Shown here one piece after another: positions 1 through 41,807 of a stretch of 41,807 nucleotides of DNA. This DNA is from Anaerolineae bacterium. GTDB lineage: Bacteria > Chloroflexota > Anaerolineae > Anaerolineales > Villigracilaceae. Numbering within the stretch: position 1 is the stretch's first letter; every line of letters starts with the position of its first letter. The notes beneath the pieces were generated by a model. It was not told the origin of the DNA. It was given only the letters and a program-made list of their open reading frames with translations, and did no database searches. The stretch is from NCBI GenBank assembly GCA_017303655.1, contig JAFLCE010000029.1, positions 1-41,807 on the forward strand. Reading direction: 5' to 3'. The position numbers were made by a program, and so were the translations under genes.

Positions 1-2
1 TT

Positions 3-974
3 CGATTAGGTTCAACAGGAATGAAAGTATCACGCATCTGTCTTGGCTGTATGGGGTTCGGTGATTCAACACGCTGGATTCATAAATGGGTTCTGAACGA
101 AGAAAATAGTCGTCCAATTATCAAAAAAGCTCTTGAATTGGGAATCAATTTCTTCGATACCGCCAATGTCTATTCGATAGGAGCAAGTGAAGAGATTCTC
201 GGACGCGCATTGAAAGATTTCGCCAGACGTGATGAAGTAGTCATTGCCACTAAATTGCATGGCAAAATGCGTGAAGAGCCAAATGGCGGTGGGCTTTCTC
301 GTAAAGCCATCCTAAACGAGATTGACGCCAGCCTGAAACGGCTTGGAACAGACTATGTGGATTTGTACCAAATCCATCGCTGGGATTATGAAACACCAAT
401 CGAAGAAACGATGGAAGCATTAAACGATATAGTTCGCGCAGGCAAAGTTCGTTACATTGGCGCATCTGCCATGTGGGCGTGGCAGTTTCAAAAAGCACTA
501 TACGTTTCCGAAAAGCACGGTTGGACTCGTTTCATTTCAATGCAAAATCATCTAAATCTCATTTATCGTGAAGAAGAGCGTGAGATGTTGCCACTTTGTC
601 GTGAAGAAAAAATTGGAGTAATTCCATACAGCCCGCTTGCATCAGGAAGATTGACTCGTGATTGGTCTTCAGAAACCACTCTCCGTTCTGAGACAGACCA
701 GATTGCAAAAGGTAAATACGATACGACCTCTGAAACAGACCAACGGGTTGTAGCGCGGGTTGCAGAACTCGCCGAGAAACACAAAGTTCCACGCGCTCAT
801 ATTGCCATTGCTTGGTTATTACAAAAAGAGCCAGTGACAGCACCAATTATCGGGGCGACGAAAATTTCGCATCTGGAAGAATCAGTCAACGCATTGTCAG
901 TTAAGTTGACCCAAGATGAAATTACATATCTCGAAGAACCATATGTTCCGCATCACATCATGGGTCATCAATAA
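3..974 (+). CDS. Aldo/keto reductase (5' end outside window)
   Basis: NAD(P)H-dependent oxidoreductase of the aldo/keto reductase superfamily, expected to be a cytosolic TIM barrel. The frame is open from base 3 and reads RLGSTG before the Met at 21. That is the usual family opening (RLG-TG-KVS), so the Met at 21 is internal and the true start lies left of the window. Counting that Met as residue 1, the catalytic tetrad is visible: D46 and Y51 (FFDTANVYS), K78 (VIATKLHG) and H119 (YQIHRWD). The length fits the 320-330 residue YajO/general-stress-69-like subgroup. The physiological substrate cannot be told from the sequence. It is followed by a stretch of small repeats and a terminator, so it ends its transcription unit. 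Confidence 0.93.
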   Translation, partial: RLGSTGMKVSRICLGCMGFGDSTRWIHKWVLNEENSRPIIKKALELGINFFDTANVYSIGASEEILGRALKDFARRDEVVIATKLHGKMREEPNGGGLSRKAILNEIDASLKRLGTDYVDLYQIHRWDYETPIEETMEALNDIVRAGKVRYIGASAMWAWQFQKALYVSEKHGWTRFISMQNHLNLIYREEEREMLPLCREEKIGVIPYSPLASGRLTRDWSSETTLRSETDQIAKGKYDTTSETDQRVVARVAELAEKHKVPRAHIAIAWLLQKEPVTAPIIGATKISHLEESVNALSVKLTQDEITYLEEPYVPHHIMGHQ

Positions 975-1047
975 AATATGTCATGTTGAGGGGCGTTTTC
1001 CCTGGCACCACCCTTGAGATGACTTGTAGAAAACAAATCCCTGCCCG

Positions 1048-1090
1048 AGCCCCACAGGGGCTTCCATGTTCTGAGCAAGGGCTTTAGCCC
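1048..1090. repeat. REP-like pair of small palindromes
   Basis: Two short hairpins lie close together after the reductase gene: AGCCCC-ACA-GGGGCT (1048-1062) and GGGCTTTAGCCC (1079-1090). They lie in non-coding DNA with no T-tract, so they look more like a REP-type intergenic palindrome than a terminator. The rest of 975-1148 shows nothing else I can name. Confidence 0.4.
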
Positions 1091-1148
1091 GGCGATAAAC
1101 GAATAATGATTCATCCCTGCTCAAGCCGCCGCTCACACAATAAAAACG

Positions 1149-1196
1149 AACAACCCTCCCCAAACTGCAAAACAGTTCAGAGAGGGTTGTTTTATT
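1149..1196. terminator. Bidirectional rho-independent terminator
   Basis: Outer stem AACAACCCTC (1149-1158) pairs with GAGGGTTGTT (1182-1191). An inner stem AACTG/CAGTT sits at 1163-1177. A TTTTATT run follows on the forward side, and TTCGTTTTTATT follows when read on the reverse strand. It lies between the forward reductase gene and the reverse-strand gene ending at 1240, so it can serve both. Confidence 0.75.
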
Positions 1197-1239
1197 GTAG
1201 TGAATCTAGCAGGTAAGCCGAAACCCTTAAGGCTTGCTA

Positions 1240-1788
1240 CTAATCATAGGTCAATTCGGCAGTGTTGCGCGCCAGATCTTGAGCAGTTGCCGAAATTTGC
1301 GTCTGTCCGCTATTGGCTACCTGGGTAGTGGTCGTGTAATTCCACCACAAACCATCACCCGGCACAGCCTCACCTTCTTCAAGGATGCCGTTTTCATCGC
1401 GCACCACCACATGCACCTTGGCGACATAGGTATCATCTTGCGCCTTCACCTGAATCGTCTGCCCAATTTCGCCGCTCCAGCCGCTTATATCAATTTCATG
1501 CACAGTCGGAGCCTTGAACCAATCAGCCACCGCTACATTAAAGGCGCTCTTGGTCGTGCCTTCCGCCTTCGCAATATAGATCGGGTTCGTCTTGGCAGAT
1601 TTAGCATACGCAATCGCCTCTCGAAAAGCCTCCTGGTGCGCCAGTTGTTCCGGTTGAAAGACCCGGTCTTGGCTAAATTTGGGTTTGTTGGCAATGATGG
1701 TCTGACCACCTTTTCCCTTACGAACGATGAACTGGTCGCCCACCTGACCAGACATTCCACGGACAAAGATATTGTTATCCACTATCAT
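1240..1788 (-). CDS. Conserved-looking hypothetical protein, 182 aa
   Basis: I do not recognise a named family. The protein starts MIVDNNIFVRGMSGQVGDQF, has no signal peptide or membrane segment, and has a basic N-terminal third rich in Gly, Lys and Gln. A beta-rich C-terminal half follows (IQVKAQDDTYVAKVHVVVRDENG). The N-terminal RGMSGQVGDQFIVR element resembles the start of phage-structural-like hypothetical proteins such as the DUF6266 type, but this is weak. A good ribosome site (AAGGAGC) sits 6-7 nt before the ATG at 1788. The gene is alone on the reverse strand, ends at the terminator at 1149-1196, and has the 11-bp repeat array 60 bp upstream. A 193-aa ORF overlaps it on the other strand; this frame was chosen because of the ribosome site and the terminator. 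Confidence 0.65.
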   Translation of the reverse strand: MIVDNNIFVRGMSGQVGDQFIVRKGKGGQTIIANKPKFSQDRVFQPEQLAHQEAFREAIAYAKSAKTNPIYIAKAEGTTKSAFNVAVADWFKAPTVHEIDISGWSGEIGQTIQVKAQDDTYVAKVHVVVRDENGILEEGEAVPGDGLWWNYTTTTQVANSGQTQISATAQDLARNTAELTYD

Positions 1789-1847
1789 GATATTGCTCCT
1801 TTTTTATTGTTTTAGTTGATTTTTGTGTACTTCCAGTAACCCTAAGG

Positions 1848-1913
1848 TCATCCTATACTCATCCTATAGTCATCCTATACTGTAGCTATACTGTACCTAT
1901 AGTCATCCTATAC
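1848..1913. repeat. Tandem array of six 11-bp units
   Basis: Six consecutive 11-bp units are present: TCATCCTATAC, TCATCCTATAG, TCATCCTATAC, TGTAGCTATAC, TGTACCTATAG, TCATCCTATAC. The last six bases vary little (nCTATAc/g); units 4 and 5 diverge at the front. The period is one DNA helical turn. The array lies 60 bp upstream of the reverse-strand gene starting at 1788. A transcription-factor binding array is possible because PhoB/OmpR-type boxes have an 11-bp period. A plain microsatellite is the alternative. Confidence 0.85.
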
Positions 1914-2188
1914 TTAAGGCTACGCGCTCCTTTCTGTTCCCAGCCCGCTATGTGAGAACCTTCCCCCATATCAATACAGATTGCTTTAAAGCAAATATCG
2001 CGCAGGCTGATCAGACCTGCACCAGAACTGGTATTGAATTCTTGCATCCGTGTATAAAAAATAGTCACACAGCCCAGCACAACCCCCAAGAAAAGACTCA
2101 TACGATTCTTTTTCTCTGAGGTCGCTGTTTTACAGACAACTTCTGCAAGATGTGTATCGAAATGGACGAGAGTAGTGAGTTGACCCAT
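1886..2188 (-). CDS. Possible small protein (doubtful)
   Basis: A 100-codon reverse-strand frame has a purine-rich site (AGAGGGAAAAG) before its ATG and one hydrophobic stretch (MSLFLGVVLGCVTIFY, about residues 30-45). It has no recognised motif, and its last 10 codons run into the 11-bp repeat array, which supplies the stop. This is the only gene candidate in the 560-bp stretch 1789-2350; the rest, apart from the repeats, shows no clear feature. It may be a decayed gene or chance. Confidence 0.2.
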   Translation of the reverse strand: MGQLTTLVHFDTHLAEVVCKTATSEKKNRMSLFLGVVLGCVTIFYTRMQEFNTSSGAGLISLRDICFKAICIDMGEGSHIAGWEQKGARSLKYRMTIGTV

Positions 2189-2350
2189 GTTTATCTTTTC
2201 CCTCTACTGCGGGCACGACGTTTGGATCGCAACAAAATTTTACATGAAAAGTATTGCCGCATCATTTACAGGATTGTTAGAAGGGTCTGCATTTTTGAAA
2301 ATACAAGTCAAGGGGTAAAATATGTCCTATTCCATCTCACGGAGCCCATC

Positions 2351-3823
2351 ATGAAATATCTTCTCGGCATCGATCAAGGCACCACCCAAACCACAGCAGT
2401 CATCGTCAACGAACTCGGCGAGATGCTCGAAAAGAATTCGGCGCAGCTCCCGGCTCGCTTTCCGCAGGCAGGCTGGGTCGAGCAAGAGCCGGAGGACATC
2501 CTCCGCACCGTCAAAGAAGCCTGCGCTCCGCTTCTATCCAAGTATGAAATCTCTGCTGTCGGGTTTGACAATCAAGGCGAAACCTTTGTGGTGTGGGATG
2601 CAGAAACGGGCGAAGCCGTAACGCCCGCCATCGTCTGGCAAGATACACGTGGACAATCCATCTGTGATGCGCTCGCCTCAAACGTAGATTTAGCTTGGTT
2701 GCGCCAAACAACCGGGTTGCTGCTCGACAGTTATTTCTCCGCCCCAAAACTCAAGTGGGTCTTCGAAAATAATCCCGAACTCCGCGCCAAAGCACACGCA
2801 GGCAAACTCAAATTCGGCACCACCGAAACCTGGGTGATCTGGAAACTAAGCGGTGGCAAGTTACACGTCACCGACCCCTCTACCGCTTCACGTACTCTGC
2901 TTTTTGACATGAACAAATTTCAGTGGGATGAAAAGTTACTGCAATTATTTGACGTACCTAAAAGCATGCTGCCCGAAGTCAAACCATCTGCCGGTCACAT
3001 CGGCAACGTGGATTTTGGCAACGGGAAACCACTGCCATTGCATGCCCTGCTCGTAGACCAACAAGCCGCCTTATTTGGTCAGGCTTGTTTCAAAGCCGGT
3101 GAAATGAAATGCTCCTTCGGCACCGGCAGTTTCCTGTTGATGAACATCGGTGATAAACCAAAGCTTTCCAACAACGGCTTGCTCACCACCGTCGGCTGGA
3201 ATTTCAATGGGCAGACCGCCTACGCTTTCGATGGCGGCATCTTTGTAACAGGCTCGGCTGTGCAATGGCTAAGAGACAATCTCAAATTCATTCCTGACTC
3301 TGCTTCCAGTCATAACGCGGCGAATAATTCAAAAGACATGGGCGTAGTCGTCGTCCCCGCCCTGCAGGGGCTCGCCGCCCCACACTGGCGCACCGATGTA
3401 CAAGGCGCCATGTTCGGCTTGAACCGCAGCACGACCTCTGATGACATTGTCCGCGCCACATTGGACGGCATTGCCTGCCGCGTATACGAAGTAGTCACTG
3501 CCATGTCACAAGACAGTGGCACTCCCCCGCCTTATCTTAAAGTAGACGGCGGACCGGCGGGCAACCCCTACCTGATGCAAATGATCTCGGACCTACTCAA
3601 CCTCGAAGTGCGCGTGTCCGCTTCGGTAGAAGCCACCGCTATCGGCATTGCCAACCTCGCAGGCGTTTCAGCATTGGGAACAAGTTTTGAGCAACTCTCC
3701 AATGGCTGGAAGGCTGAAAAAGTGTATACACCGAGTATGAAGGCAGAGGAAAGAAAAAAGAAGTTAGAACGCTGGAACAAGGCGTTGGATGCAGTGAAGA
3801 AGTTCCACGACGATAGACCATAG
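2351..3823 (+). CDS. glpK: Glycerol kinase-like FGGY carbohydrate kinase
   Basis: ATP-dependent kinase expected to make sn-glycerol 3-phosphate. The start at 2351 gives MKYLLGIDQGTTQTTAVIV, the canonical N-terminus (GIDQGTT phosphate loop), with GGAG 7 nt upstream; the frame is open 200 bp further left but that part is not protein-like. It has 490 aa, the family norm. Substrate-contact positions known from E. coli GlpK are mostly kept: Glu84 (here E77), Trp103 (W96, IVWQDTR), Tyr135 (Y128, DSYFS) and Asp245 (VDQQAALFG). However, Arg83 of the NQRET motif is Gly (NQGET), so one glycerol contact is missing and another polyol or keto-triose is conceivable. ATP-site motifs FGTGSFLLMN and DGGPAGNPYLMQ are present. 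The last four residues and the stop are supplied by a palindromic repeat. It lies 70 bp before the G3P dehydrogenase fusion, clearly one pathway. Confidence 0.88.
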   Translation: MKYLLGIDQGTTQTTAVIVNELGEMLEKNSAQLPARFPQAGWVEQEPEDILRTVKEACAPLLSKYEISAVGFDNQGETFVVWDAETGEAVTPAIVWQDTRGQSICDALASNVDLAWLRQTTGLLLDSYFSAPKLKWVFENNPELRAKAHAGKLKFGTTETWVIWKLSGGKLHVTDPSTASRTLLFDMNKFQWDEKLLQLFDVPKSMLPEVKPSAGHIGNVDFGNGKPLPLHALLVDQQAALFGQACFKAGEMKCSFGTGSFLLMNIGDKPKLSNNGLLTTVGWNFNGQTAYAFDGGIFVTGSAVQWLRDNLKFIPDSASSHNAANNSKDMGVVVVPALQGLAAPHWRTDVQGAMFGLNRSTTSDDIVRATLDGIACRVYEVVTAMSQDSGTPPPYLKVDGGPAGNPYLMQMISDLLNLEVRVSASVEATAIGIANLAGVSALGTSFEQLSNGWKAEKVYTPSMKAEERKKKLERWNKALDAVKKFHDDRP

Positions 3824-3881
3824 ACAATGGACGATGGACGACAGACGATCCTCTATCGTCAACGGTCTATCGTCCATCGTC
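3809..3881. repeat. Palindromic GACGATGGAC-type repeat, copy A
   Basis: An imperfect inverted repeat: GACGATAGACC (3809-3819) pairs with GGTCTATCGTC (3864-3874), and GACGATGGAC near 3830 pairs with GTCCATCGTC (3872-3881). It overlaps the last four codons and the stop of the kinase gene and fills the spacer before the next start at 3894. A related copy lies inside the next gene at 4428-4500. Confidence 0.8.
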
Positions 3882-3893
3882 AAAAAGGCATTT

Positions 3894-6290
3894 ATGACAA
3901 CAACCTACGACATCACCATCATCGGCGCAGGAGCAGTGGGCTGCGCCATTGCCCGCGAACTATCACGCTACGACCTAAAGATCGCACTCCTTGAAGCCAA
4001 CTCCGATGTAGGCATGGGCACATCCAAAGCTAGCACTGCCATCTGGCATACCGGCTACGACGCCAAACCCGGCTCACTCGAAGCGAAATTGCTCAGGCGC
4101 AGTTATGCACTCATGGCAGAATACCTGCCCGAAGCGAATATCGCCCATGAAGTATTGGGCGGTCTACTGATTGCATGGAATCAAGAACAATTCGATACCC
4201 TCCCCAAGTTATTAAAACAAGCCCACGACAACGGCGAGATGGATGTGCGCATGATCTCGGCAGAAAAGATTCACGAGCGCGAGCCACATATCAACAAAGG
4301 CGCTCTCGGTGGCTTGTACGTCCCTGGCGAAGGGATTCTCTGCACCTTCTCCGTTCCACTCGCAATGGCGTATCAGGCGGTGGAGAATGGGGTGGAGTTA
4401 TTTTTGAATTTCCAGGTGAAAGAAATTCGTCCATCGACGACGGACGATGGACAACAGACAACATGGTCTATCGTCAATGGTCAATCGTCCACCGTCCAAT
4501 CCCGCTACATCATCAACGCTGCAGGCTTATTCTCAGACGAGATCAACGCCATGTTTGGAAAGACCAGTTTCAAGGTCACGCCGAGGCGCGGGCAATTGAT
4601 CGTCTACGATAAGATGGCGCGTCCATTGGTCAAGCATGTCTTGCTGCCCGTGCCAACATCCATTACGAAGGGCGTGCTCATCAGCCCAACGGTGTATGGG
4701 AATATTTTGCTGGGTCCCACAGCTGAAGACCTGTCCGATAAAACTGCCACCGAAACAACAGAAGACGGCTTGAAATTCCTTCTTGAAAAAGGCAAACAGA
4801 TCTTGCCGCAGTTATTGGATGAAGAAGTGACTGCCACGTATTCCGGTCTACGGGCGGCGACGGAACATAGCGACTATCAAATTGAAATGGATGCGGCGCT
4901 TCGCTATTTGTGTTTGGGCGGCATCCGCTCCACGGGCATTTCTGGTGCAATGGGCATTGCCGAATATGGGGTTGAGCTACTGCAAGATGCAGGCTTAGAT
5001 TTGAAATTGAAACCGGAATTCAAGACCGTAAAATTACCGACGATTGGACAGGCGTTCACACGTCCGCACCAAGATGCGGAGATGATCGCCGCAAACCCAG
5101 CGTATGCCGAGATGGTCTGTCATTGCGAACGCGTCTCACATGGTGAGCTGATTGATGCGATGAATGCACCTATCCCAGCGAACAGCGTGGATGCATTGAG
5201 AAGAAGAACCCGTGCTTCTCAAGGACGTTGTCAGGGATTCAACTGCCACGCGGCGCTAACAAAGATGCTCACCACGGAGCACACGAAGACCACAGAGGTT
5301 TCTTTTGAAAAAGACTCGGTGCGCTCTGTGTCCTCCGTGGTGAAAGATGTATTGATAATCGGCGGTGGACCGGCAGGGCTTTCGGCGGCGATTGAATTAA
5401 AAAAGCAAGGCATCAAAAATATTCTGGTGGTAGATCGCGAACCCGAAGCAGGCGGCATGCCGCGCATGTGTCACCATACCGGCTTTGGGCGTGAGGATCT
5501 ATTGCGCATGTGGTCAGGACCGAAATACGCAAAGTATTACCGTGATCTTGCCGAGAAGATGGATGTGGAAGTGCGCACATCCACGACGATCACAGGTTGG
5601 ACAGATAAAAAGAAATTGGCATATACTTCACCGCAAGGGCTTGGCGAAATTGAAGCGGGTGCAATTTTGCTTGCCACGGGTGTAAGGGAACGCCCACGCG
5701 CGGCGCGCTTGATTCCTGGCAAACGCCCACAAGGAATTTATACGACCGGGTCTTTGCAGCGTTTTCTATATCAAGAGCATCTACCCGTTGGTAAGCGTGC
5801 AGTCATCGTCGGCGCGGAGTTGGTGAGTCTTTCAGCGTTGATGTCGCTGATGGGTGCCAAAATAGAATGCGCAATGATGGTGACAGAAGAAGCGAGTCAC
5901 CAGATCGAATTTCCATACGTCGTGATGAAGTGGGCGCTGGCAGATATTGTTTCAAGAACACCAATCCTCACAAATACTCACGTATCAAATATCTTTGGTC
6001 AAAAGCGGGTTGCAAGTATCGAACTCACCCATAACGATGGCAGCAAACAACTCGTAGAATGTGACACGGTCATTTTTACCGGCAATTGGATCCCTGAACA
6101 CGAGTTGGCACGCATGGGCGGTTTGGAAATCAACTCAATGACTAAAGGTCCGGTCATCGATAAAGATTTCAAGTCGTCTGTTGATGGGATTTATGTGGCA
6201 GGCAATCTGCTGCGTGGCGTAGAGACGGCAGACCACTGCGCCATGGAAGGTAAATGGGCGGCGCGGGCGATTAGGGGATTTTTGAAATAA
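3894..6290 (+). CDS. glpA: Fused glycerol-3-phosphate dehydrogenase / FAD oxidoreductase
   Basis: A 798-aa fusion of two enzymes usually encoded separately. Residues 1-400: FAD-binding DAO fold (dinucleotide motif IIGAGAVG near residue 8), like anaerobic glycerol-3-phosphate dehydrogenase GlpA, oxidising G3P to dihydroxyacetone phosphate. Residues 405-455: BFD-type [2Fe-2S] domain with C409, C411, C446 and C451 (CHC...CQGFNC). Residues 484-798: a second FAD/NAD oxidoreductase (VLIIGGGPAG at 486-495, LATGVRERPRAAR, and IYVAGNLLRG for the FAD tail), like the partner subunit in firmicute and Thermotoga glp operons. The third usual partner, a DUF1667 protein, is absent here. The start at 3894 (AAAGG upstream) is preferred; the 20 codons in frame before it come from repeat copy A. 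Two palindromic repeats are translated: residues about 179-203 and 459-483, the latter forming the linker between the two enzymes. Confidence 0.88.
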   Translation: MTTTYDITIIGAGAVGCAIARELSRYDLKIALLEANSDVGMGTSKASTAIWHTGYDAKPGSLEAKLLRRSYALMAEYLPEANIAHEVLGGLLIAWNQEQFDTLPKLLKQAHDNGEMDVRMISAEKIHEREPHINKGALGGLYVPGEGILCTFSVPLAMAYQAVENGVELFLNFQVKEIRPSTTDDGQQTTWSIVNGQSSTVQSRYIINAAGLFSDEINAMFGKTSFKVTPRRGQLIVYDKMARPLVKHVLLPVPTSITKGVLISPTVYGNILLGPTAEDLSDKTATETTEDGLKFLLEKGKQILPQLLDEEVTATYSGLRAATEHSDYQIEMDAALRYLCLGGIRSTGISGAMGIAEYGVELLQDAGLDLKLKPEFKTVKLPTIGQAFTRPHQDAEMIAANPAYAEMVCHCERVSHGELIDAMNAPIPANSVDALRRRTRASQGRCQGFNCHAALTKMLTTEHTKTTEVSFEKDSVRSVSSVVKDVLIIGGGPAGLSAAIELKKQGIKNILVVDREPEAGGMPRMCHHTGFGREDLLRMWSGPKYAKYYRDLAEKMDVEVRTSTTITGWTDKKKLAYTSPQGLGEIEAGAILLATGVRERPRAARLIPGKRPQGIYTTGSLQRFLYQEHLPVGKRAVIVGAELVSLSALMSLMGAKIECAMMVTEEASHQIEFPYVVMKWALADIVSRTPILTNTHVSNIFGQKRVASIELTHNDGSKQLVECDTVIFTGNWIPEHELARMGGLEINSMTKGPVIDKDFKSSVDGIYVAGNLLRGVETADHCAMEGKWAARAIRGFLK
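4428..4500. repeat. Palindromic repeat, copy B, inside coding sequence
   Basis: Related to copy A at 3809-3881, sharing GGACGATGGAC, CTATCGTCAA and ATCGTCCA blocks in the same order. It is read in frame as a Ser/Thr/Gln-rich stretch just before the conserved YIINAAG strand of the dehydrogenase. It keeps the frame open and seems to replace a variable surface hairpin. Confidence 0.75.
5270..5342. repeat. Palindromic CACCACGGAG repeat at the fusion joint
   Basis: Inverted repeat: CACCACGGAG (5270-5279) pairs perfectly with CTCCGTGGTG (5333-5342), and CACAGAG (5291-5297) pairs with CTCTGTG (5324-5330). It resembles a family of 'cacggag...cacagag' palindromes common between genes in many environmental bacteria. 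Here it lies in frame between the iron-sulfur domain and the second FAD domain and encodes the linker. A partial relative is at 16171-16193. Confidence 0.8.
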
Positions 6291-6299
6291 GTTTTCTGT

Positions 6300-6349
6300 A
6301 ATTGAAAGAGGAAAGAAGAAAGAGTTTTGCCTTCTTTCCTCTTTCAATT
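6300..6349. terminator. Long hairpin after the glp genes
   Basis: A perfect 19-bp inverted repeat: AATTGAAAGAGGAAAGAAG (6300-6318) and its complement at 6331-6349, with a 12-nt loop. There is no strong T-run after it, but it separates the glp genes from the next start at 6382. It is probably a terminator or mRNA-stabilising element. Confidence 0.6.
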
Positions 6350-6381
6350 AATCAAATAAATTTTCTCGTATAGGAGAAGGT

Positions 6382-6906
6382 ATGGCAGACGAATTATTAG
6401 ACATAGTAAATGACAGTGATGAAGTCACCGGGCAGGCAATGCGTTCGGTTGTGCATCAGCAGGGACTTTGGCACCGTGGCGTGCATGTCTTTCTATTTAA
6501 TGAGCAGGGTGAAATGCTCATTCAAAAACGCAGCGCAGACCGGGCGAACTCGCCGTCGCTGTGGGATTGCTCGGTGTCGGAGCATGTCAAAGCCGGGGAA
6601 AGTTATCTCGAAGCGGCGATGCGCGGTTTAAAGGAAGAGATGGGCGTGGAAGGAATCGAGATTTCCAGACGCGGGAAGATCCAAATGGAATATGGGGTCA
6701 ATGACAATGAGATCAGTGAAATCTATGCAGGTAGCCTGAATGGGAAGTCCGTACAATTTGATCCCGGTGAAATTGCAGAAGTCAAATTCATGAGTTTGGA
6801 CGATATTCGGACAGGTATCGTCCAGGATAAAGAGCGATATTGCTACTGGTTCGTCGAATTGATGAATTGGTATTTTGGGCAGGCTGCCAGGCTGAAAGTG
6901 ATGTAA
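6382..6906 (+). CDS. IDI-like / YfcD-like Nudix hydrolase
   Basis: A 174-aa Nudix-fold protein with a GGAG ribosome site 8 nt before the ATG. The region WDCSVSEHVKAGES aligns with WTNSVCGHPQLGES of type 1 isopentenyl-diphosphate isomerase: the metal-binding His is kept and the catalytic Cys position is Ser. NDNEISEIY matches the ENE metal site of that enzyme. The Nudix box is non-standard (RGLKEEMG, first Glu of REUXEE is Gly), as also seen in IDI-type enzymes. The Cys-to-Ser change argues against true isomerase activity, so YfcD-like diphosphatase activity is more likely. It stands alone between hairpins. Confidence 0.75.
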   Translation: MADELLDIVNDSDEVTGQAMRSVVHQQGLWHRGVHVFLFNEQGEMLIQKRSADRANSPSLWDCSVSEHVKAGESYLEAAMRGLKEEMGVEGIEISRRGKIQMEYGVNDNEISEIYAGSLNGKSVQFDPGEIAEVKFMSLDDIRTGIVQDKERYCYWFVELMNWYFGQAARLKVM

Positions 6907-7034
6907 TTCTAGGGTGGCATAAGGCAAATGGATAGAATCAGCCCAAAATCAAGAAAGAGGCGGGGCGAAGTCCGCACAACCTTTCTAGAATCCGGGCGTA
7001 TATCCCCACAGGTTATTATTTAAAAGGAGTATCC

Positions 7035-8363
7035 ATGAAAACGTTTCAAAGATTTTTGGCAATTTTTACCCTTGCCGCCATGCTCACACTGACGACCATC
7101 ACCCCGGCGTTGGCATTTGACGGGCGGGGCGGGGATGTGATCGTGATCGAAGCCGGTGAAGTGATCGAAGATGATCTCTATGTAAGCGCAGGCGATTTCA
7201 CCCTGGATGGCACCGTGAAAGGTGACCTGGTCGTTGTGGGTGAATTGATCGTCATTAACGGGACCGTGGAGGGTGACCTCATTGCGGCTGCCAATACCAT
7301 CGTGATCGAAGGCACCGTACTCGACGATGTGCGCATTGCGGGTGCAGCGCTTCAACTTGGCGAAAATGCAGTGATCGGCGGGGACGTGATCGCCGCGGGC
7401 GCAAGCATGGAAGCCAAGCCGGGCAGCTCGATTTCGAACGATATGATCTATGCCGGTGCGCAAGCGTTGTTGGAAGGCTCGATCGGACGAAACCTGCTGG
7501 TTGGTGCTGGCGGATTGGAACTCAACGGCGAAGTAGCCGGTGACGCCACCATCGAAGTGGGCGACGTGGAAGAAGCGGGACCTTCACCTTCTACATATAT
7601 TACCGACACACGCATCGCGGTGCCGAATGTTGCCCCGGGTTTGGTGATCGCCGAAGGCGCGAAGATCAAAGGTTCCTTTACTTACACTCAATCGCAGGAT
7701 ATCAATATCCCTGCCGGAACCGTGGAAGGAAAAGTGACTCGCAATGAACCGGTTGTGAATGCAGACGTTGAGATCGCTCCACCTACTACAGGTGAACTCG
7801 CCGCTTCTTGGATCTTTGACCTGTTTCGCACGATTGCAACACTGCTTCTCTTTGGGTTCTTGCTTGCCTGGCTTGCTCCGGCTTTCATCAAAGGTTTGTC
7901 TGAAAAACTTCAGACTCAACCAGTCCCCAGCTTTGGGTGGGGAGTAGTTGCCTACGCAGCATTCTTCTTTACCTTACTGTTAATCGTGGTGGCGATGATC
8001 GTGGGAGGCATTCTGTTCGGCATCATCTCCCTTGGCGGTGTAACAGCTACGATTATCTGGGTTGGCATCCTTGCCATCTTCGCGCTGATCGTTGCCTTCG
8101 TTCTATTCACCGGGTTTGGAGCCCAAGCGCTGGCGGCATGGATCAGCGGCAAATGGCTGCTGGGGCGCTTCAATCCTGCACTGGCGGAACATCGTTTCTG
8201 GCCCCTGTTGTTGGGTGCGGTGCTGGTCGGGCTTCTAGTAAGCCTGCCGGGTCTTGGCTGGCTCTTCGGGTTCCTGATTATGCTCTTTGGGCTGGGCGCA
8301 CTCTGGCTCTGGGGACGTGACCGCATGAGCAAACCCGCGCCTGTCGTAGTGGTTTCTCAATAA
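7035..8363 (+). CDS. Secreted beta-helix (bactofilin-like) membrane protein
   Basis: A 442-aa protein. Residues 1-28 form a Sec signal peptide (LTTITPALAFDG, AxA-type cleavage). Residues 30-170 are short repeated beta-helix turns (GDVIVIEAGEVIEDDLYVSAG, DGTVKGDLVVVG, NGTVEGDLI), as in polymer-forming 'bactofilin' domains. Residues about 260-430 contain several hydrophobic membrane helices, and a short basic tail follows. The domain order puts the beta-helix outside the cell, unlike classical cytoplasmic bactofilins. A strong AAAAGGAG ribosome site sits 6 nt before the ATG. A shared terminator lies between it and the convergent lipoprotein gene. The function may be a surface or septal scaffold; this is inferred only. 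Confidence 0.8.
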   Translation: MKTFQRFLAIFTLAAMLTLTTITPALAFDGRGGDVIVIEAGEVIEDDLYVSAGDFTLDGTVKGDLVVVGELIVINGTVEGDLIAAANTIVIEGTVLDDVRIAGAALQLGENAVIGGDVIAAGASMEAKPGSSISNDMIYAGAQALLEGSIGRNLLVGAGGLELNGEVAGDATIEVGDVEEAGPSPSTYITDTRIAVPNVAPGLVIAEGAKIKGSFTYTQSQDINIPAGTVEGKVTRNEPVVNADVEIAPPTTGELAASWIFDLFRTIATLLLFGFLLAWLAPAFIKGLSEKLQTQPVPSFGWGVVAYAAFFFTLLLIVVAMIVGGILFGIISLGGVTATIIWVGILAIFALIVAFVLFTGFGAQALAAWISGKWLLGRFNPALAEHRFWPLLLGAVLVGLLVSLPGLGWLFGFLIMLFGLGALWLWGRDRMSKPAPVVVVSQ

Positions 8364-8378
8364 AAGACAATACAATCA

Positions 8379-8411
8379 AAAAGACCGGCTGAGAAACTCA
8401 GCCGGTCTTTT
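8379..8411. terminator. Bidirectional terminator
   Basis: A perfect 15-bp stem, AAAAGACCGGCTGAG with its complement around an AAA loop, flanked by A and T runs on both sides. It sits between convergent genes ending at 8363 (+) and 8496 (-). Confidence 0.9.
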
Positions 8412-8495
8412 CTTTGGAAGACAGACGAAAGACCTTGTTGAAACCTATCGAACAGCAGGCGAACAAAATCTTTCGTACGTCAAATTCCCATCATT

Positions 8496-9173
8496 TTAGG
8501 GGCAGGCTTTGTAGTAATTCACCAGACGTTCGATCTTCTGGGTACGGTCTACCGCAGCGCCGCCTTTATTGATCCCAACGAATTGGAAATCGACCCAGGC
8601 ATTATCCAAACCGCGGAAGTTCGGGTTGATCGATTCAGCAGCGAAGGTGGTATAGAAAGTGCCTTTGTTATCAGTTCCAAGATTGCCCACCAGCATCCAT
8701 TCCGAAGGATACAAACCGCTGGGTGCATCCACGATGCGATAGTACATTTCCACGCGGGTGATCTCAGGCAGGGCGGCTGTCATTTTGATCTCAATCTCAC
8801 GCGGGAAACACTGCAAAGTCAGCTTATCGCTGGAGAAGGTAATGTTGGTGAATACACCTTTTCCAAGTGCATTATCCACATTGACCGGGACCAAGCCTGA
8901 AGCATCGGTAGATGCCGCAACAGCTTGTTGCTGTGCTGTAGTTGCAGTCGGTTCGGGGGTATTGGTCGGAGCCGTGGTTGGCGTTTCAGTAGGAAGCGGC
9001 GTAAAGGTCGGAGCCTGAGTCGGCAACGAAATGGCAGTAGGCGGAGCGGCTTCTGTGGTCGCAACGACCACCACAGTTTGCACGATCGGCGTTGGCTGTT
9101 CCTGCTGGGCGGGCTGAACGACACCACAAGCTGCCAGTAGGAAAGCTAGGGTTATTGTTAGTGCTTTTTTCAT
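8496..9173 (-). CDS. Lipoprotein with Thr/Pro linker
   Basis: A 225-aa surface lipoprotein. The signal peptide ends in the lipobox LLAAC (Cys16). Residues 20-95 are a low-complexity Thr/Pro/Ala linker (TPTETPTTAPTNTPEPT). Residues 100-225 form a beta-rich domain with two cysteines (LQCFPREIEI and the C-terminal YKACP), possibly a disulfide-bonded Ig-like fold. An AGGAG site precedes the ATG. It is transcribed divergently from the radical-SAM operon. I do not recognise the globular domain. Confidence 0.8.
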   Translation of the reverse strand: MKKALTITLAFLLAACGVVQPAQQEQPTPIVQTVVVVATTEAAPPTAISLPTQAPTFTPLPTETPTTAPTNTPEPTATTAQQQAVAASTDASGLVPVNVDNALGKGVFTNITFSSDKLTLQCFPREIEIKMTAALPEITRVEMYYRIVDAPSGLYPSEWMLVGNLGTDNKGTFYTTFAAESINPNFRGLDNAWVDFQFVGINKGGAAVDRTQKIERLVNYYKACP

Positions 9174-9339
9174 ATCTCACTCCTGTGTGTATTTCTTTCA
9201 TTGTATAGGCATTCCCAAAACCCACGTTGACCCTTTGGGGCTATTTTGCATTCGGTTTTCTTATCAATTCTGCAAGAAAGCCGCAAATTTCGACCCATCC
9301 TCAACGCCAACATTCATAAAATGGATATTCTGTATCAGG

Positions 9340-9345
9340 TATAAT
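9340..9345 (+). promoter_or_regulatory. -10 box placed for a leaderless transcript
   Basis: TATAAT ends 7 nt before the ATG at 9353, so transcription should begin at or next to the start codon. No ribosome site is present. The -35 region is weak. Confidence 0.55.
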
Positions 9346-9352
9346 CGGCGGC

Positions 9353-11269
9353 ATGTTTACTCCTGAGCAAATCGAAGCCAAACTTGAGCGAATCCTTTTA
9401 AAGGTTGAAAGACCCGGACGCTACGTTGGCGGTGAGCTGAATGCCACCGTCAAAAACTGGGAAGCGGCGAAAACCCGCGTGGCTTTCGTCTTCCCCGATA
9501 TTTACGACATCGGTGTTTCCAACGTCGGTTTGAAGATCCTTTACGATCAGGTCAACCAACGCGAGGATGCGCTTGCCGAGCGCGCCTATTCACCATGGTT
9601 TGATATGGAAGCGCTGATGCGTGAACATCAGATTCCGCTTTACGCGCTCGAATCCAAACGACCTCTAGCCTGTTTCGACCTTATCGGCTTTACCCTCCCC
9701 TACGAGACGCTCTACACCAACGCCCTCAACATCCTCGACCTCGCAGGCATCCCCATCCGCACCGCAGAGCGTAATGACTCGCATCCAATCGTCATCGCTG
9801 GTGGACATTCCGCCACCAACCCCGAGCCGATGCACGCCTTTATCGACGCATTCGCAATCGGCGAAGGTGAAGAGGTCATCCACGACATTATCAACTCGCT
9901 GCAGAAGACGCAAGGCAAGCCCCGTGAAGAACGTCTGCGTGCACTTGTACATATCTCCGGCGTGTACGTGCCTCGTTTTTATGAAACCACCTACATGGAC
10001 GATGGCACCGTCGCTGTAACCGAGCCAATCATCGCCGAAGCTCCAAAACTGATCAACAAACGCATCGTCGCCAAATTGCCGCCGCCACCCACCAAGTTCA
10101 TCGTGCCAAATATCGATGTGGTTCACAACCGCGTCTCGGTCGAGATCATGCGTGGATGCACTCGCGGCTGTCGCTTCTGCCAGGCAGGGATGATCACCCG
10201 CCCAGTCCGCGAACGAAGCGTGGAAGAGGTAGTAGATGCCGCCGATGCGGCGATCCGCTCCACGGGTTTCGAAGAACTGGCGCTCATGTCGCTTTCCTCT
10301 TCTGATTACACGTACGTTAATGACCTGGTGGATGCCATCAGCAAACGTTTTGAAGGACGCAAGTTGACTGTTTCATTGCCGTCTCTGCGCATTGAGTCTG
10401 TATCGGTCGATTTGATGGATAAACTCAAGCAACATCGCTCCGGCGGGTTCACACTTGCCCCCGAAGCCGCCAGCGAACGCATGCGTCGCATCATCAACAA
10501 ATTCATCCCTGATGAAGAGATCATCAAGACCACCAACGAAATTTACAGCCGCGGCTGGACGACCATCAAACTGTATTTCATGATCGGACATCCCAGCGAG
10601 ACTCTTGAAGATGTGCAAGCGATCGCAGACTTGTGCAAACGCGTCATTGCTGAAGGACGCAAAGTGGCGGGCTGGAAAGTAAAACTAAACGCAGGTGTCA
10701 GCACCTTCGTACCCAAACCGCAGACGCCTTTCCAATGGGTTTCTTGCGATACCCGCGACAACATCCTTGAAAAGCAGGCATTGCTTAAGCGCCAATTGAT
10801 GAAAGATAAGAACATCAAACTAAGCTGGACCAAGCCCGACGACACCCTCGTGGAAGCGTGGCTATCCCGTGGTGACCGCCGTATGTCTGAGGTCATCTAC
10901 AGTGCATGGAAGAAAGGCGCAAAGTTCGACGCCTGGGATGAAGGACGCAAATTCGATACCTGGATGGAAGCCTTCAATGAACTCGGCATCGACCCCTCTT
11001 TCTACACCTATCGCCAGCGCCGCACCGATGAAGTTTTTCCTTGGGAACACATCACTGTCGCCGTCCGCAAGAATTTCCTCTTCCAAGATTTTCGTATGTC
11101 GCTCGAAGGACAGATCCGCGTGGATTGCCGCTTGAACTGCTTTGCCTGTGGCATCTTGCCGACCTTTGCCAACCTGCGCCGCGAAAACCCCGGCGAAGGC
11201 TGGAAGTGTCCCGAAGTGAAAAGCCCTGCGCAAAAGATGGACATCGAATTACCGGTAGTCGGTGACTGA
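9353..11269 (+). CDS. B12-binding-domain radical SAM protein (TIGR03960 type)
   Basis: A 638-aa radical SAM enzyme. The N-terminal 1-200 region resembles a cobalamin-binding-like domain (VAFVFPDIYDIGVSNVGLKILY). The 4Fe-4S motif CTRGCRFC places C269, C273 and C276. The SAM-barrel region follows, with LSLSSSDYTYV-type and LAPEAASERMR segments. C-terminal cysteines (RLNCFACGIL) may hold a second cluster. Members of this family occur beside, or fused to, a DUF2344 protein, and that partner is found here two genes downstream. The substrate is not established; links to tRNA or ribosomal modification are speculative. It starts the operon 9353-12497 without a ribosome site, apparently from a leaderless transcript. 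Confidence 0.9.
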   Translation: MFTPEQIEAKLERILLKVERPGRYVGGELNATVKNWEAAKTRVAFVFPDIYDIGVSNVGLKILYDQVNQREDALAERAYSPWFDMEALMREHQIPLYALESKRPLACFDLIGFTLPYETLYTNALNILDLAGIPIRTAERNDSHPIVIAGGHSATNPEPMHAFIDAFAIGEGEEVIHDIINSLQKTQGKPREERLRALVHISGVYVPRFYETTYMDDGTVAVTEPIIAEAPKLINKRIVAKLPPPPTKFIVPNIDVVHNRVSVEIMRGCTRGCRFCQAGMITRPVRERSVEEVVDAADAAIRSTGFEELALMSLSSSDYTYVNDLVDAISKRFEGRKLTVSLPSLRIESVSVDLMDKLKQHRSGGFTLAPEAASERMRRIINKFIPDEEIIKTTNEIYSRGWTTIKLYFMIGHPSETLEDVQAIADLCKRVIAEGRKVAGWKVKLNAGVSTFVPKPQTPFQWVSCDTRDNILEKQALLKRQLMKDKNIKLSWTKPDDTLVEAWLSRGDRRMSEVIYSAWKKGAKFDAWDEGRKFDTWMEAFNELGIDPSFYTYRQRRTDEVFPWEHITVAVRKNFLFQDFRMSLEGQIRVDCRLNCFACGILPTFANLRRENPGEGWKCPEVKSPAQKMDIELPVVGD

Positions 11270-11331
11270 AAAAGTCGGAATCCGTACGTTCTACTTGCTA
11301 GTTTTCAGAAGTAGAACTTCTGGACTCCTTT

Positions 11332-11865
11332 ATGGATAACATGGACAAAACCCTTCTGCTCGAACGCCTGCAAAATGAACGCGACCGGTTTGAAATCCTT
11401 TTGAACCGCATCGGGTATGCACGCCAGTTGACCATGCGCGGCGTCATTGGCGGGTTAACGGTGAAAGACCTGCTGGCAGAAGTACTCACCCACGAACAGT
11501 TCATCGCTGACCGGCTAAGCGAGATCCTGGATAAGGAAGCCTATGCGCCTTCCGCTTCGTTCACCGCGTTGGAAAATTTTCAGCGGGAATATAACTATCC
11601 AGATTACGAATCATCCCTGCTTGAGAAAGATAAATTTCACCCGCTCATCCTTGACCTCTATAAAAACATTGAATTCGATGAGATCGCCTCACAGGAATTG
11701 GCTACGTATGCCAACATCCTCGAATCGATTGAAAAACTCAGCCACCATCAATGCCTCGACCATGATCTCTTTCATCGCATCGCGGAACATACCTATCGTC
11801 CGTACCGCCGCACCAGCACTGCGATCTATCATTGGTTGAAGCGCATCGCCAGCGAGCTAAAATAA
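11332..11865 (+). CDS. ClbS/DfsB-like four-helix protein
   Basis: A 177-aa helical protein. The opening LLERLQNERDRFEILLNRIG and GGLTVKDLLAEVLTHEQFIADRL match the ClbS/DfsB (DUF1706) family, a DinB-like four-helix bundle. Known members include a colibactin-protection protein, but most are uncharacterised. Two start codons (11332 and 11341) are possible, neither with a strong ribosome site. It ends 2 nt before the DUF2344 gene, so it is co-transcribed and sits between the two partners of the radical-SAM pair, an unusual interruption. Confidence 0.75.
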   Translation: MDNMDKTLLLERLQNERDRFEILLNRIGYARQLTMRGVIGGLTVKDLLAEVLTHEQFIADRLSEILDKEAYAPSASFTALENFQREYNYPDYESSLLEKDKFHPLILDLYKNIEFDEIASQELATYANILESIEKLSHHQCLDHDLFHRIAEHTYRPYRRTSTAIYHWLKRIASELK

Positions 11866-11867
11866 AT

Positions 11868-12497
11868 ATGCGTGTTCGAATCACATTTACGAAACAAAAC
11901 GCCCTGCGCTACATCGGTCACCTTGACCTACACCGGCTATGGGAACGCGCCATGCGCCGTGCCAGCCTGCCCATTTCCTATTCACAGGGATTTCACCCTC
12001 AGCCCAAGATCAGTCTCGCCGCTGCTTTGCCGCTGGGATTCTCCTCACGCAATGAGGTTTTGGACGTGCGCCTGAATGAAGATGTAGCCGTTGAGGATAT
12101 TTCCAACCGACTCAAAGATAATCTTCCGCCAGATATCAAAGTACTGAACATTGAAAGTGTGGATGAGCGCCTGCCTGCTTTGCAAACGCTGGTGCTATCA
12201 GCGGCGTATGATGTTCATTTAACGGAACCAGTTGAAGGGTCCGAATTGAAGCGCCGGGTCGAAGAATTGATGAACGCCGAGTCCATCATCCGTGAACGGC
12301 GCAACAAAACCTATGACCTGCGTCCGTTGGTTGAAATGCTAAGTATCATCACACAGGCAGATGGCACCGCCTGGCTCAAGATGACTCTCGCCGCCCGTGA
12401 AGGTGCAACGGGTAGACCCGAGGAGGTCCTATCCATATTGGGCATTGAGCCAGAAACAGCACGCGTGGAACGGACACGCCTGATCTTTCAGGAATAA
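11868..12497 (+). CDS. DUF2344 protein (TIGR03936 type), radical-SAM partner
   Basis: A 209-aa cytosolic protein. MRVRITFTKQNALRYIGHLD, then RAMRRASLPISYSQGFHPQP and ISLAAALPLGFSS, are the family hallmarks. In many genomes it is adjacent to or fused with the radical SAM protein found here at 9353. The start at 11868 lies 2 nt after the previous stop; the frame extends 36 bp upstream but that part overlaps the previous gene. A strong terminator follows, closing the operon. Confidence 0.88.
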   Translation: MRVRITFTKQNALRYIGHLDLHRLWERAMRRASLPISYSQGFHPQPKISLAAALPLGFSSRNEVLDVRLNEDVAVEDISNRLKDNLPPDIKVLNIESVDERLPALQTLVLSAAYDVHLTEPVEGSELKRRVEELMNAESIIRERRNKTYDLRPLVEMLSIITQADGTAWLKMTLAAREGATGRPEEVLSILGIEPETARVERTRLIFQE

Positions 12498-12502
12498 ATT
12501 TT

Positions 12503-12530
12503 ATCCCGCAGCCTCTCTGCGGGATTTTTA
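12503..12530 (+). terminator. Rho-independent terminator
   Basis: ATCCCGCAG (12503-12511), loop CCTCT, CTGCGGGAT (12517-12525), then TTTTATTT. It closes the radical-SAM operon. Confidence 0.92.
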
Positions 12531-12638
12531 TTTGGAGATCAAGCAAGAAGTTCTTGGAAAGGTTACTTGCCTAGCACGTACAATAAACGGTAAAATGGAC
12601 GCGATATTTATATTCCCAAATCATCGGAGGAAATCTGT

Positions 12639-13622
12639 ATGGCACTGTTGGTTGCAATTCCCATGGCGTTCATCCCTGCTTTTTTCTTTTCATGGTTCCT
12701 GTACTGGCTGGACCGGTATGAGAAAGAGCCGCGCTGGCTGTTGCTCATCACTTTTTTCTGGGGTGGATTTGTCGCTATCATTGGCACCTTGATCGTCGCC
12801 AGTATTTTCGAAATCGGCTTCAGCTTAGTGCTGAATGATGCCGTACTTGAAGATATTGCCGGAGGTTCGATCACGGCTCCATTGGTGGAAGAATTCATGA
12901 AGGGTCTTGCGGTGATGGTAGTCTTCTTCATTTTTCGCAAGGAATTCGACTCGGTCCTCGATGGCGTGATCTATGGTGGCATTGCCGGGCTGGGCTTTGC
13001 CGCGACTGAAAATGTCTTCTATTTCATGGGCCAATATGCAGATGGCGGTTGGGGTGCCATGTTCACCAACTTTTTCCTGCGAGTGGGCGTCTTCGCCTGG
13101 GGACATCCCTTCTACACCGCTTTCACGGGTCTGGGCTTTGCCGTAGCACGCATGAATCGCAACGTGCTCGTGAAGCTCGCCGCACCGGTCATTGGGTATT
13201 TGCTGGCTGTGTTCGCGCACGCCTTCCACAACACCTCATTGGTCTTTGTAAGCGGTTTGGGCAGCCTCGCCCTTATCATTTTGCTTGAATGGGCAAGCTG
13301 GGTGTTTTTCCTCGGCTTCATCATTTGGCTGATCCGCCACGAACAGGGACTTCTAAAGAAGCACCTGCGTGAAGAAATTACCAACGGGCTGATCAACGAA
13401 GCGCAATATAAAACAGCCATATCCTTCTTTCAGTTTGGCGCGCGCATGTCTGCTTTAAGCAGTGGAGCTTATCGCGCCACCGATCATTTCTATCAATACT
13501 TGGGTGAGCTTGCCCACAAAAAAGAACAGATCACAAAATTTGGAGATGAAAGAGGCAATGCCGCCATTATTGAAAAGCTGCGCGGCAACATTGCCAGCCT
13601 GGCACCCAAGGCAAAGACATAA
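12639..13622 (+). CDS. PrsW-family intramembrane metalloprotease
   Basis: A 327-aa multi-pass membrane protein of the PrsW/CPBP-related group. The likely metal and catalytic motifs are visible: E84-E85-x2-K88 (LVEEFMKG), E124-N125 (AATENVFY), H156 (WGHPFYT), and H194 and H197 (FAHAFHN). The N-terminal loop YWLDRYEKEPRW is typical of PrsW. A C-terminal 80-residue soluble tail has a heptad-like pattern. It has a clear GGAGG ribosome site and its own upstream TAAAAT-like -10 at 12590-12596. PrsW cleaves anti-sigma factors in Bacillus; no anti-sigma gene is present in this window, so the target is unknown. Confidence 0.88.
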   Translation: MALLVAIPMAFIPAFFFSWFLYWLDRYEKEPRWLLLITFFWGGFVAIIGTLIVASIFEIGFSLVLNDAVLEDIAGGSITAPLVEEFMKGLAVMVVFFIFRKEFDSVLDGVIYGGIAGLGFAATENVFYFMGQYADGGWGAMFTNFFLRVGVFAWGHPFYTAFTGLGFAVARMNRNVLVKLAAPVIGYLLAVFAHAFHNTSLVFVSGLGSLALIILLEWASWVFFLGFIIWLIRHEQGLLKKHLREEITNGLINEAQYKTAISFFQFGARMSALSSGAYRATDHFYQYLGELAHKKEQITKFGDERGNAAIIEKLRGNIASLAPKAKT

Positions 13623-13628
13623 GATGAT

Positions 13629-13659
13629 GTTCAGGGAGAGGCTTAGCCTCTCCCTGAAC
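13629..13659. terminator. Strong hairpin after the PrsW gene
   Basis: GTTCAGGGAGAGGC (13629-13642), loop TTA, and its perfect complement (13646-13659). No T-run follows, so termination may be inefficient. It lies 27 bp before the tRNA. Confidence 0.6.
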
Positions 13660-13685
13660 TTGGCATGGTAAAATTCCGTCCGCTC

Positions 13686-13757
13686 GCCCCCATAGCTCAG
13701 TGGACAGAGCGTCAGCCTCCGGAGCTGAAGAGCGCAGTTCGAGTCTGCGTGGGGGTG
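13686..13757 (+). tRNA. tRNA-Arg (CCG)
   Basis: A full cloverleaf can be folded: acceptor GCCCCCA/TGGGGGT (first pair G-U), D arm GCTC/GAGC, anticodon stem TCAGC/GCTGA around loop CTCCGGA (anticodon CCG), and T arm CGCAG-TTCGAGT-CTGCG. CCA is not encoded. A terminator follows at once. Confidence 0.95.
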
Positions 13758-13761
13758 CCTG

Positions 13762-13797
13762 AAATATCCGCCTGTTGTGGGCGGATATTTTATTTTT
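13762..13797 (+). terminator. Terminator of the tRNA gene
   Basis: AAATATCCGCC (13762-13772) pairs with GGCGGATATTT (13780-13790), followed by TATTTTTA. Confidence 0.9.
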
Positions 13798-13815
13798 AGA
13801 TACAATTATCTCGTT

Positions 13816-14895
13816 ATGCGAAAAACATCCATGCTCGTTTGTGCTGTGTTGCTCCTCTGTGCTGGCTGTGCCCGGATAGAAACAGAGCCCACGCGCATTT
13901 CCCTACCAGAATTTGTCACTGCCACCTTGCCACCGGTCACTGCCCCGGCTGCGACGGTGACGCCTTTACCGCCCACTCCCATGCCCACCCTCACGCCGGT
14001 GGAAGGTATGACGACATCCGAGATCAATGTACGCGCAGAACCCTCCACGGCAAGTGCATCGTATGGCACGATTCCAGCATTCAGCAAGGTGCAAGTGTTG
14101 GGTAAAGATATCAGCGGAAGTTGGTATCGAATCTCTTTCAGTGCTGCGCCAGATGGCTCGGGCTGGGTGCGTGCTGATTTTGTGCAAGTGGATGCTGCGG
14201 CGGAGATCCAAGTTTTGGGAGCAGGAACAGGCAACGGGTCCGGTGTGAGCGGACTGGTCTTGAGAGGCGTCTACGTGCGCACGGGTCCCGGCAAGGATTT
14301 TGAGTCGCTCGGGCTTTTGAATCAAAATGATGTAGTTGCCATTCAGGGCAAAGACAGCTCAGGCGGTTGGATGAAAATCAACTACGCCCCCGCACCTGAT
14401 GGGAGCGGCTGGGTGGCGGCAGAATATTTGCAGATCGAAAACGTTGAGAGCATTCCGGTGCTAACGGATGATGCGGCACCGACAGAGCAAGCTGCCGACC
14501 CGATCACTACTGTTGCAAGTTCAAGTGTGCAACTCGCTTTGCCAGAAGGCGACACTAGCGAGAGCCCGTTGGCTTCATTTCTATTTTCTCCGACGGCACA
14601 ACGCAGCGGGCAGGCGCAGGGAGATGTCTCTGCCTCGCAAGGTGACTTGGATGACTGGTTCGCGCTGGAGAGCAGCCAGGCAAAAATCGTCATTGATCTG
14701 TTCTGTGAAAGCGGTACCCTTCAAGTAGAATTATGGCAAGCAGGCAGCCTAACCGCAAGCCACGCCATGCCTTGCGATACGAATCTTTTATTGAACGTAA
14801 GCCCTGATCAGGTATACGGCTTGCGGCTTAGCATCCCCCAAACGAGCCCTGTTGCATATATTGCCTATCGAATAACATTTAAAGTTGAAGATTAA
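13816..14895 (+). CDS. Lipoprotein with two SH3b domains
   Basis: A 359-aa lipoprotein. MRKTSMLVCAVLLLCAGCAR gives a lipobox (LCAGC, Cys18). A Thr/Pro linker (TPLPPTPMPTLTP) precedes two bacterial SH3 repeats. The first runs from INVRAEPSTASASYG to GSGWVRADFVQ; the second runs from VYVRTGPGKDFESLG to GSGWVAAEYLQI. The C-terminal 110 residues form a beta-rich domain resembling pre-peptidase C-terminal (PPC) domains (DDWFALESSQAKIVIDLFC). The start at 13816 is chosen for the signal peptide. TACAAT at 13801 is only 9 nt upstream, so the leader is very short or absent. SH3b domains usually bind cell wall or peptides. It is followed by the FecR and CHASE2 genes on the same strand. Confidence 0.87.
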   Translation: MRKTSMLVCAVLLLCAGCARIETEPTRISLPEFVTATLPPVTAPAATVTPLPPTPMPTLTPVEGMTTSEINVRAEPSTASASYGTIPAFSKVQVLGKDISGSWYRISFSAAPDGSGWVRADFVQVDAAAEIQVLGAGTGNGSGVSGLVLRGVYVRTGPGKDFESLGLLNQNDVVAIQGKDSSGGWMKINYAPAPDGSGWVAAEYLQIENVESIPVLTDDAAPTEQAADPITTVASSSVQLALPEGDTSESPLASFLFSPTAQRSGQAQGDVSASQGDLDDWFALESSQAKIVIDLFCESGTLQVELWQAGSLTASHAMPCDTNLLLNVSPDQVYGLRLSIPQTSPVAYIAYRITFKVED

Positions 14896-14915
14896 TCACC
14901 GAGTGAGGAGTACGC

Positions 14916-16118
14916 ATGAAAAGAAAAACCTTTATTTTATTGACCTGCCTTGCATTGATCGCCGCCGTGGCAGGCTGCCAACCTCAGGAAGACTCTACGC
15001 CGCTTTCTGCAAAATTAACCGAGTTGACCGGGCTGGTACAACTTAAGCAAAACGCCGAGGCTGAGTTTGCCCCTGCCGCCCCGGATTCAAGCCTGGATGT
15101 AAATGGACAAGTCCAAACCGGGGATGACGGGCGCGTACGGCTCGACCTTAGCTCGGGCACGATCATCCGCATTGCGCCTTCTTCCATCTTTACGTTGACC
15201 TCTAACGACGAAACCGAAGGCGGGCTGATCACGCGTATTCAGCTTGAGGCTGGCAAGATCTTTATCATCCTCAACGGCGGACAAGCCGATGTAGAAACGC
15301 CCTCGGGCGTGGCATCAGTGCGCGGTTCATACATGAAAGTGGAAGTAGACCCAGTTACCAAGACAATCTACATCACCTGCCTCGAAGGCGATTGCTCCGC
15401 GAGCAACCCTGCGGGTGCTGTCAACTTTACCAACGGACAGAGTGTAGTGCTCTTTGCTCAAGACGAGCAAGGCAATTGGACTGTGCCCTCTGTGGGACAA
15501 ATGACCCCTGAAGAATTTCAGGAATGGTTAGATGAAAACCCCGAAGCTCAAGAATTTTACGAGCAAGGCATCGCCGCTTTAACCGCGTTAGCACCCACCG
15601 AAGAAGCGACCGAAGTCCCGACCGAAGCACCCACTGAAGTTGCTACCGATGAACCGACGGAAGTTCCTACTGAAGTTAATTCGGCGGTACCGCCTGCCGG
15701 AGCAAGCAATGCTTGTTCGGTTTTGCAAGAACCCGCCAATGGCAGCGGACTTGGGAAGATCGGCAACACCACCTTTACATGGAGCGAACAACCCGGCGCT
15801 ACTGCGTATGTGGTTACTTTCATTAATGAAAATGGAGTCCGTGTGCGGGTTGGGACGAATACAAACAGCACAGCCCTCTACATTGAAATTCTCGGCGAAG
15901 GCGGAAGCTATGAATGGTTCGTGACCGCTTACGATGAAGGCGGTAACGAGCTTTGTACCAGCACCGCATCCACATTCTCAAAGCCGCAGGGTGACCCAAC
16001 GCCCAAACCCAAGCCGGAAGATAAACCGGAAAGACCGAACCCTACAGAAGAGGCTCCCTATTGTGACCCCTGCGATTACCTCGGCAGTTGCTATACTCCG
16101 TATTATTGCTTTGAATAA
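14916..16118 (+). CDS. FecR-domain lipoprotein
   Basis: A 400-aa protein with signal peptide and lipobox (AAVAGC, Cys21). Residues 30-150 are a FecR domain: GLVQLKQNAEAEFAPA, NGQVQTGDDGRVRLDLSSGTIIRIAP and ETPSGVASVRGSYMKVEV. A Glu/Pro/Thr repeat linker (PTEEATEVPTEAPTEV) and a fibronectin/Ig-like domain (NTTFTWSEQPGATAYVVTF) follow. The tail is cysteine-rich (YCDPCDYLGSCYTPYYCFE). A GAGGAG site sits before the ATG. The gene lies 20 bp after the SH3 lipoprotein and precedes the CHASE2 cyclase, a FecR-CHASE2 pairing also seen in cyanobacteria. A role in envelope signalling is inferred. Confidence 0.87.
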   Translation: MKRKTFILLTCLALIAAVAGCQPQEDSTPLSAKLTELTGLVQLKQNAEAEFAPAAPDSSLDVNGQVQTGDDGRVRLDLSSGTIIRIAPSSIFTLTSNDETEGGLITRIQLEAGKIFIILNGGQADVETPSGVASVRGSYMKVEVDPVTKTIYITCLEGDCSASNPAGAVNFTNGQSVVLFAQDEQGNWTVPSVGQMTPEEFQEWLDENPEAQEFYEQGIAALTALAPTEEATEVPTEAPTEVATDEPTEVPTEVNSAVPPAGASNACSVLQEPANGSGLGKIGNTTFTWSEQPGATAYVVTFINENGVRVRVGTNTNSTALYIEILGEGGSYEWFVTAYDEGGNELCTSTASTFSKPQGDPTPKPKPEDKPERPNPTEEAPYCDPCDYLGSCYTPYYCFE

Positions 16119-16170
16119 TAATCTTGCAGGGCTTGACGAAACCAAAAATATCTTCCAAACGTCTCATATG

Positions 16171-16193
16171 TCACGGAGTTCACAGAGAAAAAG
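16171..16193. repeat. Partial CACGGAG-type repeat
   Basis: TCACGGAGTTCACAGAG followed by an A-run resembles the left half of the palindrome at 5270-5342. It lies in the 137-bp gap before the cyclase gene. The pairing half is poorly conserved (CTCGGTGTACTC at about 16199). Confidence 0.45.
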
Positions 16194-16255
16194 TTTATCT
16201 CGGTGTACTCTATGGCTATGTATAGCAGTTAAAAAGTGAAACAGGATAAACCATC

Positions 16256-18151
16256 ATGCCAAAAGACAGCAAGCCTGTAAACCTGCGTCTCATCCTTGTG
16301 CTTGGCACTGCCGTGCTGTTGCTGGGCGTGCAAGTACTGGGACTTTTCAGCAATATCACCACTCCGCTCGAGCGGATCGAATTTTCAATGGTGGATACCT
16401 TCACGCGTTTGCGCGGCGTTGATGAGCCCTCGGGTGAGATCGTGATCGTGGCGATCGACGATGCCTCCTTTAGTTGGACAGGCTTGCAGTGGCCCTGGCC
16501 ACGCTCATACTTTGCGGAAGTTGTGGATCAGATCAACCAGGGCGGCGGCAAAGTGGTCGGCGTGGATATCTTTCTTTCGGAGCCAGATACTGCTGAGAAT
16601 GACCAAGCATTTGTTGAGGCGCTTTCTGAGTCGCCGTCTGCGGTTTCGGTAATTCAGATCGTGCGGACTTCGGGGCAGGGCTTTCAGGGTGAGTCTTTGG
16701 TGCAGCCATTGACTCCCTACCGCGAGGTGTTAGATGGTACAGGTGTGACGGATATTTTCAGAGATGAAGATGCCATCGTACGCAATGTGATCGCACTAGG
16801 GACGTATCAAGGTGAGATTTACCCGCATTGGGCGTTCGAGATCGCGCGCCTGTATTTGGGTGTGGATAAACCCGTATTCAACGGCACAAATCTACAATTC
16901 AATGGGCAGACGGTTGCGTTGAGGTCGGGTCAGTTGCCGATCTATTATTCGGGTCCGGCAGGCACGTACCCGACCTACTCCGCTTCGGATGTGCATGACG
17001 GCATCACGCTCGAACAAGACCCGGATGCGTTTCGCGACAAGATTGTGTTGATCGGTGCGACTTCGATCACGTTGCAAGATATTTACCCAACTCCATTTTC
17101 TGCCTCAACCCCCACGCCAGGGGTTGAGATCGTGGCGAATGCGATTGATACCATTATTCAGGGCAGGTACATCACCTACGCCCCACCGTGGCTGGGCTTG
17201 CTCATCATCCTTGCGGCGGCGGGGTTGGCGTATCTGATCACACTGTCGAAGCGCCCATCTGTGACGATCATTGTCATGTCTGTGGTGATGGTCGGCTATT
17301 TGGTGATGGCTTTTGTATTCTCTGCCCAGCAGCGCTATATTTTGCCGGTGGCAGGACCCGAGATCATGTTGTTCTTGGGCGTGGTATTGCCCACGCTTGA
17401 ACACGCCGTTTCGCAAGAGCGTGAAAAACGGCGCGTACGCAATTTGTTCAGCCGCTTCATCTCACCTGAAATGGTAGACCAGATGATGAAGACCCAGGAC
17501 TTGAACTCGGTGAATAAACGCGCCGACCTGACCATCATCTTTAGCGATATTCGCGGGTTCACCACGCTTTCTGAAAAGCTCACGCCCGAGGGTGTGGTTT
17601 CGCTCTTGAACCCCTATCTTGAGGCGATGTCTCAAGTGATCTACAAACATGGCGGCACGGTGGATAAATACGAAGGCGATGCCATCATTGCCTTCTTTGG
17701 CGAGCCTGTGCCTTATAAAGACCATGCCGCACGCGCCTTACGCGCCTGTTTGGATATGCGCAAGTCGCTGGCGGAACTGCGAGAGAAGTGGGCAAAAGAG
17801 GGTCGCCCCAGCCAGATCGAAATGGGTGTGGGTGTGAACTCGGGCGAGGTGTTTGTAGGCTTGCTCGGTTCGGAGCAGCGCATCAACTATACGGTGATCG
17901 GGGACAATGCCAACCTGGCGGCTCGCCTGCAAGACCTGACGAAGACCTATGCCTGGCCCATTTTGATCAGCGAGAGTACGTATCTGCAAGTGAAGGATGA
18001 GTTCGATACCGAGCTTGCAGATGCGGTGACGGTGAAGGGCAAGACCAAAGCGGTGAATGTGTATAAGGTGATCGGGCTTAAGGGTGCGCCAGAAAGTGAA
18101 AAGCTAAAGGCGTGGACGAGTGAGCAGGTGAAGCCGACGCACGAGATGTGA
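16256..18151 (+). CDS. CHASE2-domain adenylate cyclase
   Basis: A 631-aa membrane sensor that makes cAMP. A TM helix lies near residues 9-28. An extracellular CHASE2 domain follows (about 40-305; IVIVAIDDASFSWTGLQWPWPR is the family start). Three TM helices occupy about 305-385, and the cytosolic class III cyclase domain about 420-600. Catalytic residues are present: metal-binding D431 (FSDIRGFT) and D475 (KYEGDAIIAFFG), purine-selecting K471 and T546 (NYTVIGD), and N553 and R557 (NLAAR). Lys plus Thr indicates ATP rather than GTP. It comes after the FecR and SH3 lipoproteins, which may feed its outer sensor domain. No cAMP receptor gene is in the window. Confidence 0.93.
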   Translation: MPKDSKPVNLRLILVLGTAVLLLGVQVLGLFSNITTPLERIEFSMVDTFTRLRGVDEPSGEIVIVAIDDASFSWTGLQWPWPRSYFAEVVDQINQGGGKVVGVDIFLSEPDTAENDQAFVEALSESPSAVSVIQIVRTSGQGFQGESLVQPLTPYREVLDGTGVTDIFRDEDAIVRNVIALGTYQGEIYPHWAFEIARLYLGVDKPVFNGTNLQFNGQTVALRSGQLPIYYSGPAGTYPTYSASDVHDGITLEQDPDAFRDKIVLIGATSITLQDIYPTPFSASTPTPGVEIVANAIDTIIQGRYITYAPPWLGLLIILAAAGLAYLITLSKRPSVTIIVMSVVMVGYLVMAFVFSAQQRYILPVAGPEIMLFLGVVLPTLEHAVSQEREKRRVRNLFSRFISPEMVDQMMKTQDLNSVNKRADLTIIFSDIRGFTTLSEKLTPEGVVSLLNPYLEAMSQVIYKHGGTVDKYEGDAIIAFFGEPVPYKDHAARALRACLDMRKSLAELREKWAKEGRPSQIEMGVGVNSGEVFVGLLGSEQRINYTVIGDNANLAARLQDLTKTYAWPILISESTYLQVKDEFDTELADAVTVKGKTKAVNVYKVIGLKGAPESEKLKAWTSEQVKPTHEM

Positions 18152-18280
18152 GAAATCCTGCTTCGTCGGGCGAAAAATCGGATGCTGCGGCTCGGGCGTG
18201 GGAGAGGTTTGATTTGGGGACCCAAGCCTGAGCGAAGCTGGAGGCGGTGGGTTTCCTCCGCTTTTTCGTTTGTGAAGCAC

Positions 18281-18298
18281 TTGTACCTAATTGTACAA
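18281..18298. promoter_or_regulatory. Probable Rex operator
   Basis: An 18-bp inverted repeat TTGTAC-N6-GTACAA, matching the TTGT-N10-ACAA outline of known Rex sites. It overlaps the -35 box of the rex promoter, so NADH-sensitive autorepression is likely. Confidence 0.7.
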
Positions 18299-18319
18299 AA
18301 TCTGTTTTTTTGGTATAGT
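18291..18319 (+). promoter_or_regulatory. Sigma70-like promoter of rex
   Basis: -35 TTGTAC (18291-18296), 17-bp spacer with a T-run, -10 TATAGT (18314-18319). The start codon is 29 nt beyond the -10 box. Confidence 0.75.
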
Positions 18320-18348
18320 TATGGCTACACTACAAAAGGCGAGGGCTC

Positions 18349-18966
18349 ATGAACGCGAGGAAAATTCCCGATATTATCATTGGTCGACTGCCGGTGTATT
18401 TGCGTGCGCTTCAACGCATGGCAGATATGGGGTTGAAGACGACTTCTTCTCAGGAGCTGGGCGAGCATGTGGGGATTTCTGCGGCGCAGATCCGTAAGGA
18501 TATTTCTCAGTTCGGCGAGTTTGGCAAGCAGGGTACGGGCTATTCGATCGAGTATTTGATCGAGCAGTTGCGTGAGATCTTGAAGGTAGACCGCATTTGG
18601 GATGTGGTGGTGATCGGTGCTGGCGATATGGGGCATGCCGTGGTAAATTACCAGGGCTTTAATGATCGCGGTTTTCATATTGTGGCGATCTTTGATAATG
18701 ATAAGGAAAAGGTGGGACATGAGATCGGCAAATTTAAGGTGGAAGATGCCGAGACGATGATCGAGCGGATCAAAAGTATGGGGGTAAAAGTGGCGATGTT
18801 GGCTGTACCTGCTGCGGCGGCACAAGCGGCGGCGGATCAGTTGGTGCAGGCAGGCGTGCGAGCGATCTTGAATTACGCCCCCATTAGCTTGAACGTGCCC
18901 AATAATGTGAAGGTGCAGTATATCGACCCATCTATCCATTTGCAGAGAATGACGTTTTATTTGTAA
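18349..18966 (+). CDS. rex: Redox-sensing transcriptional repressor Rex
   Basis: A 205-aa DNA-binding repressor that senses NADH/NAD+. The N-terminal winged helix (residues 1-80) carries the family stretches RLPVYLRALQ, SSQELGEHVGISAAQIRKD and SQFGEFGKQGTGY. The Rossmann motif GAGDMG (90-95) binds NAD(H); most relatives read GAGNLG. The C-terminal helix ends in the usual YIDPSIHLQRMTFYL-type tail. It is probably autoregulated through the operator at 18281. Targets elsewhere would be fermentative or respiratory genes. The cassette array begins about 145 bp downstream. Confidence 0.95.
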   Translation: MNARKIPDIIIGRLPVYLRALQRMADMGLKTTSSQELGEHVGISAAQIRKDISQFGEFGKQGTGYSIEYLIEQLREILKVDRIWDVVVIGAGDMGHAVVNYQGFNDRGFHIVAIFDNDKEKVGHEIGKFKVEDAETMIERIKSMGVKVAMLAVPAAAAQAAADQLVQAGVRAILNYAPISLNVPNNVKVQYIDPSIHLQRMTFYL

Positions 18967-19081
18967 GACAAATTTAGTCGGGGATGGGCGTGGTGTTTGC
19001 CAAGGCTTTTATGCAATCTATAAGGTGTTATCCCACAAGGGGACTTTACAGCGGAATGGCAGTTAAGTACCCTAATTTGGG

Positions 19082-19107
19082 TGTTTATACAGCGCGCTGT
19101 ATAAACA
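19082..19107. promoter_or_regulatory. 26-bp perfect palindrome at the array's left edge
   Basis: Arms TGTTTATACAGCG and CGCTGTATAAACA meet without a loop. It ends 3 bp before GTTGGGC (19111-19117), the first cassette boundary. It could be a regulator site, a relic of an attachment site (attI-like), or the inner part of an attC whose left core is lost. The remaining DNA from 18967 to 19081 contains no gene. Confidence 0.6.
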
Positions 19108-19152
19108 GTAGTTGGGCAGTTCACGAACAAAGCAAATTGGTAATTGCAAACA

Positions 19153-19647
19153 ATGAACAAAAAAACTGAAGTTATAGGAATTGTAATCATCATACTTGCG
19201 TTGATTGTTTTGATATTTGGTGATAATTTATATCAGCAAATCAACGGGCTTTCGTTCTTTGAAAACACTCCTACAGCAACAAATCACCAAGTAGAAACGC
19301 CTTCCCCGACATTACAGCAATCTATTCAAATTCAACCAAGCCTAACCCCACCTACAACAATTGCCATCACATCGGTAGTACAAAATTTAGAAGGTACTGT
19401 TTGGGCTGGAACAGATTCAGATGGAGATTATTATGTGTACGAATTTTTGCCTGGGGGTGTTCTAAAATTCACATCACCAACAGGTACTTTTGCTGAGGAT
19501 AAATGGGAACAAAATGGTAATTCAGTCTACATGGAGATGAGCAATAAATATTGTGAATATACAGGTGTAATAAACGGCGATACAATAACAGGCAATGCTT
19601 GGAATAAGGATGGTCATACATGGACTTGGACTGCAAAAAAACAATAA
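19153..19647 (+). CDS. Cassette 1: membrane-anchored secreted protein
   Basis: A 164-aa hypothetical protein. One N-terminal TM anchor (VIGIVIIILALIVLIFG, about residues 7-23), a Thr/Pro/Gln-rich linker (40-70), then a small beta-rich domain with WAGTDSDGDYYVYEFLPGG and GDTITGNAWNKDGHTWTWTA. This pattern resembles small lipocalin-like beta barrels. The ATG at 19153 is preferred over a TTG 9 nt upstream. The cassette starts at GTTGGGC (19111) and ends at GCCCAAC (19684). No function is recognised. Confidence 0.72.
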   Translation: MNKKTEVIGIVIIILALIVLIFGDNLYQQINGLSFFENTPTATNHQVETPSPTLQQSIQIQPSLTPPTTIAITSVVQNLEGTVWAGTDSDGDYYVYEFLPGGVLKFTSPTGTFAEDKWEQNGNSVYMEMSNKYCEYTGVINGDTITGNAWNKDGHTWTWTAKKQ

Positions 19648-19683
19648 GCCTAAAGTTTAGATAGCGTTTCCTGCCGCACCACT

Positions 19684-19813
19684 GCCCAACAAAGCGTGCA
19701 CCTGACGCTGGGGAGTCTGCGGCAATCCCAAGCAGTTTCCTACGCCTTATCATTTCTCTGGCTGGACGGCTTCGCCGTCCCTGCCCCAGCGCAGGTAACG
19801 CAAACCGTTGGGT
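19684..19813 (+). repeat. attC site 1
   Basis: Left core GCCCAAC (19684-19690), right core GTTGGGT (19807-19813), 130 bp. The interior folds on itself: ACCTGACGCTGGGG near 19700 pairs with CCCCAGCGCAGGT near 19785, and GGACGGCTTCGCCGTCC forms a terminal hairpin. This is the longest and best-structured of the sites. Confidence 0.85.
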
Positions 19814-19848
19814 GGTTCCTTTGCAATGGAAAAGTTTTTAGGTCATCG

Positions 19849-21123
19849 ATGAAATATCTGATTATTGGATTGAGTTTTATTTTCCTATCTGCGTGTTCTG
19901 GATTCAATCTCCAAACATCTCAGCCTGCTCAAACTCAGAATATCTCTATTATTACCGAAACACCTATCAAAACGCCCACAGTGACTCCAAGTCCACTTTC
20001 CACTGCCCCGAGTCTGGAACTCCCCACTTGGATGAGTAATCCCAACACTGCCATACTAGCAGCACTGATAAGAGATGATGTAAATCAAATTCGCAAAATC
20101 CATTTCATCAACCCCGCCACAGAAGAAAAATATGAATTAAGTGTACCTAATGACTATGGTGGATTTTTTTGGTATGACAATATGAATCTTGGGGTAATCG
20201 TTAAAGATACTGAAACTGCACAAAAATTCAACTTGCAAACAGGGCAAATCACCATAGAACCTGTCCCACCTTTTAAGCCTGATAAATTCTGGAAAGACAG
20301 CATTTCTATAAATCAAAACTATATTGCTCAATGGGACAGAGATAACAAAATAATCACAGTTGAGGATACAAGAACCAATGAAATGCTTTGGGAACTTGTC
20401 CTGCCTGAAAATAGATATGGGACTGAAATTGAGTGGTCGCCAGTAAGCGAAAATCACTTGGCATTCCTTCAAGGCAGCCTTTCTCTTAGCGGGAAAATCA
20501 CTGAAGATATGGCACTAACCATTGTAGACATAACCAATGGAGAAATTCTCTCGACTTACAATGGAAACTTTGGGATGCTTGAATGGTCTCCAAATGGAAA
20601 AATGATTCTTTATCTAAATCCTTATTTTCGTTATCGCAACTACGGCATTTCATTTAAAGACGCACCATGTTTGCTGATATTAGCAACAAACGAAACAAAG
20701 TGTCTAAGAAGTATTCCGAAAATTATCCCAACAGGTTACGAGCTTCTTACTACTGGTATTTATAAATGGGCAAGCGACTCAAATTCGATTTTCTTCACTT
20801 ACACATACAATTTACCAAATCGGTGGAGTATTCTGGGTAATTTATGCAATTATAGTTTAATAGACAGCCGCATTGATTGCGCAACTCAAGGTTTGAAGGT
20901 GCTTCACGAGAGAAGTGTAATCAACTATAAATTATCCCCCAATGAACAATTTATCCATTTTTGTTATTCGAAGTCAACTCTTGTTGAGGATGCTGCTGGC
21001 GAATCAAGTGATGGAATAATCAAACCAGATGGAACTGGCTTTTTCTCATGGACAGGTACAATTCTAGACGGAAGTCCAAGCCCGATGTGTTCGTGGGATT
21101 CATATTGGAGACCTCTACCATGA
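19849..21123 (+). CDS. Cassette 2: lipoprotein, beta-propeller-like
   Basis: A 424-aa lipoprotein. MKYLIIGLSFIFLSACSG gives a lipobox at Cys16. A Thr/Pro linker (25-55) precedes repeated strands typical of WD40/TolB-type propellers: IEWSPVSENHLAFLQG, LEWSPNGKMILYLNP, YKWASDSNSIFFTYT and YKLSPNEQFIHFCYS. The start at 19849 is chosen for the signal peptide; the open frame reaches back to 19696 but there it translates attC DNA. It is the largest cassette product. It may bind peptides or cell wall; the ligand is unknown. Confidence 0.8.
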   Translation: MKYLIIGLSFIFLSACSGFNLQTSQPAQTQNISIITETPIKTPTVTPSPLSTAPSLELPTWMSNPNTAILAALIRDDVNQIRKIHFINPATEEKYELSVPNDYGGFFWYDNMNLGVIVKDTETAQKFNLQTGQITIEPVPPFKPDKFWKDSISINQNYIAQWDRDNKIITVEDTRTNEMLWELVLPENRYGTEIEWSPVSENHLAFLQGSLSLSGKITEDMALTIVDITNGEILSTYNGNFGMLEWSPNGKMILYLNPYFRYRNYGISFKDAPCLLILATNETKCLRSIPKIIPTGYELLTTGIYKWASDSNSIFFTYTYNLPNRWSILGNLCNYSLIDSRIDCATQGLKVLHERSVINYKLSPNEQFIHFCYSKSTLVEDAAGESSDGIIKPDGTGFFSWTGTILDGSPSPMCSWDSYWRPLP

Positions 21124-21128
21124 AAACC

Positions 21129-21225
21129 ACCCAACAAAGCGTGCAGCAAAGATACTACCTGATTTTTCCAGTTGGACGGCTTCGCCAAGTCCGCGCAACG
21201 GGGCAGGTAACGCAAACCATTAGCC
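21129..21225 (+). repeat. attC site 2
   Basis: Left core ACCCAAC (21129-21135), right core ATTAGCC (21219-21225), 97 bp. The right core has A instead of G at the crossover base and a C inside RRR, so recombination here may be impaired. Even so, TTAGCC is the complement of the GGCTAA at the end of cassette 3. Confidence 0.8.
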
Positions 21226-21251
21226 AGCATCAGCGTATTGGATAAAACACA

Positions 21252-21743
21252 ATGGATGATAACGAAAAAAGACGCAGAGAATGGTTTCAAAGCTATGTAA
21301 ATCGCATAGAACAAGGCACCATAAAAGCCCCACGTCCAGGAATGATTTATGCTTGTCCATGTTGTGGATACCCCACACTTCATGAGCGGGGTGGTTATGA
21401 CATATGCCCATTATGTAACTGGGAAGATGATGGACAAGATGATCCACATGCCGATGAAGTTTGGGGAGGTCCGAATGGAGCATATTCACTTACAGAAGCG
21501 CGCGAGAATTTCAAGAAGAATTTAGTGATGTATGGACCGATCGACCCGCGCATCGGTGGAGCGGATAGCTTATTTGAAAAGAAAGCAAAACAGTTAATGA
21601 TCGATGCGTTTGAGCAGATGCGTGGTGAAACGATTTCGGAAACCTTGGACAAATTATGGAAAAAGGTAAGTGAGAGTCAGAAAATTCTTGATCAAAAAAC
21701 CGAGAGAAAAATTCGCGAGCATGAGGAACAGCACAAAAAGTAG
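21252..21743 (+). CDS. Cassette 3: CPCC-type cysteine-rich protein
   Basis: A 163-aa cytosolic protein. Residues 35-85 carry YACPCCGYPTLHERGGYDIC, then PLCNWEDDGQDDPHADEVWGGPNGAYSL. This is the hallmark of the CPCC family, a probable zinc-binding domain often found in toxin-immunity-like and cassette contexts. The C-terminal 60 residues are charged and helical. The start is 27 bp after the attC core. A role in defence or immunity is only a guess from family neighbourhoods. Confidence 0.85.
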   Translation: MDDNEKRRREWFQSYVNRIEQGTIKAPRPGMIYACPCCGYPTLHERGGYDICPLCNWEDDGQDDPHADEVWGGPNGAYSLTEARENFKKNLVMYGPIDPRIGGADSLFEKKAKQLMIDAFEQMRGETISETLDKLWKKVSESQKILDQKTERKIREHEEQHKK

Positions 21744-21758
21744 CTCGCAGAAAATGCT

Positions 21759-21855
21759 GGCTAACACAGCGTGCAGCAAAGATACTACCTGACTTTTCTG
21801 GTTGGACGGCTTCGCCAAGTCCGCGTGACAGGGCGGGTAACGCAAACCGTTGGGC
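21759..21855 (+). repeat. attC site 3
   Basis: Left core GGCTAAC (21759-21765), right core GTTGGGC (21849-21855), 97 bp. The middle has GGACGGCTTCGCCAAGTCC. Confidence 0.85.
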
Positions 21856-21901
21856 ATTTGTACATTAAAAGTCTCTAGCTTTTAGGTTGTGGAGAATAAA
21901 A

Positions 21902-22396
21902 ATGATATATGAACAAAAGAAATATCCAAATATCAGTATTGTCTTAGGATTCTTGTTTTTTTCTCTCTTTATACTTTTTACCTTATTGATTTGTAATTTG
22001 GCTACAACTGGCTATTTAGTTTACAAAGTTCAATCATCTGCCACTTCTCAAAACACAGCGAAGTGGTACGGAGAACGTTCAACACAGTTCATCTCTCCTG
22101 CCATATGGATACCTCTTGACGAGATTCCTCTTGCATATCAAGTTACTGATATGGAAAGGGCTACAGTAGATGTTCCTTCAGACCAAGTGCATATTGAAAA
22201 AGGAGATGGAAAGACTTTTCTAAGGTTTTTTGAGGGAAATGGTGGAAGATATTATTGGCCAAACGACTTAAATATTGAGATGATTACAGAAGTAAGTAAA
22301 TTAAATAATCCCGTTGTACTTCAGTTTGAAGTTACAAAGTATGTGCATTCAAAAGGATGGTTTTTGGTTGTGGAAACAGTGACCATCAAGGAATAA
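21902..22396 (+). CDS. Cassette 4: membrane-anchored hypothetical protein
   Basis: A 164-aa protein. One TM segment (about residues 13-38, GFLFFSLFILFTLLICNL) and an extracytoplasmic beta-rich domain (WIPLDEIPLAYQVTDMERATVDVP, VVLQFEVTKYVHSKGWFLVV). GGAG lies 7 nt before the ATG at 21902. The cassette runs from GTTGGGC (21849) to GCCCAAC (22432). No family recognised. Confidence 0.7.
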   Translation: MIYEQKKYPNISIVLGFLFFSLFILFTLLICNLATTGYLVYKVQSSATSQNTAKWYGERSTQFISPAIWIPLDEIPLAYQVTDMERATVDVPSDQVHIEKGDGKTFLRFFEGNGGRYYWPNDLNIEMITEVSKLNNPVVLQFEVTKYVHSKGWFLVVETVTIKE

Positions 22397-22431
22397 CTCC
22401 ACAATGAAAACGAACAAGCCAACAAGGACAT

Positions 22432-22546
22432 GCCCAACAAAGCGTGCAGCAAAGATACTACCTGACTTTTCTGGTTGGACGGCTTCGCCAAGTCCACGCG
22501 ACGGGGCGGGTATCCCCTTCGGGGACGATGGCACAAACCGTTGGGC
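22432..22546 (+). repeat. attC site 4
   Basis: GCCCAAC (22432-22438) to GTTGGGC (22540-22546), 115 bp. The right arm carries an extra hairpin, TATCCCCTTCGGGGACGATG, also found in site 5. Confidence 0.85.
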
Positions 22547-22602
22547 TGCCAAGTCAGTGAAAAATCCATGTCATACAACACAGCAAAAGGAGCAATGGGA
22601 CA

Positions 22603-23190
22603 ATGAAAAAAAGTATTTTGATATCAGGTATTATTTTGATGGTTTCATATCTAATAAGTAGTTGTGGCTCAACACCTCAAATGGCCCCAACCATTGAGCC
22701 AACTCAAATTTCGATGGAGACAAGTACTCCAGAACCTACATCTACTGAAACTCCATCGCCCACATTAACACCCACTGCAATTCCTACCCTTGCCTTCTAT
22801 TCGGTTGATCCCACAATCGTAGCCACAGCCGAAAGTTGTAGCGCTCTCCCTGGCACAATTTGTGTTCCAGCATTAAGCATATCTTTATCTGGGCAGAAAT
22901 TGGATAAATACGAAGTGGTTATGAGTTACCCAGGGTTTTCTGGAACATCTTTTGAATGTCCTCAACAGGCGTTATTGGTTTCTTTTGGTGAAAATATGGC
23001 TCCAGTTATCTGCAACAGTGATGAAATTACGTTCATCTCGGTTGGTCTCACAGAAATTACAATTACGATAAATTGGAATGGCGGCTCTGTCACAGAAACA
23101 CTTTATCCAAATTTTGAAGTATCTGCGCCACAAGGAAAAGATTGTGAACCACAATGCACTATCGGAAAAGCAGAAATGAACATTCCATAG
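22603..23190 (+). CDS. Cassette 5: lipoprotein
   Basis: A 195-aa lipoprotein. MKKSILISGIILMVSYLISS ends just before the lipobox Cys21. A Thr/Pro/Glu linker (TSTPEPTSTETPSPTLTPT) covers residues 35-65. The C-terminal domain (75-195) is beta-rich with five cysteines (CSALPGTICVPALS, FECPQQ, KDCEPQC), probably disulfide-bonded. No family recognised. Confidence 0.75.
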   Translation: MKKSILISGIILMVSYLISSCGSTPQMAPTIEPTQISMETSTPEPTSTETPSPTLTPTAIPTLAFYSVDPTIVATAESCSALPGTICVPALSISLSGQKLDKYEVVMSYPGFSGTSFECPQQALLVSFGENMAPVICNSDEITFISVGLTEITITINWNGGSVTETLYPNFEVSAPQGKDCEPQCTIGKAEMNIP

Positions 23191-23213
23191 CATAGTTGCG
23201 CGGCGCAAAGGCA

Positions 23214-23328
23214 GCCCAACAAAGCGTGCAGCTAAGATACTACCTAGCTTTTCTAGTTGGACGGCTTCGCCAAGTGCGCGTGTCAGGGCAGGTATCCCCT
23301 ATCGGGGACGAGCCGTAAACCGTTAGGT
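23214..23328 (+). repeat. attC site 5
   Basis: GCCCAAC (23214-23220) to GTTAGGT (23322-23328), 115 bp, with the same inner hairpin and right-arm insert as site 4. Confidence 0.83.
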
Positions 23329-23373
23329 GACTTCGCTAGTTTCCCAAGTAGAAATAAAAACTTTGGTAAAGTT

Positions 23374-23841
23374 ATGCAAATAAAGGTATCAAATCCAAAA
23401 CTTATAGTGGGATTAATCGTCCTAGTTGCGGGAATTATTTTTTGTGCACTTTTGTCAATTCCTTCTCGCCGTTCCGGAGAGGAATTATTTAAAGATATAG
23501 TTCTTGATCCAATACCAAGCAGTGTAATTGTTCTTCACAGTCAAGATAATGAAACAGGATTTGATGGAAGGCTTTGGCTACATTTCAAAATCTCACCTGA
23601 TGACCTTGACCTTGTATTAAATTCTAAAAAATGGGAACTCAATCCTGAAATTAGTTATCAGATAAGTAATGATGATGGAAAAATGAAAAGCTGGTGGAGT
23701 CCGCTGTCACTTGGTAATAATATTATGCAATACTCAATACTCATAAAGAGTGACGGCGACCGTAAGAGAATTAAATATATATGGATTAACTCACAAAGAA
23801 ATGAAGTATATTTACTTTACTTTGATGAGTTTACACACTAA
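23374..23841 (+). CDS. Cassette 6: membrane-anchored hypothetical protein
   Basis: A 155-aa protein with an N-terminal TM anchor (LIVGLIVLVAGIIFCALLSI, about residues 10-29) and an extracytoplasmic domain (VIVLHSQDNETGFDGRLWLHFKIS). The start at 23374 is chosen because the upstream part of the open frame translates attC site 5. The cassette opens with GTTAGGT, but its end core is AGCCAAC rather than the expected ACCTAAC, so its two ends no longer match. Confidence 0.68.
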   Translation: MQIKVSNPKLIVGLIVLVAGIIFCALLSIPSRRSGEELFKDIVLDPIPSSVIVLHSQDNETGFDGRLWLHFKISPDDLDLVLNSKKWELNPEISYQISNDDGKMKSWWSPLSLGNNIMQYSILIKSDGDRKRIKYIWINSQRNEVYLLYFDEFTH

Positions 23842-23917
23842 AGTAAAAAGTGATAGATGATTCCAGAAGGATTTCAAGTAAGTTTTTTAGCGAGTAAGCC
23901 TTACGCAATAATACGCC

Positions 23918-23992
23918 AGCCAACAAAGCGTGCAGCAAAGACACTACCTGACTTTTCTGGTTGGATGGCTTCGCAATGCAAATCTGTTAGGC
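23918..23992 (+). repeat. attC site 6 (short)
   Basis: AGCCAAC (23918-23924) to GTTAGGC (23986-23992), only 75 bp. The right arm lacks the GGTAACGC block. Confidence 0.7.
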
Positions 23993-24008
23993 AGTTACTA
24001 TGTGAAAC

Positions 24009-24656
24009 ATGGATGATACAAATAAAAAATGGGAGAATAAAGTATTAACTGTCTGCAACAGTTGCAGACAAAATCTTCGTATTCCAATCTCATACAAACC
24101 CCTGCATGTTACTTGTCCAAAGTGCAAAAATGAGTTTCTTTACAATTACACAGGAGAATTCGGAAATGACGGGGAATATTATGCAGAAATGCAAATTCAA
24201 TCAATATTATTAATACTCATTTGGATATTAATTTATTTAGCTGGCTTCATTATCTGTATCGCAATTAAAAACTTCTTTGGCGTAATTATTTGCATCTTAG
24301 CAGGAATACTTATAGTTCCAAAATTAATTAACTACAAAACATTTTTTAGATACCAGTCAATAAAACTACTTATTATTAACCGACAAGGAATTATTTATTT
24401 TGACGGAGAACTTAGGGCAAAAGAATGTCTGAATTGGACTGATATAAAATCAGCGAAATATATGTATACGCGGCGGATGTTCGCAGGATTAATTGAGACA
24501 AAAAGAGAACCAGCCTACATTGAACTAGACATGTCCGGAAAAGGCAAGGTACTTGTGCCACCTGCTATATTCTTTAGTGATAAACAACGAATAAAAATTA
24601 TTGATGATATATTAAGGCATTATGGCTCCAACTCTTTTTTCGGAATGTATAATTGA
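24009..24656 (+). CDS. Cassette 7: zinc-ribbon membrane protein
   Basis: A 215-aa protein. The N-terminal zinc ribbon (CNSCRQNLRIPISYKPLHV then CPKC, residues about 16-39) is followed by two TM helices (about 65-110). A C-terminal domain, perhaps PH-like (LLIINRQGIIYFDGELRAKECL), completes it. The start is just 17 nt after the attC core. Zinc-ribbon plus TM proteins of this type are common but uncharacterised. Confidence 0.72.
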   Translation: MDDTNKKWENKVLTVCNSCRQNLRIPISYKPLHVTCPKCKNEFLYNYTGEFGNDGEYYAEMQIQSILLILIWILIYLAGFIICIAIKNFFGVIICILAGILIVPKLINYKTFFRYQSIKLLIINRQGIIYFDGELRAKECLNWTDIKSAKYMYTRRMFAGLIETKREPAYIELDMSGKGKVLVPPAIFFSDKQRIKIIDDILRHYGSNSFFGMYN

Positions 24657-24690
24657 TATAGTTCAAATTCAAAAGCGTCCCACAAAACCT

Positions 24691-24710
24691 GCCCAACAAA
24701 GCGTGCAGCA
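24691..24710 (+). repeat. attC site 7, left half only
   Basis: GCCCAAC (24691-24697) and AAAGCGTGCAGC are present, but the usual middle and right core are missing. The DNA to 24790 has an unrelated AGGCAG...CTGCCT hairpin. This suggests a break or replacement in the site. Confidence 0.6.
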
Positions 24711-24790
24711 ACCTTGAACGAGCATCAGGACAGTCCATCTTAGGCAGGCACCATCTGCCTGAACGGAAAATTGTACAGGAAGGTTATGAA

Positions 24791-25159
24791 ATGGAATGGA
24801 ATTTAGTAATACATGATAAAGATAGATATCTTGAAGTTGTCACTAGCGGCATAGTGGATAGTGATGGCACTGTAGATATGGCACAGGCGATAGCTCAGAC
24901 AATGAAGAGCAATCGGTTGACAAAAGCATTGATCGATCATCGCAATGTCGTGAACGTGCTCGGCAGCACTCTTGCTACCTATAATCGACCAAAAATCTTA
25001 CGCTTTATCGGATTAACTCTTGGGATCAAGCTTGCGGAGTTGATCCGACCAGAGCATGAAAATCATTTTAAATTTTTCGAGACAGTATGCTTCAATCAAG
25101 GCTATAAACTTTCTGTGTTTTATGATAAAGAAACCGCACTAACCTGGTTGCTTAAATAA
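24791..25159 (+). CDS. Cassette 8: STAS/SpoIIAA-like small protein
   Basis: A 122-aa cytosolic protein. The pattern YLEVVTSGIVDSDGTVDMAQ, then KALIDHRNVVNVLGSTLATY and a C-terminal VFYDKETALTWLLK, resembles SpoIIAA/STAS-like domains (alternating strands and helices). It has no membrane part, unlike most neighbours. AGGAAGG precedes the start. The upstream site is truncated, so this gene may have entered by ordinary recombination. Confidence 0.65.
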   Translation: MEWNLVIHDKDRYLEVVTSGIVDSDGTVDMAQAIAQTMKSNRLTKALIDHRNVVNVLGSTLATYNRPKILRFIGLTLGIKLAELIRPEHENHFKFFETVCFNQGYKLSVFYDKETALTWLLK

Positions 25160-25261
25160 GTATAAATTATTGGGTTTTTAAGATGAACCTATATAGAGTA
25201 TAAGACCACTATCATTCAATGGTAGTAATGTATTCTATACATCAAATAGGCATTAGCCTTT

Positions 25262-25332
25262 TTCTGAGGGACGGCTTCGCCAAGTCCACGTGACGGGACG
25301 GGTGTCTACGGAGCAAGCCACAATTGTTAGGT
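25262..25332 (+). repeat. attC site 8, right half
   Basis: GAGGGACGGCTTCGCCAAGTCC and the following GTGACGGGACGGGT match the middle of other sites. The right core is GTTAGGT (25326-25332). The left core is not recognisable. 25160-25261 holds no gene. Confidence 0.65.
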
Positions 25333-25366
25333 ACTTGTCATAAATATCAAAAAAGTGAGGAAAGAT

Positions 25367-25840
25367 ATGAAAACCATTGGCAAGGCAATGTTACTTTCAG
25401 TACTAGTTATCGTATTAGCGTCGTGTAGTACTTTTGCACCTCAACCAACAGAGACGCCCACACCCACTGCGACCAAAACCTCAGCACCAACTAGCACTTC
25501 AACCAAAACTCCTGTTCCAGCAACTGAAACACCTTCCGCTCCTGAGTTACCCATGCCATCTGGAAAGCCTGCCAGTGAGTGGGAGGGTATTCCCATTATG
25601 CCGAATGCGATTGCAGGAGAAGGCGACAGCAAAGGTTATTCCTTTACAATTAATGCTACACCTGAAGAAATCCAAAAATTCTACGAAAAAGAATTAGGGG
25701 AACAAGGATGGAATATGTTTGCCAGTGGACAAGGCACAACCAATGCCATTTTGTTAATATTCATGAAAGATATAAGCACTTTATCTGTATCTATTATTCC
25801 TCAACCAGATGGCATCATGTATGTTTTATTAGTAAAATAA
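25367..25840 (+). CDS. Cassette 9a: lipoprotein
   Basis: A 157-aa lipoprotein: signal peptide with lipobox (LASC, about Cys20), Thr/Pro-rich linker (TETPTPTATKTSAPTSTSTK), then a domain of about 90 residues. That domain contains GIPIMPNAIAGEGDSKGYSF and INATPEEIQKFYEKELGEQG, typical of small alpha/beta lipoproteins of this phylum in which a residual peptide-like term is squared against a helix. AGGAAAG lies just before the ATG at 25367. It shares its cassette with the next gene: no attC lies between them. Confidence 0.75.
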   Translation: MKTIGKAMLLSVLVIVLASCSTFAPQPTETPTPTATKTSAPTSTSTKTPVPATETPSAPELPMPSGKPASEWEGIPIMPNAIAGEGDSKGYSFTINATPEEIQKFYEKELGEQGWNMFASGQGTTNAILLIFMKDISTLSVSIIPQPDGIMYVLLVK

Positions 25841-25889
25841 ATATTACTTTAAAGTATTCAATAAAAATTCCTTCAAAAAGGGTTAGATC

Positions 25890-26453
25890 ATGGCAAAATG
25901 TCCTGCTTGTAAAAACGTAGTGTTGGAATTATCAAATTTCGAAAACTCCCTACCTGTTATGAATTGCAGTTCATGTGGCGGGTCGTGGTTGAGAGCAAAT
26001 GAATATGCTCGTTGGCTAAAATCTCAAAAACCTGGTTCTTTTGAAGAGGATAAAACTAAAGAAGTCAGCAAACGCTTCCCTGTTGTTGAATCTAATAAAG
26101 CCACACTTTGCCCTGATTGCGGTCACCTACTGCGAAAATATAATATTGGTGCAAAAGTTGATTTTCATTTAGATCGTTGTAATAACTGCAATGGGGTCTG
26201 GTTAGATAAGAATGAATGGGAAGCATTGAAAGCGGCAGATTTACATGATGAAATTAATCAGTTTTTTACAAAACCCTGGCAACAAAATATTCAAAGCAAA
26301 GTAACTGCCAGTAAATTTGATGCGATGTACTTGGAAAGGTTTGGAGACAGCGATTATCAAAAGATCAAAGAAATCAGAGAGTGGCTTCAAGAACATCCAA
26401 ATCGAAATAACCTAATTGCCTTCCTTTTGGATAAAGACCCATTCTCAACATAA
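25890..26453 (+). CDS. Cassette 9b: double TFIIB-type zinc-finger protein
   Basis: A 187-aa cytosolic protein with two zinc-finger motifs of the zf-TFIIB type: CPAC...NCSSCGGSWL (residues 4-33) and CPDCGHLL...CNNCNGVWLDKNEWE (about 73-110). The GxWL(D/R)xxE pattern after the second CxxC is diagnostic. Function of such proteins is unknown. It is 49 bp after cassette 9a with no attC between, so the two may be one two-gene cassette. Confidence 0.8.
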   Translation: MAKCPACKNVVLELSNFENSLPVMNCSSCGGSWLRANEYARWLKSQKPGSFEEDKTKEVSKRFPVVESNKATLCPDCGHLLRKYNIGAKVDFHLDRCNNCNGVWLDKNEWEALKAADLHDEINQFFTKPWQQNIQSKVTASKFDAMYLERFGDSDYQKIKEIREWLQEHPNRNNLIAFLLDKDPFST

Positions 26454-26508
26454 AGGTACTCCACAAAGGTCAAGCTACAATACCGCTTCGGGCACAAGAT
26501 CATTGGGC
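26454..26508 (+). repeat. attC site 9, decayed
   Basis: CCACAAAGG (compare CCAACAAAGC) and TACCGCTTCGGGCACAAGAT followed by ATTGGGC (26502-26508) parallel the right end of site 4. The middle is deleted. Confidence 0.5.
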
Positions 26509-26535
26509 TATTGCCCTCCAAATTAAGGATTGCTA

Positions 26536-27039
26536 ATGGTATATCATCTTAATCAAAAATGGAAATTGATTATTGTAGGTTGTGGAGTCATTGGCTGTTT
26601 GTTTGGATTGGGATTCTTTGTTCCGATATTCTTCTCTAACCAAACTGCAAGAGATGCTATGTTACTTTTGATAGTGGGGTTATTTTTCCTGTTAATGGGT
26701 GCAGAACTGGTATATGAAGGAACAAAAACAAAAATAGAGATTTTTGAAGATGAAATCATCTATCATCAATCAAGATACACCTTTTCAGCACGCTGGAAAA
26801 ACCTTCAGCGGATAGCACCATCATATGGGCTATTGGTGTTAATGTTTTCAGACCCAAAGGAAATAAACTGTGGGGCGATTTATAAAATATTGAAGTCGCT
26901 TAATATGCATTCCGGGCTGGCAATCAACTACTATCTTACTAAGAACAACAAAGAATTTATAAAAGAGAAGATAATTACCGCAACAAATCTTTCTGACAAA
27001 AACGATATTGCGTTATTAGATCAAATATTGCAACCATAA
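26536..27039 (+). CDS. Cassette 10: membrane protein
   Basis: A 167-aa protein. Two TM helices (about residues 10-30 and 42-60), then a basic soluble domain (IEIFEDEIIYHQSRYTFSARWKN) resembling bacterial PH-like domains. AAGGA precedes the ATG at 26536. The last cassette gene, followed by a degraded attC. Confidence 0.68.
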   Translation: MVYHLNQKWKLIIVGCGVIGCLFGLGFFVPIFFSNQTARDAMLLLIVGLFFLLMGAELVYEGTKTKIEIFEDEIIYHQSRYTFSARWKNLQRIAPSYGLLVLMFSDPKEINCGAIYKILKSLNMHSGLAINYYLTKNNKEFIKEKIITATNLSDKNDIALLDQILQP

Positions 27040-27100
27040 CAGCTCTTTCTGGTGGGATGGCTTCGCCAAGTCCGCGTGACGGGGGCGGGTCGTAAGTTTT
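27040..27100 (+). repeat. attC site 10, decayed right end of array
   Basis: TGGGATGGCTTCGCCAAGTCCG, then CGTGACGGGGGCGGGT, match the other sites. Neither core is intact. It marks the right limit of the array, 25 bp before the pirin gene. Confidence 0.6.
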
Positions 27101-27125
27101 CCAAACCTAAAATCATCCATACCGC

Positions 27126-27965
27126 ATGACCCCACGAACCATTTCCCACATTATCGAACCCAATATGGTGATCGAAGGCGCAGGCGTATTATTGCGCCGC
27201 TCCTTTGGTCCACACGCCAGCAACAAATTCGACCCTTTCCTGCTCTTCGACCATTTCGCCTTCAACAATCCGCTCGAAGGACCCGTGCGCGGCTTCCCCA
27301 CTCACCCGCATCGCGGCATCGAAACCGTCACCTACATGCTCGAAGGCACCGTCCGCCACCGCAACAGTCTCGGCAACCAGGGCACCATTGCCGAAGGTGA
27401 CGTGCAATGGATGACCAGTGGACGAGGCATCCTGCACGAAGAAATGCCCCGTCGCAGCGCCAACGGAAATATCTACGGCTTTCAATTGTGGGTCAACCTG
27501 CCTGCTGCCGAAAAAATGAGTCAACCCCGCTATCAAGAAGTGACCGCCGGAAGCATTCCACAAGTCCAAAAAGATGGCGTTACGATTCGACTCGTCGCCG
27601 GAGACTATGAAGGAATCCGCGGACCCGTGACCGAGATCGCCGCCGCGCCTCTTTACATGGACGTGAAGCTGGATCCTGGTGCCCGATTCAGTTACCCCAT
27701 CCCAAGCGGACACACTACGTTGATGTACGTCTTTGAAGGCACAGGTGAATTTTCAGGGGAGGTCGTAGAATCCGTCAGCATGGTGGTGTTCAACGACGAT
27801 GGCGACCAGATCGAGGTTAAGACAGAGGCGGGCGTCCGCTTTATGCTGATTGCAGGCGCACCGTTCAAAGAGCCCATCGTACCGTACGGTCCCTTTGTGA
27901 TGAACACCCGCGAAGAGATCGAGCAGACTTTGCGCGACTTGAAAAATGGCACGTTCATAAAATAA
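27126..27965 (+). CDS. Pirin family protein
   Basis: A 279-aa bicupin. The metal site is intact: PTHPHRGIETVTYMLEG supplies two His, and GRGILHEEMP supplies His and Glu. Pirins bind iron; some have quercetinase activity, so the role is open. The 279 residues are the normal length. TAAAAT at about 27106 gives a short leader. Composition returns to the genome norm here. A hairpin follows. Confidence 0.9.
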   Translation: MTPRTISHIIEPNMVIEGAGVLLRRSFGPHASNKFDPFLLFDHFAFNNPLEGPVRGFPTHPHRGIETVTYMLEGTVRHRNSLGNQGTIAEGDVQWMTSGRGILHEEMPRRSANGNIYGFQLWVNLPAAEKMSQPRYQEVTAGSIPQVQKDGVTIRLVAGDYEGIRGPVTEIAAAPLYMDVKLDPGARFSYPIPSGHTTLMYVFEGTGEFSGEVVESVSMVVFNDDGDQIEVKTEAGVRFMLIAGAPFKEPIVPYGPFVMNTREEIEQTLRDLKNGTFIK

Positions 27966-27969
27966 ATCC

Positions 27970-27996
27970 AACGGCTGTGACAATGTCACAGCCGTT
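27970..27996 (+). terminator. Hairpin after the pirin gene
   Basis: AACGGCTGTGAC (27970-27981), loop AAT, GTCACAGCCGTT (27985-27996), then an AT-rich stretch but no long T-run. Confidence 0.7.
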
Positions 27997-28001
27997 ATAA
28001 T
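27996..28001 (+). promoter_or_regulatory. -10 box placed for a leaderless transcript
   Basis: TATAAT ends 6 nt before the ATG at 28008. It begins at the last base of the preceding hairpin. AAGG abuts the ATG, too close for a normal ribosome site. Confidence 0.5.
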
Positions 28002-28007
28002 TTAAGG

Positions 28008-28472
28008 ATGTCACAAATTATCTACGGACCCAGGCTTGGAAAAGAAGGCGAACTGCGCATTGGGTGTAGCGCCACACTATTTGATGAAACCCGCCAAAAG
28101 GTTTTACTCACTCAACGAATGGACAATGGGCGTTGGTGCCTGCCCGGTGGGCATATGGAATCAGGCGAAAGCGCCGCCGAAGCCTGCGAACGGGAAGTGT
28201 GGGAAGAGACGGGCTTGAAAGTCCGCGCTACAAAATTGCTTGGCGTGTACAGCAACCCAGACCAGTTGGTTATTTATAAAGATGGCAAAAAGGCATTCTT
28301 TGTCGTGCTAAATTTCGAAGTGGAAGTCCTTGAAGGCACATTAGGGCTCAGCAATGAAACAACTGCCTTTGGATATTTTTCGCTCGAAGAAATGGAATCC
28401 ATGCCGATGCACGGCGAACACAAATTACGCGTGGAGGATGCCTTACGCGGCGGCGAAGCTGCAATGAGATGA
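28008..28472 (+). CDS. Nudix hydrolase
   Basis: A 154-aa Nudix protein with a complete catalytic box: GGHMESGESAAEACEREVWE then ETGL (GX5EX7REUXEEXGU satisfied). WCLPGGHMESGE is typical of MutT/ADP-ribose-type hydrolases. The substrate is not predictable. Unlike the IDI-like protein at 6382, all catalytic residues are intact. Confidence 0.9.
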   Translation: MSQIIYGPRLGKEGELRIGCSATLFDETRQKVLLTQRMDNGRWCLPGGHMESGESAAEACEREVWEETGLKVRATKLLGVYSNPDQLVIYKDGKKAFFVVLNFEVEVLEGTLGLSNETTAFGYFSLEEMESMPMHGEHKLRVEDALRGGEAAMR

Positions 28473-28572
28473 TCGTGTGGGTGCCAAGCCCTTACTAATG
28501 TACTGTATGAAAGCGCGCCACCAAGTACTGGTTGGCGTGTTTTCTTTTTAAATTTTATCCATTGGAGGCGTT

Positions 28573-29136
28573 ATGTTACAAAATATTTCAAACCGTTTTT
28601 ACGCATGGGCAAAAGGCTGGCTGGTGCTTGCCATGCTGGTGGTCTATGGATTCTTTGCAGGGTATATGATGCCCCAAATGGCAGCGATCATGAATACGGC
28701 GGCGAATCAGAGCGTGACTCCGCTTGACTTGATGATGGTCTACACCCCGCAGCAAGCCTTCGATATGATGGAACGTTATGGTGAAGCGGGGCGCTCAGCA
28801 TACCTTACCATTGAGTTGACCGCTGATGTGATCTATCCGATCTCGAGTATGGTGTTTTTCTCGTTGCTGCTTTCGTGGTTGTTCCAACGCGGCTACAAGC
28901 CCGAAAGCCCGATGCGAAAATTCAATATCACGCCTGCCGGTTCCTGGTTATTTGACCTGATTGAAAACGCCGCCATTATCCCTATGATCTTAATGCACCC
29001 TGCCCAGCCCACGGGGTTGGCATGGCTGGCGATGATTCTTGGGGTGGTGAAATGGGGTTTTGCGTTTCTCAGCTTGGGAATGGTCTTGCTTGGTTTAGTG
29101 AAAGCTGCGATCAACGGCTTCAAAAAGCAAGCGTAA
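28573..29136 (+). CDS. Four-TM membrane protein, hypothetical
   Basis: A 187-aa integral membrane protein with four hydrophobic segments (about residues 15-38, 85-108, 128-145 and 152-178). TTGGAGG precedes the ATG by 5 nt. Polar stretch YTPQQAFDMMERYGEAGRSAYL lies between TM1 and TM2. No family recognised with confidence. Its 3' end overlaps the end of the reverse-strand cdsA-like gene by 17 bp. Confidence 0.8.
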   Translation: MLQNISNRFYAWAKGWLVLAMLVVYGFFAGYMMPQMAAIMNTAANQSVTPLDLMMVYTPQQAFDMMERYGEAGRSAYLTIELTADVIYPISSMVFFSLLLSWLFQRGYKPESPMRKFNITPAGSWLFDLIENAAIIPMILMHPAQPTGLAWLAMILGVVKWGFAFLSLGMVLLGLVKAAINGFKKQA

Positions 29137-30010
29137 GCAAGAGATAAAATACAGGCGCGGCAAAGATCAAGCCATCGAAGCGATCCATTACTCCGCCTTG
29201 CGCCCCAAGCAGAGCGGAGTAATTTTTTATACCCAGAACCCGCTTCCACATGGAAGCGGTCAGGTCACCCACCAAGCCTGCAAACCCGATAGTCAATGCG
29301 ATCATTCCGCCTGTCATATATGTCATCTCCACGGTATGGCTCAAAGCTGCACCCATTGCACCCGCAAAGAAGAGTCCGCCAAGTGCGCCTTCGACAGTCT
29401 TCCCCGGGCTAACATGCGGAGTCAACTGCTTGCGCCCAAAAGCCTGCCCAGTAATCTGCGCCAGCGCATCATTAGTAGCAATGACCAAATACAGAAACGC
29501 CACTAGAAATCCACTTGTATCACTCTGGTGAACCCACAAAAAAGCAGCAATACACATCGGAAAAAATACTACGCACCCAATGGCAGCGAATGCAAAGGCA
29601 GGGTACTCTGCTGGCTTACGAGTTAAAGTTCCGAAGGCAGCTACGAGCAAAATAATAGCCAGCCAAAGTTTCAGCCATAGATTTATGGCAAGAACGTCAA
29701 CCAACGTGATCAAGATCAACGTAAGAAGTGGGAATACAAATAACAACGCAGAAGAAATTAAAGCTTTTGCAATTTCCCAGGCAGCCAAAGCACCCAACAA
29801 TGCCAGCAGAACCGTCAATACATGCCAGTGCGAAGGTAGCCAGCCCGCCGCAAGAAAACACAAGTTGATGAAAATATACAAGGGATATTTTCGCCAAACA
29901 CTTTCACCCGAGCCATGTGGTCGCAGCCAGCGGCGGGCAAACGCCAGCACAGTCGCAATGACCATGAAAACAAAATAGATCTGAAGCACATCCCAATGCA
30001 GCGTGGTCAT
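29120..30010 (-). CDS. CdsA-family cytidylyltransferase paralogue
   Basis: A 296-aa membrane protein with about eight hydrophobic helices, of the CTP:phosphatidate cytidylyltransferase family. The signature segment SMWKRVLGIKN...GAQGGVMDRFD aligns with the known SxxKRx4KDx...HGGxxDRxD pattern. Two conserved residues differ: KD is KN and HGG is QGG. It may therefore act on another phospho-lipid or use another nucleotide, or act like E. coli YnbB, also a CdsA paralogue beside a CDP-alcohol transferase. SPGKTVEGALGG, another conserved element, is intact. It is the last gene of the operon, with a 4-bp ATGA overlap with the dikinase gene. Confidence 0.85.
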   Translation of the reverse strand: MTTLHWDVLQIYFVFMVIATVLAFARRWLRPHGSGESVWRKYPLYIFINLCFLAAGWLPSHWHVLTVLLALLGALAAWEIAKALISSALLFVFPLLTLILITLVDVLAINLWLKLWLAIILLVAAFGTLTRKPAEYPAFAFAAIGCVVFFPMCIAAFLWVHQSDTSGFLVAFLYLVIATNDALAQITGQAFGRKQLTPHVSPGKTVEGALGGLFFAGAMGAALSHTVEMTYMTGGMIALTIGFAGLVGDLTASMWKRVLGIKNYSALLGAQGGVMDRFDGLIFAAPVFYLLLTLAF

Positions 30011-32412
30011 GAGAGTATCTTCACCGTGCCAAGTCCACCGTTCATTTCGACTACATTCCCTGTTGTCACATGTTGAGTCAAATTTGGGATGTTCACAATA
30101 ATTGGTTTCCCCAATTCGCGGGCAACAATGGCAGAATGTGAAAGCGGACTACCGCGCTCTACCAGAATCCCTGATGCTGAAGGATAGAGAAAGACCCAAC
30201 CTGGATCTGTGCGCTCGGCAACAAGGATTTCACCGCCAAGGTCACTAATATCATTCACACTGCGTACCACACGTACACGTCCACGCACAATGCCCGAACA
30301 ACAGCCTACGCCTTGCAAATCGGCACCGTCGATTAACGAACGCGTAAGCAAATCACGTGGAGCATCCAAATATGGAATGCCAAATGTTTCAAAGCGGTCT
30401 GGTAGTTTCGCCCCTACAGTCTTGTAACTCTCCGCTTCGGCGCGGCGCAGCGAGACAATATTCTTCAAGTTTTGAGTGACCGCAGTGCCATGCACAAAAT
30501 CCCAAATTTCACCAATGGTCAAATAATATATATCAGCAGCAACGGTCAATACATCAGCTAGCGCCCATTGCCGCCCCAATGAATTCAAAATACCACGCAG
30601 CAAACCAAACAAGCGTGAGCGAGCAAAACGCAGGTTCTCACGGTTGCGCACATAGCGACGCGCATTCTTCAACACCCAGTAAAAGAGGATTCGTTTATGT
30701 GCGGAAAGGCTGGATAAACGTGCCTCGGCTCGCACCCGTACCGGAGATTCTTCCGGCATCTCAATCGGATTCTTCGCTGCAGCCGCGATCATCCGAATTA
30801 AAGGCAACGGGTCATCACGCAGGTTAGGTTCTTCCAACTTAAGTTCATTCATACAGCGGTCGCCATAGGTATGCAGATATTCTTCGAATTCCTTTCGAAA
30901 AGATATAAAGCCTGCCTGGGTTTGAATCTGTTTAAGAATTTGCGTCGGTTCGAGTTCGAAGACAGCCTGCAATTCCTTGTTACTACGAACCGTCTGTGCC
31001 ATAGCTTGCACCCGCCTCGCAGGTTGAATCGACTCAATGTTGCCATCTCCAGCCAAAAGATCGTTATGAAGCGAGCCACCGGGTTCAAGCCACTTCTCGG
31101 TGAGGCGACGCAAAATCCCAAAAAAGATCATGGCAAGAAAATCGTTTAAGAGTGGAGCACGCCATTCGCCCAAGACTCGTGTTTCCAGATCGAGGTATGC
31201 GTGATGCAATTGATGCGGAGACATCGTGGAAAAATCTTTGGCATGATATTCCTGCAAGACCTGGTTGAAATTCAAAAGGAAATCCTGTGCGCGGCGCTCG
31301 CTAGTGTGATGCAAGCCGATCATGCGCACACCCCACGCCACTAACGCAAACCAGCCGCCTGATCGTTTGCCGCGATCTTCCCCAGCCGATTGTTTTACTC
31401 CTATCATTTGTTCGAGGAAGCGCCGATTCTGATCGAAGGCAGGCAGCCAGCCCAGTGCTTCATACCAGTTGAACAATTGATAATAGACCTGTCCGTTATA
31501 AAAACCCAGAAGATTTTTAAGCACGGTTTCATCCATATGCTTCACGCCCATCAATTCGAGAAACTGACGATAGACGTTCGCATACGAACCACGGATGATG
31601 GAAAAGGTCAGCGGTGACGTGATGCCAGAATAACTTTCGGTGATGTTGGCGTTGTCCCATAAGGTGTGTTCTTTATAAATTGGAGTCGTGATGGGGCGTG
31701 CTTGAAGAATGAAGAGTTCATTGCCAATAAAAGCAAACTCAATATCTTGCGGCGACTTGAATAACTTCTCTATACTTTTGGAAACAGAAACCAGCTCTGC
31801 AAGTTGACCATTTGTAAGAATGGCATGGTCTCCCTCCACATCGCCCGCCTCGCGGTTCACACGAAAAGTCTCACCACTCACATCCCCATGAACGAGTGCA
31901 TCACCCAAGCCATGCACTGCCGAGATCACCAGCCAACGCGGGTCACGGGCAGCAGGGTCTGCTGTAAAAACGACACCAGATATCTCGGCAGGGATCATCA
32001 CCTGAACGATGACTTCCATCTCGATCTTTGGTGATAATTGGTGTTCTCTTCGATACGCCTGAGCCCGATCTCCATAAGCAGATGCCCAACATTTTCGAAC
32101 TCCGTCAAGTAAAGCTCCTGCGCCTTGAACATTTAAAAATGAATCCAATTGCCCTGCAAAAGAATGTTGAGCTGAGTCTTCATCTGCCAAAGAAGAACGA
32201 ATTGCCAGCTTAGTCTCTGGCAATTGAGCAGCCTGTATGAGAATTTCACGTGCAAGCAACTCTGGTATGGAGGCTTGCAAAATACTCTGCACTGAAATTT
32301 CACCAGTCATGCTCGCACGGAAGTCATCAAAAAACCGTGCAGGGATCAACACAAAAGCCGGGATATTAAAGCCAACCTCAAGCATTTTTTGCAAATTCGA
32401 TGCCTTACTCAT
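30007..32412 (-). CDS. PEP-synthase-like / rifampin-phosphotransferase-like dikinase
   Basis: An 801-aa three-part phosphotransfer enzyme. Residues 1-245 form an ATP-grasp PPDK_N domain (RSSLADEDSAQHSFAGQLDS, ISGVVFTADP, DIEFAFIGNELFILQARPIT). Residues 245-700 form a helical middle domain (NITESYSGITSPLTFSI). Residues 715-801 form the swivelling His domain, with catalytic His759 in GSPLSHSAIVAREL. The order ATP-middle-His matches rifampin phosphotransferase rather than PEP synthase, which has its PEP barrel last. So it probably moves the beta-phosphate of ATP to an unknown acceptor, giving AMP and Pi. The middle domain would select the acceptor; here a lipid alcohol is suggested by the neighbours. 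Not evidence of antibiotic resistance by itself. Confidence 0.85.
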   Translation of the reverse strand: MSKASNLQKMLEVGFNIPAFVLIPARFFDDFRASMTGEISVQSILQASIPELLAREILIQAAQLPETKLAIRSSLADEDSAQHSFAGQLDSFLNVQGAGALLDGVRKCWASAYGDRAQAYRREHQLSPKIEMEVIVQVMIPAEISGVVFTADPAARDPRWLVISAVHGLGDALVHGDVSGETFRVNREAGDVEGDHAILTNGQLAELVSVSKSIEKLFKSPQDIEFAFIGNELFILQARPITTPIYKEHTLWDNANITESYSGITSPLTFSIIRGSYANVYRQFLELMGVKHMDETVLKNLLGFYNGQVYYQLFNWYEALGWLPAFDQNRRFLEQMIGVKQSAGEDRGKRSGGWFALVAWGVRMIGLHHTSERRAQDFLLNFNQVLQEYHAKDFSTMSPHQLHHAYLDLETRVLGEWRAPLLNDFLAMIFFGILRRLTEKWLEPGGSLHNDLLAGDGNIESIQPARRVQAMAQTVRSNKELQAVFELEPTQILKQIQTQAGFISFRKEFEEYLHTYGDRCMNELKLEEPNLRDDPLPLIRMIAAAAKNPIEMPEESPVRVRAEARLSSLSAHKRILFYWVLKNARRYVRNRENLRFARSRLFGLLRGILNSLGRQWALADVLTVAADIYYLTIGEIWDFVHGTAVTQNLKNIVSLRRAEAESYKTVGAKLPDRFETFGIPYLDAPRDLLTRSLIDGADLQGVGCCSGIVRGRVRVVRSVNDISDLGGEILVAERTDPGWVFLYPSASGILVERGSPLSHSAIVARELGKPIIVNIPNLTQHVTTGNVVEMNGGLGTVKILS

Positions 32413-33332
32413 TGCCAGATCACCCCATAAGAAAGGATCAACTCGACTGCCAAAAGAATGTCAAAAGCAAAAATGAACATTCCGGCATAAATTTGAAGGT
32501 TCCCAGCGGTTGCGCTTGTGGTTTTGATACGAAAATTCAGCACGCCAAAAATCACCACAGCCAGCAAAGCAGCCACCACTGCGTGGTACCACCATTCAAA
32601 ATCCATTGCCGCGCCAACGATGACGCTTACCGCGCCAGAGAATAACAAAGCCAGCAAGCTGATGCCAGCCGAACGATACGGACCCATTACAGCCGAGTAT
32701 GTAATTACCCCCGGGCGTTCATCGGCGGGAGCGCGAGTTTTGCGCGCCACTTCATAGCCAAGCCCTACCCCATAACTGACCCAGGCATACAGCAAGATCG
32801 GCAAAGGCGCCAGCCAGAAAAAACTTTCTGTGGCTGCCGAGAACACATACAAACAATAAGCAGGCATAATCAACAAATGAATAAAAGCATTCGCCAGCAA
32901 ATGCCCTTCCAAAAACCTGCCGATAAAAAATTCCTTATAAATCAACCATGAGAAAGCCAGCACTACCAAGCACATCACAAAAGCCGAAAAGCCTAAAAAG
33001 CTACTCAACAACAGTTCAAGCATCACGGCAATGATGCCCATATTCTGAAGTTGCCGCAATGTGATCAATCCACGTGATAGCACCCGCCCAGGGTGTACGA
33101 TCCGATCCTGTTCGTAATCTTTATGTTCATCGATAACCCGCATATGAAAGAACATAAAGAGTAGTACCAAACAACCTGCAAAATATCGCCAGGAAAGTTC
33201 CAGTGGCTGCCTATCCTGCAAAACCGCCCCAAGCGCCAGAAAATAATTGGCAGTGAAATACGAAACGATCAAAACTCCATTCGCTTGTAAGGGAAATCGC
33301 TCCTGCAGGTATGCCCAAAAATGTTTCATCAT
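32409..33332 (-). CDS. UbiA-type prenyltransferase-like membrane protein
   Basis: A 307-aa protein with about eight TM helices. The first Asp-rich motif is present (IDEHKDYEQDRIVHPGR, DxxxDxxxD) and binds Mg-diphosphate in this family. The second motif is altered: YEVARKTRAPADERPG lacks the usual DxxxD. It may transfer a prenyl chain to an acceptor other than a quinone ring. The start is ATG at 33332, overlapping the ligase stop as TGATG; a TTG three bases upstream is less likely. Its own stop overlaps the dikinase start (ATGA). Confidence 0.8.
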   Translation of the reverse strand: MMKHFWAYLQERFPLQANGVLIVSYFTANYFLALGAVLQDRQPLELSWRYFAGCLVLLFMFFHMRVIDEHKDYEQDRIVHPGRVLSRGLITLRQLQNMGIIAVMLELLLSSFLGFSAFVMCLVVLAFSWLIYKEFFIGRFLEGHLLANAFIHLLIMPAYCLYVFSAATESFFWLAPLPILLYAWVSYGVGLGYEVARKTRAPADERPGVITYSAVMGPYRSAGISLLALLFSGAVSVIVGAAMDFEWWYHAVVAALLAVVIFGVLNFRIKTTSATAGNLQIYAGMFIFAFDILLAVELILSYGVIWQ

Positions 33333-34885
33333 CAAAAACTTTTTGCCTTCAATCGTTTGTAATCAAGCCGTGAATTATGGCGTACATCCACTGGCAAACG
33401 GCGAACCCAACGAATCTCATCCAACGTCCAACCATATTGGATGCACAAAGCCTGTAGCTGAGCTTGCCAATCTTTTGGTGTAATAACACTCGCTGCAAAT
33501 TCTACTATTAATACAGAGCGTTCCCCCAAGCGTACATCGGGCTGCCCAATCAATGCCGCACGACGCACAAATGACAGCGACGCAGCCAGCATTTCAATTT
33601 TCACAGGATACATGGCTTGTCCATCTCGCAACACTACCATATTTACGCGCCCGGCAAGCCACAATAGACCCTCCCCATCCACATATCCAAGATCGCCCAT
33701 GCCATGCCACAAGTCACCTTGTGCATCAAAGCGCTTATGCTGTAAATCGGCGGCGGGGTTGGCAAAATAACTCCGCGCCACATGTTCACCACTGACCCAA
33801 ATTTCACCCACTTTACCTGACTCAAGATCCGTGCCGTTCTCATCCAGAATGCGGATTCTAGACTCTGGCACGGCTCTTCCCAATGGGATGCCTGCCCCAA
33901 GCGCTTCAGGCTTTTTCGTTACGGCGAGGATTTCATTTGCCTTAATCACAGCGACAGGTTCAGCTTCAGTACTACCATACACATTGACGATCTCTGCGCT
34001 CGGAGCTGCACGCTGCAAGCGATCCATCAATGCAGGCGACACAGGCGCGCCACCAGTCACAATGCGCCGCAAGGGTAGAGTTAGCTTATGGCGTAGACAA
34101 TGCTCCGCTATGGCAGACCAATAAGCGGGCGAGCCTGATGCGGTACTTATTCCATGGTCATTAACCTGTTTCAGGATTTTTTCTGGTTGAACAGCATCAG
34201 GGCGGCGAAAAGGAAAATCTGGAATGACGCTTGTGATGCCCGAAGCTAGGTTATGCAAAGTCGCGATCGGAAATGCGGGTAAATCAATATCTGTGAAATG
34301 ATTAGGAAGTGCGTGGCTCAAAGCAACATGCTGGGCGGTTAACAAACCATGGGTACGAATCACTCCACGCGAACCCAAAGCATCTGTACTGCCACCTGTA
34401 AAAGTTATCAAAGCGGGAGCTTCTGCCGCGAGGTCCGCAATCTTAGAATATGGCAATGATGAATTAATCAGGTGATTTACCGAACGTTGAGAATTCCCGT
34501 CTGACAAAAACACAAGTGAGATCTTTCGCAAGCCGGGTAAAAACCACCTCAGCCAGTTTAACCTTTGGCTGCATATCAACGCCTGAGGCTGAGCAGATTC
34601 TATCGTTTGCCGCAGCTCTTGAGTACGCGTCTGTGGGTCGAGGAAAACTGGTATGACACCCAGTTTGAACATAGCGATCAGGCTGATATATAGATTCAAA
34701 GAAATCGGCGCCAGCACAATAACCCGGCTGCCTTCACATAATTTATTTTTACGAAACCCATCTGCCAAACGGGAAGAGGCTTCGTTTACTTGTTTGAAGG
34801 TATAAGTCGTTTTATTTGGGGTGGAAAATACAAGTGCAGGACGATCTAGCTCGGGCACCGACATTAGCAGGGAGGCAATATTCAT
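33332..34885 (-). CDS. Acyl-AMP ligase, OleC-like
   Basis: A 517-aa AMP-binding (ANL superfamily) enzyme. P-loop segment ITFTGGSTDALGSRGV. The run LPAFPIATLHNLASGITSVI followed by ISTASGSPAYW and YGSTEAEPVA resembles OleC-type ligases. The C-terminal hinge GMGDLGYVDGEGLLWLAGR and terminal Lys (RLDYKRLKAK) are present. It activates a carboxylic acid as acyl-AMP; OleC itself forms beta-lactones in olefin synthesis, but OleA and OleD partners are not here. It follows the GNAT gene by 2 nt and is translationally coupled to the UbiA gene. Confidence 0.82.
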   Translation of the reverse strand: MNIASLLMSVPELDRPALVFSTPNKTTYTFKQVNEASSRLADGFRKNKLCEGSRVIVLAPISLNLYISLIAMFKLGVIPVFLDPQTRTQELRQTIESAQPQALICSQRLNWLRWFLPGLRKISLVFLSDGNSQRSVNHLINSSLPYSKIADLAAEAPALITFTGGSTDALGSRGVIRTHGLLTAQHVALSHALPNHFTDIDLPAFPIATLHNLASGITSVIPDFPFRRPDAVQPEKILKQVNDHGISTASGSPAYWSAIAEHCLRHKLTLPLRRIVTGGAPVSPALMDRLQRAAPSAEIVNVYGSTEAEPVAVIKANEILAVTKKPEALGAGIPLGRAVPESRIRILDENGTDLESGKVGEIWVSGEHVARSYFANPAADLQHKRFDAQGDLWHGMGDLGYVDGEGLLWLAGRVNMVVLRDGQAMYPVKIEMLAASLSFVRRAALIGQPDVRLGERSVLIVEFAASVITPKDWQAQLQALCIQYGWTLDEIRWVRRLPVDVRHNSRLDYKRLKAKSF

Positions 34886-34887
34886 GG

Positions 34888-35913
34888 TTACAGCGAACGT
34901 GAGTACAAAGTATATTCCCGTGTCACTTCGCCCAAGCCTCCGTCGAATTTATCGGCACGGTTCCCCGCTCGTAACAAGCAGTGGTTTGCCCGCGAAAAGC
35001 CTTTTGTTTGAAAGCGTTTATAGGCTTCATAGGCAAGTGCCGCCCCTATCCCTTCGCCACGAACATGCGGCAAAACACCAAAGGTCTTAACATTTACTGT
35101 GGTTGGTTCGCGGTGATCTGCAAATGAAAAACAAAACCCAACCGGATTCTCTTGTGGGTCTAGAATATACAAAAAGAGCTCCGGGTCGAGCCTGCCCGCC
35201 GTACCCGCATACAAAGCCCGAAATTCGCTTTCTGAAATATCAGCGTAATAATAATTTTCACGGAACATAGCGGTCGAAAGTTGATATACCCAGGTTATTT
35301 CTTTTGCTGCATTCGCAATATTAAATGGACGGATGGAATATCCCAGCGAGATTGCGCGGGTATGGAACTCACGCCAGCTAGCCAAAGATGGCTCAAGATC
35401 ATCGACCGTCTTCGTTATATAACGGGTGACGGCAGAAAAGCCAAGCTTCTCAAAAAGTGCTGGGTAAGAGGGCGGGTTATAGGGCTCCATCAGGAAGGTC
35501 GGCTGGTCGAAGCCCTTGGTACGAAGGCGATAGGGATGCCAGGTATCAAAATTCATGGGAGCGAAAATTTTTGCATTCGGCTGCAGCTTTGGTTTCAACC
35601 AATTTATGGCGGCGTCCACCAATGTCTGCGCGGTTTGCAGATCATCAATGCAATCAACAAAACCAAGCTGCCCGTATGGATTTCCGTGTTCATCAAGCAG
35701 TGAAGGATTCAGGATGGCAGTCACTCGTCCTTTTACTTCTTCGCCATGCATCACTAGAAAATTTCGCCAGACAGCGGCAGAAAAGCCTTCAGTGAGTAAA
35801 CGCTCCTCGCTGGGGTCTGCCAGCCAATTCGAGTCTGAGGCGTAAAGCTGATGTGGAAAATCTAAAAACCGTCTTAATAATTCCCGGTCTGTATTAAAAT
35901 CCAATATATTCAT
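34888..35913 (-). CDS. GNAT-type acyltransferase
   Basis: A 341-aa protein. The C-terminal third has the acyl-CoA binding pattern VKTFGVLPHVRGEGIGAALA (Q/RxxGxG/A loop as RGEGIGA). The N-terminal half (FPHQLYASDSNWLADPSEERLL, FAPMNFDTWHPYRLRTKGFD) resembles large GNAT proteins annotated as N-acetyltransferases with a duplicated fold. The acceptor is unknown. In this operon an acyl or aminoacyl transfer to a lipid head or amine is plausible. The start overlaps the phosphatidyltransferase stop (ATGA). Confidence 0.78.
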   Translation of the reverse strand: MNILDFNTDRELLRRFLDFPHQLYASDSNWLADPSEERLLTEGFSAAVWRNFLVMHGEEVKGRVTAILNPSLLDEHGNPYGQLGFVDCIDDLQTAQTLVDAAINWLKPKLQPNAKIFAPMNFDTWHPYRLRTKGFDQPTFLMEPYNPPSYPALFEKLGFSAVTRYITKTVDDLEPSLASWREFHTRAISLGYSIRPFNIANAAKEITWVYQLSTAMFRENYYYADISESEFRALYAGTAGRLDPELFLYILDPQENPVGFCFSFADHREPTTVNVKTFGVLPHVRGEGIGAALAYEAYKRFQTKGFSRANHCLLRAGNRADKFDGGLGEVTREYTLYSRSL

Positions 35914-36536
35914 GGGGTATATACACCGATCAAATGAAGATAGAAGTAAAAAATAGTCACAAACAAAATGATAAATGTTTGAAGCAGATATCGGGTCGGC
36001 TTGGGGAAGCGCAGATTACTAATCATAAAAATGCTCATCAGGAGCAGAATTGGAATTAATATATAACGAGCAGTTTCATCCAACCAAAGCCATATCGGAA
36101 ATGCCAGCACAACGAAAAGATGGCTCCAGATCACTTGCAAACCCAGGTGATAAACCGAACCTTCCGCTTCGATCACGCCAACGAGATTAAATTTTGAAAG
36201 CCGCAATAACCCGCAAACAAGGTAGATGAAAAGAATGGTGAGAGAAAGTAGGTCATTCATCCCCATTTGAAACAAGATATATAAGGGCAAGACCAAGTAG
36301 GTGAAGACATCACAAAAGCTATCCAGCTGTTTGCCAAATTCGCTTTCGAGTTTCAAACGGCGGGCAAGCAATCCGTCAAACATATCTACGAACATTGCCA
36401 TCAGCATAAATACAATCGCAAGAGATAAGTGGGCATAATATGCAAGGAACAACCCCAGGCAAGCAAGCCATAAACTTCCCAACGTGAGAAAATCCACCCA
36501 GGTTGGGGAAACAATAAAATATCTTTTCTGGTTCAT
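35910..36536 (-). CDS. CDP-alcohol phosphatidyltransferase
   Basis: A 208-aa membrane protein with about six TM helices. The full family motif is present: DMFDGLLARRLKLESEFGKQ followed by LDSFCD (DX2DGX2ARX8GX3DX3D). It should replace CMP in a CDP-lipid with an alcohol, making a phospholipid head group. The sequence around QLDSFCDVFTYLVLP is similar in outline to phosphatidylserine-synthase-type enzymes, but the acceptor alcohol cannot be told. The start at 36536 is preferred because it gives an ATGA overlap with the upstream gene; an in-frame start 12 nt earlier also exists. Confidence 0.9.
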   Translation of the reverse strand: MNQKRYFIVSPTWVDFLTLGSLWLACLGLFLAYYAHLSLAIVFMLMAMFVDMFDGLLARRLKLESEFGKQLDSFCDVFTYLVLPLYILFQMGMNDLLSLTILFIYLVCGLLRLSKFNLVGVIEAEGSVYHLGLQVIWSHLFVVLAFPIWLWLDETARYILIPILLLMSIFMISNLRFPKPTRYLLQTFIILFVTIFYFYLHLIGVYTP

Positions 36537-37411
36537 ACGCAGCAACAAAGTTTACCCGGCAGGACTTCAAAGCGTACCTCCCGGATGTCCTCCCATAGTT
36601 CTCCATCGATCATCAATCGCTGGGGCACAGGCAAAACCAGCGCCAGGCTGCCAGCTTTTTTTTCTTGTGCGGTCTGATAAAAATAGGTCTGGCTCAATAC
36701 CGCCAAATTATGTGTGAACTGTCCCCAAAAGCCTGACTTTGCCAAAAGAAATTCAAACTTACCGTCGCCGGTATCGGAATTGCGAAAGGCACTAAAATTC
36801 CCGGCATGACGGGTATTGTTTATCATGATATTGGTCAATTTATAGTCACTTAAAGGCTGATCGTCGATAGCAACTTGCAGTTGTAAAACGGACTGACGCA
36901 TTGCTTGAATAGTAGCAGAAACGGGGTAGCACCAGTTTCCCAGCCTCTTGAAGTAGCGGTTTGCCAATACCACAACTTCAGCCGCATACCCAATAGATGC
37001 CGTGCTGATCGCAAGCCGAGATCGAATTTTTTTGGAAGAATGGAATGTAATCTGGATGAGGTCAATGCGTTGACATTCATCTCTTTGAGCGGCATGAAAT
37101 GCTTTATCGAGTGAGGTAATACCGAAATCGCGCGCCAGCCCATTGCCAGTTCCACCTGCCAGCAATAGCAAGCGCTGACGTTCCAGATCCATACCATTGA
37201 CAGCTTCTGCAACGGTTCCATCCCCGCCAAAGACAGCCACGCCTTCATGTGCAGAACCCCGCGCGAGTTCTTCAGCATGCCCAGGGTATTCAGTAAAAGC
37301 GACCTCGGCATGAAGTTCATGCTCAAGGCGCCTTGCAAACGAATCCTGCCATTGAGAGGAACGTGGATGCCCGGCAACCGGGTTGACAATTGCCAGCCAA
37401 CGAATAGTCAT
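36533..37411 (-). CDS. Diacylglycerol-kinase-family lipid kinase
   Basis: A 292-aa DAGK catalytic-domain protein (YegS/DgkB type). Nucleotide motifs are VFGGDGTVAEAVNGM and LLAGGTGNGLARDFG. IVNPVAGHPRSSQW at the N-terminus is typical. It phosphorylates diacylglycerol, sphingoid base or similar lipids with ATP. Sequence ends LPGKLCCCV, with a run of three Cys. It follows the first gene by 28 nt and is overlapped by the next (ATGA). Confidence 0.9.
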   Translation of the reverse strand: MTIRWLAIVNPVAGHPRSSQWQDSFARRLEHELHAEVAFTEYPGHAEELARGSAHEGVAVFGGDGTVAEAVNGMDLERQRLLLLAGGTGNGLARDFGITSLDKAFHAAQRDECQRIDLIQITFHSSKKIRSRLAISTASIGYAAEVVVLANRYFKRLGNWCYPVSATIQAMRQSVLQLQVAIDDQPLSDYKLTNIMINNTRHAGNFSAFRNSDTGDGKFEFLLAKSGFWGQFTHNLAVLSQTYFYQTAQEKKAGSLALVLPVPQRLMIDGELWEDIREVRFEVLPGKLCCCV

Positions 37412-37439
37412 GAGGCTATATTTTTAACGGCTGAGTCTG

Positions 37440-38054
37440 TTATTGTAAAGTGATTTCCTCACGCCAATCTGAATACCATTTGGCTAAAGCAGCCCAATCT
37501 GAAATTTTTCCAGAAGCATCTGCTGCGAGAACCCGGCGCTGAAAATCCATCAGTTGCACGGGAGTTAGTGCCAGCCGACGATTGGGAGTGCCATGCAAGC
37601 CAGGTATCACCAACCATTGTTTATTGACATAGATAATCGTCACCTGCACATCTTCGTTACCGCTCGGGTCAAGGAGTACCTCCTGCCAATGTGTATCGAT
37701 TTTGACGATCTTATGCACAGCTGAATTATTCAAAATCGGCATGGCGAGTGCAGCACGCAGGCAGGGCATCAGCATGAATTTCACGATCCGGTATTCCTCC
37801 TGAGCATCGATCTTATCATCCGAGAATGCGCGCACTAGATTACCAACATTTTCGCTCATCAAAGGGACAATAAAGTTCGGCTTTTTATCATGGAACCCAG
37901 AAACTACTTCTGCCCTATCACCATGATGCAGGATCGTAAATTTTTCACCTGTATCGGTAATTTCGAGGTGAAGTTGAGTAAACAAACCATTGAACCAGTC
38001 CACTACAGACTTCTTTTGGGTCAATTGCTCGAGCTGTGCTTGATTCGAACTCAT
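37440..38054 (-). CDS. Hypothetical protein, first gene of the lipid operon
   Basis: A 204-aa protein with no signal peptide or TM helix. The segment FTILHHGDRAEVVSGFHDKK, with NFIVPLMSENVGNLVRAFSD further on, has the strand-helix rhythm of SCP2-like lipid-carrier domains, but I would not assign it. The C-terminal WAALAKWYSDWREEITLQ is amphipathic. AGGAGG lies 5 nt before the ATG. It starts the operon 38054-29120; the operon promoter is probably in 38055-38110 (a TATCCT-like -10 on the reverse strand). Confidence 0.7.
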   Translation of the reverse strand: MSSNQAQLEQLTQKKSVVDWFNGLFTQLHLEITDTGEKFTILHHGDRAEVVSGFHDKKPNFIVPLMSENVGNLVRAFSDDKIDAQEEYRIVKFMLMPCLRAALAMPILNNSAVHKIVKIDTHWQEVLLDPSGNEDVQVTIIYVNKQWLVIPGLHGTPNRRLALTPVQLMDFQRRVLAADASGKISDWAALAKWYSDWREEITLQ

Positions 38055-38126
38055 GCGATCCTCCTGGGTAATTCTGATAGGATAAGTCTATTTAGCCATT
38101 ATGACAGATTTCATCAAAAAAGCAAG

Positions 38127-38822
38127 TCATTCTATTTTCAACCACCACACCCCAGTACACTCCGGCAAGATCGTCCAATTATTTTGCACAACCTTGTTCC
38201 CCAATTCATCGCCGAAGAAAAAGCGGGAAAGTTCTTCGGCTTCTTCCAATGATTCAAATTTGTAATCGGTGCGGATCCATTTATATTGGAATCCGACTTC
38301 ATCCAGCCATGGATAAAAATTATTGAGATGTTCCAATTTAATGGGCGCTTCATTTCCCGTGCCCAGCGACTCGAACAAGACGATGAAACTGCTCAGTTTC
38401 AGAACACGTCTCATTTCGGCAAGCCATGCCTGCATCTCTTCGCGCCAGGTGTCTGGGTTCCATACGGCGAGATAACTCACGCTCCAGCCTGAGACGACCA
38501 GATCCGCAGATTGGTCAGGGACTGGGAGCTTGCGATGGTCTGCAAGGTCCACCTGCCAATTCTTCTGTCCGCTGGCGGTGAATTTATCACGGCAAACCCG
38601 CAGCATCTCTTCAGAGATATCAAAGGCGTGGACGTGTCCTACGCTTGGAGCGAGTAGACAAGCCAATCGTCCCGTACCCGCTCCGAGGTCCAGTACGAGG
38701 CGGTTTTCGAGGGCGGTGATTTCACGCAGGGTCTTGAGAATATTTCCCTGATGATCCTCGCGCGCGATCAAGGCTTCGTATTTATCCCCTTCGGTTTTAT
38801 AAATTTCTTCTTGAGTAGGCAT
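38127..38822 (-). CDS. SAM-dependent methyltransferase (class I)
   Basis: A 231-aa methyltransferase of the UbiE/type-11 group. Motif I LVLDLGAGTGRLA binds SAM; HAFDISEEMLRVC is motif II. The substrate is unknown. The Met at 38822 (MPTQEEIYKTEGDKYE) is preferred to one 15 nt earlier, because a TATAAT ends 6 nt before it. Not translationally coupled to the lipid operon: there are 72 bp and separate signals between them. Confidence 0.87.
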   Translation of the reverse strand: MPTQEEIYKTEGDKYEALIAREDHQGNILKTLREITALENRLVLDLGAGTGRLACLLAPSVGHVHAFDISEEMLRVCRDKFTASGQKNWQVDLADHRKLPVPDQSADLVVSGWSVSYLAVWNPDTWREEMQAWLAEMRRVLKLSSFIVLFESLGTGNEAPIKLEHLNNFYPWLDEVGFQYKWIRTDYKFESLEEAEELSRFFFGDELGNKVVQNNWTILPECTGVWWLKIE

Positions 38823-38828
38823 GTTGAA

Positions 38829-38834
38829 ATTATA
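38829..38834 (-). promoter_or_regulatory. -10 box placed for a leaderless transcript
   Basis: TATAAT on the reverse strand, 6 nt before the ATG at 38822. Confidence 0.55.
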
Positions 38835-38909
38835 CACAAATAGTTCCTGAGTAGGTATTTCTCATGCGGCGGTTATGCTATCCTGTTTCAAACTAAAAGG
38901 AGAAATAGC

Positions 38910-39317
38910 ATGCAACCTGAAAAACAATTTGATTTCTGGCTGGGTGAATGGGACGCCGTCTGGGAAGGCGGCAGTGGGACGAATCGAGTCGAGATGGGGT
39001 TTAATGGAAAAGTGGTTCAGGAAAATTTCAATGCGCCTGATCTGATCGGGATGAGTGTTTCAGTTTATGATCTAGAAAGAAAATTATGGTGCCAAACCTG
39101 GGTGGATAATAGCGGGTCGTATCTTGATTTCACGGGTACGTTTGAAAACGAAAAAATGATTTTGACTCGGGATGCCATTGTAAAAGGTGAAACCTGTAAA
39201 CAAAGAATGGTTTGGTATAACATCACGGCAAGTGAATTTGACTGGAATTGGGAACGCTCCGATGACGGCGGGAAAACCTGGCAGGTTAAATGGCAGATCA
39301 AATACACACGCAAATAA
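38910..39317 (+). CDS. DUF1579-like small protein
   Basis: A 135-aa cytosolic protein. FDFWLGEWDAVWEGGSGTNR at the N-terminus and a lipocalin-like run of strands (WCQTWVDNSGSYLDFTG, RMVWYNITASEFDWNWERS, WQVKWQIKYTRK) are typical of the DUF1579 family. AAAGGAG precedes the ATG. Function unknown; a small ligand-binding beta barrel is possible. Confidence 0.78.
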   Translation: MQPEKQFDFWLGEWDAVWEGGSGTNRVEMGFNGKVVQENFNAPDLIGMSVSVYDLERKLWCQTWVDNSGSYLDFTGTFENEKMILTRDAIVKGETCKQRMVWYNITASEFDWNWERSDDGGKTWQVKWQIKYTRK

Positions 39318-39326
39318 TTTGTTTTG

Positions 39327-39332
39327 TATAAT
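39327..39332 (+). promoter_or_regulatory. -10 box placed for a leaderless transcript
   Basis: TATAAT ends 6 nt before the ATG at 39339. No ribosome site is visible. Confidence 0.55.
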
Positions 39333-39338
39333 GGGCAT

Positions 39339-39815
39339 ATGCCTACACTCTCCCCTACTGCTAAGAAATTTCAAAACCTACTCAACGAACTTGGCTATGC
39401 GTATACCGTGATCGAACATGCCGAATCGACTCGCACTGCGCAGGAAGCTGCCGATCGTGCGGGCTGCGAACTCGGTCAGATCGTCAAGTCGTTGATCTTT
39501 AAAGGCAAGGATTCAGGGAAACCTATTCTTGTCCTTGCCAGCGGACCCAATCGCGTGAATGAGAAACAGATCGGTGAATATATAGGCGAAGCTATCGGGA
39601 AAGCCGATGCTGATTTTGTAAGAACAACCACCGGCTTTGCTATTGGAGGCGTGCCTCCCGTCGGTCACGCTCAAGCCATGGAGACCTATCTCGATGAAGA
39701 CTTCCTCAAATACACCACCATCTGGGCAGCGGCGGGGACTCCCAATGCGATCTTCGAATTAAGACCAGAAGACCTGCAAAAAATGACCAATGGGAAAACG
39801 GTAAAAGTGACATGA
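39339..39815 (+). CDS. YbaK/EbsC-family aminoacyl-tRNA deacylase
   Basis: A 158-aa editing deacylase that hydrolyses mischarged tRNA. Conserved elements: RTAQEAADRAGCELGQIVKS, then LIFKGKD (the catalytic Lys in VKSL), and FAIGGVPPVGH (GxxPP loop). The protein should remove wrong amino acids such as Cys or Ala from tRNA-Pro. The start at 39339 is preferred over an upstream TTG. Its stop overlaps the next start (ATGA). Confidence 0.9.
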   Translation: MPTLSPTAKKFQNLLNELGYAYTVIEHAESTRTAQEAADRAGCELGQIVKSLIFKGKDSGKPILVLASGPNRVNEKQIGEYIGEAIGKADADFVRTTTGFAIGGVPPVGHAQAMETYLDEDFLKYTTIWAAAGTPNAIFELRPEDLQKMTNGKTVKVT

Positions 39816-40270
39816 ACGAGATCTATAACTATCTTTACTACAACGAAAAGCTTTCGAGTAGCGGTATGCCTGCCCATGAACAATTGCAATTGTTTTCCGT
39901 GGCAAAAATAGAATTGGTTATCAACCTTGCGCCGCATGATGTCGAAAATGCGATCCCCGATGAACAGAAGGCAGTAGAATCGCTGGGAATGGGATATATC
40001 AACATCCCTGTAAACTGGGGCACCCCCGCCCGGGACGGATTGAACCTCTTCATGGATGCAATGGATGCGAATCGCAGTAAAAAGATCCATGTGCATTGTG
40101 AGGCGAATTTCAGAGCCAGCGCTTTCATTGCCATCTATCGCATCCTGAGGCTCGGCTGGAAGGAAGAAGACGCCTTCGAAGTCATGCACAAGATCTGGGA
40201 CGAAGACGCCTACCCTGTCTGGAAAATGTTCATAGAAGATGCCATAAAACGAAGCGCGGACGGGTCGTAA
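39812..40270 (+). CDS. Cysteine-based protein tyrosine phosphatase-like
   Basis: A 152-aa protein. The P-loop HCEANFRAS gives CX5R with C96 and R102, the catalytic pair of protein tyrosine and dual-specificity phosphatases. IELVINLAPHDVENAIPDEQ is the strand pattern of the DUF442/beta-lactamase-hydrolase-like branch. An Asp for the general acid may be in the loop near VNWGTPARDG. It is translationally coupled to the deacylase (4-bp overlap). Confidence 0.85.
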   Translation: MNEIYNYLYYNEKLSSSGMPAHEQLQLFSVAKIELVINLAPHDVENAIPDEQKAVESLGMGYINIPVNWGTPARDGLNLFMDAMDANRSKKIHVHCEANFRASAFIAIYRILRLGWKEEDAFEVMHKIWDEDAYPVWKMFIEDAIKRSADGS

Positions 40271-40303
40271 ACTAAACTGCCTACGCGCAATCAGGAGACG
40301 GAA

Positions 40304-41041
40304 ATGTTTGACCTATTTTCAGTTGAATTCACAGAAACGCCTTTACAGATCTTTGGGGCAAAACACCTTTCCATTGTTGGAATCTTTGTAGCGATCTGGC
40401 TTTCCTTTTTCTACTTTCGCAAAGTTTGGAATGAAAAACAAATAAAGTCGATCCGGGTAGCCCTGGCGGTTATGTTGGCGGCAGCCGAAATTAGCATTCA
40501 TATTTGGTGGGCATACTGGGGTATTTGGAATATCCAAACCACTTTGCCGCTGCATCTTTGTAGTGTGATGGTTTGGGTAACGGTCTACACAGCGCTGACA
40601 GACAACCGTAATCTATATGAATTCACCTACTTTCTCGGAATCGGAGGCGCGCTACAAGCCTTCCTCACCCCGGCAGACGGTGCTATGTACGATATCCCTC
40701 ATTACCGCATCATGCAAACGCTTATCGCCCACGGATTGTTAATCACCATTCCCATTTACATGACCGTAGTAGAAGGGCTTCGCCCCACGTTGGCTTCCTT
40801 CAAACGCATCTTCATTTGGACGAATATCTACATGGTGGTCATCTTCTTCATCAATCGCGCCCTTGGCAGCAATTATCTCTTCATTGCGCAAAAACCACCT
40901 TCCCCCACGCTAATGGATGTCCTTTCTCCATGGCCGTGGTACATTCCTCAGTTGGAAGTGCTCGCGTTCGTTATTTTTTTCATCCTATACATCCCATTTC
41001 TAATAAAAGACCTAAGCGCCAAACGGGCACAAATTGCCTGA
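40304..41041 (+). CDS. YwaF/TIGR02206-type membrane protein
   Basis: A 245-aa membrane protein with about six TM helices. The conserved core TTLPLHLCSVMVWVTVYTAL and FLTPADGAMYDIPHYRIMQT matches the TIGR02206 family. Function unknown. AGGAGA lies 6 nt before the ATG; the terminator at 41052 closes it. Confidence 0.87.
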   Translation: MFDLFSVEFTETPLQIFGAKHLSIVGIFVAIWLSFFYFRKVWNEKQIKSIRVALAVMLAAAEISIHIWWAYWGIWNIQTTLPLHLCSVMVWVTVYTALTDNRNLYEFTYFLGIGGALQAFLTPADGAMYDIPHYRIMQTLIAHGLLITIPIYMTVVEGLRPTLASFKRIFIWTNIYMVVIFFINRALGSNYLFIAQKPPSPTLMDVLSPWPWYIPQLEVLAFVIFFILYIPFLIKDLSAKRAQIA

Positions 41042-41051
41042 CAATCACACG

Positions 41052-41092
41052 AAAATTCCGCCCAGTTATAAAGCTGGGCGGAATTTTTTTAT
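41052..41092 (+). terminator. Rho-independent terminator
   Basis: AAAATTCCGCCCAG (41052-41065), loop TTATAAAG, and CTGGGCGGAATTTT (41074-41087), followed by T residues. Confidence 0.93.
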
Positions 41093-41129
41093 TGCACACA
41101 CTGCACATCTATCGTAGAATCCCAGCTAG

Positions 41130-41144
41130 TACCGCATTGCGGTA
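41130..41144. promoter_or_regulatory. Palindrome upstream of the dioxygenase gene
   Basis: TACCGCATTGCGGTA: 7-bp arms around one base, 21 bp before the ATG and just after TAGAAT (a possible -10 at 41115-41120). It may be an operator. Confidence 0.4.
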
Positions 41145-41165
41145 AAGCCAATCAAAGGAGAGAAA

Positions 41166-41807
41166 ATGGTAACGAAAGCCAAGAATGAATCACGCCCCAT
41201 GACCGAGGAAGCCGACTTCCTCCAGATCAAGTCGTTCGACCACGTCCATTTTTATGTGGGCAACGCCAAACATGCCATGTATTATTGGTGGAAGGCATTT
41301 GGCTTCAAACCTATCGCTTATTCAGGGTTAGAGACTGGTAACCGCGACTTCGCCTCGTATGTACTTGAATCGGGGCAGGCGCGGTTGGTTGTTTCTGCGC
41401 CCTATTCCCCCTCGAGCCCGCTCGCATCGCACCACATGGTACACGGCGATGGCGTCAAGATCATCGCCCTCGAAGTGGATGATGTGGAAAAAGCCTGGCG
41501 CGAGACCACCGCCCGCGGGGGCAAATCTGCCTGGGCGCCGCGCGAAGAAAAAGATGACCACGGCACGTACCGCACATCTGCAATTTACACCTACGGCGAA
41601 ACCCAACATGTCTTCGTGGATCGCAAAGACTACAAAGGCACCTTCGCTCCCACCTATCGCCCCCTCAAACATGAAACCGAATCCACCGGACTCGCTGCCA
41701 TCGACCACATCGTCGGCAATGTACAGCTCGGCAAAATGAATCACTGGGTTAATTTCTATCATCAGGTCATGGGCTTCCGTCAACTCATGCACTTCGATGA
41801 TAAAGAC
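41166..41807 (+). CDS. hpd: 4-hydroxyphenylpyruvate dioxygenase (3' end outside window)
   Basis: The first 214 codons of a VOC-fold dioxygenase that turns 4-hydroxyphenylpyruvate into homogentisate in tyrosine breakdown. IKSFDHVHFYVGNAKHAMYY is the typical N-terminal domain start. The second domain begins GLAAIDHIVGNVQLGKMNHW, carrying the first iron-binding His (DHIVGNV); the other ligands (His, Glu) would be beyond the window. AAAGGAG sits 6 nt before the ATG. The frame is open to the last base. Homogentisate-pathway partners would be expected to the right. Confidence 0.93.
   Translation, partial: MVTKAKNESRPMTEEADFLQIKSFDHVHFYVGNAKHAMYYWWKAFGFKPIAYSGLETGNRDFASYVLESGQARLVVSAPYSPSSPLASHHMVHGDGVKIIALEVDDVEKAWRETTARGGKSAWAPREEKDDHGTYRTSAIYTYGETQHVFVDRKDYKGTFAPTYRPLKHETESTGLAAIDHIVGNVQLGKMNHWVNFYHQVMGFRQLMHFDDKD

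Follow-up and report, generated by a model that had tools for sequence, protein, structure and literature searches.

Sedentary chromosomal integrons are known from Xanthomonas, where they lie at ilvD and where, in the portion of the source available, many strains carry an integrase gene, intI, that stop codons or large deletions have disabled (PMC12444791). Arrays of attC sites without an adjacent intI are known as CALINs, and attI plays no part in their definition as worded in the excerpts of two papers (PMC9024848, PMC9668308), one of which describes attI sites, in the same excerpts, as poorly characterised outside class 1 (PMC9024848). In available extracts, two papers, including PMC9668308, already list Chloroflexota among the integron phyla, and the literature pairing integrons with Anaerolineae or Anaerolineales includes PMC12772301; further integron literature, also in extract, comprises PMC8618304 and PMC8876359. 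A literature search that had most subscription journals outside its scope found no paper joining integron and Villigracilis and none joining CALIN, attC, integron and Chloroflexi, and no title among the matches listed concerned extra or orphan attI sites. Integrons in Chloroflexota, CALINs and the loss of intI at a fixed locus (in Xanthomonas) are already known; what is new is a family of attI sites, often without an adjacent intI (23 of 30 sites fetched), three of which lie in the genome studied here.

The window, i.e., the whole stretch of 41,807 nucleotides that was analysed, is contig C95 of a 4.6-Mb assembly of 172 contigs (93.6% complete, 5.8% contaminated). Candidatus Villigracilaceae bacterium is the closest named relative, with 86% identity in the rex gene, and the 80 named rex loci of relatives belong mostly to Anaerolineales or other Chloroflexota. 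An array extends from 19111 to ∼27095, with a rex-like redox-sensing repressor gene (18349..18966, + strand), which we take to be rex, as its left neighbour and a presumably pirin-like gene (27126..27965, +) on its right. Eleven ORFs (19153–27039) lie between repeats of ∼75–130 nt, and all are on the + strand, as the first-pass annotation had stated. Like the Xanthomonas integrons, as far as the accessible text of PMC12444791 describes them, this is a fixed locus by a housekeeping gene where an array persists, with further CALINs elsewhere; unlike them, it belongs to another phylum and to the rex locus, and recognisable attIs without adjacent intI occur at several loci of one genome. It resembles the CALINs of PMC9024848 and PMC9668308, as excerpted, in being an attC array without an adjacent intI, and differs from them in that an attI is still present. 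With complete integrons of the same genus (G102, G144, G132, G106 and others) it shares the attC family and the attI family, whereas intI is missing. We consider it probable that the window holds a sedentary chromosomal integron from which intI has been deleted.

Cassette 1 (19112..19807, +; ORF 19153–19647) carries the one canonical attC, with a model match at 19684–19813. Cassettes 2 (19808..21219, +; ORF 19849–21123), 3 (21220..21849, +; ORF 21252–21743), 4 (21850..22540, +; ORF 21902–22396) and 5 (22541..23322, +; ORF 22603–23190) have short attCs at 21129–21225, 21759–21855, 22432–22546 and 23214–23328, respectively. The attC of cassette 6 (23323..23986, +; ORF 23374–23841) is eroded (23918–23992), and that of cassette 7 (23987..24745, +; ORF 24009–24656) is truncated (∼24691–24745). 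An eroded tail (24746..27095, +) follows, with ORFs at 24791–25159, 25367–25840, 25890–26453 (zinc ribbons) and 26536–27039 and with attC remnants on the + strand, recognised as partial repeat matches, at ∼25245–25327, 26450–26510 and 27035–27095. The repeats are decayed toward the right end of the array; beyond 24691, every attC is either truncated or decayed.

Two attC models were built from hand-chosen full-length sites (27 and 20, not every site seen), because MAFFT misaligned the left arm when short and long attCs were mixed. Model R2 comprises 20 sites from integrase-bearing relatives only, with none from this genome, while R1 includes seven sites of this genome, one of which lies in the window, and its matches to these seven are circular. 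Over the 41.8-kb window, R2 gave six matches at E ≤ 10, all on the + strand and all inside the array, which bears out the first-pass expectation that an attC model would recognise the repeats. Their scores were 127.6, 33.1, 22.2, 21.8, 13.6 and 12.7 bits, the first belonging to cassette 1; E values for cassettes 1 to 6 were 1.3e-36, 8.5e-5, 4.5e-8, 1.2e-4, 0.033 and 0.066, and neither cassette 7 nor the tail remnants gave a match at E ≤ 10. With four R2 sites at E < 0.001 within 2.9 kb and no IntI near the array, the locus falls under the CALIN definition of at least two attC sites less than 4 kb apart without IntI. The canonical form is therefore confined to one of these six window sites, the other five being short or eroded. 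The R1 scores show the same difference: all 33 matches in three intI-bearing regions (E ≤ 1) reached at least 57.5 bits, whereas five of six in the window scored at most 32.8, R1 being partly built from those sites.

The 27 full-length attCs (seven from this genome and 20 from six same-genus intI loci) share a 24-pair structure. Within the stem, 96.0% of cells were paired against 82.9% in shuffles (0/500 as high) and 23–39% in slid controls, and the covariation score was 0.359 against 0.117 (0/500 as high). The inner helix shows both-sided changes in 8 of 17 pairs. Pairs changed on both sides (10 against 8.2 shuffled; 49/500 as high) and further pair types (19 against 20.2; 422/500 as high) were no better than shuffles over these sites, two observations that count against the main reading. 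Extrahelical bases are expected in an attC, and the left arm carries one unpaired A and one unpaired GC. A common folding core had been claimed for the window sites, and this held in part. Sites in a better state of preservation do have their outer arms in common, but when eight bottom strands were folded, site 1 alone, in agreement with R2, was far from shuffles (z −4.24), the other seven giving z 0.67, 0.00, −2.11, −1.48, 0.45, 2.10 and −0.60, with sites 2–7 entered without the first two bases of R''. Outside this genome, the short form of the site is almost absent (17 matches here at ≤3 mismatches; one each in 2 of 53 other genomes).

An integron cassette starts with GTTRRRY and ends with the complementary RYYYAAC. 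In cassettes 1–5, the bases after GTT that agree between a cassette's own start and its own end number 7, 8, 9, 6 and 8, so that the match in cassette 1 comes to 10 bases including GTT. Cassette 6 is unmatched (prefix 0, 5/9 identical), and cassette 7 differs by one base (AGGCAG vs GGGCAG) when its start is set in register by eye, although the script scored it 0. The prefixes add up to 38, whereas the 5040 possible permutations average 15.7 and only 2/5040 reach 38, the true order included; the first-pass observation of own-end matches at five of seven testable cassettes was therefore sound. Of eight contigs of this genome that were tried, six yielded 26 cassettes, whereas C88 and C136 yielded no cassette; on C98, one entry begins at a likely chance match. 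A prefix of at least 6 was found in 10/26, against a mean of 0.9 and a maximum of 6 in 20000 shuffles; five of the ten lie in the window, four on C152 and one on C96, and the test failed on C98 (0/3), C129 (0/5) and C158 (0/2). Cassettes 2–5 retain matching ends despite their poorly folding attCs, an observation that counts against the deletion account.

Directly 5′ of cassette 1 lies an attI site (19009..19113, +), in which CTATAAGG (19018) and two inverted-repeat stretches are followed by CAGTAG^TT, position 19111 being the G of GTT at the insertion point. The second inverted repeat, TTTATACAGCGCGCTGTATAAA, is perfect, the core has 0 mismatches to TTATACAGCNNGCTGTATAANNNNTAGTTNG, and homology to a profile of six intI-linked regions starts at 19009 (51.9 bits). 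Between intI and cassette 1, several same-genus integrons have ATATAAGG and a pair of inverted repeats (TTATACAGC..GCTGTATAA type), the insertion point being marked by TAGTT; in L148 and L149 this interval is of a different type. With regard to a promoter Pc for the cassettes, TATAAT to the left of attI was seen by eye in several relatives and is not kept in the window. By homology, the array is headed by an attI of the kind that stands beside intI in the same genus. The locus is more than a loose attC cluster, in that it retains its own attI, the decisive point, which the first-pass annotation had missed, and some relatives carry intI at the locus.

The attI pattern (≤3 mismatches) occurred at 34 places in 19/54 same-genus genomes, against 0/54 for the backward control. 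Thirty of the 34 were fetched and four left out. An IntI lay within 1.5 kb of 7/30 fetched sites and none was found there for 23/30, seven of these 23 being less certain 3-mismatch matches and some loci ending at contig ends. Several of the 15 ‘IntI’ queries of this neighbour search were longer neighbouring ORFs; a later search used six chosen by length and start. An attC match followed downstream of 19/30 sites, and first-cassette ends matched over at least 8 bases including GTT at 16 of these 19 (shuffled mean 2.6, maximum 9), the failures being L209, L201 and L202. Adjacent IntI was absent at 17 of the 19 arrays, 14 of which had ends matching over at least 8 bases.

No IntI was detected in the 93.6%-complete assembly, where the best TIGR02249 match reached 40.1 bits against a cut-off of 265. 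The sub-cut-off matches fall on tyrosine recombinases, which are picked up by the general family as well, and all 14 controls also returned matches below the cut-off. Nothing IntI-like was found at E 0.01 in 12001–27500 or at 1e-6 in the whole window, where no intI remnant is left. With the array confirmed by the attC model and the cassette ends, the first-pass reading of an integrase-less integron cassette array in a chromosome of Chloroflexota (Anaerolineales) stands. Its expectation of widening the record of the phylum does not, given the prior listings in two papers and the detection of IntI in 44/400 sampled Chloroflexota genomes (E ≤ 1e-60) and in 86/150 genomes of the family (TIGR02249, E ≤ 1e-40; 84 above the cut-off; controls 0/14). 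The 54 same-genus genomes comprise 34 listed with IntI, 19 listed without and G000; 34/54 is not a prevalence because 44 further genomes without a match were left out. G008, a same-genus genome assembled in a single contig, likewise had no IntI match (E ≤ 1e-40) and retains an attI relic and nine attC matches. By eye, intI lies near a contig end in many relatives, and an assembly gap could hide one in this genome; an intI so placed, acting in trans, would count against the deletion account.

Rex was located in 49/54 same-genus genomes, and intI lies downstream of it in at least three of the 49 (G108, G092 and G147). In G108 (= L077), rex is followed after ∼140 bp by an IntI on the opposite strand, the contig ending at the TAGTT of an attI; in G092 and G147 IntI follows at 2.5–2.7 kb in the same orientation, that of G147 being a 50-residue piece at a contig end (G147 being equated with L102 from identical coordinates). 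Other loci are closer to the window in Rex identity than these three (81, 76 and 75%), which would fit recurrent insertion at rex. In the window, ∼40 bp separate rex from the start of attI homology, with no intI. For the other 46/49 rex loci no IntI is listed (E ≤ 1e-40) within 3 kb; this, with the lack of an intI remnant in the window, also counts against the deletion account. A second locus of this genome is on C152, where an attI-headed array adjoins the gene gC152. IntI adjoins gC152 in G132 and G133 and is broken in G097, and it is absent with attI or a relic kept in G000, G137 and single-contig G008; these states (present 2, broken 1, absent 3) cover 6/47 genomes having gC152. Both sets of loci were compared with the listed IntI and attI places, and fragments and contig ends were checked for part of the rex loci. 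Among the rex-linked upstream genes, that at 16256 is kept in 36/80 and that at 14916 in 26/80 named loci, many of which are incomplete. Against the same 80 partly incomplete loci, tblastn gave no match for the pirin-like gene (E 1e-5) or for the 11 cassette proteins, and an Rfam scan of the window returned tRNA only.

Loss of intI in situ is the best account because the rex locus has intI in some relatives and the gC152 locus shows parallel states. An IntI would formerly have inserted circular cassettes at attI 19111, pairing bottom-strand attC with double-stranded attI by analogy with known integrons, and each cassette so inserted would have come to begin with GTTRRRY and to end in the complementary RYYYAAC. 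The ancestral order may have been that of some relatives, with rex, then intI on the opposite strand and attI beyond; intI would have been removed here by a deletion with its breakpoint just left of attI. Such a deletion seems preferable to a late arrival of attI and array, although rex could also be a site of recurrent insertion and not an ancestral one. Unless supplied with an IntI in trans, the array would be frozen for want of a local one; it is presumably inactive at present, and its distal end is eroding. Its mode of recombination would likewise be that outlined above.

The other readings differ mainly in where the attI came from. It is possible, though we think it unlikely, that the window never had intI and that its attI, with or without cassettes, was copied from another integron and filled in trans by an IntI elsewhere, formerly present or in an assembly gap. 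The three attI-headed arrays of this genome (window, C152 and C160) and the 23/30 fetched sites with no IntI within 1.5 kb suit such copying, as do G054 and G144, in which an attI lacking a neighbouring intI matches the intI-linked attI of the same genome at 99% and 98% identity, respectively, over 104 nt, and the left edge of attI homology, which differs among loci. However, relatives do have intI at the rex locus, and the window attI shares only 76% identity over 104 nt with the C152 attI and 54% with the C160 attI, so that it is no recent copy. Near-identical attIs occur in only 2/9 genomes having at least two fetched sites, and the within-genome excess in attI similarity is slight overall (0.661 vs 0.614, 114/5000 shuffles as high; core 0.862 vs 0.821, 40/5000). 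A tentative proposal, on balance less likely than not, is a system distributed across this Anaerolineales genus, in which one integrase, where present, can fill several attI platforms in trans and the window is one platform. The attI would then be a discrete module of ∼85 nt (either ATATAAGG with a pair of inverted repeats or a shorter form with one repeat) that is found at many sites of the chromosome, with a separate cassette array behind each copy.

CALINs away from intI are commonly published (PMC9668308 and PMC12444791, as excerpted), and off-target insertion of cassettes at a chance chromosomal site (attG) would yield one; this is very improbable here, the insertion point lying within a conserved attI motif whose backward control matched nowhere in 54 genomes. 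Another alternative, in which the repeats are of an ordinary dispersed kind with intervening genes and there is no integron at all, has next to no probability left. The first-pass annotation had named repeats spread genome-wide without cassette genes as contrary evidence, and the short-site core GACGGCTTCGCCAAGTCC does have 50 genome matches (≤1 mismatch; backward control 0), some of them on C88, ∼90 nt apart and without outer arms; most sites also fold poorly, and no cassette of C98, C129 or C158 passes the test of matching ends. That reading is refuted by the own-start and own-end rule, which holds in the window, by stem covariation and by closely similar attCs in arrays adjoining IntI of relatives.

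With an attI that can be recognised outside class 1, integron platforms can be traced even where intI has gone, and IntI proves very frequent in the Chloroflexota family studied here. It becomes testable whether the origin of CALINs is loss of intI or spread of attI, since at two loci there are states both with and without intI, and at one of them a broken intI as well. It is the numerous attI-headed platforms with no intI next to them that merit further study. As to cargo, a Pfam scan of 10/11 cassette proteins (E ≤ 0.01) placed two above the family cut-off and two weakly below it, with none for six; the cassette 3 protein is a CPCC cysteine-rich protein (PF14206, E 3.2e-19) and that of 25890–26453 has a zinc ribbon (PF13453, E 1.8e-20). 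By eye, two or three cassette proteins, including those of cassettes 2 and 5, have lipoprotein-like starts.

Further attC-like repeats or cassette arrays are dispersed through the genome that holds the window, over contigs C17, C83, C88, C96, C98, C129, C136, C152, C158 and C160. The best preserved among these is C152, which carries an attI and four canonical attC sites. On C88 (L041:226-2704), the core of the short attC form, GACGGCTTCGCCAAGTCC, recurs in copies approximately 90 nt apart, several of which are without the outer arms.

Short tandem runs, such as GGTAATTGG, were seen by eye at the place expected for the integrase gene, at L044:11455-11530 and upstream of attI at loci L190 and L210. 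They may be linked to the manner in which intI was lost.

Among the compared genomes, several closely similar insertions in G127:C1 (L148:6653-14544) have their start inside attC-like ends (AACAAAGCGTCCTCAGAAACC), and are perhaps a transposon family of the IS110/IS1111 type that uses attC as its target. In G132, 20 attC matches were listed within a 30-kb stretch of C2 (1792164-1822557), approximately 0.5 Mb away from the intI on the same contig. Outside the family, the survey of Chloroflexota genomes gave two or three IntI matches per genome in G288, G450, G163 and G368, with stop codons in one of the three in G288.
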